The notes under the pieces: model-generated
What the model was told of the DNA's origin: nothing
The model's database searches: none
The model's input: only the letters and a program-made list of their open reading frames with translations
Shown: positions 1 through 57,426 of the stretch, piece after piece
How the letters are laid out: each line of letters begins with the position of its first letter
Position numbering within the stretch: the stretch's first letter is position 1
Origin: Acidobacteriota bacterium
Lineage (GTDB): Bacteria; Acidobacteriota; Terriglobia; Terriglobales; Acidobacteriaceae
Reading direction: 5' to 3'
NCBI GenBank assembly: GCA_021804965.1
Contig: JAJZGG010000006.1
Coordinates: 12,038 to 69,463, forward strand
Length of the DNA: 57,426 nucleotides
Translations under genes and position numbers: made by a program

Positions 1-74
1 ATCTGATCTTTGACGGCACCACCGAAGAGCTGCTCCGCAGCCAGGACCCGTTCCTGCAGGAGCTGCTGGCCTGA
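1..74 (+). CDS. ABC transporter ATP-binding protein, C-terminal end only
   Basis: Only the last 23 codons lie in the window. Reading from base 3 gives LIFDGTTEELLRSQDPFLQ and then ends at the TGA at 72-74. A 'FDGT-x-EE(L)-x-SQDP-F' tail is typical of ATPases of the MlaF/Ttg2A type (retrograde phospholipid transport) and of some other ABC ATPases, so the family assignment rests on a short stretch. The Walker motifs lie outside the window. Confidence 0.6.
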   Translation, partial: LIFDGTTEELLRSQDPFLQELLA

Positions 75-97
75 GGGGCCGCAGCCAGGAATCCTCC

Positions 98-736
98 ATG
101 CAGCCCACCCATCCCATTCAGCCAGCAACGCCCGGCCAGCCCGCAATGCCCGGCCAGCCGCAACTCCCGGCTTCCACCGAACGGCTGGAGTTCCGCATGT
201 GGACCCTGGCCGACCGCGACCTTGCCCGCTCGCTCTGGACCGACCCCGAGGTCATGCGGCACATGGGTGGAGCAGCCACTCCGGCAGCCGCAGACCAGCG
301 CCTGCAGCAGGAAATCGACCGGCAGGCCAGGCTTGGCTTCCAATACTGGCCCATCTTTCTGCGCAGCACCGGCCAGTTCGCCGGATGCGCCGGCCTGCGT
401 TGCTTCCACCCGGAGACGCCCGACCGGCAGCCGCCTCAGGAGCTGGAGGTCGGCGTCCACCTGGCCCGTCCCTGCTGGAGCCTGCGCCTGGGCGAGGAGG
501 CGGCATGCGCCGTCATCGACCACGCCTTCAATGTCCTCGGCGTCGAGTCGCTGATGGCCGGCCACGGCCCCGCGCACACCGACTCCCAGGCGCTCATCCT
601 CCGGCTCGGCTTTGTCTACGCGCAGCATGTGGTCTGGGGTCCGCTGCAGGCGCTGCATCCCTTCTATCGGCTTCGGCGCAGCGACCATCTTCTCCGCCGC
701 AACGCCTCCAGCCCGGCCCACCCCGCAGCCTTGTAG
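98..736 (+). CDS. GNAT-family N-acetyltransferase (RimJ/RimL-like)
   Basis: This is a 212-residue protein. After a Pro/Gln-rich leader of about 25 residues (possibly untranslated or a linker) it reads TERLEFRMWTLADRD, the typical first strand of the Acetyltransf_3 (RimJ/RimL) branch of acetyl-CoA-dependent N-acetyltransferases. A central E-V-G-V-H-L strand and a later 'S-QALILRLGF' helix-strand end also fit the family. The substrate could be a ribosomal protein N-terminus or a small amine; the sequence does not say. The gene starts 24 bases after the preceding stop, so it may be transcribed with the ABC gene. The repeated Pro-Gly-Gln-Pro units at the N-terminus make the start uncertain: the conserved domain would tolerate a start up to residue 33. 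Confidence 0.7.
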   Translation: MQPTHPIQPATPGQPAMPGQPQLPASTERLEFRMWTLADRDLARSLWTDPEVMRHMGGAATPAAADQRLQQEIDRQARLGFQYWPIFLRSTGQFAGCAGLRCFHPETPDRQPPQELEVGVHLARPCWSLRLGEEAACAVIDHAFNVLGVESLMAGHGPAHTDSQALILRLGFVYAQHVVWGPLQALHPFYRLRRSDHLLRRNASSPAHPAAL

Positions 737-834
737 CCGGACGAAAACCCGCGCTTCCCGACCGCAGGCTGAACCTGCTAGCGTGGAGAGGTTGCGCGAC
801 AGGCCGCCGCCCAACGAAAGGACACCACAGAATC

Positions 835-2013
835 ATGGGATTTCCATTCCAGAATGTCGATTTGATCCGCCTGGACACCCTCCTGAGCGAAGATGAGCGC
901 ATGGTGCGCCAGACTGCTCGCCAGTTCGTCGAAGACAACATCATCCCCATCATCGAGGACTGCTTCCGCGAAGGGCGTTTTCCCCGCGAACTCGTGCCCC
1001 AGATGGCCGAACTGGGCTTCTTCGGAGCCAACATTGAAGGCTACGGCTGCGCCGGCATGTCCAACGTCGAGTACGGACTCGTCATGCAGGAGTTGGAGCG
1101 CGGCGACTCCGGCATCCGCAGCTTCGTCAGCGTGCAGTCGGCACTGGTCATGTACCCCATCCACGCCTTCGGCTCCGACGAGCAGAAGAACAAGTGGCTG
1201 CCCGAGCTGGCCGCCGGACGCAAACTCGGCTGCTTCGGGCTCACCGAGCCGGGCTTTGGCTCCAATCCCGGCGGCATGACCACCCGCGCCGTGCGCGACG
1301 GCGACTCCTACATCCTGACCGGGGAAAAGATGTGGATCACCTCCGGCACCATCGCCGACGTGGCCATCATCTGGGCCAAAGTCGCCGATGAAAACGACAA
1401 GGTTCGCGGCTTCCTCGTGGAAACCGACCGCGCCGGATTCCGCGCCGATGAGGTCCACGGCAAGTGGTCCCTGCGCGCCTCCATCACCGCAGGACTCTCC
1501 CTGCAGGAGGTGCGCGTACCCGCTGCCAATCTGCTGCCCGGCTCCAGCGGCCTCAAAAGCGCGCTCATGTGCCTGAACCAGGCCCGCTATGGCATCAGCT
1601 GGGGTGCCATCGGTGCGGCCATGGCCGTCTATGACACGGCCCGCCAATACGCCGGCATGCGCAAGCAGTTCCGCAATGAGCCCATTGCCAGCCATCAGCT
1701 CATTCAGGAGAAGCTCGTCTGGATGATCTCGGAAATCTCCAAAGCCCAGCTGCTCAGCCTCCACGCCGGCCGCCTGAAGGACAAAGGCCAGCTCGGCCAT
1801 GAGATCATCTCCCTGGCCAAGCGCAACAACGTCTGGATGGCTCTGGAATCGGCGCGCATCGCCCGTCAGGTTCTCGGCGCCAACGGCATCACCGAGGACT
1901 ATCCGATCATGCGCCACATGATGAACCTCGAGTCGGTCATCACCTACGAAGGCACCCATGATGTGCACGGGCTCGTCATCGGCCAGCACATCACCGGCAT
2001 CCCCGCCTACTGA
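835..2013 (+). CDS. gcdH: Glutaryl-CoA dehydrogenase (acyl-CoA dehydrogenase family)
   Basis: A 392-residue FAD flavoenzyme, the usual length for the family. It oxidises and decarboxylates glutaryl-CoA to crotonyl-CoA in lysine/tryptophan catabolism. Diagnostic blocks are SFVSVQSALVMYPI and GSDEQKNKWLPELAAG near residues 98-125, the FAD motif GCFGLTEPGFGSNPGG at about 132-147, WITSG, and YEGTHDVH with the expected catalytic Glu at residue 372, followed by the IGQHITGIPAY end typical of GcdH rather than of other acyl-CoA dehydrogenases. The frame is open upstream to base 10, but that extension overlaps the GNAT gene and looks like noise, so the ATG at 835 is chosen. A terminator follows at 2051. 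Confidence 0.9.
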   Translation: MGFPFQNVDLIRLDTLLSEDERMVRQTARQFVEDNIIPIIEDCFREGRFPRELVPQMAELGFFGANIEGYGCAGMSNVEYGLVMQELERGDSGIRSFVSVQSALVMYPIHAFGSDEQKNKWLPELAAGRKLGCFGLTEPGFGSNPGGMTTRAVRDGDSYILTGEKMWITSGTIADVAIIWAKVADENDKVRGFLVETDRAGFRADEVHGKWSLRASITAGLSLQEVRVPAANLLPGSSGLKSALMCLNQARYGISWGAIGAAMAVYDTARQYAGMRKQFRNEPIASHQLIQEKLVWMISEISKAQLLSLHAGRLKDKGQLGHEIISLAKRNNVWMALESARIARQVLGANGITEDYPIMRHMMNLESVITYEGTHDVHGLVIGQHITGIPAY

Positions 2014-2050
2014 TTGCGCGCCTCCACGGCGCGCCGGTCATCGTTGAAGC

Positions 2051-2087
2051 ATACGGCAGGTCATCCCCACCTGCCGTATCCTGCTTT
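2051..2087 (+). terminator. Rho-independent terminator after gcdH
   Basis: An 11 bp perfect stem (ATACGGCAGGT at 2051-2061 with its complement at 2069-2079) and a 7-base loop are followed by CTGCTTTT. It lies 38 bases after the gcdH stop. Confidence 0.7.
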
Positions 2088-2189
2088 TGCGCCCTGTTTA
2101 CCAGGTATCCCCACCGGATTAGCGCCTGCTCACCTCCCGCTTCGGTGGCCACCGCCCACCGTCGGAGTTCGCTCCCGCACCAAAAGCAT

Positions 2190-2211
2190 GAGCCGACCCG
2201 AAGGTCGGCTC
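2190..2211 (-). terminator. Hairpin terminator after the cyclophilin gene
   Basis: A 9 bp stem (GAGCCGACC/GGTCGGCTC) with a tetraloop. On the minus strand it is followed by ATGCTTTTGG, a short T-run. It lies 23 bases past the stop of the cyclophilin gene at 2235. Confidence 0.6.
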
Positions 2212-2234
2212 ATCGTCGTTCCCTGCTTCCGGCT

Positions 2235-2765
2235 TTAGCTCACGCGCTCAATCGTCACCGACTCCAGCACCACCGGCTTCAGCGGCTTGTCCTGCGAGTT
2301 CCGCGGCAACTTCGTGATCCGGTCGGCAATCTCCTGCCCTTCGACCACTTCGCCAAAGATCGTATGCCGTCCCGTCAGCCACGTGGTCGCTGCCACCGTG
2401 ATGAAGAACTGGCTGCCGTTCGTATTCGGTCCGGCATTGGCCATGGCCAGCTTTCCCGGCTTGTCAAAGCTGTGTCGCGAACCGCGCGTCTCATCCTCAA
2501 ACCGATAGCCCGGTCCGCCCATGCCGCTTCCTGCCGGGTCGCCGCCCTGGATCATGAAATCCGGAATCACCCGATGGAAGATCGTCCCGTCGTAGAGCTT
2601 GTCCGTCGAGGTCTTGCCCGTCAACGGGTGCTTCCACTCGCGCTTGCCCTCGGCCAGCTCAATAAAGTTTGCCACTGTGATCGGTGCGTCCTCCGGAAAC
2701 AGGCGAACGGTGATTTTTCCCTCGCTGGTCTGGAAGATGGCGTACGTACCTGGGGTCAGTTCCAT
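2235..2765 (-). CDS. Peptidyl-prolyl cis-trans isomerase, cyclophilin type (cytoplasmic)
   Basis: A 176-residue cyclophilin that catalyses proline isomerisation. There is no signal peptide, so it should be cytoplasmic. Family core motifs are complete: FHRVIPDFMIQGGDP (active-site Arg and the F-x-x-Q-G-G-D block, residues about 68-80), LAMANAGPNTNGSQFFIT (about 104-121) and HTIFGEV. It lies 55 bases downstream of a second, exported cyclophilin on the same strand with clearly related sequence. The two are probably a tandem duplication specialised for cytoplasm and periplasm. Confidence 0.92.
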   Translation of the reverse strand: MELTPGTYAIFQTSEGKITVRLFPEDAPITVANFIELAEGKREWKHPLTGKTSTDKLYDGTIFHRVIPDFMIQGGDPAGSGMGGPGYRFEDETRGSRHSFDKPGKLAMANAGPNTNGSQFFITVAATTWLTGRHTIFGEVVEGQEIADRITKLPRNSQDKPLKPVVLESVTIERVS

Positions 2766-2820
2766 GCAGATTCCTTTCTGAATGCGGCATCGCTGCCGGT
2801 TTGGCTTGGGATGCCGGGGT

Positions 2821-3648
2821 TTACTGTTGCGTGCCTGTTGCAGGCGCTACCCCAGCAGCGGGCGCTGCGCCCGTGGCAGGGGCTTGTGGCTCGGCTGGCA
2901 GCGGTGGCACCGGCTCGCCTTCCGGCACAATCACCACCTTGTTCAGCACCACCGGCGTAATCGGCTTGTCATTGCCATCGCGGTTTACGCGCGCAATGGC
3001 CTTCACCACCACCACACCATCCGGATCGCACTGCCCAAAGATCGTGTAATGCTGATCGAGTGAGGGGTAGGCCTGCTCGGTGATGAAGAACTGGCTTCCA
3101 TTGGTATTCGGGCCCGAGTTGGCCATGGCCAGCCGCCCCGGCTCATCGAAGTTCAGGTTGGGATCAAACTCGTCATCGAACTTGTAGCCCGGATCGCCCA
3201 TCCCCGTTCCCGTCGGGTCGCCGCCCTGGATCATGAATCCCGGAATCACCCGATGAAACGTCGTCCCGTCGTAGTAGGGCTTGCCGCTGATCTTCTTCTG
3301 CGTCGCAGGATCCAACCATTCCCGGCTTCCCGTCGCCAATCCAATGAAGTTGGCCACCGCATTCGGTGCCTGCTTCTGATAAAACTGGCAGACAATCCGC
3401 CCCATCGATGTCTGGAAGATCACATGCGGTCCATTGGGATGGACAAACGCCGCAGCCTGGGGCGTAGGACCATCCGGCAGATCGGCATCCGAAGCCGGTG
3501 CCGCCTGCGAAGCGGGGGCGGACTGCGTCGTCGCCGGCGCTGCCGGACTCTGCGGCGTTGCCGGAGTATCCGGGGTCTGCTGTGCTCCTGCTGTCATGCC
3601 ACCGCAGACCAGCAGGGCCAAAAAGAGGGAGTGCGATATCCGTGTCAT
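2821..3648 (-). CDS. Peptidyl-prolyl cis-trans isomerase, cyclophilin type (exported)
   Basis: A 275-residue exported cyclophilin. The chosen start (ATG at 3648) gives a signal peptide (MTRISHSLFLALLVCGGMTAGA), followed by a Pro/Ala/Gln-rich linker to about residue 60. The isomerase domain then has FHRVIPGFMIQGGDP and LAMANSGPNTNGSQFFIT, and HYTIFGQCDPDG. A 25-residue Ala/Pro tail ends the protein. It likely assists folding of periplasmic or outer-membrane proteins. The frame is open upstream to 3702, but that extension would put the signal sequence inside the protein. It lies between acs and the cytoplasmic cyclophilin, all on the minus strand with short gaps, so the three may be co-transcribed. 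Confidence 0.88.
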   Translation of the reverse strand: MTRISHSLFLALLVCGGMTAGAQQTPDTPATPQSPAAPATTQSAPASQAAPASDADLPDGPTPQAAAFVHPNGPHVIFQTSMGRIVCQFYQKQAPNAVANFIGLATGSREWLDPATQKKISGKPYYDGTTFHRVIPGFMIQGGDPTGTGMGDPGYKFDDEFDPNLNFDEPGRLAMANSGPNTNGSQFFITEQAYPSLDQHYTIFGQCDPDGVVVVKAIARVNRDGNDKPITPVVLNKVVIVPEGEPVPPLPAEPQAPATGAAPAAGVAPATGTQQ

Positions 3649-3707
3649 CACTGGACAGAATAAACCACCCTGCCCCGTCCGCGCCCGTACGCCCGCACCC
3701 ATTCCCC

Positions 3708-5690
3708 TCAGGATTCCTCGTCTTCCCGCAGCCGTGCCAGGGCTGAGAAATCCTCCAGCGTCGTTGTGTCGCCGGCAATCTTGCCCGTCGTGGCCAGTTC
3801 CCGCAGCAGCCGACGCATAATCTTCCCGCTGCGTGTCTTCGGCAGCACATCCGTAAAGCGAATCTCCTCCGGCCGAGCCAGCGCGCCAATCTCCTGGGCC
3901 ACCCAGCGCTTCAGCTCCTGCTTCAGCGCCTCCAGGTCCCCGGCCGCGCGCGCCGCCGTCTCCAGCGTCACAAAGGCCACAATCGCCTGCCCCTTCAGAT
4001 CATCCGGCCTGCCCACCACCGCAGCTTCGGCCACCTTGGGATGCGCCACCAGCGCCGACTCCACCTCCATCGTGCCCAGCCGATGGCCGCTCACGTTGAT
4101 CACGTCATCCACGCGACCCATCAGCCACAGGTATCCATCCTCATCGCGTCGCGCACCGTCTCCGGTAAAGTAGCAGCCCGGCACATCCGACCAGTAGGTC
4201 TTCCGATACCGCTCCGGATCGCCGTACACCGTCCGTGCCATCGACGGCCAGGGCCGTCGAACCACCAGCAGCCCGCCGCTGCCGGCCGGAACCGGCTTCC
4301 CGCTGCGATCCACCACATCCGGCTCCACCCCAAAGAACGGCAGCGTCGCCGAACCCGGCTTCGTTGGCACCGCGCCCGGCAGCGGAGCCACCATGATGCC
4401 GCCGGTCTCCGTCTGCCACCACGTATCCACAATCGGGCAGCGTCCGCCGCCAATCTTGTCCCGATACCAGATCCACGCCTCCGGATTGATCGGCTCCCCG
4501 ACCGTTCCCAGCAGTCGCAGCGAGCTCAGATCATGCTTCTCCACATGCTCATCGCCCCACTTGATAAACGCGCGAATCGCCGTCGGTGCCGTGTAAAACA
4601 CGCTCACCTTGTGCTGCTCGATAATCTGCCAGAAACGCGAAAAATCCGGAAAGTTCGGCGCACCTTCATACATCAGCACCGTGGCCCCATTGGCCAGCGG
4701 GCCATACACCACATAGCTGTGTCCGGTCACCCAGCCAATATCCGCCGTGCACCAGTACACATCCTCTTCGCGCAGATCAAAGACAAACTTCGTCGTCAGG
4801 TACGTCTGCACCCCATAGCCGCCCGTCGTGTGTACCAGCCCCTTCGGCTTGCCCGTTGTGCCCGAGGTGTAGAGGATGTAGAGCGGATCCTCGGCATCCA
4901 TCGGCTCCGATGCGCAAACCGCATCCGCTCCCGCCACCAGCTCATGCCACCAGTGGTCGCGTCCGGCCTGCATCGCCACCGGCGTGCCCGTCCGCCGCAG
5001 CACCACCACATGCCGCACGCTCGGAGCCTGCTCCAGCGCCTGATCCACCGTCTGCTTCAGCGGAATCTCCGTTCCCCGCCGCCAGCTTCCATCCTGGGTC
5101 AGCACCGCCACGCACTGCGCATCGTTCACCCGGTCGGCAATCGCGCTGGCCGCAAAGCCGCCAAAGATCACCGAATGAATCGCGCCAATCCGTGCGCAGG
5201 CCAGCACCGCAATCGCCAGCTCCGGCGTCATGCCCATGTAAATCGCCACCCGGTCGCCCTTGCCAATGCCCAGCGAGCGCAATGCACTGGCCGCCTTCTG
5301 CACCTCGCCATGCAGCTCGCGATAGCTGATGCGCCGCTCTTCGCCCGTCGGCTCGCCCACCCACAGCAGCGCCGTCTTGTCTGCCCGCTCTCCCAGCGCA
5401 TGCCGGTCCACACAGTTGTGGCACAGGTTCAACTTTCCGTCCACAAACCACTTGGCCTGCGGCAGTTGCCAGTCCAGCACCCGCGACCACGGAGCAAACC
5501 AGTCCAGCTCCCCGGCAGCCTCAGCCCAGAATGCCTCCGGATCGGCAATCGAGCGCGCATACCGCTCGCGATACTCAGCCAGTGACGAGACATGCGCCTG
5601 CGCACAGAACTCCTCCGAGGGGGTAAAGATGCGGTTTTCCCGCAGAGTCGATTCCAGATGATTGCCGGAGTTGCCAGACTGGGATTCCAT
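3708..5690 (-). CDS. acsA: Acetyl-coenzyme A synthetase
   Basis: A 660-residue AMP-forming enzyme that activates acetate to acetyl-CoA. The length and N-terminal lead-in ([22 protein letters not shown] domain) match AcsA, as does the adenylate motif [11 protein letters not shown] near residue 273. The C-terminal block [10 protein letters not shown] contains the lysine (about residue 623) that Pat-type acetyltransferases modify in other bacteria. Upstream reading frame to 6245 exists, but it crosses the divergent serB gene, so the ATG at 5690 ([10 protein letters not shown]) is used. The Shine-Dalgarno candidate AAGGA lies a little far away (about 13 bases). Confidence 0.93.
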
Positions 5691-5895
5691 GATCAATGAA
5701 AATTCCTTTTGGAAAATCGATGTATGCATGCGCGCTGCAGCAGGATTGGACCGGGAAACTGAGCGCAGATCCGCGACGTACACAGGGATCGAATGAAACA
5801 ATAAGCGTTGAGACACTGCCGCGGCAAGCGGCACCCGCTCCCGGCAGCTCCATCGCTGCCGACCAACCCCACTCCGCCAGCAGAAAGCGAGGCCA

Positions 5896-6888
5896 ATGAA
5901 GCTCCCGTCGGCAACCCCGGATCCAGCATCCGCCCCCATGCCCATCCGCATCCTCTGCATGCAGGCCATTCTCGATCCAGAGACTCTCGCCGCCGCCCGC
6001 CAGCGCATCCTCGCCATGGGTGCCGTCATCGAGGGCGAACGCTGGCTCACCGCGCCCGGCCAGGGCATCTTCGCACGCGGCTGCCTGGAGTGGACCGCCA
6101 CCATCCCCGCCTCCGAGGTCGATTCCCTGCGCCAGTCGCTGCTCTCCTTTGCCGAGGCTTCGCAGACCGACTGCCTGCTGCTGCCCACCGCCCACAGCCA
6201 GCGCCTGCCCGCCATGGTTGCCTTTGACATGGACTCGACCCTCATTCAGGGCGAGGTCATCGATGAGCTGGCCCGCCTGGCCGGCGTCGGCCAGGCCGTC
6301 TCCGCCATCACCGCCGCCGCCATGCGCGGCGAACTGGTCTTTCAGGAGAGCTTCCGCCGTCGTGTCGCCCTGCTTCGCGGACTCCCCGAGCAGTCCGTCC
6401 TCAGCCTCATCGGCAGCATCCCGCTCATGCCCGGTGCCGAGCGCCTCTTCGCCGTCCTGCACGCGCTGCAGGTGCGCACAGCCGTGCTCTCCGGCGGCTT
6501 CACCTTCTTCGGACGCCAGCTCCAGCACCGGCTCGGCATCCAGCACCTGCACGCCAACGAGCTGGACATCCGCGACGGCCGCGTCACTGGCGAAATCCGC
6601 GGCGAGATCATCGATGGAGCGCGCAAGGCCGCACTCCTCGGCCAGCTTGCCGCCAGCCACGGCCTGCACCTGCACCAGACCGCAGCCGTCGGCGACGGTG
6701 CCAACGATCTGCCCATGCTGCGGCTTTCCGGCATGGGTGTGGCCTTCCACGCCAAGCCGCTGGTCCGCGCCAGTGCCCAGTCCGCCATCAGCCATCAGCC
6801 GCTCGACGCGTTGCTCTATCTCTTCGGCCTCACCGATGACGAAATCGCCGCCGCCGAACAGCAGGCCCGCGCACTGCCCTCTGCCTGA
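5896..6888 (+). CDS. serB: Phosphoserine phosphatase (HAD family)
   Basis: A protein of up to 330 residues that performs the last step of serine synthesis. The HAD signature is complete: [18 protein letters not shown] (nucleophile Asp and acid Asp in DMDST, residues about 112-116), the motif II region [11 protein letters not shown], the lysine in DGARKAALL, and motif [15 protein letters not shown]. An N-terminal region of about 100 residues before the HAD domain corresponds to the ACT-like regulatory part seen in many SerB proteins. The start is uncertain: ATG 5896 has a GAGG only three bases away, so ATG 5938 (MPIRILCMQ) may be the true one. It is divergent from acsA. Confidence 0.9.
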
Positions 6889-6913
6889 GCGCCAACCCCC
6901 GCCGCAAACACCA

Positions 6914-6945
6914 GGAGCCCTGCCCGGACCGCCGGACAGGGCTCC
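6914..6945. terminator. Hairpin between convergent serB and galE
   Basis: A 9 bp stem GGAGCCCTG/CAGGGCTCC with a further inner CCGG pairing, followed on the plus strand by ATTTCGTT. It lies between the two convergent stops (6888 and 6965) and may serve both genes. Confidence 0.55.
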
Positions 6946-6964
6946 ATTTCGTTCCGTGCCGCCT

Positions 6965-7981
6965 TCAGCCCTTCGCGTAGCGCTTCTGGTGCCAGATCCA
7001 AGCCGTGCGCAGAATCCCATCCAGCGTCGTATAGCGCGGCTTCCAGCCCAGCTCAGAGATCGCCCGCGAGCTGGACGCCACCAGCACCGCCGGATCGCCT
7101 GCCCGCCGCGGCTCCACCTCTGCCGGAATCGCATGCCCGGTCACCCGCCGCGCCGATTCGATCACCTGCTGCACCGTGAATCCCGATCCATTCCCCAGGT
7201 TATAGATCAGCCGGTGATCGGCTGCCCGCGGCGTCTCCAGCGCCTGCAGTGCCAGCACATGCGCCTCCGCCAGGTCGGCCACGTGCACATAGTCGCGAAT
7301 GCAGGTCCCATCGATCGTCGGATAGTCATTCCCATAAATCTTGATCGAAGCGCGCCGTCCCAGCGCCACGTCCAGAATCAGCGGGATCAGGTGCGACTCC
7401 GGCTCATGCGACTCTCCCCGCACAATCCCCTCCGGCGTCTCCGCCGCACCGGCCACGTTGAAGTACCGCAGCGCCGCGCTGCGCAGCCCATGAATGCGAT
7501 GGAACCAGTTCAGCATCTGCTCCACCAGCAGCTTCGACTCCCCATAGGCATTCGTCGGCTGCAGCCGCGCAGACTCCGGAATCGGCACCGTCTCCGGCTC
7601 CCCGTACACCGCCGCCGTCGAGGAAAACACCAGCCGCCGCGGTCCGCAGGCAATCATCGCCTCCAGCAGCGAGAGCGTCTCCGCCGTATTGTTGCGGAAG
7701 TACAGCTCCGGCTTCTGCATCGACTCGCCGGCCTCAATCAGCGCGGCAAAGTGAATGACCCCGTCAAACGGCTCGCCTGCCGCCGTTGCCTCACGAAACA
7801 CTCCCTCCACCCGCTCCCGATCCGCCAGCGAGGCCTCCACAAACGGAATTCCCACCGGCAGCGCATCCCGATGCGCATGGCATAGGTTGTCCAGAATGAC
7901 GACTTTGTAACCACGGCTCACCAGAAGTTCCGCAACGGTACTTCCGATATACCCCGCCCCACCCGTGACCAGGATTTTCAT
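6965..7981 (-). CDS. galE: UDP-glucose 4-epimerase
   Basis: A 338-residue short-chain dehydrogenase-like epimerase that interconverts UDP-glucose and UDP-galactose for cell-surface polysaccharides. It shows the NAD-binding motif VTGGAGYIGS at residues 4-13, FSSTAAVYG, the catalytic Y-x3-K in NAYGESKLLVEQ, LRYFNVAGA, and RDYVHVADLAEAHVLAL. The start at 7981 is preferred over the ATG at 7990 because the GAGGAG site is only one or two bases from 7990 but about ten from 7981. It is divergent from the TonB-like gene. Confidence 0.92.
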   Translation of the reverse strand: MKILVTGGAGYIGSTVAELLVSRGYKVVILDNLCHAHRDALPVGIPFVEASLADRERVEGVFREATAAGEPFDGVIHFAALIEAGESMQKPELYFRNNTAETLSLLEAMIACGPRRLVFSSTAAVYGEPETVPIPESARLQPTNAYGESKLLVEQMLNWFHRIHGLRSAALRYFNVAGAAETPEGIVRGESHEPESHLIPLILDVALGRRASIKIYGNDYPTIDGTCIRDYVHVADLAEAHVLALQALETPRAADHRLIYNLGNGSGFTVQQVIESARRVTGHAIPAEVEPRRAGDPAVLVASSSRAISELGWKPRYTTLDGILRTAWIWHQKRYAKG

Positions 7982-8150
7982 AAAAAACATTCTCCTCGTA
8001 CTGCAATTCGGTTACGTTTAGAGTATGAGTTCGTCCCACAACCAAGGTCTTCTGCAAAAACGAAAGACACACCGGCTAGCCAGCCCCTGCTCCTTCCCGC
8101 TGGCCTGCAACGGCAAGGGTGGGATACTCATCCATTACTAGGATTGACAC

Positions 8151-9203
8151 ATGACTACGCAACCCGATGCGCAACCCCACCGTTTCGGACTGCTTCCTGA
8201 ACCAGAGCGGAACCCGGCCACCTTTTTCGCCAGCGCCATCCTCAACGCTTCCCTGCTGGCACTGCTGCTCGTTCTCGGCACCTTCGCCCACCATGCCATC
8301 GTACAACGACGCATGGAATCGATTACATTGAGCCTGCCCGTCTCCAAACCGCCGGAGATCAAGGTCAAGACGCCGCCTGCGCCCAGGATTCCCCCGCCGG
8401 TCCTGCCGCCGACCGTCCACATTCAGCCACCGCGTCTGGTGGTCACCCGCACCGAGCCCAAGCCGCAGATGCAGCCGCTGCCCATCGTCAAGGAAAAGGC
8501 GCAGCTCCCCATCGAGCACGCTTCCAAGCCGCAGGTCGTCCTAGCTCCCCAGCCCAAGGCCGCGCTGGCCTTCGCGGCTGCGCCGGCCGTGGCGCCACAG
8601 GCCAGGCCCTCCACCACTGCCGTTCACTTTGGCGACCTCAACGGTGCCCGTCCCAACGCCAATGCCAACCGCCCCGCCACCGTTGCCGCCCTCGGCAATC
8701 CCTACGGCGGCAACCAGGGCCGGGCAGAGGCTCCGCGCGGCGTCGTCGGTTCGGCCGGCTTCGGAAACGGCACCCGTTCCGGCTCCAGTGCCGGCGTCGT
8801 CGGTCATGTGGCCTCGGCCGGCATTCCCGGCTCGGCCATGGAGCGGCAGGCCAATGCCGGCCATGTCGCCGCAGCCGGCATTCCCGGCATGGTCCATCCC
8901 GCTGCTCCGGCCCTGGCGGCTGCGCCTGTCGTGCGCACCACGCCGCCGGTGCTCGTCGTCAGCAACAAGCCGGAATACACCCCGGAGGCTCGGCAGCTCA
9001 ATATTCAGGGCGATGTCGTGCTCAGCGTTACCATTACGTCCGCAGGGACGACTGTCGTACATGGCGTGGTGCGTGGCCTTGGACACGGGCTGGATCAATC
9101 CGCGATCCGCTCAGCGTCAACCTACCGTTTCCGACCAGCAACGCGTAACGGACAACCCGTGGATTACTCGACCAACATCATTGTTCGCTTCCAGACGGCC
9201 TGA
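8151..9203 (+). CDS. TonB-family energy-transducing protein
   Basis: 350 residues: a short cytoplasmic tail, one membrane helix (about 25-48), a Pro/Lys-rich periplasmic stretch (KPPEIKVKTPPAPRIPPP), a Gly/Ala-rich spacer with repeated 'G-x-V-x-S-A-G' units, and a C-terminal TonB domain (about 265-349: TPEARQLNIQGDVVLSVTI ... TYRFRPATRNGQPVDYSTNI). TonB proteins couple the proton motive force to outer-membrane receptors. Two such receptors occur later in this window, at 36.7-39.3 and 50.1-53.9 kb, but no link beyond family logic can be shown. No ExbB/ExbD genes are adjacent. Confidence 0.8.
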   Translation: MTTQPDAQPHRFGLLPEPERNPATFFASAILNASLLALLLVLGTFAHHAIVQRRMESITLSLPVSKPPEIKVKTPPAPRIPPPVLPPTVHIQPPRLVVTRTEPKPQMQPLPIVKEKAQLPIEHASKPQVVLAPQPKAALAFAAAPAVAPQARPSTTAVHFGDLNGARPNANANRPATVAALGNPYGGNQGRAEAPRGVVGSAGFGNGTRSGSSAGVVGHVASAGIPGSAMERQANAGHVAAAGIPGMVHPAAPALAAAPVVRTTPPVLVVSNKPEYTPEARQLNIQGDVVLSVTITSAGTTVVHGVVRGLGHGLDQSAIRSASTYRFRPATRNGQPVDYSTNIIVRFQTA

Positions 9204-9274
9204 GCCGTGCGATGATGAGAAAAACACCTGAGCAATCCATGGCAGAGGAAAGTTCCGTACATCAGGAGATTGTC

Positions 9275-11020
9275 ATGAAACTGCAGAAGTCCTCCCTCGC
9301 CCTTTTTGTGCTCCTCTTGAGCGCGCATCTTGCTTTTGCCAAAAAGCACCCCAAGTACGAGGTCACGCACCCGCTCACCCCGGCCCAGTCCGCCCTCGTC
9401 GACAAGGCCATCGCGCGCGAAAAGGTCATCATCCGCAACATCCAGCAGCACACCCCGCTGGTGGAAACCTACATTCAGGATATGAAGCCTGACGCCAAGC
9501 TCTACCAGGTGCCCGTCTCCGACACCTACATGCTCAGCCGCGTCGACTTCCATAAGGCCTTCATTGACAAGCCCTACGAGGCACCCACCCGCAAGGAGCA
9601 CGGCTTCTTCAAGGGTTCGCTGGCCGCCTTCACCCACATCGGCAAGGCCCTCCATCTCGACCAGGAAAGCTACAACACCCAGGGCTTCATGGACATGATG
9701 TTCCTGGACCCGGTCGGCTTTGATCGCCAGCACTATGAGTTCAACTACGTCCGCCGCGAGTTCCTCGGCAGCATCCGCACCGTCGTCTTCGACGTCCATC
9801 CCAAGGTCCACGGCGAGGGCCGCTTCAACGGCCGCATCTGGGTCGAGGATCAGGACGGCAACGTCGTCCGCTTCAACGGCAGCTACACCGAAAGCACCAG
9901 CGAGGACAATACCCGCGAGTACTTCCACTTCGACAGCTGGCGCATGAACATGCAGCCCAACCTCTGGCTGCCTGCCGCCATCTATGTCGAGGAGTCCCAG
10001 CGCATCGAGGGCAACAAGAGCCTCGGCCTGCGCGCCCAGACCCACTTCTGGGGCTACTCGCTCACCCTGCCCACGCGGGACAGCGACAACGTCTCCGTCG
10101 AGGTCGAGGGAGCCGTCGACCAGAGCCAGAACTCCGAGGATGTGACCCCGCTTGAGGCCAGCCGCCTCTGGGTCCAGCAGGCAGAGAACAACGTGCTCGA
10201 CCGCCTCCAGCAGGCCGGCCTGCTCGCACCTCCCAGCGACTTCGACAAGACCCTTGAGCAGATCATCATCAACCTGGAAGTCCCCAACAATCTCAACTTC
10301 CCGGACCCGGTCCACGCCCGCATCCTGCTCAGCACCACCGTCGAGGCCACCACCGTCGGCAATACCATCCTGCTCAGCAAGGGGCTCATCGACACGCTCC
10401 CCAATGAGGAGTCCATTGCAGCGGTCGTTGCCATGGAGCTGGCCCACGTCGCACTCGGCCACCACATTGACACCCGCTACGCCTTCAACGACCGTCTGCT
10501 CTTCCCCGACGAGTCCTCCTTCCAGCGCATCACCATGAACCACAGCGACCAGGACAACACCGACGCCGCCAAGGTCGCCGTCAAGTATCTGCAGGCCTCC
10601 ATGTACAAGGACAGGCTCGGCAACGCCGGCCTTTACATGGAGCAGCTGGCCGAAAGCGGCAAGGTCCTCAAGCAGCTCAACACTCCCAAGCTCGGCGACT
10701 CCCTGCTCAAGACCGACGGCACCCCCTGGATGGCCGCCCTCGAACAGGGTGCCCCCAAGCTCAACCAGGACGATCTGACCCAGGTCGCAGCCTTCCCGCT
10801 CGGCAGCTGGCTCAAGACCGACCCATGGGACGACACCGAGCACATGCTCAACGCCAAGCGCTACGCCCCCATGAACGCGCGTGACAAGATGCCGTTTGAG
10901 GTCACGCCCATCTACTACCGGCTGCGCCGCTACCAGGCCGCACAGCCAGCCGCGCCGGCACCGGCCACAGGCAACCCAACCACCAACCCGCCCGCCAACC
11001 CGGCTCCCGCAGCCCAATAG
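9275..11020 (+). CDS. Exported M48-like protein with degenerate zinc site
   Basis: 581 residues with a clear signal peptide (MKLQKSSLALFVLLLSAHLAFA) and a good AGGAG eight bases before the ATG. The C-terminal half resembles M48 peptidases (LLSKGLIDTLPNEESIAAVVAMELAHVALGHH, about 365-395). The HExxH zinc helix reads M387-E-L-A-H391, so the first zinc histidine is missing, and the usual downstream Glu ligand region reads DNTDAAKVAVKYL. The protein is therefore probably not an active zinc protease. The N-terminal half (residues 30-290) matches no family I recognise. The C-terminus is Pro/Ala-rich. The role is unknown, perhaps binding or chaperoning in the periplasm. Confidence 0.75.
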   Translation: MKLQKSSLALFVLLLSAHLAFAKKHPKYEVTHPLTPAQSALVDKAIAREKVIIRNIQQHTPLVETYIQDMKPDAKLYQVPVSDTYMLSRVDFHKAFIDKPYEAPTRKEHGFFKGSLAAFTHIGKALHLDQESYNTQGFMDMMFLDPVGFDRQHYEFNYVRREFLGSIRTVVFDVHPKVHGEGRFNGRIWVEDQDGNVVRFNGSYTESTSEDNTREYFHFDSWRMNMQPNLWLPAAIYVEESQRIEGNKSLGLRAQTHFWGYSLTLPTRDSDNVSVEVEGAVDQSQNSEDVTPLEASRLWVQQAENNVLDRLQQAGLLAPPSDFDKTLEQIIINLEVPNNLNFPDPVHARILLSTTVEATTVGNTILLSKGLIDTLPNEESIAAVVAMELAHVALGHHIDTRYAFNDRLLFPDESSFQRITMNHSDQDNTDAAKVAVKYLQASMYKDRLGNAGLYMEQLAESGKVLKQLNTPKLGDSLLKTDGTPWMAALEQGAPKLNQDDLTQVAAFPLGSWLKTDPWDDTEHMLNAKRYAPMNARDKMPFEVTPIYYRLRRYQAAQPAAPAPATGNPTTNPPANPAPAAQ

Positions 11021-11118
11021 CCGGATCCCGGCAGCAGGGTTTGCCTGGGAACCGCAGGCGCGGCAAGGTGGAAACCAAACCACCAGCGGCTGATTCTCAA
11101 GCGGCCAATCTCGCAATC

Positions 11119-11154
11119 GCCAAACCGGCACCGCAGCAGGTATGCCGGTTTGGC
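11119..11154. terminator. Long hairpin upstream of tRNA-Ser
   Basis: A perfect 12 bp inverted repeat (GCCAAACCGGCA at 11119-11130, complement at 11143-11154) with a 12-base loop, 99 bases past the M48-like gene. There is no T-run, so the terminator role is a guess; an RNA-stabilising hairpin is the alternative. Confidence 0.4.
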
Positions 11155-11205
11155 AGGGCAAAATACAGGATGATACAGTAGAAGAGTTGGCCGGGTAACA
11201 ACGAC

Positions 11206-11297
11206 GGAGAGGTGGCAGAGCCCGGTTGAATGCAGCTGACTCGAAATCAGCCATAGTCGAAAGGCTATCGGGGGTTCGAATCCCTCCCTCTCCGCCA
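11206..11297 (+). tRNA. tRNA-Ser (anticodon CGA)
   Basis: A 92-base class II tRNA with encoded CCA. The acceptor stem GGAGAGG (11206-11212) pairs with CCTCTCC (11287-11293), then discriminator G and CCA. The anticodon stem GCTGA/TCAGC encloses the loop CTCGAAA with anticodon CGA (11242-11244), reading UCG. A long variable arm (ATAGTCGAAAGGCTAT) and the T-loop GGTTCGAATCC are present. The 3' end is the attachment site of the downstream island. Confidence 0.95.
11278..11292 (+). repeat. attL: tRNA-Ser 3' end copy of the island direct repeat
   Basis: GAATCCCTCCCTCTC, from the T-loop into the acceptor stem of tRNA-Ser(CGA). It is repeated exactly at 21019-21033. Tyrosine integrases of the P4 type typically recombine in this part of a tRNA gene. 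Confidence 0.85.
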
Positions 11298-11340
11298 GCA
11301 ACCCTTCCCAAGACATCCCAGAACATCCAAGAAACCTAAA

Positions 11341-11375
11341 AAAGCCCCAGTAAACACTGGGGCTTTGTGTTTTTC
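11341..11375 (+). terminator. Terminator downstream of tRNA-Ser (left copy)
   Basis: Stem AAAGCCCCAGT/ACTGGGGCTTT with an AAAC loop, then GTGTTTTT. It terminates the tRNA transcript. A near-identical hairpin occurs just outside the right end of the island (21038-21072). Confidence 0.8.
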
Positions 11376-11482
11376 CACGTCCATCGCGGTACGATGGAAG
11401 CCAGATGCTTCTGGGGGTATTCCTGGGGGTATCTTCCCGATAAGCTGGGGGTATTTTTCCAGAAGGCCACTTTGGAGGCTCC

Positions 11483-12688
11483 ATGGCACTCACTGACACA
11501 ACCATCCGTAAGGCCAAACCGAAGGATGCAGCTTACCGCCTGAGCGATGGAGGCGGCCTTTATCTTCAGATCACGCCTGCTGGCGGAAAGCTCTGGCGCT
11601 GGAAATACCGCTTCGACTCAAAAGAAAAGCTCATGTCCTTCGGGAGCTACCCCGACATTCCCCTATCCTCAGCCCGCGAACGCCACCTTGAAGCCCGCAA
11701 ACTGCTGGCAACCGGCATAGACCCGATGGCCGAACGCAAGGCTGAGAAGGCGGCAGCGGAGAATTCCTTCCAGTCCGTCGCCGGTCTCTGGCTCGCCCAC
11801 TGGCAGGATGGCAAAAGCCCCCGCCATGTGGACTATGTGAAGCGCCGCATGGATGCCGATATCTTTCCCTGCCTGGGTGCGCGGCCCATCGCCCTCATTG
11901 AAGCCCCGGAACTGGTGGCCATGACCAAGGCCATTGAGAAGCGTGGCGCGCGCGATATTGCCAAGCGCGCCCTGGAGACAACCGGACAAGTCTTTCGCTA
12001 CGCCCTTGCCCACGGATACGCCACGCGAAACCCGGCCAGCGAGATTCGCCCCAGCGATATCCTCAAATCCACGCGCAAGGTGAACTATGCTCGCGTGGAT
12101 ACGCGCGAACTGCCGGATCTGCTCCGCTCCATGGAGGTCTATCAGGGAACGCACGTCACCCGTCTGGCCTTGAAGCTGATGGCCCTCACCTTTGTGCGCA
12201 CCAGCGAGTTGATTGGAGCGCAATGGGCAGAGTTTGACCTTGAAGCGGGACGCTGGGATATTCCCGCAGAGCGGATGAAGATGCGGACTCCGCATATCGT
12301 TCCGCTTTCCCGGCAGGCAGTCGATGTGCTGACCACTCTGCACACGCTGACCGGACAAAGCAAATGGCTGTTCCCCGGCGACCGCGACTCCAGGAAGCCC
12401 ATGAGCAACAACACGATTCTCAAGGCGCTGGAGAGAATGGGCTACAAAGGCCGCATGACCGGCCACGGCTTCCGAGGACTGGCCTCCACCATTCTGCATG
12501 AACAGGGCTACAACCATGAGCACATTGAATTGCAGCTTGCCCACGCACCGCGTAATGCCGTCAGCGCCGCCTATAACCATGCCCTCTACCTGGAGCCAAG
12601 GGCGAAGATGATGCAAGGCTGGGCAGATTTTCTGGAGCAAACCCAGCGCGGCGGCAAGGTACTGCCCTTCCATGGAAGCGCGGCGTAG
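11483..12688 (+). CDS. int: P4-type tyrosine integrase
   Basis: A 401-residue site-specific recombinase. The N-terminus is the Arm-DNA-binding DUF4102 domain (MALTDTTIRKAKPKDAAYRL ... GGGLYLQITPAGGKLWRW). The catalytic domain has the first Arg in FVRTSELIGAQW (about residue 239), the HGFR box in GHGFRGLASTILHE (about 328-341), LAH, and the nucleophile Tyr in AYNHALYLEPR. It lies 186 bases from the tRNA 3' end in the usual integrase-next-to-attL arrangement, so it is presumably the enzyme that inserted the island. Catalytic residues look intact. Confidence 0.93.
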   Translation: MALTDTTIRKAKPKDAAYRLSDGGGLYLQITPAGGKLWRWKYRFDSKEKLMSFGSYPDIPLSSARERHLEARKLLATGIDPMAERKAEKAAAENSFQSVAGLWLAHWQDGKSPRHVDYVKRRMDADIFPCLGARPIALIEAPELVAMTKAIEKRGARDIAKRALETTGQVFRYALAHGYATRNPASEIRPSDILKSTRKVNYARVDTRELPDLLRSMEVYQGTHVTRLALKLMALTFVRTSELIGAQWAEFDLEAGRWDIPAERMKMRTPHIVPLSRQAVDVLTTLHTLTGQSKWLFPGDRDSRKPMSNNTILKALERMGYKGRMTGHGFRGLASTILHEQGYNHEHIELQLAHAPRNAVSAAYNHALYLEPRAKMMQGWADFLEQTQRGGKVLPFHGSAA

Positions 12689-12731
12689 AAATGAGAAGTT
12701 GCAGACCCGACTTCCGATATAACTTGAAATC

Positions 12732-13046
12732 ATGCATGATCTGACGCAACAGGCGAAAACGGCGAGTGCGGACCCGCAAGAGTGTCGGGGAACAATTATT
12801 GCCTTGCGAAAACTGGGGTTCTGTGATGATGCCTTCAGGGTGCTCCATCACCTGAGCGACAGCATGGAGCGGTTCTACAGCTACAGCAAAGGTGTAACGA
12901 AGTTCCAGAATGATGGAAACAACCACCGGGTTCACCAACGGCTGATGTATGTTCTGCTTTCGTGCCCTGGTGGTGGGCCGCCACAAGGAAAGAGCTTTCA
13001 AGCCCTGGCGCAAGAGGCATGCGGGGAGATTCCTCGCTCTGCTTAG
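12732..13046 (+). CDS. Hypothetical small protein of the island
   Basis: 104 residues (MHDLTQQAKTASADPQECRG...). I recognise no family. The first 70 residues look like a helical, globular protein (ALRKLGFCDDAFRVLHHLSDSMERF) with credible codon use; the last 30 are less convincing. No strong Shine-Dalgarno is visible. It ends convergently with the second recombinase gene, overlapping it by four bases. It follows the integrase by 43 bases and could be co-transcribed with it. Confidence 0.5.
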   Translation: MHDLTQQAKTASADPQECRGTIIALRKLGFCDDAFRVLHHLSDSMERFYSYSKGVTKFQNDGNNHRVHQRLMYVLLSCPGGGPPQGKSFQALAQEACGEIPRSA

Positions 13047-14158
13047 GGCGCTTTCAGGCCGCCAGCGCTTGCACTATGAAATCTTCTGAATACCGCTTCC
13101 GCAATGTCATCCGCGCCCGACTTGTTCACAGGTCGCGCCGCACCCAATCCCCGGATGATCTCACCCTGCCGGTCAGCCGCAACCTTGCCGTAGCTCATTA
13201 ACGTCGTGAGCACCTTCTCATGCCCCAGGTTCTGACTCCATGCCTTAAAATCCTCCGGCGATTGGCAGACTTGCTCGCCGAGCAGTGCCAACGTCTTCCG
13301 CAAGCTGTGCGGATTGAAATAAGGCAAGCCCACCCGCTCGAATGCCTCGCGGAAAACCTTGCGGATCGGCGATGCGTTGCTCCAGTGCGCCCGCACCAGC
13401 CCGGCAGCTTCAAACTGCCGCGACTTCCCCACCACAATGCGCGTTGCCGGAAATAGCGGATCGTCATTGCCCCACAGCTTCTCTTCTCGCAGAAATCGGA
13501 CCCATTCCGCCACGATCTCCCCAATGCCGTCGCCCACAGGGAAGAAATAGGTCAAAAAGGTCTTGCTGAATTTCGTTTTCACGTCGCGGGCATCCTGGTG
13601 GACATAGCCCGCTTCCAGATCCACATGCTTCAGCTTGAAGGAAGCGATGGCCGAATCCCGCGCTCCGGTCAAAAGCGTAAACGCCACCATCGCACGATTC
13701 CGGCGCTCAATCTCCGTCCCGCCTGGCATCGCTTGGATCACATACCGCACCTGCTCCAGCGTTGGCGCTTTCCGCTCCCGCTGGGCTGTTGCCACGCGCA
13801 TCTCTTTCTCTGACAAGTTGAAGTAGTCCGCATCGGAATACTGGAGTCGCCCCTTGTACCCCGATTGCCCGGCAAGCCAGAAAAAGAATGCCCGTAATTG
13901 TCTAAGCGTGACGTGCAAAGTCGCCTTGCTCAGCTTCTCCCCGGACCTCTGTGCCGTTTGCCCCGCCAGATGCGCCTTGAATGCCACAGCTTGCTGAAAG
14001 TGAAACGCCTTGAAGTCCCGATACCGGGTGTACTCTTCAAACCGGCTGATGGCCTTTGCAGTGGCGTCCACGGTCGGCTCGCTCTGCCCCTTCGCTTCCT
14101 TCAGATACTGGAAGTATTGGCGCTTGATTCGCTCATTTTCTGCGTTGTGTTTTGCCAT
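13043..14158 (-). CDS. Second tyrosine recombinase (XerC/D-like)
   Basis: 371 residues. The N-terminal SAM-like core-binding region is at about 20-115 (ISRFEEYTRYRDFKAFHFQQ). The catalytic domain has Arg in LLTGARDSAIASFKLKHVDL, the H-x-x-R box in NPHSLRKTLALLGEQ, and LGHEKVLTTLMSYGKV with the active-site Tyr. It is unlike the DUF4102 integrase at the left end in both halves. It is followed upstream (same strand, short gaps of 6 and 12 bases) by two small DNA-binding proteins, forming a three-gene unit. It may move a sub-module or act as a resolvase or excision partner; its target site is not evident. Confidence 0.85.
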   Translation of the reverse strand: MAKHNAENERIKRQYFQYLKEAKGQSEPTVDATAKAISRFEEYTRYRDFKAFHFQQAVAFKAHLAGQTAQRSGEKLSKATLHVTLRQLRAFFFWLAGQSGYKGRLQYSDADYFNLSEKEMRVATAQRERKAPTLEQVRYVIQAMPGGTEIERRNRAMVAFTLLTGARDSAIASFKLKHVDLEAGYVHQDARDVKTKFSKTFLTYFFPVGDGIGEIVAEWVRFLREEKLWGNDDPLFPATRIVVGKSRQFEAAGLVRAHWSNASPIRKVFREAFERVGLPYFNPHSLRKTLALLGEQVCQSPEDFKAWSQNLGHEKVLTTLMSYGKVAADRQGEIIRGLGAARPVNKSGADDIAEAVFRRFHSASAGGLKAP

Positions 14159-14164
14159 GGTTTC

Positions 14165-14641
14165 TCATCCCTTTGCGAAGTCACTGTTTACGGTGGGTTG
14201 TGGACTCTCGTTTACTTGTCGCTCCCTCTCCACAAACGCAACCTCCAATTCAGCCTGAATTGCCGCCAGTTTGGTCTTGCTGGTGCGCCGGTACATCATC
14301 CCTTCGCAGTCCGGGCAAATCCCCGTCAGGTTCCCCAGGGTCGCCGTAATCGGCTGATACTCGGCCATCTTTCCGGCTGGCCGCTTCGGTTCGTGGCAAC
14401 GCACACAGTAGATTTCGCCCGCCTGGCAGGGGCGCTTGTTTTTTGCCCGGCGATCTTTCAGATAGGTGGCAAGGTCGCGGCCCAGAATCAGGATGGGCCG
14501 CCTGCTGTCACAGATAGGCAGTCCAGCCTTTACCCAGGCGCGCACGGTGTTCTTATGAATGCCAAACAACCGGGCAACATCCTCCACCGCATAATTGCGA
14601 TGGATCTTTACCAGGCGATGATTCGGGCGGCGTTTGCGCAT
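14165..14641 (-). CDS. Helix-turn-helix protein with zinc ribbon
   Basis: 158 residues. The N-terminus reads VEDVARLFGIHKNTVRAWVKAGLP, a MerR/excisionase-like helix-turn-helix (residues about 19-42). Then come C-x2-C (CVRC, about 79-82) and CPDC (about 110-113), a likely zinc ribbon, and a helical tail. Because it sits between the recombinase and an AlpA-like protein, it is likely an excision or expression regulator of the element. It does not match one named family that I can vouch for. Confidence 0.7.
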   Translation of the reverse strand: MRKRRPNHRLVKIHRNYAVEDVARLFGIHKNTVRAWVKAGLPICDSRRPILILGRDLATYLKDRRAKNKRPCQAGEIYCVRCHEPKRPAGKMAEYQPITATLGNLTGICPDCEGMMYRRTSKTKLAAIQAELEVAFVERERQVNESPQPTVNSDFAKG

Positions 14642-14653
14642 GGGGTAGCCGCC

Positions 14654-14896
14654 TTACGCCACAGCCTTGCGGGCTGCTTCCAGCTTCCTTACCAATTCCC
14701 GAATCTCCCCGTCCGGCTTTCCGGCAATCCGGGCCGCATTCAGCTCCGTCACCTCATGCGCAGGCCAGCCCACTGCCCGCCCACCCAGGCTCACCGGACG
14801 CGTAAAGACTCCATGCATGATGCGAAGGTAGATTGTGCTGCGAGACAGGCCCGTTGCCGCTTTCACGGCTGGAAGTCTCAGAATTGTATGAGTCAT
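14654..14896 (-). CDS. AlpA-family transcriptional regulator
   Basis: 80 residues: ILRLPAVKAATGLSRSTIYL with F-x-R-P-V-x-L-G-x-R-A-V-G-W is the hallmark of the AlpA family (MerR-like helix-turn-helix), small activators or excisionases of P4-like elements. It is the first gene of the three-gene minus-strand unit, and an inverted repeat lies directly before its start codon. Confidence 0.88.
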   Translation of the reverse strand: MTHTILRLPAVKAATGLSRSTIYLRIMHGVFTRPVSLGGRAVGWPAHEVTELNAARIAGKPDGEIRELVRKLEAARKAVA

Positions 14897-14907
14897 CGTC
14901 GATTCTC

Positions 14908-14932
14908 CCTGAGCGTTTCAGTACCGCTCAGG
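14908..14932. promoter_or_regulatory. Inverted repeat before alpA-like gene
   Basis: CCTGAGCG (14908-14915) and its complement CGCTCAGG (14925-14932) with a 9-base spacer, 12-36 bases upstream of the AlpA-like start codon. It is a plausible operator for autoregulation, or a leader hairpin. Confidence 0.4.
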
Positions 14933-15095
14933 AAAAACCGTAGCTGTGCGCTTTGGGCGATAAAAGCCCGATTCCCGCTTTGCATTATGGCGAATTTTCA
15001 GGGGTTTCCGGCACTCAGGGTTGAAACTCAAAAGCCGGGTTTGAGCCTTGCCTCTGTGAAACACGGCCAATTTCAGGGAGGATTCCCGGGAGCTA

Positions 15096-15127
15096 GTTGG
15101 GCGAAAAAATTCCGCCCAACTTTTTTC
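15096..15127 (+). terminator. Strong hairpin with T-tract in plus orientation
   Basis: Stem GTTGGGCG/CGCCCAAC (15096-15103/15113-15120) followed by TTTTTT on the plus strand. It lies six bases past the stop of the minus-strand gene at 15134, but the T-run is on the plus side, which fits termination of a plus-strand transcript from the 14.9-15.1 kb gap. Confidence 0.6.
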
Positions 15128-15133
15128 ACCGCT

Positions 15134-16327
15134 TCATGTGTTTGCGGATGGTCTCGGCTCAATGCCAGAGTCCACCAGCATCTGGCGCAGCTTCAGGTCC
15201 ACATCGTCATACTTCAGCGAACAGGAATTCGGGTGGGTGATGCGCACGGTCACGGACTTGGGCGGTTTCTTCGCATCCACCGTGACCATCGTGGTCAGTT
15301 CTACCTGGGTCACGAAATAGGTTTGCAACCGAACCGATTTTCCCACTTCATCCAGCAGGTCGAAGATGGCCTCAGAACGCGCAGCGGCATCTGCCTCCAG
15401 CGTGATGCGGTCACCCTTCACCACCTTAGATGACAGACGAAGTTTCTTGATTGCCACGCTCTGTATCCCACTGGCCGGATCATAGACAAACTGAAAGCCC
15501 CTCCCCTTGAGCGGGTTCAGGTCATACACCCGCTCATCGTCAGGATCGGGCGGCATCTCTGGCAGGCCGAGAATCGCAGTGGCAAACATCCCTTGCAGCG
15601 GCTCCAAAGCCTTGCGGTCACCGCGATAGTTCAGGTCCAGCGTGCCCTCGCTCTGTGAGTAGATGAAGATCACCTCAAAGGCCGGATTGTGCGGTCTGCG
15701 CTCAAACGCTCCCTCCACCCATTCCACACTTTGCTGCGAGTAGTCCTCCGGATACGCAAAAAAGTAGTCGCGCGCATCCCTCCGATACGTCTCCACCACG
15801 CAATTTTTTCCTCGCCCTTCTGTGAAGTGGAAGTAATCGCGGATACTCTCTGCCAGCGCTTTGCGCCCATCCTCATGCACGGAGGCGGGCTTGTGCGGAA
15901 ACCCTTTGCGCTTCCGCCAGTAGCTCAAGGTGTCCGCGTGGCAGAACAGGGTCGCGCCCTTCCACAACTCAGGATGCTCCAGAAAAGCAATCATGGCCCG
16001 CTCTTCATGACCAGGCAGGCTCGATAACTTCTCCACAAACTCCACGAATAACTCAGGACAATCACGCATCTGCCACTGCGCCTCATCCCGAATGGCACTC
16101 CAGCCCTTCTCGCAACTCAGTGCATGAATCTCGCGCAACTCCGCATCCATGGTCTTGCGCTGGCTCTCTGGCAACTCCAGCCACGCATGAAACAGCGTCT
16201 CCGACCGGGCTTCCTTTAGGGCTGCAAAATCCACTTCAGCCAGGACGCCGCGCACCTCAAAGTAGCGCGCCAGCAGTGCATTCGGCATCTGCCGAAAGAA
16301 GTCGCGCGTGGAGTAGTTACGCCCCAT
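15134..16327 (-). CDS. Unknown 397-residue protein divergent from type III mod
   Basis: 397 residues, no signal peptide and no membrane helix. It starts MGRNYSTRDFFRQMPNALLARYF, a motif-like N-terminus that looks conserved rather than random. The middle has regularly spaced aromatic and charged residues (TLFCHADTLSYWRKRKGFPH; NCVVETYRRDARDYFFAYPEDYSQ), and the last third looks beta-rich (VTVRITHPNSCSLKYDDVDLKLR). I cannot name a domain or catalytic site. It is transcribed away from mod with 153 bases between them, so the two probably share a regulatory region. Possible roles are a partner or control protein of the restriction system, or an independent defence protein. Confidence 0.75.
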   Translation of the reverse strand: MGRNYSTRDFFRQMPNALLARYFEVRGVLAEVDFAALKEARSETLFHAWLELPESQRKTMDAELREIHALSCEKGWSAIRDEAQWQMRDCPELFVEFVEKLSSLPGHEERAMIAFLEHPELWKGATLFCHADTLSYWRKRKGFPHKPASVHEDGRKALAESIRDYFHFTEGRGKNCVVETYRRDARDYFFAYPEDYSQQSVEWVEGAFERRPHNPAFEVIFIYSQSEGTLDLNYRGDRKALEPLQGMFATAILGLPEMPPDPDDERVYDLNPLKGRGFQFVYDPASGIQSVAIKKLRLSSKVVKGDRITLEADAAARSEAIFDLLDEVGKSVRLQTYFVTQVELTTMVTVDAKKPPKSVTVRITHPNSCSLKYDDVDLKLRQMLVDSGIEPRPSANT

Positions 16328-16480
16328 ATCCCCTCACCATCGAGCGCAAGGCTCTGCCGCCCCAGGACATAGTAGGATGTTGCTGTACCTAACGATAGCG
16401 CATATTGTCCGAATAGGTAACACGAATCAAGGAGCTTTGTCGCAGGCTGCCAAACGGCCCGCGATTCGGAAGAGGTCAAC

Positions 16481-18280
16481 GTGCCGGAACTCGTCTTCAA
16501 GGGCAAGGAATTTGTCTATAACCATCATCTCTCCATTCCCTATCACCCGTTGATTGCCCACCAGGAGAAATCCATCGGCACGGGCGCGCTGGACGGCAAC
16601 CTCATCATCCACGGCGACAACCTGAAGGCGCTCAAGGCGCTGCTGCCCCACTATGCCGGGAAGGTGGACTGCATCTTCATTGACCCGCCCTACAACACCG
16701 GCACGGAAAACTGGTGCTACAACGACAACGTGAACAGCCCCATCATGCGCGAGTGGTTCGACACCAACCCCATCGGCAAAGAAGACTTGCTGCGCCACGA
16801 CAAATGGCTGTGCATGATGTATCCGAGGCTCAAGCTGCTACACGAACTGCTTTCGGAAAACGGCTCATTCTGGATGACCCTCGACGATAACGAGAACTAC
16901 CATGCACGGGCAGTCCTCAATGAGATTTTCGGTGAACAGAATTTCATTGCAACTTGCATCTGGCACAAGGTCGATAGTCCAAAGAACACAGCTCAGTTCT
17001 TCAGCGAAGACCATGACTATATGCTGGTATACGCAAAGAACGCTGAAGTGTGGAAACCCAACCTTCTCGAACGTTCAGAAAAGATGATTGCGCGGTATAA
17101 GAATCCTGACAATGATCCGCGTGGAGAGTGGCTGCTGAGTGACCTCGCTGCACGAAATTTCTATGCACAGGGACAGTATTCAATCACGACTCCATCCGGT
17201 CGTGTTATCGACGGACCACCCGCTGGCAGTTACTGGCGCGTCAGCGAAGAAAATTTCAGACGATTGCAAAGAGAAAATCGCATCTGGTGGGGAGAGTCTG
17301 GCGACAACAGGCCGGGGATAAAGCGGTTTCTCTCTGAGGTAAAGCAAGGCGTAGTTCCGCAAACGCTTTGGAAGTGGCAGGACGTTGGGAGTACGAGGAA
17401 CGCAAAACAGGCTCTCAGTCAGATTTTTTCAGCCAAGCCGAATGAAGAGATTTTTGTTACGCCCAAGCCTGTGGACTTGGTGGAACGAGTCCTTGAAATT
17501 GCTACTCAAGAAAACGCTCTCGTTCTCGATTCTTTTGCGGGGTCTGGAACAACAGCCCATGCGGTATTGAACGCGAACCAAAAAGACAATGGAGACCGTA
17601 ACTTCATCCTGATTGAGAGCGAATCATACGCAGACTCTCTCACGGCAGAACGAGTCCGCAAGGTCATCAACGGATATGAGTTTCATGGCACGAAACGCGA
17701 AGAACTCCTGCGCGAAAAGCTGTCGTTCACGTCTGTGAAGTCACCTGAGAAGTTGCTCGATAGGGTTGCGGCCATCGAAAATCTGGACGGCCATCGTTTT
17801 GATTCATTTTCAAAAGTAGTGGAAGACGGCTATCTGGTGGTGACGGGCGAAAAGGCCATTGACGGAAACACTGAACCAATTCAGGGCGGGTTTACTTATT
17901 ACACCCTTGGCGCGCCGACGAGTCTGGATAAGATTCTTACCGGCGAATCGCTGCCGTCATATGAGACCATCGGCGGCTGGCTCTTCCACACGGCCACGGG
18001 TGAGCCGCTCTCGACGGCCTCCATCGAGGCCGATGAATGGTATCTCGGCGAGAGCAGAGCTTATCACGTCTGGCTGATCTACAAGCCCGATCTGGCCTTT
18101 CTGAAGTCGCGTGAGTCAGCGCTGACGCTGGAGGTGGCCGAGACGATTTCCAAGGTACGCACGGGCAAGAAGCACCTCGTCTTTGCCGCGTCGAAATTCG
18201 TGCCCAACAAGATGCTGCTGCCGCTGGGCGTGGAACACGTCACACTCCCCTTCGGCCTCTTCCGCATTGAGAAGTCGTAA
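16481..18280 (+). CDS. mod: Type III restriction-modification methyltransferase subunit (Mod)
   Basis: A 599-residue adenine-N6 DNA methyltransferase. Motif IV DPPYNTG is at about residues 67-73 and the AdoMet-binding motif LDSFAGSGTTAH at about 348-359. This order (catalytic motif first) marks the beta class used by type III Mod proteins. The region between, about residues 150-330, is the target-recognition part and has visibly lower GC (roughly 45-50% by eye) than both ends (about 60%). Start: GTG at 16481, giving VPELVFKGKEFVYNHH. The res gene follows after 11 bases, so the two form an operon. Mod alone methylates; with Res it cuts unmethylated DNA. Confidence 0.93.
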   Translation: MPELVFKGKEFVYNHHLSIPYHPLIAHQEKSIGTGALDGNLIIHGDNLKALKALLPHYAGKVDCIFIDPPYNTGTENWCYNDNVNSPIMREWFDTNPIGKEDLLRHDKWLCMMYPRLKLLHELLSENGSFWMTLDDNENYHARAVLNEIFGEQNFIATCIWHKVDSPKNTAQFFSEDHDYMLVYAKNAEVWKPNLLERSEKMIARYKNPDNDPRGEWLLSDLAARNFYAQGQYSITTPSGRVIDGPPAGSYWRVSEENFRRLQRENRIWWGESGDNRPGIKRFLSEVKQGVVPQTLWKWQDVGSTRNAKQALSQIFSAKPNEEIFVTPKPVDLVERVLEIATQENALVLDSFAGSGTTAHAVLNANQKDNGDRNFILIESESYADSLTAERVRKVINGYEFHGTKREELLREKLSFTSVKSPEKLLDRVAAIENLDGHRFDSFSKVVEDGYLVVTGEKAIDGNTEPIQGGFTYYTLGAPTSLDKILTGESLPSYETIGGWLFHTATGEPLSTASIEADEWYLGESRAYHVWLIYKPDLAFLKSRESALTLEVAETISKVRTGKKHLVFAASKFVPNKMLLPLGVEHVTLPFGLFRIEKS

Positions 18281-18291
18281 AGGGGCGCGTG

Positions 18292-20892
18292 ATGGAACTC
18301 AAAGACTTTCAACAACGGGTGCTGGACACGCTCGACATTTATCTGGACGAGTTGGTGAAGCAGCACGCGAACGCCCGCAAGGTGGAAGCGTTGCAGGCCG
18401 AGAATCCAGAGCTTGCGCTTGACGTGCCGGACTTCCCGATGAAGACTTGGGAGGCTCTGCGCAAGCGTCCGGAGCGCGTGCTGCCGAAGTTCCGCGACGC
18501 TGTGGCGTACAGCCCGCGCGTGGACGAGCTGAAGCGGCATGTGCCAAACGTCTGCCTGAAGATTCCCACCGGCGGCGGCAAGACTCTGCTGGCCGCTGCC
18601 GCTGTTTCGCGCATCGCCAACAAGTACCGGCAAGCGAACACCGGCTTTGTGCTGTGGATTGTACCGAACGAGGCCATCTACACGCAGACAAAGCGGCAGT
18701 TGACCGACCGAGAACACCCCTACCGGCAGATGTTGGACACGGCAGCCGCCGGGCGTGTGAAGATTCTCGAAAAGGATTCGCCGCTCTCGCGGGCCGATGT
18801 GGACTCGCACCTGTGCGTCATGCTCTTGATGCTGCAATCCGCGGCGCGGGAATCGAAAGAGAGCCTGAAGGTCTTCCGCGACAGGGGCAACGTGCATGGC
18901 TTCTTTCCGAACGAGGCCGAGGCCGAAGAGCACCGCGCGCTGCTCGAAGCGATTCCGAACCTCGACGCTTATCAGGACGCCGGTTCGTTCTGGCCGATTG
19001 TGAAGGACTCGCTGGGAAATGTGCTCCGGCAGTTGCGGCCCATTGTGGTGGTGGATGAGGGGCACAAGACCTATTCAATGAACGCGGTGAAAACCATCTA
19101 CGGCTTCAATCCCTGCTTTGTGCTGGAGCTTTCGGCCACACCGAAGGACCGGCCCGATAAGGATTTCTATAGCAACTGGCTGGTGGATGTGCGCGGCACC
19201 GACCTTGACCGCGAGGAGATGATTAAGCTCCCGATCAACGTGAAGATCAAGAGCGGCGACGACTGGCAGAGCTGCTTGCAGGAGAGCGTGGAAAAGCTGG
19301 ACGCGCTGCAACGAACGGCGGAAAATCTTGAGGCACAATCGGCGCGCTACATCCGCCCGATTCTGCTGGTGCAGGTGGAGCGTACGGGCAAGGAGCAGCG
19401 CGAGGGCGGATTCATCCACGCCGACGACGTGAAGGACTACCTGCTGCGCATTGGCATGACCGAGCCGGAGATTGCCTTCAAGACCTCGGAAGTAAACGAG
19501 CTGAAGGCCGCCGACCTGCTCAAGCCGGGCTGCGCAATTCGCGCAATTATCACCAAACAGGCGCTGCAAGAGGGCTGGGATTGCCCGTTTGCCTATGTAC
19601 TCTGTTCTTTGTCGGCCAGCAAGAATATTGCGGCGATGACGCAGTTGATGGGGCGGATTTTGCGCCAGCCAGACACCAGCCGTGTGGACATACCGTTTGC
19701 GGCGCTGAACGAGTGCTATGTCTTCTGCCATCACGCATCCACGCAAGAGGTGGTGGAGGCCATCAGGACGGGCTTGCAGAGCGACGGCATGGACGATCTG
19801 GCCTTGCAGGTGAAGGAATCCAGCACCGACGGCGGACCGGGAGCGGACAAGCGCAGAATCAAGCGACGCGAAAGCTTTGCCAGCACGGAAATCTATCTGC
19901 CGGTGGTGAACTGGGTGGAGGGCGGCGCGGCGCGGGCGCTCGACTATGACCGCGATGTGCTGTTTGGCGTGGACTGGTCGGCGATTTCACTCAAGGCGCT
20001 GCTAGAGAAGCTGAGTCCCGAGGCGCACGGGATGCAGTCGCAACTGACGCGGGTAAGCCTTGCCACCAGTGGCGAGGAACTGATTGAGACCGAAGAAGCC
20101 AGCATCACGGCAGAGGATTCGGCCTTCGATCCGGTCTATGCCACGCGTATCATCGCCGACATTGTGCCGAATCCGTGGCTGGCGCGGGAGCTGGTGGGCA
20201 AGCTCATGGACGGCATGCAGGCCAAAGGATTCACCGCCGCGAAGATGGGCGAGTTGAGCAGCTTCATTCTGGACGAGCTGCGCAAACATCTGCTCAGTGA
20301 ACGGGACCGGCTCTCGGAGCATCAATTCATGGCCGATGTGGCCGCCGAGCGGATTCAGTTCCGGCTACGCGCCGACAGCAAGAACTGGACCATGCCGGAC
20401 CAGCTCGAATCGGAGCTGCCGGAGAACGCGCGCCAACTCTACCGCAAGGACGGCAAGACTGTGCAGAAGAGCATCTTCGCGCCGGAGTATCAGGCGAACT
20501 TCGACACTGACGAGGCTGAGTTCGCTTGCTACATCGACGAAGTGGCCGCACTGAAGTGGTGGCACAGGAACGTGGCCCGCGCCGGTCACTACTTTGTGCA
20601 GGGCTGGCGCAAGAACAAGGTCTATCCCGATTTCATCTTTGCCCTGCAAAAGCAGAACGGCAAAGAGCGGCTGGTGGTACTCGAAACCAAGGGCGACCAG
20701 CTAGCCGGAAACCTCGACACGAACTACAAGCGGCGTCTGCTGGAGCAGCTCTCGAATGCGTACAAGCAAGACGAGACTGTGAAGGCCGGTGAACTTCAGC
20801 TTGTGGGCGAAGGCGTGGAAGTCGTCTGCGACTTGGTGCTAATGAGCGAGTGGAAGACAACATTTGGGAATAGATATATCGAACAGCAATAG
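18292..20892 (+). CDS. res: Type III restriction enzyme, helicase/nuclease subunit (Res)
   Basis: 866 residues. A superfamily 2 helicase core has Walker A IPTGGGKTLLAAAAV (about 91), the DEAD-like box VVVDEGHKTY (about 252), and the later helicase motif QLMGRILRQPD. The C-terminal PD-(D/E)xK nuclease is visible as YPDFIFALQ ... LVVLETKGDQ (about 777-803). ATG 18292 is preferred to the overlapping GTG 18289 because AGGGG sits seven bases from it. The frame is intact throughout, so the restriction system appears functional. The ATG lies 11 bases downstream of the mod stop. Confidence 0.93.
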   Translation: MELKDFQQRVLDTLDIYLDELVKQHANARKVEALQAENPELALDVPDFPMKTWEALRKRPERVLPKFRDAVAYSPRVDELKRHVPNVCLKIPTGGGKTLLAAAAVSRIANKYRQANTGFVLWIVPNEAIYTQTKRQLTDREHPYRQMLDTAAAGRVKILEKDSPLSRADVDSHLCVMLLMLQSAARESKESLKVFRDRGNVHGFFPNEAEAEEHRALLEAIPNLDAYQDAGSFWPIVKDSLGNVLRQLRPIVVVDEGHKTYSMNAVKTIYGFNPCFVLELSATPKDRPDKDFYSNWLVDVRGTDLDREEMIKLPINVKIKSGDDWQSCLQESVEKLDALQRTAENLEAQSARYIRPILLVQVERTGKEQREGGFIHADDVKDYLLRIGMTEPEIAFKTSEVNELKAADLLKPGCAIRAIITKQALQEGWDCPFAYVLCSLSASKNIAAMTQLMGRILRQPDTSRVDIPFAALNECYVFCHHASTQEVVEAIRTGLQSDGMDDLALQVKESSTDGGPGADKRRIKRRESFASTEIYLPVVNWVEGGAARALDYDRDVLFGVDWSAISLKALLEKLSPEAHGMQSQLTRVSLATSGEELIETEEASITAEDSAFDPVYATRIIADIVPNPWLARELVGKLMDGMQAKGFTAAKMGELSSFILDELRKHLLSERDRLSEHQFMADVAAERIQFRLRADSKNWTMPDQLESELPENARQLYRKDGKTVQKSIFAPEYQANFDTDEAEFACYIDEVAALKWWHRNVARAGHYFVQGWRKNKVYPDFIFALQKQNGKERLVVLETKGDQLAGNLDTNYKRRLLEQLSNAYKQDETVKAGELQLVGEGVEVVCDLVLMSEWKTTFGNRYIEQQ

Positions 20893-21018
20893 CTGATCTT
20901 GTACCGACGCAGTATCGGAAGTCGGAGTAGACCATGCATGATGAGGGTACATTTGGGGGTATTCGCTAAATCGTTAATCTCTATCACATTGAAATAACAA
21001 TGCTTACGCTTGCGATGG

Positions 21019-21033
21019 GAATCCCTCCCTCTC
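21019..21033 (+). repeat. attR: partial tRNA-Ser 3' end
   Basis: GAATCCCTCCCTCTC, an exact 15 bp copy of 11278-11292. The tRNA body before it is absent, and it is followed at once by an A-run and terminator, as in the original tRNA locus. Confidence 0.85.
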
Positions 21034-21072
21034 AAAAAAAGACCCAGTAAACACTGGGTCTTTGTGTTTTTC
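21034..21072 (+). terminator. Terminator next to attR (right copy)
   Basis: Stem AAAGACCCAGT/ACTGGGTCTTT with loop AAAC, then GTGTTTTT. It differs from the left copy (11341-11375) by one C-G to A-T pair swap that keeps the stem intact. It is presumably the ancestral tRNA-Ser terminator, displaced by the island. Confidence 0.75.
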
Positions 21073-21086
21073 TACACTCTGCTCCC

Positions 21087-21737
21087 TCACCGATTCGGCT
21101 TTGGTGACCCGCTTTCCGCAACCAGATGGTTCGTCACGCTGAACGCCCCCGGTACGCCATTCGCCATCAGTCCGGCAAGGTTTACGTCACCAGGATTCAG
21201 CACCGTACCAAAGAGCTGAACGCGGCCATTCTTCACCACAATGTGGATGGCATGGTAGCCGGTCGGCGGATAGTACGTAATGCCGCCGGCCATCACCGGG
21301 GAGCGCATGGCACCGGGACCAAGGGCGTGCGCCACGGAGCCCTGATTGGCGTTGTATTTGCGCAATGCACCCTGCGTGTAGATCCGGTTATAGACGGCAA
21401 TCCGGATGCGATTATCATTCGGCGAAAGTGGCAGGATTTCCATCCGGTCTTCCACGGACTCGACTCCCTGAATCTGCCGCAGTGCTCTCTCCACTTCAGA
21501 CTTCAGCTCCGGCCTCGAAGCATACCCGCCTACAATAAGGTTTCGTTCCTGCAAGCTGACAGTCACCCAGTCGAAGACGCCAAAGTAGCGCAGATTGGAG
21601 ACTGCCTTTTGCACCTGCCCCATCACGCGCTGCCCTTCTGCATCTGGCATGGTGCTGTCGGGATGCTGCGCCAGTATTGGAATCGCAAGCGAAGCAGCAA
21701 GGATAAGCATAAGCAATCGGCGCAATCTGTAAGTCAT
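21087..21737 (-). CDS. Exported BON-domain protein
   Basis: 216 residues. The start at 21737 (MTYRLRRLLMLILAASLAIPILA, signal peptide) is chosen because GGGAG lies about nine bases upstream, while the earlier in-frame ATG at 21746 sits on top of that GGGAG. Two BON-like segments are visible: VQKAVSNLRYFGVFDWVTVSLQ...SEVERALRQIQGVESVEDRM (about 40-105) and a second one near the C-terminus (HAIHIVVKNGRVQLFGTVLN ... FSVTNHLV). BON domains bind membranes or envelope components, and such proteins (OsmY type) often respond to stress. It is divergent from the gene at 21863, with a CRP/FNR-like palindrome between. Confidence 0.8.
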   Translation of the reverse strand: MTYRLRRLLMLILAASLAIPILAQHPDSTMPDAEGQRVMGQVQKAVSNLRYFGVFDWVTVSLQERNLIVGGYASRPELKSEVERALRQIQGVESVEDRMEILPLSPNDNRIRIAVYNRIYTQGALRKYNANQGSVAHALGPGAMRSPVMAGGITYYPPTGYHAIHIVVKNGRVQLFGTVLNPGDVNLAGLMANGVPGAFSVTNHLVAESGSPKPNR

Positions 21738-21783
21738 AACTCGCATCTCCCGATCCCAGCATCCGCTCAAACCCTCTCGCCTT

Positions 21784-21801
21784 CAGTGATTCCGATCACT
21801 G
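21784..21801. promoter_or_regulatory. CRP/FNR-like palindrome between divergent genes
   Basis: CAGTGAT-TCCG-ATCACTG, perfect 7-base arms. The core GTGA-N6-TCAC equals the CRP-type consensus. It lies 47 bases from the BON gene start and 62 from the start at 21863, so it could control both. Sites with the same core occur at 36461, 39543 and 45566. Confidence 0.55.
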
Positions 21802-21862
21802 CATCGCATCTCAATTCGTGGAAGAGTGGATCTTGCGCGGGCAACCCCTGCTTGGAGGAGAC

Positions 21863-22411
21863 ATGAAACCTTTACGAATTACCTTCCGGGCGCTTGTCGT
21901 AGGATGCATGCTTTTTGCACCAGCGCTTCTTGCGCAAAAACCTGACTCCACTCACGTATCCCAACTCCTTGCCGATGCGAAGGCGCAGGCAAGCAAAGCC
22001 TCCGAGGACGCCCAGCGTCTGCAGCAATACTCCCGCTCGAGTCTCTCCTGGGAGTCGCACACCATGCAGGTCACACGCATCCGCAAGGACGTGAATGATC
22101 TCGGCAGCACCGTTCGTGATCTGAACGCAGCACGTCCGGAAGCCTCTGCATGGCAGCTTGTTGCCATCGATCGCATTGACCCGCTGCTCCAGGAGATGGC
22201 CGACACCCTGACCAACACCATCAACCATATGAACGATAATCCGGGACGGATCCACACCCAGACTTATCGCGACTACGCGTCGGCAAACTTCGATCTGGCA
22301 AGCAGGACATCGTCGATCATCAATGACTTTGTCGAATACGGCAAGGTCAAGTCGCGCACCGAGCAACTCGAGCGCAAGCTGGAGCTGCCGACTGCCAATT
22401 CGGACCAATAA
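21863..22411 (+). CDS. Exported helical protein of unknown function
   Basis: 182 residues with a signal peptide (MKPLRITFRALVVGCMLFAPALLA) and the Shine-Dalgarno GGAGGAG directly before the ATG. The mature part is almost wholly helical and charged, with heptad-like spacing (LLADAKAQASKASEDAQRLQ; MQVTRIRKDVNDLGSTVRDL; MADTLTNTINHMND), so it is probably a small periplasmic coiled-coil or helical bundle. No family is recognised. It shares the divergent regulatory region with the BON protein, which hints at a joint envelope-stress role. Confidence 0.75.
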   Translation: MKPLRITFRALVVGCMLFAPALLAQKPDSTHVSQLLADAKAQASKASEDAQRLQQYSRSSLSWESHTMQVTRIRKDVNDLGSTVRDLNAARPEASAWQLVAIDRIDPLLQEMADTLTNTINHMNDNPGRIHTQTYRDYASANFDLASRTSSIINDFVEYGKVKSRTEQLERKLELPTANSDQ

Positions 22412-22998
22412 CTGGACTCCGCACATCGATAGCCATGCCGTAAGGTTGGCTCTTGCCTGCGCGTGCAGAAACCGTCGCCATCCGTGGCGCAGCGTAGCGA
22501 TCCTTGCCTGCAGAGCAGCAATCCCTGCCTGCAGCTAGCCGCCAACCGGGTGTGGAGAAGTGGGAAGCGCTCAGCGTCTTCCACGGCTCCACACCCTTTT
22601 GTCCTTGGTGTGCGACGCCTCGCGAGCCGGCTTTTCCGCAGCCCAGCAGCAGTTTTTCCGGCTCCGCGTCGCCCATTCATACCCTGTCAAGACCCTCGCC
22701 TGAAAAAATCCTGCAACCCCATCATTCCACTCCGCATTTTCTGCCTCGCATTTGGCAGGCAATTCGCATGTTCTCCGGTACTCTCGCATTCGTGGAAGCA
22801 ATGCGAGCAAACACCCCCAAGGCCAAGCCGTGCAACCCCTGCGAACCCTGGTGCGCACTCACGCCCAGGCGCAAACAGGCACGAATTTCCGCACAATTCA
22901 GGGGAATCGTCTCCATCAGCGCCCGAATCCGCAAGCTCCGGCTTGGCAGAGCAGGCTCGGTTCCGATATTCTGGGTGGCCTGTGAGGACAGCACTTCC
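22412..22998. other. Non-coding stretch before the GH9 gene
   Basis: 587 bases without a convincing gene. A reading frame joined to the GH9 gene stays open from 22504, but its product lacks a signal peptide and has a Cys/Pro/Arg-rich, non-protein-like composition. The only local structure noticed is a short imperfect repeat of CCTTGCCTGCAG/CCCTGCCTGCAG near 22500-22535. A GAGGA lies before the chosen GH9 start. Confidence 0.5.
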
Positions 22999-25704
22999 AT
23001 GATGAATCGATTTTCTTCAGTCATTTTGTCTCTTGCCACCCTGCTGACAGCCGGAACCGTGGCATTCGGCGCGCAGTTCCAGATGCAGGTGGTCAAGAAC
23101 GACTATCTGGCAACACAGGGCTTTGACGTGATGCTCTATGACAGCACCTACAACCCTGTCTTTGTCGATCAGAAGAACGCGGCCATGGAGATGATTCTGC
23201 ATGACCAGCGCATTGCCACCAATGGTGATGTTCGGCTGATGCCGACGCCGGAGCAGTGGGATCTGGTGGCAACGTTGAAGGGCAGGCATGCCGACCCGGC
23301 ACACAACCGTCTCTCTGCGGATCTGGCCTTCCCCACCTTTGGCCTCAGCTACACGGTGGACGTGACGGCGGAGCCGGGCGGAGTGCGCGTGAGCGTGAAT
23401 CTGGACAAGCCGCTGGACGAAAAGCTGGTGGGCAGAGCCGGATTCAACCTGGAGTTTTTGCCCTCCATCTACATGGGCAAGGCCTATCTGGTGGACGGCA
23501 GCAAGGCGGGCATCTTTCCCCGCACGCCAAACGATCCGATGATCAAGGTGCTGCCGCTGGCCGATGAGCCGAAGAAGGCCTATTACCTCGAGGATTGGGA
23601 CAAGGCCAAGGGATATACGCAGCCGCTGCCCTTTGCTCAGGGTCGCACGATCACGCTGGGCGTTGACGATGCGCTGGCACGCGTGAAGGTGACCTCCGAG
23701 ACGGCGGACCTGATGCTCTTTGACGGGCGCGACCGGGCGCAGAACGGGTGGTTTGTGCTGCGCTCTCTCATTCCCGCAGGCAAGACGAAGGATGCGATTG
23801 TCTGGCACATCCGGCCGGATGTGATCCCCAACTGGACGCGTCCGCCGATGATTGCCCACAGCCAGGTGGGCTATGCGCCGGAGTTCTCGAAGGTGGCCGT
23901 CATCGAGATGGACCCCAAGTACACGGGGCCGAAGACGGCAAGCCTCCTGCGGCTCGCCGAGGACGGAACGTACAAGCCGGTCTTTTCCGGTCCCATCACG
24001 CCGTCGCAGCCCTGGCTGCGGTACGTCTACTCGAAGTTCGATTTCTCCTCGGTGCGCCAGCCGGGCCTGTATGAGATTGCCTATGGAAACCAGCGCACTG
24101 CACCGTTTCCCATTGCCGCCGATGCCTATGCGCACATCTGGCAGGACAGCCTCGATCATCACCTGGCCGAGCAGATGGATCACGTCTCGGTGCGCGAAGG
24201 CTACCGCATGTGGCACGGTGCCTCGCATCTGGATGATGGCATCATGGCACCGGTGGTCGGCGAACAGTTCGACAACTGGTATCAGGCCACGGCCACCGAC
24301 GGAAAGTACAAGGGCGGCGACCATATTCCGGGGATGAACGTGGGCGGATGGTACGATGCCGGCGACTTTGACCTGGAGGAACCGGCGCAGCTGAGCGTGA
24401 TCCAGAGCCTGGCGCTTGCCTATCGCGAGTTCCATCTGAACTACGATGAGCTGACGGTTGACGAGGCCGCGCGATCGGTGGAGATGCACCGTCCGGACGG
24501 AGTGCCGGATACGGTGGAGCAGGTGCAGCACGGTGCGATGCTGATCCTGGCGCAGTTCCACAACATTGGTCACGCGATCCGTGGAACGCATGAGCCGGAT
24601 CTGCGGCAGTACACGCAGGTGGGCGATGGCGCGTCGAAGACCGATGGCCGCATCTACGATCCGAAGCTGGGTCCGAATGAGGTGAAGGGCGACTACTCCG
24701 GCAAGCCCGATGACCGCTGGATCTTCACGACCAACAATCCCTTCTTCCAGTGGAATGCGATTGCAGCGCTGGCCGCGGCAGCCGACGTGCTGAAGGGCTG
24801 GAACGATCCGATGGCCAAGGACTGCCTGCAGACGGCGATCAAGGCCTGGAATGAGGAGATGGCGCATCCGATGAGCAATGCCATGCCTGGCATGGGCGGC
24901 GGCGGCGGTGGCGTGCTGGCGGCATCGCAGGGCACGGTGGGCGGCGCGCACGCCCAGCACGCGACCACGACGGCATCGGGAGCGACGATTCCCGGCTCGC
25001 TGACACCGGCACCGCGCCGCAGGGGGCCGGCAGGATTTGACCCTCGCGCCTTTGCTGCCGGGCTGGAGTGGAATGCCGCGCTTGAGCTGACCATTGCCAC
25101 GCATGGAGCCGAGCCGTATCGCTCCAAGCTCCAGGAGCTGTTTCCGCAGATGATCACTCCGCAGCAGATGGACATGCGCGGCTGGACGGCGGTGCGTGCG
25201 CTGCCGTATCTGGATGCGCAGGCCAAAGAGCAGCTCCACGCGGCGGTGAAGACCTACATGGCCAGCGAAACTGCGAAGCTGAATGCAACGCCGTTTGGTG
25301 TGCCGCCGAGCCTGGGCGGGTGGGGTGGTTCGGGTGCTGTGGTGGATATGGCGATCCGGATGTACTTCCTGCACCGGACGTTCCCGGATCTGGTGGGTCC
25401 GGAGTACACGCTGCGCGCGGTGAACTACATTCTGGGCACGCATCCGGTTTCCAGCACGTCCTATGTGGCCGGCGTGGGCACCGTCTTCAAGACGCAGACC
25501 TACAGCAACAATCGCGCGGACCACTCGTATATCCCGGGCGCAGTGATTCCGGGCTACGTGATCCTGAAGCCGGATTTTCCGGAGTGCATCGACGACTTCG
25601 GATTCCTGTGGTTCGAGGATGAGGCCGTGGTGGCTGGATCGGCAAGCTGGGTGGTGGCCGGCAACGCAGCCGAGGCTATTGCCCAGGAACACCACTCGAT
25701 GTAA
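22999..25704 (+). CDS. Secreted glycoside hydrolase family 9 (cellulase/beta-glucanase)
   Basis: 901 residues. A signal peptide (MMNRFSSVILSLATLLTAGTVAFG) is followed by a beta-rich region of about 250 residues, then an Ig-like CelD_N module (about 275-390: MIAHSQVGYAPEFSKVAVIE ... YEIAYGNQRTAPFPI). The GH9 (alpha/alpha)6 domain starts with the diagnostic GGWYDAGDF (about 449-457, catalytic base Asp), shows NRADHSYIPGA near the end and the acid Glu region FLWFEDEAVVAGSASW (about 868-883). A 45-residue Gly/Ala/Thr-rich insert (about 631-677) interrupts the catalytic domain. The likely substrate is a beta-1,4-glucan or related hemicellulose. A hairpin follows at 25739. Confidence 0.85.
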   Translation: MMNRFSSVILSLATLLTAGTVAFGAQFQMQVVKNDYLATQGFDVMLYDSTYNPVFVDQKNAAMEMILHDQRIATNGDVRLMPTPEQWDLVATLKGRHADPAHNRLSADLAFPTFGLSYTVDVTAEPGGVRVSVNLDKPLDEKLVGRAGFNLEFLPSIYMGKAYLVDGSKAGIFPRTPNDPMIKVLPLADEPKKAYYLEDWDKAKGYTQPLPFAQGRTITLGVDDALARVKVTSETADLMLFDGRDRAQNGWFVLRSLIPAGKTKDAIVWHIRPDVIPNWTRPPMIAHSQVGYAPEFSKVAVIEMDPKYTGPKTASLLRLAEDGTYKPVFSGPITPSQPWLRYVYSKFDFSSVRQPGLYEIAYGNQRTAPFPIAADAYAHIWQDSLDHHLAEQMDHVSVREGYRMWHGASHLDDGIMAPVVGEQFDNWYQATATDGKYKGGDHIPGMNVGGWYDAGDFDLEEPAQLSVIQSLALAYREFHLNYDELTVDEAARSVEMHRPDGVPDTVEQVQHGAMLILAQFHNIGHAIRGTHEPDLRQYTQVGDGASKTDGRIYDPKLGPNEVKGDYSGKPDDRWIFTTNNPFFQWNAIAALAAAADVLKGWNDPMAKDCLQTAIKAWNEEMAHPMSNAMPGMGGGGGGVLAASQGTVGGAHAQHATTTASGATIPGSLTPAPRRRGPAGFDPRAFAAGLEWNAALELTIATHGAEPYRSKLQELFPQMITPQQMDMRGWTAVRALPYLDAQAKEQLHAAVKTYMASETAKLNATPFGVPPSLGGWGGSGAVVDMAIRMYFLHRTFPDLVGPEYTLRAVNYILGTHPVSSTSYVAGVGTVFKTQTYSNNRADHSYIPGAVIPGYVILKPDFPECIDDFGFLWFEDEAVVAGSASWVVAGNAAEAIAQEHHSM

Positions 25705-25738
25705 CGCAACCTCGGTTGCCGATCGGATCGGAAACAGA

Positions 25739-25766
25739 TGGACTGGGTCTGCCAAGACCCAGTCCA
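25739..25766 (+). terminator. Hairpin after the GH9 gene
   Basis: A perfect 12 bp stem TGGACTGGGTCT/AGACCCAGTCCA with a GCCA tetraloop, 35 bases past the stop. There is no T-run, but the stem is strong. Confidence 0.6.
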
Positions 25767-25910
25767 TCCGAAACTTCATAGGACTATACGGCCCCATACC
25801 CGCCGAACGAAACCGGTTCGAATTTCTCAGGATTCGAATGCATTTCCGATGCCGTTCCGGATCAGCAGCAACCCAATTGGCAGGCTCTGTTGCGTTGCGG
25901 CATTGCGGAC

Positions 25911-26936
<1,026 letters not shown>

Positions 26937-26975
26937 TCAAGTTGGCGGACGCCGATTCCGTTTCCACATTCGCTG

Positions 26976-27269
26976 CTAATTTTTGCTTCCGTCCGCTTTG
27001 ACGGGGCGCAGCAGATGCGAGAACGTGAGCTGGACAAGTTTCCACCTGCCTTTTTCCTTGCTGTAAACCTCTGTCACCATAAAAGGATTGGTCACTTCCC
27101 GAGAGCCAACGACTGCCTGCAAGTCCATATCTTCCAGCACGACAGCCGCATCCCCAAAGATGCGAACGTCCACTGCGTGGATGAATGCCTTTTTGTACCA
27201 GATGCCACCACTTTTGTCTGCACTCTTAGCGCTTTGGGTCGTGGCTTGGGATGTGGAAATTGATTGCAT
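26976..27269 (-). pseudogene. C-terminal fragment of a DUF4440/SnoaL-like (NTF2-fold) protein
   Basis: The frame gives 97 residues. From about residue 23 it matches the second half of an NTF2-like DUF4440 domain (VRIFGDAAVVLEDMD ... VTEVYSKEKGRWKLVQLTFSHL), while the first half, with the helices and the first strands, is absent. No Shine-Dalgarno precedes the ATG at 27269, and a strong hairpin lies just upstream. It is most likely the remnant of a truncated gene; a functional short protein cannot be excluded. Confidence 0.55.
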
Positions 27270-27275
27270 GATGGC

Positions 27276-27304
27276 AGCGCCGCTCCTTTGGGGGGAGCGG
27301 CGCT
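27276..27304. terminator. Hairpin after the respiratory cluster
   Basis: AGCGCCGCTCC/GGAGCGGCGCT, an 11 bp stem with a 7-base loop, 38 bases past the stop of the last cluster gene. No T-run follows. It probably ends or protects the cluster's mRNA. Confidence 0.55.
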
Positions 27305-27342
27305 GGTTTGTTGGGGGTTGTGGGTGGGGCCTGCTGTGGCGG

Positions 27343-28692
27343 CTAGAAGATGTAGCGGATGAGCAGGTAGGAGGTGTTGTTGTCGGAGGCGCTGCGGCCG
27401 CTGCCGTCATAGTTGGAGGAGGCGCCGTTGAAGCGGGTGTAGGCGTAGTACTGGTAGGCGATGTCGACGTTTTGCAGCGGCCAGTAGGAGATGTTGGCGA
27501 TGATGCCTTCGCTGCGTGGGCTGGCGGTGCGGCTGCCGACGACGGGTGCCGGTGCGTAGAGCATGGCGTCTGCGGTGCCGGAGGTGAGGAACCAGCCGGC
27601 TGCACCAGACAACCGATTGCCATAGTGGTATTCGACGTTGGCATTGGCGGTGTTCAGGTGGTGGCTGCCGGGCGAGGCTGCGCCGCCGGCGATGCTGCCG
27701 TTGAGGGTGGAGTTTTCGCGCAGGTAGGTGCCGCGCACGGAGAGGACATCGCGACCGATGGTACGGTCATACTCGAAGTCGGGGCCGAAGTCGGTGTAGT
27801 CGTCGGTGGGACCGCTGACGGCACCGGGGAACGAGGACATGTGCATGCCGTAGAAGCCGGCCTCGAAGACGTTGGTGCGACCGCTCTCCTGATAGGCGAC
27901 GCGCCAGTAGGGAGCCATGCCGCTGATGTTGTAGGAGGCACCGGTGCCGGCGTTGGGCTGCGAGGAGCCGATGTGGTCGGAGCGATAGAGGGTGAAGGCG
28001 CCGTAGAGGTGGTTGTCCCACATGCTGTAGGCCCCGACGCCGGCGACATCCTGGGCGAGATTTCCCTGCAGGATGGCGGATGCGGCAGGCGTGGGCGCTG
28101 CATCGGGCGCGATGAAGGGATAGCCCCAGGCGGGAAGCGTCATCCAGGGATCCTCGAGGGTGGGATTGTTGTTCATCATGAGGCCGTAGATGAGGTCCTT
28201 GCCGTCGAGCTTGGTCTTTTTGGCGAAGCGGATATCGGTGTTGTCCATGCCGAAGTGATCCGCCTGCGCGTCATAGGTGACCTGGAGGAAGCTGCCGAGA
28301 TGGTCGCCCCAGGCTCCGGCGAGAAACAGGGAGATGTCCTGGGGAAATTCAAAGCTGGAGTTCTGGGTGGTGGGCTGCTTGGTCTGGACGCTGGTCATGG
28401 ACGTCTCAAACCAGGCGCCGAGCGGGAGGTTCTGCAACAGGGCCAGCGCAGGGCGGCGCTTGTCGGAGCTGGGAGCGGGGACGAGGTTGTTGTCCATGCG
28501 CTGGGTGTAGGCGAGGAGCTTGAAGAGGCGTCCTGCGGGATTGAGCTCGGGCGGCGTGTAATGGCATCCGCTGCAGGCGAGTCCGGTTTGTCGCGCGTAG
28601 CTGGGCAGTGCCGTGGCTGTGCGCGTGGCGGCCAGTAGAGAAAAGACGAGGATGGCAAGCAAGACTTTGACTTGCACCGACGGAAACTTCAT
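27343..28692 (-). CDS. Fused monoheme cytochrome-porin (Cyc2-like) outer-membrane protein
   Basis: 449 residues. After a signal peptide (to about residue 28) comes PSYARQTGLACSGCHYTPPEL with one heme site C40-S-G-C-H44, then FKLLAYT. The remaining 390 residues have alternating aromatic/polar strands (FLQVTYDAQADHFGMDNT; WRVAYQESGRTNVFEAGFYG) and a terminal aromatic residue (LLIRYIF), as in outer-membrane beta-barrels. A single N-terminal heme followed by a porin, with the ARQTG-x-x-C-x-x-CH-x3-P-x-L pattern, is the architecture of Cyc2 iron oxidases, although similar N-termini occur in less well-known porin-cytochromes. It is the last gene of the cluster, 82 bases after the lipoprotein cytochrome; good GGGGGA ribosome site. 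Inference: electron transfer across the outer membrane. Confidence 0.75.
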   Translation of the reverse strand: MKFPSVQVKVLLAILVFSLLAATRTATALPSYARQTGLACSGCHYTPPELNPAGRLFKLLAYTQRMDNNLVPAPSSDKRRPALALLQNLPLGAWFETSMTSVQTKQPTTQNSSFEFPQDISLFLAGAWGDHLGSFLQVTYDAQADHFGMDNTDIRFAKKTKLDGKDLIYGLMMNNNPTLEDPWMTLPAWGYPFIAPDAAPTPAASAILQGNLAQDVAGVGAYSMWDNHLYGAFTLYRSDHIGSSQPNAGTGASYNISGMAPYWRVAYQESGRTNVFEAGFYGMHMSSFPGAVSGPTDDYTDFGPDFEYDRTIGRDVLSVRGTYLRENSTLNGSIAGGAASPGSHHLNTANANVEYHYGNRLSGAAGWFLTSGTADAMLYAPAPVVGSRTASPRSEGIIANISYWPLQNVDIAYQYYAYTRFNGASSNYDGSGRSASDNNTSYLLIRYIF

Positions 28693-28774
28693 AAATCCCC
28701 CTTGCAAAACGTGCTTCCTGAATGGTGGAAAGATGCTCCGCGGAGCTGCGCCCGCTGGAGCCGAAAGCCTCCGG

Positions 28775-29563
28775 CTATTGCTTGTCGTAGACAAGGCCCG
28801 GGGCACGATAGGGCGGATCGGAGATGAGGCGGATGTAGGAGATGACGGCCTCGATCTCCGGCTTGCTGAGCGTCCATCCGTAGGCCGGCATGAGCGCGGA
28901 GCGGTTTACGGCAACGCCGCCGTGGGCAATGATGTTGGACAGATCGGCGTGGGAGAGTTTGTTGTAGATGTCGCCGCTGGTGAAGGCGTGCGGCTTGACG
29001 GCGAGGTTGTCGTAGTTGGAGACCTGCTCGACGGTGGAGTTGGAGTCATGGCAACGGGAGCAGTAGGTTGCGTTGACCTGAAAGCCGACCTGCTGCTGAT
29101 AGCCGGCGGCGTATTCGGGGATGAGCAGCGAGACGGTTTTGCCGTGCGCATCGGGCGAGGTGGCGGTGAAGGGATAGAGGCCGGAGATGCCGCCGAGGGT
29201 GAGACGGACGGTGACCTGTCCGTTGTCATCGGTGAGTGCCTGGGCGGGCCGGATGGTGACGCCGGCGGGGCCGGCAAGCTGGAGGACGGCACCGGGGACG
29301 GCGTTGCCCTGATCGTCATTGACCTGCAGGACGAGAGACTGCGGCAGCAACGAGCCGGGCGAGCCGAGCTGGCGGTCGCCGCTGACGATGACGATGGCCG
29401 AGCCGGTGGCTTTGGCATGGAGCGCCGGAGCCGCGGATTGGCGATGCATGCAGCCGACACTGAGCAGGGTGGCAGAGAGGGCGGCAAGCAGGATGCCGAG
29501 CTGCGCGGCAGTACGCCGGGCGGCGCGAAGATGGAAATCGAGGTTGCGCGGAGTGATCTTCAT
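28775..29563 (-). CDS. Monoheme cytochrome c lipoprotein with Ig-like domain
   Basis: 262 residues. The signal peptide ends in a lipobox (LSVGC, Cys38), so the protein should be lipid-anchored. Residues about 55-150 look like a bacterial Ig/invasin-type domain (SLVLQVNDDQGNAVPGAVLQL ... DDNGQVTVRLTLGG). The C-terminal part is a class I cytochrome c: CSRCH at 168-172 and a Met-ligand segment ALMPAYGWTLSKPEIEAVISYI. Its start overlaps the stop of the octaheme gene (ATGA), so translation is coupled. It is placed to shuttle electrons between the inner-membrane complex and the outer-membrane porin-cytochrome. Confidence 0.85.
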   Translation of the reverse strand: MKITPRNLDFHLRAARRTAAQLGILLAALSATLLSVGCMHRQSAAPALHAKATGSAIVIVSGDRQLGSPGSLLPQSLVLQVNDDQGNAVPGAVLQLAGPAGVTIRPAQALTDDNGQVTVRLTLGGISGLYPFTATSPDAHGKTVSLLIPEYAAGYQQQVGFQVNATYCSRCHDSNSTVEQVSNYDNLAVKPHAFTSGDIYNKLSHADLSNIIAHGGVAVNRSALMPAYGWTLSKPEIEAVISYIRLISDPPYRAPGLVYDKQ

Positions 29564-31623
29564 TTCCTGGCCGCCTGACTGGCACCGGACTTCTGTGCCA
29601 TGAGGAATGCGGTGAGAGAGCGGGCGTCGTCGTCACTGATGTGCTGGTTGGGCTCCATGGTGCCGGGACGCAGTGCCTGCGGGTTCTTGAGGTAGTGGTA
29701 GATCCAGGCGGCGGTGAGCCGGGAGCCGACCTGGGTGAGCGTGGGACCGATGTAGCCCTTGTCCTGATTGGGGTTGACGATGTGGCAGGACTGGCAGGCG
29801 TACTTGGAGTAGAAGAGCTGTCTTCCCTTTTCCACCTGGTCGGGCGAGTAGCCGGTGAGCGGCAGCTCGTCGCGCTGGAAGGCGGGAGTCTGGTAGACGG
29901 CGAGGATGTAGTCGGTGAGAATGGTGCGCTCGGCGTCGGTGAGGTTGAAGCGCGGCATGCGGCGGATGAGCGCCGGGCGCAGGGTGTTGGGGTTCTTCAG
30001 GAAGGCGTCGAGCCACGGACGCTGCACGGAAGAGCCTTCCCAGCTGAGGTCGGGAGCCATGTCGCCGCCGCGGCCGTTGATGCGATGGCAGCTGAGGCAG
30101 TTCAACTGGGTCATGAGCTGACCGGCCTTGTCGGTGGGCTCGTAGTGGGTCTCCTGCACGGCGGGGCGCTGCAGATTAAGCGGAAGCTCGAAGCTGCGGT
30201 CAGTGAGCGGAAGCAGTGCGGTGACGACGGCCTCAACCTGCGCGGGGGTGAAGTTGTACTTCGGCATGTGGAGCGAGGGACCGAAGGAACGAGGGTGGCT
30301 GATCTTCTGCGTGAGATAGGCCGGGAGCGTGCGCTCCATGCCGGGCAGGAAGACGAGCTGAACGACGGGCTTGCTGCCGATGCGGCTGAGGTTGGGTCCG
30401 AAGTTGTCTGGCTTGTCGATGCCGCGAATCTGATGGCAGGAGGCGCAGCCGTACTCGATGACGAGCTTTTTGCCGTGGGCGATCTGGGCGGGCGTGGACG
30501 GGGACAGATGGACGTTGGCAAGCAGGTCGGGGTTGGTCTTGCTCTGGACAAAGGCGGTGATGAGCTTGAGCTGCGCATCGGTCCAGCGGTACTGGGGCAT
30601 GAGCGTGGACGGATCGTAGTGCTGGGGATTACGCATCCAGGCCGTGAGCCACTCCGGGCGGACCTTGGTGCCGACATTGGTCAGCTCCGGTCCGAGGTTG
30701 CCGCCGACGAGGTTTCCGGCTGCATTCTGGGTGGCGTGGCAGGAGGCGCAGAAGGATTCGCCGTAGAGGCTGGCACCGGCGGTTGGGTCCGGCGCCGGTC
30801 CATGGACTGCCGCAGCGGGCATGGGCATGGTGTCGCCGGGGTTGGGCGTGCTGTTGGCGATGAGGAACGCGGAGATGTCGGAGGCATCGGCGTCACTGAG
30901 CTTGAAGTTGGGCATGGTGGCCGAGGCGGAGTAACTGGTGGGGTCCTTGAGCCAGGCGTAGATCCACTCGCGGGTGGTTTTGTCGGCGATGTGGGTGAGC
31001 GGCGGCGGATTGTCGGTGGCCTGGAGTTTGGTGCCGTCGGGCAGGACGATGGAGTGGCAGTTGACGCAGCCGTAGCGGGCCAGCATGAGGCGGCCCTGGT
31101 TGAGCTTGGGCGTGCCCTCGAGCGGACCCTGATGGCACTGGCCGCAGGAGGACTCCATGTAGCGCGCCGGGAGGATGGGCTCTTCGCCGGCCATTTCACT
31201 GTGGTGGGCCTGGCCGACGGTGGTGGCCGCACCCTGACCACGATGGCAGATGACGCAACCGAACTCGGTGAGCTTGTGCGGGATGCGCGGATGGGCACGG
31301 AATGGCTGCTGCTGGACATCGGCGAGGCTGGTCTCGGTGAGTCCGACGTGGCAGGTCTGGCAGCGATCGACGACGCTCATCTGGGGAATCCAGATCTGCT
31401 GGATGCCGCCGTGGAAGTGGCGCTGCAGGGTGAGCGCGTCGGTGCGATGGGAGATGAAGCGGAGATATTGGCGCTGGTAGCCGTGCCACTGGCTGAAGTA
31501 GTCCTTGGCCGGGGCGATGGTGAGCAGCAGCAGGAGCACAAAACTGACGACACCGAACATGCGGAACGGGTCACGCAGAAAGGCGAGACAAGAGGCGAGG
31601 AAACCTGTCTTCGGGGTTTTCAC
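29560..31623 (-). CDS. Membrane-anchored octaheme cytochrome c
   Basis: 687 residues, GTG start. One membrane helix at about 24-38, then eight CxxCH sites at about residues 88, 123, 160, 186, 292, 393, 509 and 610. The first three are closely spaced (a triheme head). The next five each head a class I cytochrome c domain with its own methionine-containing segment before a helix (TMPNFKLSD, LMPQYRWTD, HMPKYNFTP, RMPRFNLTD, TMEPNQHISD). It is the cytochrome c1/f equivalent of the adjacent cytochrome b-Rieske complex, greatly enlarged. It starts one base after the cytochrome b C-terminal gene ends. Confidence 0.88.
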   Translation of the reverse strand: MKTPKTGFLASCLAFLRDPFRMFGVVSFVLLLLLTIAPAKDYFSQWHGYQRQYLRFISHRTDALTLQRHFHGGIQQIWIPQMSVVDRCQTCHVGLTETSLADVQQQPFRAHPRIPHKLTEFGCVICHRGQGAATTVGQAHHSEMAGEEPILPARYMESSCGQCHQGPLEGTPKLNQGRLMLARYGCVNCHSIVLPDGTKLQATDNPPPLTHIADKTTREWIYAWLKDPTSYSASATMPNFKLSDADASDISAFLIANSTPNPGDTMPMPAAAVHGPAPDPTAGASLYGESFCASCHATQNAAGNLVGGNLGPELTNVGTKVRPEWLTAWMRNPQHYDPSTLMPQYRWTDAQLKLITAFVQSKTNPDLLANVHLSPSTPAQIAHGKKLVIEYGCASCHQIRGIDKPDNFGPNLSRIGSKPVVQLVFLPGMERTLPAYLTQKISHPRSFGPSLHMPKYNFTPAQVEAVVTALLPLTDRSFELPLNLQRPAVQETHYEPTDKAGQLMTQLNCLSCHRINGRGGDMAPDLSWEGSSVQRPWLDAFLKNPNTLRPALIRRMPRFNLTDAERTILTDYILAVYQTPAFQRDELPLTGYSPDQVEKGRQLFYSKYACQSCHIVNPNQDKGYIGPTLTQVGSRLTAAWIYHYLKNPQALRPGTMEPNQHISDDDARSLTAFLMAQKSGASQAARK

Positions 31624-32328
31624 TTAGCTCCTCCACGGCAATACCCACGACCAGCCAGGGCCGCGGAAGAATGTGCCCACTGCAGTGAGTACGATGAGTT
31701 GAAAAAGAAACCAGGTCATGATCCACCAGGAGACGGGACGTTGCGCGAGATAGCTGCGGAAGCGGCTGGGCGACTGCGGAGAGCTGAAGGCGGCCAGCAG
31801 CAGGAAGAGAGCGACGATGGCGGTTGGAACCAGCGCGACGTAGACATCGAAGACGGCCAGGAAGACGATGAGCGCGACCGAGAGGATCATCGACCAGCGC
31901 AGACGCTGCGTGCGGTTCTTGAGGAACAGCCCCTGAGCTTCGATGTTGATGTCGAAGTAGGGGATGACGATGAGCGAGACGACGAGCAGACCGGGGATGA
32001 TGACGCCGGCGACGACGGGCGGAAAGTAGTGGAGCATCTCCTGCAGGCCGAGGAAGTACCAGGGAGCCTTGGCAGGGTTGGGAGTGTTGGTGGGGTTGGC
32101 GATGCCCTCAAGCGGCGCGTTGAAGAACAGCGACATGAGGACGAGGCCGAGGAAGAGACATTCGACGGCAAGCAGCGCGCGGATGAGGACCTCGGGGAAG
32201 GTCTGCACACGCTCCTCTTCATAGGCGCGCACCTGGGAGGAGGTGCGACGCGTGACGAAGAGCACACGACGCTGCGAGACGCGCATGTCGGAGCCGACTT
32301 CGGCGGTGAAATCCCTGGGAGGTGTCAT
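31624..32328 (-). CDS. Cytochrome b C-terminal subunit (subunit IV-like)
   Basis: 234 residues with about four membrane helices. The quinol-oxidising-site motif appears as [16 protein letters not shown] (about residues 82-97), i.e. APWY where mitochondrial-type complexes have PEWY; non-PEWY versions are common in low-potential, menaquinol-using complexes. It corresponds to subunit IV of b6f or the C-terminal half of cytochrome b. It overlaps the cytochrome b N-terminal gene by four bases (ATGA), as in split-b complexes. Confidence 0.9.
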
Positions 32329-33116
32329 GATTGTTTCTTCTCCTCGGAGGCTGGCTGGGCGGGGTTTTCGGCGTTGCCGGGCTCACTCTGGCGGACGTAG
32401 AGGCCGCCGTCCTTGCGGATGCGCCAGAAGTGCACGGCGAGAAAGAGGACGGCGCTGAGCGGCAGGATGACGGTGTGCAGGACGTAGAAGCGCAGCAGGG
32501 CGTTGGCGTTGACCTGATGGCCGCCGAGCAGCAGGAAACGGATCTTGTCACCGACGAGCGGGACGGCTGAGGAGATGTTGGTGCCGACGGTGATGGCCCA
32601 GAAGGCGAGCTGATCCCAGGGCAGCAGATAGCCGGTGTAACTGAGCAGCAGCGTGACGAGCAGCAGGATGACGCCGACGACCCAGTTGAACTCCCGCGGG
32701 GCGCGATAGGCACCGCGATAGAAGACACGAAACATGTGGGCAAATGCGAGGAAGACCATGGCGTGGGCCGACCATCGATGCAGGTTGCGCAGGAAGAGTC
32801 CGGAGGAGACGACGAAGCGCAGATCCTTGACGTCGGAGTATGCCTGGGGCACGGAGGGGTGGTAGTAGAGCATGAGCACGACGCCGGTGCCGACGAGGAT
32901 GAAGAAGGTGCCAAGCGTGAGGGTTCCCAGATACCAGGTGGCGCTGAGGCTGACCATGCGTTTGCGGACCTTGGTGGAGAAGAGGTGGAGGAAGAGATTC
33001 TGCTGGATGGCGAGGGCGTTGTGGAGCGTGCTGCTGCCGGTGCCACTGCGGAAGATAGATTTCCAGACGCGGGTGCGCTCGAGTCTGGCGAAGTAGGTTT
33101 CGAGGCGGTTCGGCAT
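32325..33116 (-). CDS. Cytochrome b N-terminal subunit (b6-like)
   Basis: 263 residues, four membrane helices. Heme-ligand pairs: [16 protein letters not shown] gives His-x13-His, and [19 protein letters not shown] gives His-x14-His, the spacing of cytochrome b6. GYLLPWDQ is the conserved Qo-side block after the second helix. There is no cysteine at the position that holds heme cn in b6f. With the Rieske, subunit IV and octaheme genes it forms the core of a quinol:cytochrome c oxidoreductase in the inner membrane. Confidence 0.92.
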
Positions 33117-33119
33117 ACG

Positions 33120-33611
33120 TTATACCCTCAGGAACTGAAGCTCGGGAATGGTGGTGGAGCGGTCGACCATGAGCTCGCCGTCGTCGCTGAGCCAGAGCTT
33201 GAGCCATGGCAGCGGCTTGGGAGCAGGACCAGCCAGCTTCTTCCCTTCCCGGTTGAAGCGGCTGCCGTGGCAGGGACAGGCGATCATGTTCAGCTCGGGC
33301 TTCCAGGCGGTCATGCAGCCGAGATGGGTGCAAATGGCGCTGAGCGAGAAGAAGCCTTCGGCGATGTGGACGAGATAGATGGCCGAGTCGACATCGAGCG
33401 TGACCGAGCCGGTGGGAAAGTTTTCTGTTCTGCCGACGTTGACGATGGGCGACGGCTCGAAGAGGACATTGGGGGAAAGATAGCGGTAGTAGAAGGCGAG
33501 CGTTCCGGCAGCGGCGACTCCGAGCGAACCGAGTCCCAACTGGGTGAAGAACTTTCTGCGATCCAGCTCGACTTCATGCGAATCGAGTCCGGGGTGCGGT
33601 GTGCTGTTCAT
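33120..33611 (-). CDS. Rieske [2Fe-2S] protein
   Basis: 163 residues. The twin-arginine-like N-terminus LDRRKFFTQLGLGSLGV leads into one membrane helix. Cluster ligands: CTHLGC (94-99) and CPCHGS (112-117). It accepts one electron from quinol at the Qo site. The start at 33611 puts the Tat motif at residues 18-19; a longer frame to 33659 would overlap the flavoprotein gene. The gene lies 3 bases upstream of cytochrome b and just after the flavoprotein gene. Confidence 0.92.
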   Translation of the reverse strand: MNSTPHPGLDSHEVELDRRKFFTQLGLGSLGVAAAGTLAFYYRYLSPNVLFEPSPIVNVGRTENFPTGSVTLDVDSAIYLVHIAEGFFSLSAICTHLGCMTAWKPELNMIACPCHGSRFNREGKKLAGPAPKPLPWLKLWLSDDGELMVDRSTTIPELQFLRV

Positions 33612-33618
33612 GGTTGCA

Positions 33619-35631
33619 TCACTTCCTGTCTGCCGTTGCCAGGCGCAACGGCGCTTCAATCGCTTCGAGGGAGATCAATCCCGTGGGTTCGGACGGGATC
33701 AGGTTGTAGGCTTCCATGGTGATGGTGCCGGCCGGGCAGCGGGCGGCGCAGAGACCGCAGCGGATGCAGCGGGTTTCGTCCTTGAGCATGACGGAGCCGG
33801 AGACGGAGCCGAGGTCGCCGGCGCGCAGATTTTCCAGTTCGATGTCGAGGAACTGCTCGTTGTCCATGAGCTGCTGCACGACGTTGGGTTCAAACTGGAA
33901 GCGGTCGAGACTGACCAGCTCCAGACAACTCTCGGGACAGACATCGACGCAGCCGCCGCAGAGGACGCAGAGACTGCCGTCGTCGGATTTGCCTTCAAAG
34001 ACGGTGTTAACCCAGCAGTGGAGGCAGCGCTGGGCCTCGGCGCGCGCGGTCTGCTCGTCGTAGACGACCTCGACTTCCGTCATGCCGGTGCGACGGTCGA
34101 TGGGGAGCACGGGAGGATCGTTGCGCACCAGATCAAGGAGGTTGACGGGCATGCTGTGGCGATGGAGGATCTCGACTTCAATGCGAGGCTCCGGATGGCT
34201 GGTGCCGCGCAGATACTCGTCGATGCCCATGGCGGCGCGCTTGCCGTCGGCCACGCTGTCAATGATGAGGCGCGGACCGAAGGCGCAGTCGCCGCCGGCG
34301 AAGATGCCGGAAGCCGAAGTCATGAGGGTTCGCGCGTTGACGGAGATGAGACCGCGGCGGGAGATTTCGACGCCGTCGTCGGGCTGGAGAAAATCGAGCC
34401 GTGGTGCCTGGCCGATGGCCATGATGATGGTGTCGCAGTCGAGGAGGAATTCGCTGTTTTCGTGGAAGGTGGGATTGAAGCGGCCGTTGGCGTCGAAGAC
34501 CTGCTTGGTGCGGACGACCTCGAGTGCGGCGACGCCGTTGGGACCGGCGACGATGCGCTTGGGACCGAGGCCGGGATGAAGGATGACGCCTTCCTCTTCG
34601 GCCTCGACGATCTCCTCCTCGGCGGCGGGCATGATCTCGCGGTTTTCCAGGCAGACGAGATGGACCTCACTGGCACCGAGACGCAGCGCCGAGAGCGAGA
34701 TGTCCATCATCTCCTTGCCGGCGAGGGCCTCGACGTTGCCGGGGTCCGGCTCCTGCTCCGTAGCTCCATGCGCTGCTGCTCCGTCTTCGGCAGCTCCGTT
34801 GTGGATGGGCACATGCTGGCGGACGACCTCGCGTGCGGCCGAGCGGGCCACGTCCATGGCGACGTTGCCGCCACCGATGACGATGACTTTTTTGCCGATG
34901 GTGAACTGGTAGCCCAGGTTGACGTTGAGCAGGAAATCGATGCCCTTGTGGACGCCGTCGAGATCGACGCCGGGGATTGTGAGGTCGCGGCTCTGGTGGG
35001 CGCCGACGGCGATGAGGACAGCGTCAAAGCCCTGCTGACGCAGCCCGGCGATGGTGAAGTCGCGGCCGGCGGCCTGGTTGAGCTTGAGGGTGATGTCGCC
35101 GGTGGCGAGAATCTCCCGCACCTGCGCCTGAATGACGCTGCGCGGCAGACGATACTCCGGGACACCGAGATGGAGCATGCCGCCGGCAACGGGCGATGCC
35201 TCGAAGATGGTGACGGCGTAGCCCATGAGGGCCAGATCGTGGGCTGCGGACAGGCCGACGGGGCCGGCACCGACGACGGCGATCTTGAAGGGAAGCTTCT
35301 TCTGCGCGCGTCCCTTGTTGACGTCGACGGGACGGCGGGACTCCGGTCCGTGGCGCTCGGTGAGAAAGCGCTTGAGCGCACGGATGGAGATGGGGCGATC
35401 AATGGAACCGCGACGACAGGCGGTCTCACAGGGGTGCGCGCAAACCCTGCCGCAGATGCTGGCGAGCGGGTTGGGTTCACGCGCGTAGCGATAGGCCTCC
35501 TCGAATTTGCCTTCGGCGATGAGGCCGACGTATCGACCGGCGTTGGTGTGGGCCGGACAGGCCATCATGCAGGGAAAGTTGGTGTGCAACCAGCCTGCAT
35601 CGACTGGCTTGTCGTCAAATTGTTTCCACAT
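33619..35631 (-). CDS. FAD/NAD(P)-dependent iron-sulfur oxidoreductase (GltD-like) of the cytochrome complex
   Basis: 670 residues. Residues about 15-100 are a Fer4_20 domain with Cys-rich blocks (NFPCMMACPAHTN; ICGRVCAHPCETACRRG). FAD binding is at VVGAGPVGLSAAHDLALMG and NAD(P) binding at VIGGGNVAMDVARSAAR, with a second GG region ASGIFAGGDCAFGP. The C-terminus carries two 4Fe-4S sets: CVLCGGCVDVCPESC and CIRCGLCAARCPAGT, plus CLHCW. GltD-type proteins are near 480 residues and lack this ferredoxin tail. Its place between cupredoxin and Rieske genes argues for electron exchange between NAD(P)H and the quinone-cytochrome complex, not for glutamate synthesis. It is probably a peripheral cytoplasmic subunit, as no signal peptide is seen. 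Confidence 0.88.
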   Translation of the reverse strand: MWKQFDDKPVDAGWLHTNFPCMMACPAHTNAGRYVGLIAEGKFEEAYRYAREPNPLASICGRVCAHPCETACRRGSIDRPISIRALKRFLTERHGPESRRPVDVNKGRAQKKLPFKIAVVGAGPVGLSAAHDLALMGYAVTIFEASPVAGGMLHLGVPEYRLPRSVIQAQVREILATGDITLKLNQAAGRDFTIAGLRQQGFDAVLIAVGAHQSRDLTIPGVDLDGVHKGIDFLLNVNLGYQFTIGKKVIVIGGGNVAMDVARSAAREVVRQHVPIHNGAAEDGAAAHGATEQEPDPGNVEALAGKEMMDISLSALRLGASEVHLVCLENREIMPAAEEEIVEAEEEGVILHPGLGPKRIVAGPNGVAALEVVRTKQVFDANGRFNPTFHENSEFLLDCDTIIMAIGQAPRLDFLQPDDGVEISRRGLISVNARTLMTSASGIFAGGDCAFGPRLIIDSVADGKRAAMGIDEYLRGTSHPEPRIEVEILHRHSMPVNLLDLVRNDPPVLPIDRRTGMTEVEVVYDEQTARAEAQRCLHCWVNTVFEGKSDDGSLCVLCGGCVDVCPESCLELVSLDRFQFEPNVVQQLMDNEQFLDIELENLRAGDLGSVSGSVMLKDETRCIRCGLCAARCPAGTITMEAYNLIPSEPTGLISLEAIEAPLRLATADRK

Positions 35632-35688
35632 TGCTCCGTCTCCCTGACCTGCCGTGGCACACAGTGCCGTTGACGTTGCGTGCTGGAA

Positions 35689-36273
35689 TTACCTGCCCAT
35701 CGGAATGTCGGCGGAGGCATCTCCGGAGACGGTGACGGAAACGGTGTGGGTGTGGATCTTGCCGCCCTCATTCCAAGCCGTGAGCTTGTAGGTGCCGTTG
35801 GGAACGTTGTCGATCTTGTAGACGCCGGATTTGTCGGTGATGGCGTAGTAGGGCGTGGGCGCGACGACGATGTATCCGGCCATGTCCGGGTGCACGTTGC
35901 AGAGCAGCGGCACGACGCCGGCGTTGGTGAAGGTGAAGGAACGCGACTGTCCGTGGGGCCAGGTACCCATGTTGTGTCCCATGCCGCGGTTGCCGTTGAT
36001 GGAGGACCAGAAGACGTTGTGCTCGACGCTGTCCTCGTTCTTGAAGTCGACGATGCCACCCTTCTGGACGACGACGATATGGGGCATGAACATGAGCCCC
36101 TTCTGGTCCATGACGACGTGCTGGGTGGGAGCGGGAAAGGTTTTTCCGGGAATGGCTTCGATGTAGACGACCGACTGTCCTTTTGCACCGGTGACCTTGC
36201 CGTGGATGGTGCCGGCGTTGCCGGTGACGGCAGCAGCAAGGATGACGAGAAGAGCGGGAATGCTGGACCTCAT
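35689..36273 (-). CDS. Periplasmic cupredoxin with amicyanin-like copper site
   Basis: 194 residues. Signal peptide MRSSIPALLVILAAAVTGNA. Copper ligands are visible as His85 (VEHNVFW) and C125-N-V-H128-P-D-M131; the C-x2-H-x2-M spacing is that of amicyanin. The last 55 residues (KSGVYKIDNVPNGTYKLTAW) look like a carboxypeptidase-regulatory or Ig-like module. It is the first gene of the cluster, with GGAGG before the ATG. Inferred role: mobile electron carrier for the cytochrome complex, perhaps comparable to rusticyanin in iron oxidisers. The metal has not been shown. Confidence 0.8.
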   Translation of the reverse strand: MRSSIPALLVILAAAVTGNAGTIHGKVTGAKGQSVVYIEAIPGKTFPAPTQHVVMDQKGLMFMPHIVVVQKGGIVDFKNEDSVEHNVFWSSINGNRGMGHNMGTWPHGQSRSFTFTNAGVVPLLCNVHPDMAGYIVVAPTPYYAITDKSGVYKIDNVPNGTYKLTAWNEGGKIHTHTVSVTVSGDASADIPMGR

Positions 36274-36612
36274 GGGTACCTCCGTGAATGCAAAGCTTGA
36301 AGCTGGATGGCGCCAGTGGAAGCGAAGCGCCGGGTGGATGTGCATGCCAGAGTCAGTTCCGCATTGGCCTGGGAAGCCGGCTGCGGGACAGTGATCTGTG
36401 GCACAGGGCCGTCGTACATTCGACACTTTGCATGGGACCAAACCCACACCATGTGCGTAAGTGATGTTCATCACAAAGTCGTGTCAACGTGTGCACAGCG
36501 ATGCGAGCGCGTGGGCTGCATCGAAGGGTGGAGCAGATTAGCCAAGCAGGACAAGGGTTTTCAACGGGTGAGGCGAGGATGGAAGCAACCGAAGGATGGA
36601 GAGAAAAATAAA
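36274..36612. other. Promoter region of the respiratory cluster
   Basis: 339 bases between the cluster's first gene and the terminator of the TonB receptor gene. It contains the palindrome at 36461-36474. I see no gene in it: the short frames lack ribosome sites and protein-like composition. Confidence 0.6.
36461..36474. promoter_or_regulatory. CRP/FNR-like palindrome upstream of the respiratory cluster
   Basis: GTGATGTTCATCAC, 6-base arms GTGATG/CATCAC, core GTGA-N6-TCAC. It is 188 bases upstream of the cupredoxin start, so a long leader or a distal promoter must be assumed if it is an activator site. Confidence 0.55.
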
Positions 36613-36647
36613 ACGGGGGATGCAGCCAGAGCGGCTGCATCCCCCGT
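36604..36647 (-). terminator. Rho-independent terminator of the TonB receptor gene
   Basis: A 15 bp perfect stem (ACGGGGGATGCAGCC at 36613-36627 with its complement at 36633-36647), 5-base loop, followed on the minus strand by TTTTATTTTT. It is 22 bases past the receptor stop and is the strongest terminator in the window. Confidence 0.9.
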
Positions 36648-36668
36648 GGTTATGGTTCGTGATGTGGT

Positions 36669-39308
36669 TTATTTTTTCCCGATGTTGATGGAGACGATGT
36701 ATTCGCGGGGTGCGCCGGGATCGACGAGGGTGTATCCGCCGAAGCTGGTGCCGAAGTAGCCGCCGCTGGTGATGTATGCGGTGGGATTGTAGGCGCGGTT
36801 GAAGAGGTTCTCAATGCCTAGCGAGAACAGGACGGGAATGCCGCGACCGTGGGACATGTGGAAGAGCTGGCCGATGCTGCCGGCCTTGCCGTCCATGTTG
36901 AAGTTGACGACGCCGTAGCCGGAGACTTCCTGCTTGGTGGGTGCGGCGATCAGGTTGCTGAAGAGATAGCGCTGGCCGACGTATTGCCACCAGAGGCCGG
37001 GGGTCAGCGAGCGCTGTTTGTCACCGGACTGCCAGGCCGAGGTGAGGCCGAGATTGGTGCTGTAGCGGGGCGAGTTGGCGATGGGAAAGCCGCGGTAGTT
37101 GCTGGGTGATCCGTTGGGGATGAAGGAGAGGAAGTAGTCGTGCTGGATGATGCCGTTGCCGTGCACCTGCAGGTAGCGATTGGGCGACTCGTCGAAGTTG
37201 ACGGAGACGCCGTTGTAGATGCTGGAGGCAAGGGCGATGGTGGCCGGCGTGCTGATCTGGGCGACCTGCGTGACGACGTTGACGTTGCTGAGCTGATCGT
37301 GGAAGTAGGTGGCATCCAGCGAGCAGGCGCCGAGGAAGGCAAAGGGACACTTGGAGACGAGGAATCCGAGCTCGCGGTTGTCACTCTTGACGGCCTTGAG
37401 CTTGGCAACGTTGACGCCGTTGGTGGCCTGGTTGGCACCGAAGGCGGAGTCGGTGGGGTTTTCATAGGTGATGGCGAAGTTGCCGTGGAAGGTGAGCCAG
37501 GAAAGAGCGCGGTACTGCGCACCGACTGACGGCGACTGCTGCGAGAAGGTCTTGTGGCTGTCCGGAGCCTGCTCGGGATCGTTGGCGGGATCACCCTGCG
37601 GGAAGAAGGACAGGCCGATGTTGTAGTAGTGGGTGCGGAAGTACTGCTCGGCGAGGCCGGGAGTGATGATGAGCCGCTGGTGGAGCAGGTCGATGCGGTC
37701 CTGGCCGTAGAGATAGCCGAAGTCGCTGTCGATCTGGTCTGCGTTGAAGAAGGACGGCTGGGTTTTGGAGGTTCCCAACGCGGGGTTGAAGGTGGCGACG
37801 GGGTTCTTGTACCCCTGATGCATCCAGTAGCCGCCGACGGTGACGAGATTGTGCGAGGCCTGGATGTCGACGGAAGTGGAGGAACCGATGGTGTTGGAGG
37901 CCGGGTTGTACCACTCATGGCCTACGGCGTAGTTGGGGCCGTAGAAGTTGACGACGCGATTGTGAAGGCGGTAGCCGTGGCGGAACCACTCGGAGTTGTG
38001 CATGGTGACACGCGGGGAAAGCTCGAGTTCGAGCTTGGCATAGGCGATGTCACTCTGGGTTTTGATCTGCTTGAACCAGAGGTCCTTGGCAAGCGAGGAG
38101 TAGAAGCCGCTGGTCTGCTGGCTGTAGTACTGCACGTTTGTGGGGACGGCGCTGGAGGGTTGGGAGTCGGGACCGAAGAGGCCGATGGTGGTGACAGCGT
38201 CGCCGGTGTTGTTGTTGGAGGCCGGCGTGATGGGAGCGATGGGCAGGAAGTTGGGACGGAACTCGGTGTTGCGTCCGTGATAGAAGCCGAAGCTGAGGCT
38301 GCCGCGATCGAAGTAGTGATCGACCTTGGCGAGCGTGGCGTAGCCGGATGAGGGCGCGTTGAAGGTGGGAATGCCGATGGTGCCGACACGGAAGGTGTCA
38401 TTGGAGGCGTAACCGAAGGCGAGCAGAGCGGACCAGCCCTTGTAGTTGCCGGTGCGGGCGATGAAGTGCTCGATGTAGGTGTTGTAACTGCCGATGCTGA
38501 CGCCGGCGTTGAGGTCGGGACCGGGCGTGCTCTTGGTCTGGACGGGCATGTAGTTGACGGTGCCGCCAATGCTGTCATACCAGCGATTGGAGGGTCCGCC
38601 GGGACCGTAGGTGACATCCACGTTGTTGATCATGTCCATGATGGGGATCTGGGTGGTCTGCCACTGGCCGTTGTTGGCGCTGAGGTTGTTCATGGGGATG
38701 CCGTCAAAGAGGAAGGTGACGCCGTTGCGGAGGACGTCTCCGTTGACGCTGGACCAGCCGGCCTTGATGCCGCGCAGAACAACCTCACTGCGTGCGGTGG
38801 CAGCGACGCCGCCATATCCATAGACATAGACGCCGGGAGCGGCGGTGAGCGCCTGAGCCGCGCTGCCAAAGGGTCCGGCGACACCTTCAATCTCCGCCTT
38901 GGAGATGGTGGCCTCGGTGACGGAGGTCTCCGGCGAACCCTCGGCGGTGACGGTGACGGACTCGCTGTTGGAGGCGATCTGCATGGAGAGATGGACGGTC
39001 TCGCTTTGCCCGGCGGAGAGCTGGATGCCGTTGCGGGTGAGGACGTCGAAGCCCTTCATACTGGAGGTGACCATGTAGGAGCCGGGAGCAAGATTGGCGG
39101 CGTCAAATGCGCCCTGGGCATCGCTGGTGACGTTGGTGATGGCCTGGGTGCCAAGGTTGATGATGGAGACGGTTGCCCCGGCGATGGCCTCACCGGAAAC
39201 GGTGGTGACGGTGCCACGAAGCTCCGTGGAGCCCTGGGCAAGAAGCAGTTTTCCTCCGAACAGAACAACAAAAGCGCCAAGCAGAATACATCTTCTCAGG
39301 CGTTGCAT
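36669..39308 (-). CDS. TonB-dependent outer-membrane receptor
   Basis: 879 residues. Signal peptide (to about residue 25), a carboxypeptidase-regulatory-like domain (TELRGTVTTVSGEAIAGATVSI ... GSYMVTSSMKGF, about 28-95), a plug domain (about 120-230; LRGIKAGWSSVNGDVLRNGVTFLFDGIPMNN) and a C-terminal barrel with a terminal strand ending YIVSINIGKK. Such receptors import siderophores, metals or glycans using TonB. The ligand is not evident. It stands between the heme-rich respiratory cluster and the nickel-dependent hydrogenase locus and is divergent from hypC, so metal uptake (Fe or Ni) is a reasonable guess, no more. Confidence 0.88.
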   Translation of the reverse strand: MQRLRRCILLGAFVVLFGGKLLLAQGSTELRGTVTTVSGEAIAGATVSIINLGTQAITNVTSDAQGAFDAANLAPGSYMVTSSMKGFDVLTRNGIQLSAGQSETVHLSMQIASNSESVTVTAEGSPETSVTEATISKAEIEGVAGPFGSAAQALTAAPGVYVYGYGGVAATARSEVVLRGIKAGWSSVNGDVLRNGVTFLFDGIPMNNLSANNGQWQTTQIPIMDMINNVDVTYGPGGPSNRWYDSIGGTVNYMPVQTKSTPGPDLNAGVSIGSYNTYIEHFIARTGNYKGWSALLAFGYASNDTFRVGTIGIPTFNAPSSGYATLAKVDHYFDRGSLSFGFYHGRNTEFRPNFLPIAPITPASNNNTGDAVTTIGLFGPDSQPSSAVPTNVQYYSQQTSGFYSSLAKDLWFKQIKTQSDIAYAKLELELSPRVTMHNSEWFRHGYRLHNRVVNFYGPNYAVGHEWYNPASNTIGSSTSVDIQASHNLVTVGGYWMHQGYKNPVATFNPALGTSKTQPSFFNADQIDSDFGYLYGQDRIDLLHQRLIITPGLAEQYFRTHYYNIGLSFFPQGDPANDPEQAPDSHKTFSQQSPSVGAQYRALSWLTFHGNFAITYENPTDSAFGANQATNGVNVAKLKAVKSDNRELGFLVSKCPFAFLGACSLDATYFHDQLSNVNVVTQVAQISTPATIALASSIYNGVSVNFDESPNRYLQVHGNGIIQHDYFLSFIPNGSPSNYRGFPIANSPRYSTNLGLTSAWQSGDKQRSLTPGLWWQYVGQRYLFSNLIAAPTKQEVSGYGVVNFNMDGKAGSIGQLFHMSHGRGIPVLFSLGIENLFNRAYNPTAYITSGGYFGTSFGGYTLVDPGAPREYIVSINIGKK

Positions 39309-39606
39309 CAGCTACCTCATCAATGGGAATTGGCGTGCGGGAGCGGTCGTGCTGCGTGGGAATCCGCGTGCCTGTTTTGAAGTTATGGAGGCTGTATTAC
39401 GAACTCTTGATGGCTGCGTGAATTTCATTACGGGGTTATGACGGGGCTGTCATTCAGGCATGAATGGGTGTGGAACCGAGCGCGGCCGCCGGGAGGATGG
39501 AATGGGCTGCGATGCAATCGGCTACAGAAGAACTGTACGTCGGTGATGCCGGTCACAGGCTGCACGGGTTCATGTGCTTCAGAATGCCGTGGTGTGAGGT
39601 TGGGCC
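39309..39606. promoter_or_regulatory. Divergent promoter region of TonB receptor and hyp operon
   Basis: 298 bases without a gene. It holds the perfect GTGA-N6-TCAC site at 39543-39556 and a weaker one, GTGAATTTCATTAC, at 39418-39431 (one mismatch in the right arm), about 110 bases before the receptor start. Confidence 0.5.
39543..39556. promoter_or_regulatory. CRP/FNR-like palindrome upstream of hypC
   Basis: GTGATGCCGGTCAC, core GTGA-N6-TCAC, ending 50 bases before the hypC start codon. This is a good distance for an activator binding near the -35 region if the leader is short. Confidence 0.6.
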
Positions 39607-39957
39607 ATGTGTCTGGCGATTCCAGGGCGATTGCTGAGCCGGGAAGAAAGCAACGGGATGCTGCGCGGGCGGATTGAGTTTGCCGGGATTGTGCGCGAAG
39701 CGTGTCTGGATTTTCTGCCCGAGGCCGAGGTGGGAGACTACGTGCTGGTGCATGTGGGATTTGCGATTACGCGGGTGGATGAACAGGATGCCGAAGAGAC
39801 GCTGATGTATCTGCGCCAGATCGGGCGGCTGGAAGAGGAGCTGGGTGCGGAGCCGGATTTGGACGCTGGCGCCGACGACAGCGGGACAGACGCTGATCCC
39901 ACGCGGGCGGTGCGGATGACCATGAACAAGTCGGGCGAGACGGGCGAGGCGGAATGA
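39607..39957 (+). CDS. hypC: Hydrogenase maturation chaperone HypC
   Basis: 116 residues. It begins MCLAIPGRLL with the essential Cys2, followed by the OB-fold (GRIEFAGIVREACLDFLPEAEVGDYVLVHVGFAITRVDEQDA). With HypD it carries the Fe(CN)2CO unit during [NiFe] cofactor assembly and then hands it to the large subunit. HypC is usually 75-95 residues; here an acidic tail of roughly 30 residues (DLDAGADDSGTDADP) is added. It overlaps hypD by four bases and is the first gene of the hypCDEABF-hyaABCD locus. Confidence 0.95.
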   Translation: MCLAIPGRLLSREESNGMLRGRIEFAGIVREACLDFLPEAEVGDYVLVHVGFAITRVDEQDAEETLMYLRQIGRLEEELGAEPDLDAGADDSGTDADPTRAVRMTMNKSGETGEAE

Positions 39958-41075
39958 TGCGGTATGTGGATGAGTATCGGGATCAGGAGCTGGCGCTGGG
40001 GCTGATGAACCGTCTGCGCGCGATTGCGCAGCATCCGTGGGTGCTGATGGAGGTCTGTGGCGGGCAGACGCACACGCTGGTGCGGTACGGCATTGACACG
40101 CTGCTGCCGGCGGGCATGGAGATGATCCACGGGCCGGGATGCCCGGTGTGCGTGACGCCGCTGGAGATGATTGACCGGGCGATTGCGATTGCCGGAATGC
40201 CGAAGGTGATTCTGGCCAGCTATGGGGACATGATGCGGGTGCCGGGATCGAACCGCGACCTGCTGCATGCGCGGGCGATGGGCGCCGATGTGCGGATGGT
40301 GTATTCGCCGCTGGATGCGCTGGAGCTGGCACGACAGAACCCGGAGCGCGAGGTGGTGTTTTTTGCCGTGGGATTTGAGACGACGGCACCGGCGAATGCG
40401 GCGGCTGTCTTCCAGGCGCGGCGGCTGGGGATTGGGAACTTTTCCCTGCTGGCCTCGCATGTGCTGGTGCCACCGGCACTGGAGGCACTGTTGCAGTCGG
40501 AGGGAAATCGCGTGCAGGGGCTGATTGCACCGGGGCATGTGTGCTCGATTGTGGGACTGGATGCGTATGAGCAGCTGGCGAAGCGGTTTGCGATCCCGAT
40601 TGTGGTGGGGGGATTTGAGCCGGTGGACCTGATGGAAGCGATTGTGATGCTGACCGAGCAGTTGGAGGAGGGTCGGGCTGAGGTGGAGAACCAGTACTCA
40701 CGGTCAGTGCGCAGCGACGGGAACCGGAACGCAATGCAGATGGTGGAAAGTGTGCTGGAAGTGTGCGACCGGAACTGGCGCGGGATGGGCAGGATTCCAC
40801 TGTCCGGGCTGCGGGTGCGGGCGGAATATCGGGAGTGGGATGCGGAGCACAAGTTTGCCGTGACGGAGATGACGGTGGCCGAACCGGAGGCGTGTCTGGC
40901 GGCAGAGATTCTGCAGGGGCGTCGGAAGCCGGATGGCTGCCCGGCCTTTGGCAGGGAGTGCACGCCGGAGCATCCGCTGGGTGCGCCGATAGTCTCCACC
41001 GAAGGCGCCTGCTCGGCGTATTTCCAGTATCGACGGCTGGCCGAACCGGCGGTGGCGACGGGAGGCCTGCGATGA
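39954..41075 (+). CDS. hypD: Hydrogenase maturation factor HypD
   Basis: 373 residues, normal length. It provides the scaffold on which Fe(CN)2CO is built. Family blocks: MEVCGGQTHTLVRYGID, the redox-active GPGCPVCVTP (about 61-70), FFAVGFETTAP, HVCSIVG, and the C-terminal [4Fe-4S] pattern GCPAFGRECTPEHPLGAP followed by TEGACSAYF. The ATG at 39954 overlaps the hypC stop. Confidence 0.96.
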   Translation: MMRYVDEYRDQELALGLMNRLRAIAQHPWVLMEVCGGQTHTLVRYGIDTLLPAGMEMIHGPGCPVCVTPLEMIDRAIAIAGMPKVILASYGDMMRVPGSNRDLLHARAMGADVRMVYSPLDALELARQNPEREVVFFAVGFETTAPANAAAVFQARRLGIGNFSLLASHVLVPPALEALLQSEGNRVQGLIAPGHVCSIVGLDAYEQLAKRFAIPIVVGGFEPVDLMEAIVMLTEQLEEGRAEVENQYSRSVRSDGNRNAMQMVESVLEVCDRNWRGMGRIPLSGLRVRAEYREWDAEHKFAVTEMTVAEPEACLAAEILQGRRKPDGCPAFGRECTPEHPLGAPIVSTEGACSAYFQYRRLAEPAVATGGLR

Positions 41076-42106
41076 CGAGTTGTCCGATTGCGCTGAAGGC
41101 GGATGCGTGCATTGTGCTGGGACATGGCTCGGGCGGGCGAATGTCTGCCGAGCTGATGGAGGAGATTTTTCTGCCTGCCTTTCGCAATGCGGCGCTGGAG
41201 GAGCGGAACGATCAGGCAACGGTGCGGGTGCCGGAGGGTCGGATTGCGCTGTCCACGGACAGCTTTGTGGTGAAGCCGCTGTTTTTTCCAGGAGGAAATA
41301 TCGGCGAACTGGCCGTGTATGGGACGGTGAATGATCTGGCCGTGGGCGGGGCGATTCCGCGGTTCCTGACGGCGGGTTTCATTCTGGAGGAAGGCCTGCC
41401 GATGGAGACGCTGCGCAGCATTGTGGTGGCGATGGCGGCGGCGGCCGAGCGCTGCGGCGTGAGCATTGTGACGGGCGATACGAAGGTGGTGGAAAAGGGA
41501 TCGGGCGATCAGATTTTTGTGACGACGACGGGAGTGGGCGTGGTGCCGGAGACGGTGCGGCTGTCTGCCGGCGGCGTGCAGGTGGGTGACAGGGTGGTGC
41601 TGAGCGGATCACTGGGCGACCACGGAATCACGATTCTGGCGCAGCGCGAAGGCATGGAGCTGGAGGGCGATCTGCAGTCGGATGCCGGATCACTGTTTGA
41701 GCTTTGCCAGGCGGTGCTGCAGGCGGCTCCGGGCACGCATGCGATGCGCGATTTGACGCGCGGAGGACTGAGCTCGGCGCTGAACGAGATTGCGCAGTCG
41801 GCGCAGGTGGGCATCACGGTGGACGAGGCGAGGATTCCGGTTTCGACGACGGTGCGCGGTGCCTGCGAGCTGTTTGGACTGGACCCGATGTATGTGGCCA
41901 ACGAGGGCAAGATGGTGGCCTTTGTGCCGGAGGCGCAGGCAGAAGCTGCGCTGCAGGCGATGCGGGAGCTGCCGGAGGGTGCAGCGGCGCGGATTGTGGG
42001 CCAGGTGACGGATCGGCATCCGGGCATGGTGACGACGCGGACACGGATTGGCACGGAGAGAATTCTGGCGATGCTGGCGCAGGACCAGCTGCCGCGGATT
42101 TGCTGA
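41072..42106 (+). CDS. hypE: Hydrogenase maturation factor HypE
   Basis: 344 residues. An AIR-synthase-like, ATP-dependent dehydratase that converts the carbamoyl group on its C-terminal Cys into thiocyanate (the cyanide source). The end reads LPRIC, the diagnostic motif with the modified cysteine as last residue. Also visible: LGHGSGGRMSAELM, PGGNIGELAVYGTVNDLAVGGA, GDTKVVEKG. Start at 41072 in an ATGA overlap with hypD. Confidence 0.96.
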   Translation: MTSCPIALKADACIVLGHGSGGRMSAELMEEIFLPAFRNAALEERNDQATVRVPEGRIALSTDSFVVKPLFFPGGNIGELAVYGTVNDLAVGGAIPRFLTAGFILEEGLPMETLRSIVVAMAAAAERCGVSIVTGDTKVVEKGSGDQIFVTTTGVGVVPETVRLSAGGVQVGDRVVLSGSLGDHGITILAQREGMELEGDLQSDAGSLFELCQAVLQAAPGTHAMRDLTRGGLSSALNEIAQSAQVGITVDEARIPVSTTVRGACELFGLDPMYVANEGKMVAFVPEAQAEAALQAMRELPEGAAARIVGQVTDRHPGMVTTRTRIGTERILAMLAQDQLPRIC

Positions 42107-42117
42107 AAGGCGATGCC

Positions 42118-42522
42118 ATGCATGAACTGGCTCTGGCGGAATCGATTGCACAGGCTGTGCGCCGGACGATGGAAGAGCTGCCGGGCCGGACGCCGGTGCA
42201 GGTGAGGCTGCGGCTGGGCGTGCTGGCAGCAGTGGATCTGGCGGCACTGCAGTTTGGGTTTGCGGTGGCGGCGCGGGAGAGCGGATGGGACGGGCTGGTG
42301 CTGGAGGCGGTGTGCGTGCCGGCAGAGCTGCTGTGTGTGGAATGCGGAGCGCGCACGGAGACACGGGTGGCGCATGGCGACTGCCCGGTGTGCGGATCCA
42401 GCCGGACGATGCTGCATGGCTCCGATGAACTGGAGATGGAATCACTGGAGGTGGTAGATGGAAACACAGAACATGCCTCAAGGAACGACGGAGATTCCCC
42501 TGAAGCAACAGGTGCTGCATGA
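42118..42522 (+). CDS. hypA: Hydrogenase nickel-insertion protein HypA
   Basis: 134 residues. It starts MHELALAES with the nickel-binding Met1-His2-Glu3 of HypA. Zinc site: CVEC and CPVC (about residues 77-80 and 92-95, LLCVECGARTETRVAHGDCPVCGSS). HypA is typically 113-118 residues; here the frame runs 65 bases into hypB, adding a non-conserved tail. Eleven bases separate it from hypE. AAAGG precedes the start at a proper distance. It delivers Ni with HypB. Confidence 0.93.
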   Translation: MHELALAESIAQAVRRTMEELPGRTPVQVRLRLGVLAAVDLAALQFGFAVAARESGWDGLVLEAVCVPAELLCVECGARTETRVAHGDCPVCGSSRTMLHGSDELEMESLEVVDGNTEHASRNDGDSPEATGAA

Positions 42523-43180
42523 GAATCAACGCATTGCCGAGCGGCTTCGCAACCGCTATCGGGATGCCAACCTGCTGTGCGTGAACATGATTTCAGCGCC
42601 TGGCTCGGGGAAGACTTCGCTGCTGGAAAAGACGCTGGAGATCCTGGGGGACGAAGCGTCACCGCTGCGCGTGGCAGTCTTGACGGGCGATGTGCAGACG
42701 GACAACGATGCACGGCGACTGGCGCGCTATGGGTATCCGGTGAAGCAGATTACGACCGGGGGATGCTGCCATCTGGATGGCTCGATGATTGAGCGACATC
42801 TGGCGGATTGGGACCTGTCGATTCTGGATATTTTGTTTATCGAGAATGTGGGGAACCTGGTGTGTCCTGCCAGCTATGATCTGGGCGAGCATGACAAGAT
42901 TGTGCTGCTGTCGGTGACGGAGGGCGAGGACAAGCCGCTGAAATATCCGTCGATCTTCCACAAGGCTTCGCTGTTTCTAATGACGAAGGTGGACCTGCTG
43001 GGTCTGGTGCCGTTTGATGCGCTGGTGGCCGAACAGAATGCGGCGCGGATCCATGACGGGATCGAGGTGATTCGCTGCTCGGCGGTGAGCTACCACGGGA
43101 TGGAGGACTGGATTCGCTGGCTGAAGAAACGTCTGCACGCGGTGCGCGCCAACAACTGCCGGGAAACGGTGACGCACTGA
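42458..43180 (+). CDS. hypB: Hydrogenase nickel-insertion GTPase HypB
   Basis: 240 residues, SIMIBI GTPase. P-loop SAPGSGKTSLLEK (about 47-59), VLTGDVQTDNDARRL, TTGGCCHLDGSMI, FIENVGNLVCPASYDLGEHDKIVLLSVTEGEDKP, and MTKVDLLG for base recognition. It lacks the His-rich nickel-storage N-terminus found in some bacteria. ATG with GGAGG about nine bases upstream, inside the end of hypA. Confidence 0.96.
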   Translation: METQNMPQGTTEIPLKQQVLHENQRIAERLRNRYRDANLLCVNMISAPGSGKTSLLEKTLEILGDEASPLRVAVLTGDVQTDNDARRLARYGYPVKQITTGGCCHLDGSMIERHLADWDLSILDILFIENVGNLVCPASYDLGEHDKIVLLSVTEGEDKPLKYPSIFHKASLFLMTKVDLLGLVPFDALVAEQNAARIHDGIEVIRCSAVSYHGMEDWIRWLKKRLHAVRANNCRETVTH

Positions 43181-43190
43181 GAGCGGCGGG

Positions 43191-45569
43191 ATGAGACGCG
43201 ATGCGCAGGGCGAAGGCCTGTCCGCGAAGCCGGACTGGATGCCGGACGCGAAGCCGGAGCGCATTGCAGTGCGCATCCGCGGGCTGGTGCAGGGCGTGGG
43301 CTTTCGTCCGTTTGTGTATCGGCTGGCGCAGGAAGAGCGGCTGAGCGGATGGGTGAGCAACGACAGCGATGGCGTGCTGGCGGAGATGGAGGGTGCCGAC
43401 GATGCCCTGCACCGCTGCCTGGAGCGGATACGCACGGAGGCTCCGCCGCTGGCGCAGATAGAGGCCGTGGAGTGGGTGGCGACGGATGTGCGCGGCGAAG
43501 AGGGATTTGCCATTCGTGCCAGCGTGGAGTCCGGGACGGTGCGCACGGGGATTCCTGCCGATGCGGCGATGTGCGACGACTGCCGGCGGGAGCTGCTGGA
43601 TCCGGAGGACCGGCGCTATCGCTATCCGTTTTTGAACTGCACGAACTGCGGGCCGCGATTCACGATTACGCGGCATATTCCCTATGACCGTCCGCAGACG
43701 TCGATGGCGGCGTTTCGGATGTGTGCGCGGTGCCAGGAAGAGTACGAGACGCCGACGGATCGGCGCTTCCATGCGCAGCCGAATGCCTGCCCGGAGTGCG
43801 GGCCGCATCTGCAATTCGTAGACAGCGATGGCAGGGAGACGGACGGCGATGAGGCGGCACTGCAGGCGACGATTGCCTGCCTGAAGGCCGGAGGGATTGT
43901 GGCCATCAAGGGGCTGGGCGGATTTCATCTCGCTGTGGATGCGGGCAACGAGGCGGCGGTGAGCCGGTTGCGGCAGCGGAAACACCGCGCGGCCAAGCCG
44001 CTGGCGATCCTGGTGGCCGATGTGGAGACGGCGCGGACGATCTGCGCGATGGATGCCGCAGAAGAGGCACTGCTGCAGGCGGTGGAGCGGCCGATTGTGC
44101 TGCTGCGCAGGCAGGCTGAATGCAGGCTGACTGTGGCGGCGAGCGTGGCGCCGAGCGTGCCCTGGCTGGGGGTGTTTCTGCCGTATACGCCGCTGCATGC
44201 GCTGCTGTTTGCCGGCAGCGGACTGGAGGCGCTGGTGATGACGAGCGCCAACCTCTCCGAGGAGCCGATCTGCATTGGAAACGAGGAGGCTGGCAGACGG
44301 CTGCGCGGGATTGCGGATGCGTTTCTGTTCCATGACCGGGAGATTCTGCAGCGATGCGACGACTCGGTGGTGGCGGTGGTGGCGGGCAGAGCGCAGTTTC
44401 TGCGGCGGGCGCGAGGGTATGTTCCGCGGGCGGTGCGGCTGCCGGATGGCGGCAGTGCCGGATGCGTGCTGGCAGTGGGCGGACAGATGAAAGCAACGCT
44501 GACGCTGACCAAGGACGGGAAGGCGTATGCGAGCCAGCATATCGGCGAGATGGATTCGCCGCAGTCGCTGGATTTTTTTCTGGAGGCGCTGGAGCATCTG
44601 CAGCGCACGTTTGCGATGGAGCCGGAGGTGGTGGCGCATGACCTGCATCCGGAGTACACGTCGACGCTGTGGGCTGCTGCGTTTGCGCGAAGCCATTCCC
44701 TGCCCCGGATCGGAGTGCAGCACCACCATGCGCACCTGGCCGGATGTCTGGCTGAGCACGGACGCAGCGAACGGGCGCTGGGACTGGCGCTGGATGGAAC
44801 CGGATATGGGAGCGATGGCAGCGTGTGGGGCGGCGAGCTGCTGGAGTTTGACCTGCAGGGATTCACGCGGCGGGGACATTTGCAACCGATGCCGATGCCG
44901 GGCTCGGAGATGGCAATTCGCGAGCCGTGGCGAATGGCGCTGGGCGGGCTGGCAACGCGGGCAGAGGCCGATGCTCTGCGGCGATGCGGGCTGCTGAAGC
45001 CGCAGGGTGAACGGCTGCTGGCACAGATTGCGGCCGGGCGGTCGGGGCCATGGACGTCGAGCCTGGGACGGCTGTTTGATGCAGTGGCTGCGGTGGCGAT
45101 GGGGCGACACAGGGTGGAGTATGAGGCGCAGGCTGCGGTGGAACTGGAGGCGGTGGCGGATGTGTGGGGGAAGGACTGCTATCCGACGGTGCTGCAGCGG
45201 GCCAAGAGCGACGGAACAATTGTGCTGGACGGTGGCGCGCTGCTGGAGGCAGTGCTGGCGGACAGACTGGCCGGGGTGAGCGCGGCGGTGATGGCGACGC
45301 GATTCCATCGCTGGGTGGTGGAGGGGTTTGCGGAGATGGTGCGGGATACGAAGGAGCGGAGCGGATTGCGGCTGGTGTGCCTGTCGGGCGGATGCCTGCA
45401 CAATCGGCTGCTGACGGCGTGGATGGTGGAGCGACTGCAGGCGATGGGCTGCGAGGTGCTGGTGCCGCAGCAGACCAGTCCGGGGGATGGTGGACTGAGC
45501 TATGGGCAGGCGGTGGTTGCCAGCAGTGTTGCCCGTCGCGAGGGGATGCAGCCACACAGGATGGGGTGA
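43191..45569 (+). CDS. hypF: Hydrogenase maturation carbamoyltransferase HypF
   Basis: 792 residues, normal length. Domains in order: acylphosphatase (about 22-112; VRIRGLVQGVGFRPFVYRLA), two C-x2-C-x18-C-x2-C zinc fingers (CDDC, CTNC, CARC, CPEC, about 127-205), YrdC-like (IVAIKGLGGFHLAVDAGNEA, about 230-420) and the Kae1-like carbamoyltransferase (VQHHHAHLAGCLAEHG, LDGTGYGSDGSVWGGEL, CLSGGCLHNRLL). It makes thiocarboxamide on HypE from carbamoyl phosphate. Its stop codon overlaps the palindrome in front of hyaA. Confidence 0.96.
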   Translation: MRRDAQGEGLSAKPDWMPDAKPERIAVRIRGLVQGVGFRPFVYRLAQEERLSGWVSNDSDGVLAEMEGADDALHRCLERIRTEAPPLAQIEAVEWVATDVRGEEGFAIRASVESGTVRTGIPADAAMCDDCRRELLDPEDRRYRYPFLNCTNCGPRFTITRHIPYDRPQTSMAAFRMCARCQEEYETPTDRRFHAQPNACPECGPHLQFVDSDGRETDGDEAALQATIACLKAGGIVAIKGLGGFHLAVDAGNEAAVSRLRQRKHRAAKPLAILVADVETARTICAMDAAEEALLQAVERPIVLLRRQAECRLTVAASVAPSVPWLGVFLPYTPLHALLFAGSGLEALVMTSANLSEEPICIGNEEAGRRLRGIADAFLFHDREILQRCDDSVVAVVAGRAQFLRRARGYVPRAVRLPDGGSAGCVLAVGGQMKATLTLTKDGKAYASQHIGEMDSPQSLDFFLEALEHLQRTFAMEPEVVAHDLHPEYTSTLWAAAFARSHSLPRIGVQHHHAHLAGCLAEHGRSERALGLALDGTGYGSDGSVWGGELLEFDLQGFTRRGHLQPMPMPGSEMAIREPWRMALGGLATRAEADALRRCGLLKPQGERLLAQIAAGRSGPWTSSLGRLFDAVAAVAMGRHRVEYEAQAAVELEAVADVWGKDCYPTVLQRAKSDGTIVLDGGALLEAVLADRLAGVSAAVMATRFHRWVVEGFAEMVRDTKERSGLRLVCLSGGCLHNRLLTAWMVERLQAMGCEVLVPQQTSPGDGGLSYGQAVVASSVARREGMQPHRMG

Positions 45570-45579
45570 TGCGTGTCAC
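45566..45579. promoter_or_regulatory. CRP/FNR-like palindrome upstream of hyaA
   Basis: GTGATGCGTGTCAC, core GTGA-N6-TCAC, overlapping the hypF stop and ending 106 bases before the hyaA ATG. It lies in the only sizeable gap (116 bases) of the hyp-hya locus, which suggests a separate promoter for the structural genes. Confidence 0.6.
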
Positions 45580-45685
45580 ATCGCAGAGAGGACGGACAGG
45601 CCTACCGTAACTGCGGGTTGACTGCCGCCTGCAACGCGGTGATGAGATGCGGAAGCGGAAGAGACCAGAATCCTGAGAGGTGGGT

Positions 45686-46783
45686 ATGGGGAACGCGTCG
45701 CAATCGATATGGGGTTCCATGCAGTCGAAGGGCTACAGCCGGCGGGATTTCCTGCAGTTTTGTGCCGTGGCCGCAACCATGGCGGGGTTGGGACGCGAGG
45801 GCGTGGGCGAGGTGGTATCCGCGTTTGACCGGAAGGCCAAGCCGCCGGTGGTGTGGATGCACTTCCAGGAATGCACCTGCTGCAGCGAATCGTTTCTGCG
45901 CGCCTCCCACCCGATTGTGGCTGATGTGCTGCTGGATGTGCTGTCACTGAACTATACGGAGACGCTGCAGGCTGCGTCGGGATTCCAGGCGGAGAAGTGC
46001 CTGACCGACACGATCCAGAACAACAAGGGCAAGTACATTGTGCTGGTGGAAGGCGCGGTGCCGCTGCACGATGACGGGGTCTACTGCATGATCGGAGGCA
46101 GGACGGCGGAGTCGATTCTGCACGAGGTGGCCAAGGATGCGGCGGCGGTGATTGCCTGGGGCAGTTGCGCCTCGAATGGATGCGTGCAGGCTGCGAAGCC
46201 GAATCCGACCGGGGCAACGCCGATCCAGAAACTGGTGGATGTGCCGGTGATCAACGTGCCGGGCTGCCCGCCGATTGCCGACGTGATGATGGCCGTGGTG
46301 ACGCATCTGGTGGTGCTGGGGCAGATTCCCTCACTGGACGACCAGGGAAGGCCGAAGGAGTTCTACTCGCGGCGCGTGCATGACACCTGCTATCGGCGTG
46401 CGAACTACGATGCCGGGCTGTTTGTGGAGAGCTTTGATGACGAGAATGCGCGCAAGGGCTACTGCCTGTACAAGGTGGGATGCAAGGGCCCGGTGACGTA
46501 TAACGCGTGCTCGGTGGTGAAGTGGAATGAAGGCACGAGCTATCCGATCCAGTCCGGGCATGGGTGCATTGGATGCAGCGAGGCCGGCTTCTGGGACAAG
46601 GGACCGTTCTATCAGCATCTGCCGTCGTTCCCGGGATTCGGGATTGAGTCCACGGCGGACACGGTGGGCGCGGCGGTGGGCCTGGTGACGCTGGCCGGTG
46701 TGGCCGCGCATGCGGTGATGACCAACGTTCGCAAGAAGAAGATCATCTCCGAAGTGCATGAGGATGATCAGCCGGAAGTGTAG
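45686..46783 (+). CDS. hyaA: [NiFe] hydrogenase small subunit, O2-tolerant type
   Basis: 365 residues. Twin-arginine signal KGYSRRDFLQFCAV. The proximal-cluster cysteines are C63, C65, C66, C161, C166 and C194 (ECTCCSES, WGSCASNGC, PGCPP), equivalent to the six that hold the [4Fe-3S] cluster in E. coli Hyd-1 (C17, C19, C20, C115, C120, C149). Medial and distal cluster motifs (CYRRANYDAG, KGYCLYKVGCKGPVTYNACS, GHGCIGCSEAGFWD) are present. A C-terminal membrane helix (TVGAAVGLVTLAGVAAHAV) anchors it. ATG 45686 with GAGAGG six bases upstream is preferred to GTG 45680. Confidence 0.96.
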   Translation: MGNASQSIWGSMQSKGYSRRDFLQFCAVAATMAGLGREGVGEVVSAFDRKAKPPVVWMHFQECTCCSESFLRASHPIVADVLLDVLSLNYTETLQAASGFQAEKCLTDTIQNNKGKYIVLVEGAVPLHDDGVYCMIGGRTAESILHEVAKDAAAVIAWGSCASNGCVQAAKPNPTGATPIQKLVDVPVINVPGCPPIADVMMAVVTHLVVLGQIPSLDDQGRPKEFYSRRVHDTCYRRANYDAGLFVESFDDENARKGYCLYKVGCKGPVTYNACSVVKWNEGTSYPIQSGHGCIGCSEAGFWDKGPFYQHLPSFPGFGIESTADTVGAAVGLVTLAGVAAHAVMTNVRKKKIISEVHEDDQPEV

Positions 46784-46810
46784 CAACGGGAATGGCAGGA
46801 GAGAGAGACG

Positions 46811-48526
46811 ATGGCGACGAGAATTGTGGTGGATCCGATCACGCGGATTGAAGGTCATCTGCGCATTGAGGCGACGGTGGAAAACGGGGTGATCACCGAT
46901 GCGTGGAGCGCGGGGACGATGGTTCGCGGTCTGGAAAAGATCCTGCAGGGTCGCGACCCGCGCGATGCCTGGGCAATCACCGAACGGGTGTGCGGGGTGT
47001 GCACGAGCATCCATGCGCTGGCCAGTGTGCGCGCAGTGGAGGATGCGATCGGCACCCAGGTTCCGCATACGGCAGAGCTGATCCGCAACATCATGCAGAC
47101 GACGCAGTATGTGCAGGATCATGTGGTGCATTTTTATCATCTGCATGCGCTGGACTGGGTCGATATTGTGAATGCGCTGAAGGCCGATCCGGTGAAGACG
47201 GCAGCGCTGGCGCAGTCTCTGTCCAGTTGGGACAAGAATACGCCGTCGCATTTTCTGGACGTGCAGCGGAAGATCACGACCTTTGCCAACTCCGGGATGG
47301 GGATTTTTGCGAATGGATACTGGGGGCATCCGGCGTACAAGCTGCCGCCGGAGGCGAATCTGCTGGCGGTGGCGCACTACCTGGACGCGCTGGAGTGGCA
47401 GAAGGAGATTGTGAAGATTCATGCGGTGTTTGGCGGCAAGAATCCCCATCCGAATTTTCTGGTGGGTGGGGTTCCGTGCTCGATCAACATCGAAGAGGTG
47501 AATGCGATCAACTCGGAGCGGCTGAATCTGGTGAAGTCGCTGATTGATCAGGCGGACGAGTTTGTGCATCAGGTGTATCTGCCGGATCTGCTGGCGGTGG
47601 CCAGCTTCTACAAGGACTGGGCGGGGATTGGTGGCGGGCTGACGAACTACATGAGCTATGGGGAGTTTCCGACGCAGGGATACGGGAACCCGGACAAGTT
47701 CAAGTATGCGCGCGGCGTGGTGCTGAACCGGGATCTGACGACGGTGCATCCGGTGAATCCGCGGGACTCGCAGGAGATCAAGGAGTACATTGCACACTCC
47801 TGGTACGAGTACAGCGAGGGCGAGCATGTGGGACTGCATCCGTGGGCGGGCGAGACGAACATCCAGTATGCCGGGCCGAAGCCGCCGTTTACGACGCTTG
47901 AGGGGTATGAGAAATATTCGTTCCTGAAGACTCCGCGCTGGAAGGAGCAGCCGATGGAGGTGGGTCCGCTGGCGCGGCTGATTGTGAGCTATGCGGCAGG
48001 ACACACGGACGTGCAGGAGCTGGTGAAGGACACGCTGGGACGGCTGCAGGCTCCGCAGAGTGCGCTGTTCAGCACGCTGGGACGGACGGCGGCGCGAGGA
48101 CTGGATGCGAAGCTGGCGGTGGACTGGCTGAAGGAGTTCTATGCAGAGCTGATGGAGCGGGTGAAGACGAACCAGGTCTCGACCTTCAACAACGAGAAGT
48201 GGGAGCCGTCGTCATGGCCGATGCAGGCCGAGGGCGTGGGTCTGGTGGAGGCTCCGCGCGGCGCACTGGCGCACTGGATCCGGATTCGCGATGGTCGGAT
48301 TGACAACTACCAGCTGGTGGTTCCGACGACATGGAATGGCTCGCCGCGGGACGTGAACCAGACGCGGAGCGCTTTTGAGGCTTCGCTGATCGGGACTCCG
48401 GTGAAGAACCTGGAGCAGCCGGTGGAGATCCTGCGCACGATTCATTCGTTTGATCCGTGCCTGGCGTGCGCGGTGCATTTGTATGACCCGGAAGGCCGGC
48501 ATCTGCACCAGGTGCATGTGGAGTAA
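46811..48526 (+). CDS. hyaB: [NiFe] hydrogenase large subunit
   Basis: 571 residues, carries the Ni-Fe(CN)2CO active site. L1 motif RVCGVCTSIHALAS (Cys61, Cys64) and L2 motif DPCLACAVH (Cys550, Cys553). The 15 residues after His556 are the propeptide removed by HyaD once nickel is in place. Most similar in layout to Hyd-1-like group 1d enzymes, which feed electrons to quinone through a cytochrome b. 27 bases after hyaA, with GGAGAGAG before the ATG. Confidence 0.97.
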   Translation: MATRIVVDPITRIEGHLRIEATVENGVITDAWSAGTMVRGLEKILQGRDPRDAWAITERVCGVCTSIHALASVRAVEDAIGTQVPHTAELIRNIMQTTQYVQDHVVHFYHLHALDWVDIVNALKADPVKTAALAQSLSSWDKNTPSHFLDVQRKITTFANSGMGIFANGYWGHPAYKLPPEANLLAVAHYLDALEWQKEIVKIHAVFGGKNPHPNFLVGGVPCSINIEEVNAINSERLNLVKSLIDQADEFVHQVYLPDLLAVASFYKDWAGIGGGLTNYMSYGEFPTQGYGNPDKFKYARGVVLNRDLTTVHPVNPRDSQEIKEYIAHSWYEYSEGEHVGLHPWAGETNIQYAGPKPPFTTLEGYEKYSFLKTPRWKEQPMEVGPLARLIVSYAAGHTDVQELVKDTLGRLQAPQSALFSTLGRTAARGLDAKLAVDWLKEFYAELMERVKTNQVSTFNNEKWEPSSWPMQAEGVGLVEAPRGALAHWIRIRDGRIDNYQLVVPTTWNGSPRDVNQTRSAFEASLIGTPVKNLEQPVEILRTIHSFDPCLACAVHLYDPEGRHLHQVHVE

Positions 48527-48562
48527 CGGAGACAGCGTGGAGACGGGAAAGGAGCGGGCAGG

Positions 48563-49276
48563 ATGAAATCGCAGATGGCGGCAACGCAAAGCACGGCCCA
48601 TGCCGGGCATCCGGCGGAGTATCGCCGGGTGTATGTGTGGGAGTTTCCGGTTCGCGCCTACCACTGGATCAATGCGGTGTGCATGGTGGGACTGTGCGGG
48701 ACGGGCTACCTGATCGGCGCGCCGATTCGCGTGACGACTGCCCCGGAGGCCTGGCAGCTCTACTGGTTTGGCAGCGTGCGCTTTGTTCACTTTCTGTGCG
48801 CGTTTGTGTACTTCTTCAATTTTCTGGTTCGGATCTACTGGGGGTTTGCGGGGAACCAGTATGCGAGCTGGAAGAACTTCTTTCCGTTTACGGCGGCGCA
48901 GCGGAAGGAGTTTGTGGACGTGATCAAGACGGATGTGCTGCAGGTGAAGCTGCATGGGTCGCTGTCACTGGGCCACAACAGTGTGGCTTCGCTGGTGTAC
49001 CTGATGACGTTTGTGGCCTTTGCCGTGCAGTCGATCACCGGATTTGCACTGTATTCGTCGATGAGCGCGAGCTGGTTTCCGCATCTGTTTCACTGGATTG
49101 TGCCGCTGATGGGCGGCGAGATGAATGTGCGGTATGTGCATCATCTGGTGCTGTGGTTCTTTGTGGCCTTCATCATCGTGCATGTGTATCTGTCCTTCTA
49201 TCACGACTATCTGGAGGGTCGCGGAACGATCTCCTCGATTGTGGGCGGATGGAAGTTTGAACGGGAGAAGCAGTGA
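48563..49276 (+). CDS. hyaC: Hydrogenase cytochrome b subunit
   Basis: 237 residues, four membrane helices. Typical opening YVWEFPVRAYHWINAVCMVGLCGTGYL with the first heme-ligand His, then FVHFLCAFVYFFNFLVRIYW, LGHNSVASLVYLM and YVHHLVLWFFVAFIIVHVYLSFYHD with the other ligands. It receives electrons from HyaA and reduces quinone in the inner membrane. AGGAG before the start; overlaps hyaD by four bases. Confidence 0.95.
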   Translation: MKSQMAATQSTAHAGHPAEYRRVYVWEFPVRAYHWINAVCMVGLCGTGYLIGAPIRVTTAPEAWQLYWFGSVRFVHFLCAFVYFFNFLVRIYWGFAGNQYASWKNFFPFTAAQRKEFVDVIKTDVLQVKLHGSLSLGHNSVASLVYLMTFVAFAVQSITGFALYSSMSASWFPHLFHWIVPLMGGEMNVRYVHHLVLWFFVAFIIVHVYLSFYHDYLEGRGTISSIVGGWKFEREKQ

Positions 49277-49752
49277 AGCGCGAGGGCGGAAAGACGCTGA
49301 TTCTGGGCGTGGGCAACGTGCTGATGGGCGATGAAGGTGTGGGCGTGCATGTGGTGCGGCAGGTGCAGAGCCATGCCCTGCCGGAGCATGTGGAGTGCCT
49401 GGATGGCGGGACGGGCGGATTCATCCTGCTGGAGCCGATGCAGGAGGCCGAGCGGATTGTGCTGATTGACGCCAGCGCCGATGCGCATCCGATCGGGACG
49501 ATCCGCAGGACGACGCCGCGGTTTACGCGCGACTATCCGCCGACGCTGACGGCGCACGATGTGGGCATCAAGGATCTGCTGGATGTCTTCCACCTGACGG
49601 AAGGTGAGCGCGAGATCACGCTGTATGCGATCACGATTGATCCGCTGCAGAAGATCGGGATGGAGCTGTCGCCGGAGATTGCCGCAGCGGCCGCGGAGAC
49701 GGTGCGGCAGATTGTGGACGAGGTGCAGGCCGAAGCTGCGGCAAAGGCTTGA
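49273..49752 (+). CDS. hyaD: Hydrogenase maturation endopeptidase
   Basis: 159 residues. Start GTG at 49273 within the hyaC stop (GTGA). Motifs of the HybD/HyaD family: LILGVGNVLMGDEGVGVHVV (nickel-sensing Glu/Asp in GDEG), VECLDGGTGGFILLEPM with Asp, and TAHDVGIKDLL with the conserved His-Asp. It cuts the C-terminal propeptide of HyaB. No hyaE/hyaF-like genes follow. Confidence 0.94.
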   Translation: MKREGGKTLILGVGNVLMGDEGVGVHVVRQVQSHALPEHVECLDGGTGGFILLEPMQEAERIVLIDASADAHPIGTIRRTTPRFTRDYPPTLTAHDVGIKDLLDVFHLTEGEREITLYAITIDPLQKIGMELSPEIAAAAAETVRQIVDEVQAEAAAKA

Positions 49753-49767
49753 CTGGCCTGCGGCAGA

Positions 49768-50034
49768 TTAGCCGAGAGGCGGCGCGACGGGCGGCGTGCG
49801 ACCGGCGAGAGCGCGCAGGAACTGCTGCGGCTCCATGCGATATTTGAAGGCCTTGCGACCGTTGATGAAGACGACGGGAACCTCCTCGTTGAAGCGCTGC
49901 TGGAGGACGGGATCGGTGTCGATGTCGATGAGCTGCCAGCGGAAGTTGGCGGCGGATTCCAGCTGCTGCAGCGTGTGCTTGACAACATCACAGAGATGGC
50001 AGCCCTGGCGCGTGTAGAGGATGACCTCGTGCAT
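49768..50034 (-). CDS. Glutaredoxin-like thiol-disulfide protein
   Basis: 88 residues: VILYTRQGCHLCDVVKHTLQQLE has the C-x2-C active site (Cys12, Cys15), followed by the cis-Pro block EEVPVVFINGRKAF. The CHLC variant and the size fit the DUF836/glutaredoxin-like branch. Function: thiol redox or metal handling in the cytoplasm; the partner is unknown. It is convergent with hyaD, with only 15 bases between stops, so a functional link is not implied by operon structure. The ATG at 50034 gives the natural family N-terminus. Confidence 0.8.
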   Translation of the reverse strand: MHEVILYTRQGCHLCDVVKHTLQQLESAANFRWQLIDIDTDPVLQQRFNEEVPVVFINGRKAFKYRMEPQQFLRALAGRTPPVAPPLG

Positions 50035-50065
50035 GGGAAGATTGTACGCAACCGAGACGCACAGC

Positions 50066-50099
50066 AGAAAAAAATGCGGGGCGGCACGATGGCCGCCCC
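50066..50099 (-). terminator. Terminator of the Oar-like receptor gene
   Basis: An 8 bp stem GGGGCGGC/GCCGCCCC with a 6-base loop, followed on the minus strand by GCATTTTTTTCTG. 28 bases past the receptor stop. Confidence 0.8.
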
Positions 50100-50127
50100 A
50101 ATTCCTTACCAAGGAAAGAGGTGAGGA

Positions 50128-53100
50128 TCAGAAGTTGTACTTGAGCGAAAGCTCGATGATGCGAGCGTAGCCCGCACCGGAGTACGGTGCCTTCTGGTTC
50201 TCAATGCCCCAGGCGCTCTGGTTGACGCCGAGCAGGTTGCTGTTGGTGTAGAAGGTGTGGCCGCCATCCTGCGTGCCGTACTTCAGCGTGAGGTAGTTGT
50301 TACCGCTGAAGCCCCAAAGCGAATGATTCATGAAATCAAAGGCAGAGGCACGGAGCTCGACGTTCTGATCCCCGACGATCGGGAAGATCTTGTAGAGCGT
50401 GAGGTCGGAGTCGGTGTAGATGGGACCGCTGAGATAGGGAGAGATCTGCCGTACGCCCTGGGTGCCGATGGTCGGGGCGCTGAAGCAGGCCAGATTGAGG
50501 AGTTGATGGGAAGCCGGACCACCCTTTGGATTGCAGGTGGCGACGGGCAGGATGGAGTCGGCGTCGGTGCCGAAGTAGGTACGCGAGGTGAGAGCTTCAA
50601 TGCTCTTGCCGCCGGCGTCCTGCTTTTCGATGCTGAGGCCGAGGTTCTGAGAGGAGTTGGACTGGAGGTTACCGCCGGACTGGAAGGTGGTGATGCCGGA
50701 GATGGTCCAGCCGTTGACAACAGCAGCGAGCACGGGCTGGCTGCCGCGATAGAGCTTGTCAAAGCTGTAGGCATAGGAGGCATTGAAGGCCTGGGGACGA
50801 TCGATGGCCAGAATGCCGTAGTTGCCGTGGACGGTGAAGGCATCGAGAGTGCTGCCGATGATGCCGAGGGATTTGGACCAGGTGTAGTTGAAGTCAAAGG
50901 AGGCATGACCGGCCTGTTTGAGCCAGGAGATCTGCAGTCCGTTGTAGTTGGAGTAGCCGACATGCTCGTGAACGGTGAGGGAGTTGGTTCCGTAACCGTA
51001 GCACGCACCGGAGATGTCACATCCACCGTAGGGGTAGTAGTCCTTGAGGGTGTAGGAGGCGGTGTTGTCAGGGTCGGACGGAGCCGCAGCACCGGAGATG
51101 GGATCTGCCTGGAAGAGGCCGCCAAGCGGAATCTTGTTGGCGTTGACCCACTCGGAGCCACCAATGCCGGAGCCGTCACTCTGACCGCCCATGAGCAGGT
51201 TGCTGGAGCTGTTGCCGACGTAGGCCACTTCGAGCATGGTGTTCCAGGGGAGCTGCTGATCGAAGGTGACGTTGTAGGCGTAGGTGGTGGGCATCTTGTA
51301 GTCGTTGTAATCGACGGCGGTGATGCTGCCGGCCGGCGCAGGATAGGATGCGCCCTTCTGCTGGGCGATCTGGTTGAGGGTGATGGCCTGTCCGCCGGGC
51401 GAGTTGTAGATCTGCATGTTCTGGGAGGTGCTGAGGGCACCTGCGTAGTCATTGAACTGGTCGTTCCAGACGTATTTGCCCCATCCGCCACGGAGGATGC
51501 TGCGTCCCTGACCGAAGAGGTCATAGGAGAAGCCGACGCGCGGGCTGGTGAAGGCAATGTGGTCCGGCGAGCCCGAGTTGGGAATGCCGGGATCGATGCC
51601 CTTCCAGCGAACGCCCGGGTACTCGACGACCATGGCCTTGGCTGCTGCATTTTCCGCAACGTCGGAGGCATAGAGCTGGGGCAGCCAGACGGCGAGTCCG
51701 GTTCCCTGGCGGTCATACCAGCGACCGACATGATCGAAGCGGATGCCGGCGTTGACGATCAGTCGCGAGTTGAGCTGCCAGCTGTCCATCATGTAGAAGG
51801 AGTTGGTGCGATAGGCCATGTCCTGCACGGGAAGCGAGTTGCTCTGCGAGAAGGAGCTGGCAATGCCCATGACGAGGTTGGCGGTGGGGTTGGAGGAACC
51901 GATGAGCGTGGAGGCAGGCAGTGTGCTGCCGTTGACGCCATTGGGAAGCGGCTGGCTGGCAAAGCTCAACTGGCCGTTGGGGAAGGCATAGGAGCCCTGC
52001 AGGTTGCCGACCAGTTCGGTGAAGACACCGAGCTTGAAGGTGTGTGAGCGCCAGACCTTGGTGAAGTTGTCCGCGAAGGAGGGAATGGCCTTCTTGGAGG
52101 GATAGTTGCCGCTGGCGGTAAAGAAGGCCGGCTGGGAGATGTCCGGGAAGCTCTGCGCACCGGCTGCGTTGAGCGAAGGGACGACCTGCGATGCCGTGTT
52201 GTAGACGGTGGCGTAGGGGTAGCCGAGCGCGGTTTTGGTGATGGCTGCAAGATTGGTGGGAGCGATGGTGCCGTTGGCCCATCCCCAGCCGAAGATGAAC
52301 TCGTTGGTCATGGTCGGGCTGAGCACGTTGACCATGTTGAAGGTGGCCACGCGGGAGGTTTCCGGCTGAAGGAGATTTCCGCCGGGGTAGGCAACGTCAT
52401 AGGCCGGGTTGTAATAGACGTGTCCGACGGTGACGTAGGTGGTTTTTGCCTGCTGGAAGGTGGCAAAGATTTTGTTGTTGTCGTTGATGTTGTAATCAAC
52501 GCGTCCGCGCCAGATGTAGCCGTTCTGCTGATTGGTGATGTTCTGGAGGTAGTTGTAACCGCCGGGCGTGGAGAGCGGGTTGGCGTTTGCAGCCGGGAAC
52601 ATCTTCATGATGGCAGCCGCACCCTGGTCGAGATACTGGGAGGGGATGACGCCGCCGGAGATGGGCGTGCCGTCCGGCGCAGTGGCTCCCTGAAGGTTGT
52701 TACACCAGTTGGTGGCGTTGGCCGAGAAGCCGTTGGGGCAGAGTGCGGAGTTGCCGGCACCGCTGGGGGTGAAGTTGCCGGCCATCATGCCGGCGCTGGG
52801 GATGTAGGACTCCAGCGGAGTGCCGGCGGGCAGGGTCTGCTTGTAGTACTCGTAACCACCCCAGAAGAGCAGCTTGCGGCTCTTGTTGAAGTCGGTGTGG
52901 GGGATGAGCACGGGACCGCCGATGTTGCCGCCGGGGTAGTAGTACTCACCCTGCTGGCGGGGAATGCCGGAGTTGTTATTGAGCCAGGTGTTGGAGTTGA
53001 GCACCTGGTTGCGCGCATAGAAGTAGGCCTCGCCGTGGAACTGGCTGGTGCCGCTCTTGCTGGTGGCATTGATGACGACCGGGCCGTTGGGCGCGTCGGC

Positions 53101-53880
53101 ACCGAAGGACTGGAGCACCTTGACCTCGGCGGTCATGTCGGGGTTGGGCACGGCGATGGAGTAGCAGTTGCAACCCGGATCAATGATGTTGGCGCCGTCC
53201 ATGAGGAACGAGGTGCCGCCACGATAGGGCGCACCGCTGGGCGAGTAACCGACACCGACGGTGCTGCCGGTGGGAGCCTCCGCGGAGAAGTCGACGGAGC
53301 TGCCGCCGGAGGTTCCGTTGGGCACGGAGGTGACACCGGGCAGAACCTTGAGCAGCTCGGAGATGTTGCGGCCTTCGAGCGAGAGCTTCTCCAGATCCTT
53401 GCTGGTGAGCACCTCGGAGCGTACGCCGGAGTCAACGGGAATGATCTGTGCCGGATTGGCCGTGACGGTGACCGACTCCGTGGCGGCGCCGACGGCAAGC
53501 TGGATGCCGTTGACCGTGCGGGCGTCGCCGGAGTTCATGAGGAAGCCTGTCTGCTGCCAGGCCTCAAAGCCCTGGGCGGTGACACGGACGGTGTAAGTGC
53601 CAGGCTGAACGGCGGCAAAGGTGAAGTATCCGGCACCGTCACTGGTGGTGACACGCTGGTCCTGCGTGGCCTGGTTGAGGATGGTGATGGCAGCTTTGGG
53701 GATGACGGCACCGGTGTTGTCCCGGACGGTTCCGGAGATGCTGCCGGTGGTGATCTGGGCCGAGGCTGGGATTGCGGGGATCAGCAGACCGAAGACGGTC
53801 AGCAAACACCCGTAGAACCCCAGTCGCAGCAAGCGGCGGGTGAGCGAAAGCCCTGTCCGCATGATGTCATTCCTGCTCAT
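50128..53880 (-). CDS. Large TonB-dependent receptor, Oar-like
   Basis: 1250 residues. Signal peptide (to about 42), carboxypeptidase-regulatory-like domain (TGSISGTVRDNTGAVIPKAAI ... GTYTVRVTAQGFEAW, about 45-110), plug (about 120-230, including RGGTSFLMDGANIID) and a very long barrel rich in Asn/Gly/Tyr that ends YARIIELSLKYNF with the terminal Phe of outer-membrane barrels. This expanded Oar-like family is abundant in Acidobacteriota and is linked to uptake of large substrates such as glycans; the ligand is unknown. Start 53880 has AAGGAG eight bases upstream. Confidence 0.9.
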   Translation of the reverse strand: MSRNDIMRTGLSLTRRLLRLGFYGCLLTVFGLLIPAIPASAQITTGSISGTVRDNTGAVIPKAAITILNQATQDQRVTTSDGAGYFTFAAVQPGTYTVRVTAQGFEAWQQTGFLMNSGDARTVNGIQLAVGAATESVTVTANPAQIIPVDSGVRSEVLTSKDLEKLSLEGRNISELLKVLPGVTSVPNGTSGGSSVDFSAEAPTGSTVGVGYSPSGAPYRGGTSFLMDGANIIDPGCNCYSIAVPNPDMTAEVKVLQSFGADAPNGPVVINATSKSGTSQFHGEAYFYARNQVLNSNTWLNNNSGIPRQQGEYYYPGGNIGGPVLIPHTDFNKSRKLLFWGGYEYYKQTLPAGTPLESYIPSAGMMAGNFTPSGAGNSALCPNGFSANATNWCNNLQGATAPDGTPISGGVIPSQYLDQGAAAIMKMFPAANANPLSTPGGYNYLQNITNQQNGYIWRGRVDYNINDNNKIFATFQQAKTTYVTVGHVYYNPAYDVAYPGGNLLQPETSRVATFNMVNVLSPTMTNEFIFGWGWANGTIAPTNLAAITKTALGYPYATVYNTASQVVPSLNAAGAQSFPDISQPAFFTASGNYPSKKAIPSFADNFTKVWRSHTFKLGVFTELVGNLQGSYAFPNGQLSFASQPLPNGVNGSTLPASTLIGSSNPTANLVMGIASSFSQSNSLPVQDMAYRTNSFYMMDSWQLNSRLIVNAGIRFDHVGRWYDRQGTGLAVWLPQLYASDVAENAAAKAMVVEYPGVRWKGIDPGIPNSGSPDHIAFTSPRVGFSYDLFGQGRSILRGGWGKYVWNDQFNDYAGALSTSQNMQIYNSPGGQAITLNQIAQQKGASYPAPAGSITAVDYNDYKMPTTYAYNVTFDQQLPWNTMLEVAYVGNSSSNLLMGGQSDGSGIGGSEWVNANKIPLGGLFQADPISGAAAPSDPDNTASYTLKDYYPYGGCDISGACYGYGTNSLTVHEHVGYSNYNGLQISWLKQAGHASFDFNYTWSKSLGIIGSTLDAFTVHGNYGILAIDRPQAFNASYAYSFDKLYRGSQPVLAAVVNGWTISGITTFQSGGNLQSNSSQNLGLSIEKQDAGGKSIEALTSRTYFGTDADSILPVATCNPKGGPASHQLLNLACFSAPTIGTQGVRQISPYLSGPIYTDSDLTLYKIFPIVGDQNVELRASAFDFMNHSLWGFSGNNYLTLKYGTQDGGHTFYTNSNLLGVNQSAWGIENQKAPYSGAGYARIIELSLKYNF

Positions 53881-54308
53881 TCTGGCACTCCTTGAGTCGT
53901 GGTTGAGTCTTCAAAGTATTCGGAAGCGAATGGTCGCCGCCGAAGGCGACACGGCGCGGGTGGACTGCTGAAAATCGCATGGGAGAAATCGTTTTCTTTT
54001 AGAGAGAGCGAATCTGATGCGCTTCCTTTGTTCCAATCCTGCTGCGGCGTGCGGGTCTGAACGATTGGTATGTATCGATAACGGATACGCTTGCTGTATC
54101 GTTTACTTGACCGCATTCATATTATCTTCATCAAAGTAAGCCGTCAACCGGATGGATTTCGGGACAGGCAACCGATTTCAATTGAATGAGTTGGACGGGG
54201 AGCAGTGTTCGCACGGCTGCGAACTGAAACGAGAAGCGCAAGGGAGCTGACAGGTGAGCTCAGGATTGCGCATTGGGCTGCAGGTGGAGTGGGTGGGACA
54301 AACCTGCG
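53881..54308. other. Intergenic region upstream of the Oar-like gene
   Basis: 428 bases without a convincing gene. An AT-rich patch (54060-54140) contains GTATCG twice (54072-54077 and 54096-54101, 24 bases apart) and an inverted GTATC/GATAC pair (54072-54076/54084-54088): possible operator sequences of the receptor gene. Nothing else is recognised. Confidence 0.45.
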
Positions 54309-54337
54309 CTGCGGCAGGCTGGGTTTGCCTGCCGCAG
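54309..54337 (-). terminator. Hairpin after the BON/glycine-zipper gene
   Basis: CTGCGGCAGGC/GCCTGCCGCAG, 11 bp stem, 7-base loop, 15 bases past the stop. On the minus strand CGCAGGTTTGT follows, a weak T-run. Confidence 0.6.
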
Positions 54338-54351
54338 TGTGGTCGCGGGCG

Positions 54352-55641
54352 CTACCAGTCTGTGCCGAAGTAGATGCCGGGAGCAGGGGCGAAGTAGCCG
54401 GGATAGTAGCCCGGGTAGTAGCCGCTATAGAAGCCGTAGGGGTAGATGGCCGGGGCCGGCGGCGGGTATACGGCGCGACGGCGAAGCATGGGACCACCGA
54501 CGCCTGGCGCGGCTGAGGCCAGCCGCTGCGCCTCCTGCCGGCTGACCGGGGTGACGGTGAGCGGCGTGGAGAGATGGAAGGTCATGCGGAATTCGGAGGG
54601 AATCCAGACCTGAGGGCCACGCGAGACGGCCGAGGCAGCCGTGCCGCCCAGGCCGCCGGCAGTGCCGCCGATGAGCGCACCGGTGCCTCCGCCGAAGGCT
54701 CCGCCGACGACGGCTCCGAGCAGGGCTCCGCCGATGGCGCTGGCCGCGGTGTGGCCACCCTTGCCGGGACTGCGGACCTTGAAGTAGTTGGCATCGATGG
54801 GAAAGGTGTTGCCCTCAAGCTGGACGGCGTCCAGGCGCAGGGCAAGCTCGGCGTGGCCGGTGAGGCTGCCGGACTGGCGGACGTCAGTGACCTCGCCGTG
54901 AATGGTGGCGCCGCGGGGAATGGCGAGGACGCCGCCGGCGTAAATATCGCGCGCAGCGACGAAATCGATCGGGGCACCGGGCTGGGCCATATCACTGGAA
55001 AGCGACTGGGTGGTACGGACGACGAGAGCGGTTCCCTGCGGGATGGTGACGGGGTTGCGCGGCGGCTCCGGCCCGGCGGGATACTGCGGCTGATAGGGCT
55101 GCTGGTCGTCCTGCTGGCGGTAGCCCCGGGCGTAGCTGGAGCGGGCGGCGGACGACTGGGCATATTGGCCGTTGTCGGGCTGAGCGCTGTCAGGCTGGCC
55201 GGGCTGATTCTGGTATTGCTGATTCTGGTCGGGCTGCTGGGCCGTGGTCGGCGGAAGTCCGGCAGAGTCCTCCTGCGGGTTGGCGGCCTCGGGAGCAGAT
55301 GCATCCGGCGCAGCTCCGCCAGCCTGCTGCGGGTTGCCAACGGTCAGGTTGTTGACGACCTTGGTGACGCCGGGAACCTGGGTGGCGAGCGAGGCGGCCA
55401 GCTCACGGTTGGCCTGGCTGGACGAGGTGCCGGTGAGCGTGACGACACCCTGCGCGGTGGTGGCCGTGATCCAGTCGGGCTTGAGCTGGGCGGCGGCGTC
55501 CAGCGCGTGGACAACGTTCATCTCAATCTGGCCGTCCGGAACAGCGGGCGCGGCCTGGGCGTGGGCCGTGGGCGCGGCCGCCAGAAGGGACAGCACCGCA
55601 ACGACAAGGGCAACGCGAGAAAAGCGATCCAGCAAACGCAT
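54352..55641 (-). CDS. Exported BON-domain protein with glycine-zipper segment
   Basis: 429 residues. Signal peptide (to about 28), BON domain (about 36-102: IEMNVVHALDAAAQLKPDWIT ... VPGVTKVVNNLTV), a Gln/Asn/Pro-rich linker (about 105-200), a beta-rich domain (VTIPQGTALVVRTTQSLSSD...; RGATIHGEVTDV), a glycine-zipper (about 300-335: ALLGAVVGGAFGGGTGALIGG) that could insert in a membrane, and a Tyr/Pro/Gly tail with the repeat YYPGYYPGYF. Likely an envelope-attached protein; the exact role is unknown. It is the second BON protein in this window (compare 21087-21737). Confidence 0.8.
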   Translation of the reverse strand: MRLLDRFSRVALVVAVLSLLAAAPTAHAQAAPAVPDGQIEMNVVHALDAAAQLKPDWITATTAQGVVTLTGTSSSQANRELAASLATQVPGVTKVVNNLTVGNPQQAGGAAPDASAPEAANPQEDSAGLPPTTAQQPDQNQQYQNQPGQPDSAQPDNGQYAQSSAARSSYARGYRQQDDQQPYQPQYPAGPEPPRNPVTIPQGTALVVRTTQSLSSDMAQPGAPIDFVAARDIYAGGVLAIPRGATIHGEVTDVRQSGSLTGHAELALRLDAVQLEGNTFPIDANYFKVRSPGKGGHTAASAIGGALLGAVVGGAFGGGTGALIGGTAGGLGGTAASAVSRGPQVWIPSEFRMTFHLSTPLTVTPVSRQEAQRLASAAPGVGGPMLRRRAVYPPPAPAIYPYGFYSGYYPGYYPGYFAPAPGIYFGTDW

Positions 55642-55942
55642 GAGGAGACCTCACTTTGAAGGCGATCGAAAGCACCGCACAGAGCAGGACCAAAGCACCA
55701 CTTCCCTGCTCAATCGATTAGACACCAAACCGGGCCGAAGGTTGCAGCATGGCATTGCATGCAGCAGCAGCGGCCTTTGGCCGCCACGGACATCAGTGGC
55801 GCTCTCGTTGGTCGCGGGGTGGGGTGGTGGCGGACGCTGGGGAATGCAAAAGCAAAAGAAGAAGCAGATTCCCTTCGGGAATGACAAACAAAGGGGGATA
55901 TTTATTTGGGGGCGCGGGGGTGGATTGGCTGGGCGTGGGTGC

Positions 55943-55983
55943 GGTGGCGTGGGGTGGGGTGCTGGTGGCGTGGGGTGGGGTGC
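55943..55983 (+). repeat. Tandem 21-base G-rich repeat
   Basis: Two copies of GGTGGCGTGGGGTGGGGTGC, one base apart, inside a longer G/T-rich tract. Four or more G-tracts of three to four Gs lie within 40 bases, meeting the usual pattern for a G-quadruplex on the plus strand. Confidence 0.7.
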
Positions 55984-56042
55984 GGTGGGGTGGATCGGGT
56001 TGTGGCGCTGGAGTGGGATGCCGGTCGGAGTGGGGTGAAGGG

Positions 56043-56074
56043 AGGGCCACAGCCGGGGGGATGGCTGTGGCCCT
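56043..56074 (-). terminator. Hairpin after gltB
   Basis: A 12 bp perfect stem AGGGCCACAGCC/GGCTGTGGCCCT with an 8-base loop, 37 bases past the gltB stop. On the minus strand CCCTTCAC follows, so the T-run is poor. Confidence 0.65.
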
Positions 56075-56110
56075 TGGGGTGAGTGGGCTGGGCGGCGCGG
56101 GGTGCGCGGC

Positions 56111-57426
56111 TCAGGATTTGGGGGTGACGCGGATGAGGTTGGGGGCAAGCTCCTGCCAGCGGCTGAGGAGGACCTTGCCGCAGGCGCTGTCGGTTTTGGC
56201 GACGTGGAGCTCGACGAGTTCGCGGATGGAGCGCTGGGCGGCGAAATCGAGGTCGAGGTAGCGCTCGGCGGTAAGGAATTCAGAGTGGTACATGCCCTTT
56301 TCGATGAATGCGGCCTTGTCGTCGTAGATCCAGGCGAGGCCGCCGGTCATGCCGGCGCCGAAGTTGATGCCGGTGTCGCCGAGGATGACGGCGAGGCCGC
56401 CGGTCATGTACTCGCAGCCGTGGTCGCCGCAGCCCTCAACGATGGCCAGAGCGCCGGAGTTGCGGACGGCGAAGCGCTCGCCGGCGCGTCCGGCGGCGAA
56501 GAGCGAGCCGGAGGTGGCGCCGTAGAGGGCAACGTTGCCGAGGATGACGTGGCGGGTGCTTTCGCGCGCGGCGCGTCCCTCGGGGCGGAGGATGAGTTCG
56601 CCGCCGCTGAGGCCCTTGCCGACGAAGTCATTGGCTAGGCCGTCGTTGCGGAGGGTCATGCCGGAGACGGCGAAGGCTCCATAGGACTGGCCGACGACGC
56701 CGCGCGTGGAGAAGGTGAGCGTGGAGCCGGTGATGGAGGGATTGCCGGTGCGGAGCAGCGCGAGCTGGCCGGCGAGGCGGGCACCGAGAGAGCGATCCTC
56801 GTTGGTGACGGGCGTGGACAGGGTGTAGGGCTGGCCGGCGCGGAAGGCTGCAAGAGCCGGCTGGACCCAGGCGTCGTCCAGCGCGGGACGGTCTTCTGGC
56901 GCGTGGGGACGATCGTTGCGGGAGCCCATCCAGCGGACGTCGGCACCGGTTTCTGCGGCGATGCGGGCGGCGGCGAGGATGGGGGCCAGGTCGAGCGAGC
57001 CGTCGTAGCGAACCTGCTCGAGGAGATCGGTGCGACCGGTGGCGGCAGCCAGCGAGGGCAGGCCGAGGGTGGCCAGCAACTGGCGCAGCTCGGTGGCCAG
57101 CTCCTCGCAGAAGCGGACGATGTGCTCGGGCTTGCCGCGGAACTTGGCGCGCAGCTCGGGCCGCTGGGTGGCGATGCCGGTGGGACAGGTGTTCAAGTGG
57201 CACTGGCGGGCCATGTCGCAGCCGAGGGCGACGAGGACGGCGGTGCCGAAGGCGAACTCATCGGCACCGAGCAGGGCGGCGATGAGGATGTCGCGGGCCG
57301 AGCGCAGGCCGCCGTCAGTGCGCAGGCGGACGCGACCGCGAAGGCCGTTGTGGATGAGCACCTGCTGGGCTTCGGCAAGGCCAAGCTCCCAGGGGTCGCC
57401 GGCGTGCTTGATGCTGGACAGCGGCG
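56111..57426 (-). CDS. gltB: Glutamate synthase large subunit, C-terminal part (5' end outside the window)
   Basis: 437 residues are visible and the frame continues past the window edge (SSIKHAGDPWELGLAEAQQ just before 57361). It makes two glutamates from glutamine and 2-oxoglutarate. Seen: end of the FMN domain (LRTDGGLRSARD), the [3Fe-4S] cysteines in LGCDMARQCHLNTCPTGIATQ, and the GXGXG beta-helix domain (GYGAT-like repeats: KGLSGGELILRP, GNVALYGATSGSLFAAGRAGERF, GCGDHGCEYMTGGLAVILG). The C-terminus is complete (RVTPKS). The matching small subunit is not next to it in this window. Confidence 0.93.
   Translation of the reverse strand, partial: PLSSIKHAGDPWELGLAEAQQVLIHNGLRGRVRLRTDGGLRSARDILIAALLGADEFAFGTAVLVALGCDMARQCHLNTCPTGIATQRPELRAKFRGKPEHIVRFCEELATELRQLLATLGLPSLAAATGRTDLLEQVRYDGSLDLAPILAAARIAAETGADVRWMGSRNDRPHAPEDRPALDDAWVQPALAAFRAGQPYTLSTPVTNEDRSLGARLAGQLALLRTGNPSITGSTLTFSTRGVVGQSYGAFAVSGMTLRNDGLANDFVGKGLSGGELILRPEGRAARESTRHVILGNVALYGATSGSLFAAGRAGERFAVRNSGALAIVEGCGDHGCEYMTGGLAVILGDTGINFGAGMTGGLAWIYDDKAAFIEKGMYHSEFLTAERYLDLDFAAQRSIRELVELHVAKTDSACGKVLLSRWQELAPNLIRVTPKS

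Follow-up and report, generated by a model that had tools for sequence, protein, structure and literature searches.

We consider it likely that three GTGA-N6-TCAC palindromes in the 57-kb window (the whole stretch of DNA that was analysed) are operators of a Crp-Fnr activator, probably an FNR-like protein, which would bring three operons under joint control in response to low oxygen. Such an activator would bind GTGA-N6-TCAC (often GTGAY-N4-RTCAC) at positions 36461, 39543 and 45566, with the centre of the site about 33 bp upstream of that of a -10 box, an arrangement close to that of class II Crp/Fnr promoters. It would jointly turn on an O2-tolerant-type uptake [NiFe] hydrogenase, the Hyp maturation operon and a Rieske/cytochrome b/multihaem cytochrome operon; the same putative operator elsewhere in the genome precedes cytochrome bd oxidase. 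We infer DNA binding, activation, the [4Fe-4S] cluster and the O2 signal from sequence. As soil Acidobacteria have kept this short site ahead of genes for hydrogen burning, for assembly of the hydrogenase and for a linked electron-transport chain, a single regulator, probably one that senses oxygen, may switch all of them on together.

Palindromes in the hydrogenase and cytochrome region

A pattern search of the whole window found exact GTGA-N6-TCAC matches at 21786-21799 (GTGATTCCGATCAC), 36461-36474 (GTGATGTTCATCAC), 39543-39556 (GTGATGCCGGTCAC) and 45566-45579 (GTGATGCGTGTCAC) and nowhere else. These four had been listed in the original prediction and, as it had also said, all of them carry the GTGAT left arm on the plus strand. 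Shuffled versions of the window contained 0.74 matches on average and none of 100 shuffles reached four, and the Poisson probability of at least four sites in 57 kb was 0.009 at the rate of the own genome (41 in 2.97 Mb) and 0.001 at the rate of the reversed pattern.

The operator at 36461-36474 is assigned to the minus strand, reads GTGATGAACATCAC toward the cytochrome-complex operon and is kept in relatives; a -10-like hexamer, TCCCAT (36432-36437, minus strand), is found 23 nt after it. The first gene of this operon, whose members are all on the minus strand, encodes a cupredoxin/CarboxypepD_reg-like protein (35689-36273), followed by a GltD-like FAD/Fe-S oxidoreductase (33619-35631), a Rieske protein (33120-33611), cytochrome b of the N-terminal type (32325-33116) and of the C-terminal/petD type (31624-32286; its ExtQ match is below cut-off), a multihaem cytochrome c (29560-31623), a cytochrome c (28775-29563) and a 449-aa protein with one CxxCH (27343-28692), which has no Pfam or NCBIfam match and whose relatives in other genomes are located upstream of the cupredoxin-like gene. 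The palindrome conserved upstream of hypC (39543-39556, plus strand) ends 50 bases ahead of the start codon of hypC (ATG at 39607), the distance originally given, and is followed after 23 nt by the -10-like hexamer CAGAAT (39580-39585, plus strand) and then by the hypC-hypD-hypE-hypA-hypB-hypF operon (39607-45569, plus strand). The operator before hyaA (45566-45579, plus strand) had been placed in the gap between the hyp and hya genes; it is at the edge of that gap, as it shares four bases with the end of hypF, the TGA stop codon at 45567-45569 among them. Downstream on the plus strand are the -10-like hexamer TACCGT (45603-45608, again 23 nt after the operator), hyaA for the uptake [NiFe] hydrogenase small subunit (45686-46783), which keeps the ECTCC motif and among solved structures matches the HoxK membrane-bound hydrogenase best, hyaB for the large subunit (46811-48526), and genes for a cytochrome b561-type subunit (48563-49276) and a hydrogenase maturation protease (49273-49752).

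The fourth palindrome, 21786-21799 (listed without a strand), is flanked by divergent genes, one on the minus strand for a BON-domain protein and one on the plus strand for a small protein whose DUF948 match is sub-threshold. Neither side of it shows a -10-like hexamer at the shared 23-nt spacing, a regulatory role for it is not supported, and it is possibly a chance match. The expectation that the sites stand before functionally related units held for the hya, hyp and cytochrome operons but not for this site, which has no evident link to H2. That a non-exhaustive scan of coding DNA by eye had found no palindrome agreed with the gene call in the window, except for the hypF overlap, but did not extend to the genome, where 23 of 41 sites fall in genes.

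Conservation in orthologous promoters

The original prediction had named a lack of conservation in orthologous promoters as one ground for its refutation; conservation proved to be strong at the hya, hyp and cytochrome-operon promoters. Of 28 hyaA loci, 22 had a perfect site upstream (0.16 expected from shuffles), as had 19 of 28 hypC loci (0.07 expected). For the gene that opens the cytochrome operon the count was 17 of 30, own locus included (0.26 expected), and for cydA, which is outside the window, 19 of 30 (0.15 expected). This is an excess of about 65- to 270-fold over shuffles at the four promoters, and the reversed pattern was absent (0) from each of the four promoter sets; because the relatives are mutually related, these counts represent non-independent events. 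The hyaA set covers 28 of 30 loci (L040 and L043, with <200 bp upstream, were dropped), the hypC set 28 of 29 (L087 had no hypC match, and L106 was omitted as a duplicate of L105) and the cydA set 30 of 31 (L252 was too short), with the own locus counted once in each footprint set. In 15 of the 19 hypC promoters with a site, its centre was 43-57 nt ahead of the start; hypC of G173 had no site.

In relatives the hya, hyp and cytochrome operons are mostly on different contigs or distant from each other. Also, in 12 of 13 genomes with a site-less cupredoxin-like gene, a site was present ahead of an alternative head of the cytochrome operon; these rearranged heads were counted without shuffles, which cover the hyaA, hypC, cytochrome-operon and cydA sets. 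For a second hyaA type (44-50% identical), the site was found in 7 of 7 called loci, from 8 hand-picked ones. Some hyaA promoters have two or three stacked sites; for example, that of Occallatibacter savannae (L288) has two.

Named hyaA loci (78 of 80, L301 and L313 being too short) overlap partly with the genomes of the main relative set. Among Acidobacteriota-titled hyaA promoters, GTGAN6TCAC occurred in 30 of 51, a set that overlaps the 28-locus set, and the FNR-type TTGAN6TCAA in none of the 51 (0.43 expected), so a TTGA-type FNR box was rejected as the operator. Loci without an Acidobacteria-type title, a group that contains one Pyrinomonadaceae record (L308) without a site, had GTGAN6TCAC in 1 of 27 (0.1 expected) and TTGAN6TCAA likewise in 1 of 27 (0.56 expected), and none of three Acidobacteria-titled hyaA loci at 66-68% identity had the GTGA site. 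Because of these two observations an extension of the GTGA code beyond the phylum was rejected, and the code looks like a feature of Acidobacteriaceae.

Promoter spacing and distribution in the genome

In the hyaA, hypC, cytochrome-operon and cydA sets alike, the best TATAAT-like position followed the site by 23 nt, with z 5.7 among 60 offsets in 71 pooled sequences (77 before promoters at least 80% alike were collapsed; the -10 weights were rough and made for this analysis). Of 18 collapsed hypC promoters, 11 had TATAA there, and relatives showed, for example, TCTGAT, TCATAT and TTAGAT at the cytochrome-operon offset. Operators in class II Crp/Fnr activation are fixed at about -41.5 relative to the start site, and the 23-nt spacing would suit the geometry of an activator. 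As a general rule this spacing failed on a hand-chosen set of held-out promoters, which as a whole had no peak at 23 nt (rank 3 of 60, z 1.4); peaks were at 45 for cytX-type operon heads, 20 for second-type hyaA and 25 for other heads, and the 45-nt peak was explained only post hoc, by a second, degenerate GTGA element. Within the own genome, the -10 score did not differ significantly between intergenic and genic sites (p 0.066).

Genome-wide, GTGA-N6-TCAC occurred 41 times against 22 for the reversed pattern. With this enrichment of only about 2-fold and 23 of the 41 sites within called genes (by a simple codon-based gene call made for this analysis), the case rests on conservation. In the count inside versus outside genes, the check proposed with the original prediction, the intergenic share was rejected as proof of function because it was about equal for the palindrome (18/41) and the reversed control (9/22). 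Placement and arm, tallied by hand, differed: 16 of 41 palindromes were intergenic with a called gene starting no more than 300 bp downstream, against 3 of 22 controls (Fisher one-sided p 0.03), and 17 of 18 intergenic sites had a GTGAT or ATCAC arm, compared with 11 of 23 genic ones (p 0.0014). Genes behind intergenic sites also included cydA, a cytochrome c assembly gene and those for a multihaem cytochrome, rubrerythrin and a universal stress protein, together with ill-fitting ones (SAICAR synthetase, proline dehydrogenase, ClC channel, MocA-type oxidoreductase, PAS/MCP protein and HAD hydrolase). Among 40 hand-chosen genomes, GTGAYN4RTCAC exceeded its reversed control in all 40 (1940 versus 294 in total), most weakly in G210 (14 versus 12).

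Candidate regulators and alternative explanations

The own genome has two Crp-Fnr proteins with a helix-turn-helix, and relatives hold more. Both candidates match PF00027 (cNMP-binding type) and PF13545 (Crp-type HTH) above cut-off. NCBIfam models scored below their cut-offs: CRP with 61.9 and 70.1 bits for the two candidates (cut-off 266), FNR with 71.8 bits for the FNR-like protein (cut-off 228), and FixK and FnrL with 67.6 and 58.7 bits (cut-off 300). The FNR-like protein (G000:C11, at about 59 kb) is most likely the regulator. In its own sequence and the 30 best loci, C14, C17 and C26 are present in 31 of 31 and C113, which we take to be the equivalent of FNR C122, in 28 of 31, and the R-E-xxx-R recognition helix (R202/E203/R207) is found in all 31. 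These four cysteines would probably ligate an O2-labile [4Fe-4S] cluster, which makes low oxygen the most likely signal. In neighbourhoods hand-picked for linkage, genes of this type with sites nearby were about 1 kb from hypE in G173, and 3 kb (G046) and 7 kb (G269) from hydrogenase genes; in another picked one (G165), the fnr-like gene was 14 kb from hyaA with no site nearby. Genomes with more fnr-like matches tended to have a larger per-Mb excess of sites (Spearman 0.61 over 40 genomes, uncorrected for kinship). Autoregulation of the own fnr-like gene was rejected, as no perfect site was seen upstream of it; fnr-like genes with their own perfect site numbered 7 of 33 rows, or 6 of 32 distinct genes, one gene being counted twice (L213 = L206). 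With regard to the predicted single CRP/FNR-family regulator, the half-site, -10 spacing and R-E-xxx-R helix agree with the Crp-Fnr family, but with two such proteins in the genome there may be more than one regulator.

The R-E-xxx-R helix alone cannot choose the regulator because the second, Crp-like protein (G000:C132, at about 78 kb) also has it by eye. We think it unlikely that the operators mainly serve this protein, which may sense NO or another signal. The own genome yielded no third Crp-Fnr protein with a helix-turn-helix, and the Crp-like one adjoins a ScdA/RIC-type gene (ScdA_N/hemerythrin protein), but 8 of 40 hand-chosen genomes had no match to the Crp-like protein at E<=1e-25 (completeness is just 84% for G081 and 89% for G296, two of the eight), and 7 of these 8 (G131, G081, G280, G191, G296, G247 and G210) keep a perfect site before hyaA, hypC or cydA. 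Moreover, in five hand-picked neighbourhoods of relatives every linked Crp-Fnr gene matched the FNR-like and not the Crp-like protein. It is also conceivable, though doubtful, that several Crp-Fnr paralogues share the GTGA code, with at least two regulators responding to O2 and, for example, NO, a scenario that partly overlaps our favored explanation. Relatives in which the FNR-like query has as many as 25 matches, fnr-like genes that stand in tandem and are separated by sites (with some or all of the four cysteines missing from some copies) and the stacked sites of some hyaA promoters would all fit several regulators; against this, the own genome shows only the two proteins at 87.5% completeness.

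Classical cAMP-CRP catabolite control, under which H2 oxidation would rise when organic carbon is depleted, appears quite improbable. The GTGA half-site is that of E. coli CRP, and a group 1h hydrogenase was described as elevated in stationary phase in an acidobacterium of another subdivision (PMC5900883), but neither candidate reaches the NCBIfam CRP cut-off, and the conserved cysteines and the cydA and cytochrome targets fit an O2 sensor better. Finally, the counts of 41 palindromes, 23 of them genic, against 22 reversed patterns suit chance, which is the likely origin of many genic sites. For the three main sites, chance was rejected by their conservation in orthologous promoters, the excess over shuffles at the four promoters leaving it a negligible probability.

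Implications

Control by the FNR-like protein may be part of a wider system, and we lean somewhat toward a family-wide low-oxygen regulon in Acidobacteriaceae, in which an FNR-type iron-sulfur sensor would use a CRP-type code to activate, as one module, uptake hydrogenases of the O2-tolerant type together with their maturation, a bc-like Rieske/cytochrome b operon that also encodes a CxxCH protein, and cytochrome bd. If true, H2 oxidation by these hydrogenases would belong to a microoxic respiration programme and not to a starvation response, and the operator would have been kept or re-created at operon heads after rearrangement. Acidobacteria are common in soils (PMC5900883) and have been named among soil H2 oxidisers (PMC7174314). 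Regulation of their hydrogenases was not described in titles or abstracts among the matches listed, and two papers that discuss hydrogenases (PMC9599518, PMC5900883) contain no occurrence of FNR or Crp. A named operator, a candidate regulator and a predicted signal allow the question of hydrogenase regulation to be put directly to the test in cultured relatives, Occallatibacter savannae for example.

Comparison with known systems

Features of a Crp-Fnr system are found here in the domain pair of the regulator and in a conserved, two-fold symmetric operator upstream of the targets. The arrangement resembles E. coli CRP class II promoters, in which the distance from operator to -10 is about 32 bp, in that GTGA-N6-TCAC closely precedes the -10 element, with 33 bp between their centres here. 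The R-E-xxx-R helix and GTGA half-site are together of CRP type, and the differences from E. coli CRP are that both candidates score below the NCBIfam CRP cut-off and that the targets are largely respiratory. The three N-terminal and one central cysteines of E. coli-type FNR are present with a different spacing, CX2CX8C here versus CX2CX5C in E. coli FNR, and the score is below the NCBIfam FNR cut-off. As outlined in PMC4505428, E. coli FNR and Pseudomonas ANR have N-terminal and central cysteines, a Crp-type HTH and an activator-like geometry as proposed here, but the E. coli FNR helix has E209/S212/R213 where the FNR-like protein reads R-E-T-V-T-R. The E. coli FNR operator is TTGATN4ATCAA and not of the GTGA form, so that the FNR-type combination of helix and operator is not found.

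A parallel in DNA recognition is offered by Desulfovibrio HcpR1, a redox regulator distinct from CRP; R, E and R at helix positions 1, 2 and 6 are described as common to CRP and HcpR1, which bind TGTGA-N6-TCACA (PMC5701242). HcpR1 differs in being tied to nitrosative stress and in controlling nap and its own gene, and hydrogenase control by it was not seen in the consulted part of that source (PMC5701242). With regard to targets, the FnrN/FixK regulons of Alphaproteobacteria are similar: FnrN is reported as a Crp-Fnr regulator with an O2-sensing Fe-S cluster, and FnrN/FixK targets are said to include oxidases such as cyd and cco together with hydrogen uptake (PMC4999443). They differ in phylum, in that GTGAN6TCAC and not TTGAN6TCAA occurs in Acidobacteriota-titled hyaA promoters, and in that the targets here include a Rieske/cytochrome b operon.

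Palindromes in the window and in the genome

All four perfect GTGA-N6-TCAC palindromes of the original prediction were present, at 36461-36474 (before the cytochrome operon), 39543-39556 (before hypC), 45566-45579 (before hyaA) and 21786-21799, so that this observation is real. The window contained exactly these four matches, versus a mean of 0.74 in shuffled sequences, and four were reached in 0 of 100 shuffles. On its own, the pattern gives little signal across the genome: the draft genome (2.97 Mb, 87.5% complete) had 41 sites versus 22 for the reversed pattern used as control. When sites were divided by a simple codon-based gene call, the intergenic share was about equal (18 of 41 palindromes versus 9 of 22 controls); intergenic sites with a called gene starting no more than 300 bp downstream numbered 16 of 41 versus 3 of 22 (p 0.03). 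The T/A-extended arm was found at 17 of 18 intergenic versus 11 of 23 genic sites. Chance may account for about half of the sites in this genome, and conservation must decide.

Genes behind the putative operators

The predicted gene content agreed with the gene and domain calls, namely hypCDEABF (39607-45569), hya genes (45686-49752) and, on the minus strand, a cytochrome operon coding for cupredoxin-like, GltD-like FAD/Fe-S, Rieske, split cytochrome b, multihaem cytochrome, cytochrome c and 449-aa CxxCH proteins. The best match of the hydrogenase small subunit was the membrane-bound enzyme HoxK (437 bits). The subunit retained ECTCC as well as another cysteine, which aligns with the one in the GMSC of HoxK; both are marks of O2 tolerance in such subunits. 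The 449-aa protein (27343-28692, minus strand), with one CxxCH near its N terminus, gave no match in Pfam and NCBIfam searches and by eye resembled porin-cytochromes such as Cyc2; relatives of its gene lie directly 5' of the cupredoxin-like gene in other genomes. Besides, window positions 11206-20892 are arranged as in a type III restriction-modification island, with tRNA-Ser(CGA) (11206-11297), an ORF resembling, by eye, a tyrosine recombinase (11483-12688), a DNA methylase (16481-18280) and a ResIII helicase (18292-20892).

Conservation of the putative operators

HyaA matches at E<=0.001 were found in 121 of 300 family genomes, this one included. Among 20 close relatives, a perfect site lay 5' of hyaA in 14, and a hypF match 5' of hyaA in none of the 20 stretches. 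In counts over all loci with enough upstream sequence, which are interrelated and hence not independent events, perfect sites preceded hyaA in 22 of 28 loci (0.16 expected from shuffles), hypC in 19 of 28 (0.07), the first gene of the cytochrome operon in 17 of 30 (0.26) and cydA, located outside the window, in 19 of 30 (0.15). The reversed pattern was absent from all four promoter sets.

Of the six hyaA loci lacking a perfect site, four carried a copy with one mismatch at 117-123 nt from the start. Of the nine such hypC loci, three had a one-mismatch site at 53-54 nt, a fourth locus had one at 153 nt, two had hypF directly upstream, two (genomes G226 and G296) had hyp genes 3' of hya on the same strand with the site before hyaA, and one had no one-mismatch site either. 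In the 13 genomes without a site at the cupredoxin-like gene, that gene was immediately preceded by another in the same orientation. This operon head was a relative of the CxxCH gene in 11 of them, and a perfect site was located ahead of it in 12. In ten genomes, about 90 to 580 nt separated the site from the called start; at locus L348 sites overlapped the called start of the head gene, and at L342 additional genes separated site and head. The exception, L340, had not even a one-mismatch site within the 600 bp examined.

A second hyaA type (44-50% identical) was called in 7 of 8 hand-picked loci, and all 7 had the site. Among named loci, a set including Occallatibacter savannae (Acidobacteriota, Terriglobia, Acidobacteriaceae), the site was found in 30 of 51 hyaA promoters with Acidobacteriota titles (expected 0.31) and in 1 of 27 with other titles (expected 0.1). 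GTGAYN4RTCAC exceeded its reversed control in all 40 hand-chosen genomes (totals 1940 versus 294; the smallest excess, 14 versus 12, was in G210). In three loci of one genus (L067, L072 and L073), operators were stacked before hyaA, about 16 and 57 bp apart, up to four counting one-mismatch copies.

Promoter geometry

Sequence flanking the palindromes was weakly conserved except for a -10-like hexamer. All four promoter sets gave the same best TATAAT-like offset, 23 nt downstream of the palindrome (pooled over 71 sequences, z 5.7 among 60 offsets); the hexamers in the window are CAGAAT (hypC), TACCGT (hyaA) and TCCCAT (cytochrome operon). Operator and -10 centres are 33 bp apart, close to the spacing of about 32 bp in class II CRP and FNR promoters, where the regulator contacts RNA polymerase and acts as an activator. 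In a held-out set of 29 sites there was no overall peak at 23 nt (rank 3), the parts of the set peaking at 45 (12 cytX-type operon heads), 20 (7 second-type hyaA) and 25 nt (10 other heads). By eye, 10 of the 12 cytX-type promoters (among L337-L347) had a degenerate second GTGA half-site 22 bp, or two turns, downstream of the perfect operator; the -10-like hexamer at the 45-nt position is 23 nt after this element, a reading made after the fact, and the two promoters without the element had AACAAT and CACAAT at 23. Across the whole genome, -10 scores of intergenic and genic sites did not differ significantly (p 0.066).

The proposal that one Crp/Fnr-type regulator might tie H2 oxidation to the cytochrome complex is supported for three of the four sites. 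It gained no such support at 21786, where no -10-like hexamer was found at the 23-nt offset on either side.

Candidate regulators

The genome yielded two Crp-type HTH proteins, an FNR-like protein (on contig C11) and a Crp-like protein (on contig C132), together with four further frames that had cNMP-binding domains and no Crp-type HTH match. At L002 (G000:C4:26367), a perfect palindrome precedes the gene of a cNMP-binding protein by about 80 bp, measured to the called start; searches gave no HTH for this protein. At L051 (G000:C48) an 852-aa frame fuses NuoG/ferredoxin-type Fe-S domains (by eye) with cNMP-binding domains.

In the FNR-like protein and its 30 best loci, residues C14, C17 and C26 were present in 31 of 31 and C113 in 28, and R202, E203 and R207 in all 31. 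R, E and R at helix positions 1, 2 and 6 are common to CRP and HcpR1, which bind TGTGA-N6-TCACA, as described in passages of PMC5701242. Judged by these residues, the protein therefore joins a sensor end of FNR-like type to a CRP-like reading head. The gene for the Crp-like protein, which also has R-E-xxx-R, adjoins a ScdA-type gene. Matches to the Crp-like query at E<=1e-25 were absent from 8 of 40 genomes, and 7 of these 8 kept a perfect site at a tested promoter; all 60 chosen genomes contained a match to the FNR-like query at E<=0.001, and 59 of them one at 2e-36 or better. Genomes with more FNR-like matches tended to have a larger site excess (Spearman 0.61, n=40, without correction for kinship).

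Perfect sites preceded 7 of 33 fnr-like rows, or 6 of 32 distinct genes (expected 0.16), and none preceded the fnr-like gene of this genome. Several neighbourhoods were picked for linkage to presumed targets. In G173, whose hypC had no site, the fnr-like gene lies past hypE at a distance of about 1 kb; one site follows hypE and a second precedes the fnr-like gene by 228 nt. G046 has two tandem fnr-like genes about 3 kb from hydrogenase genes, with a site between them and another before a small gene resembling cytochrome c. Two tandem fnr-like genes with sites were also found in G269, about 7 kb from a second hydrogenase with a site upstream, and in G258 fnr-like genes with sites flank a universal-stress-like gene on both sides. 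In G165, an fnr-like gene is 14 kb from hyaA with no site nearby. Paralogous Crp-Fnr copies missing some or all of the four cysteines adjoin the FNR-like gene at L208 and L213 and are perhaps FixK-like partners without a cluster.

Proposed regulon and comparison with known systems

Other intergenic sites in this genome lie ahead of cydA (radical-SAM gene opposite), a cytochrome c assembly gene (mutS opposite), and genes for a multihaem cytochrome, rubrerythrin and a universal stress protein. Some intergenic sites lie before ill-fitting genes, namely those for SAICAR synthetase, proline dehydrogenase, a ClC channel, a MocA-type oxidoreductase, a PAS/MCP protein and a HAD hydrolase. From its gene content, the site-bearing set, including hya, hyp, the Rieske/cytochrome b operon and cydA, reads as a putative low-oxygen respiration module. 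Most likely, the FNR-like protein would activate the hya, hyp and cytochrome genes as oxygen falls.

No comparable Acidobacteriota regulon appeared in titles and abstracts among the best matches listed, which covered few subscription papers and are weak evidence of absence. Our analysis supports a Crp-Fnr respiratory regulon in Acidobacteriaceae, with a predicted FNR-like sensor and a CRP-like operator, as candidate control of H2 oxidation. In contrast to E. coli-type FNR, the C11 protein has a different helix and a different putative operator and falls short of the NCBIfam cut-off; it also fails the NCBIfam models of CRP, FixK and FnrL. In Alphaproteobacteria, according to passages of PMC4999443, FnrN/FixK control oxidases including cyd, and hydrogen uptake. 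The circuit is therefore of a known kind, and the FNR-like sensor with a CRP-like operator is the variant feature here.
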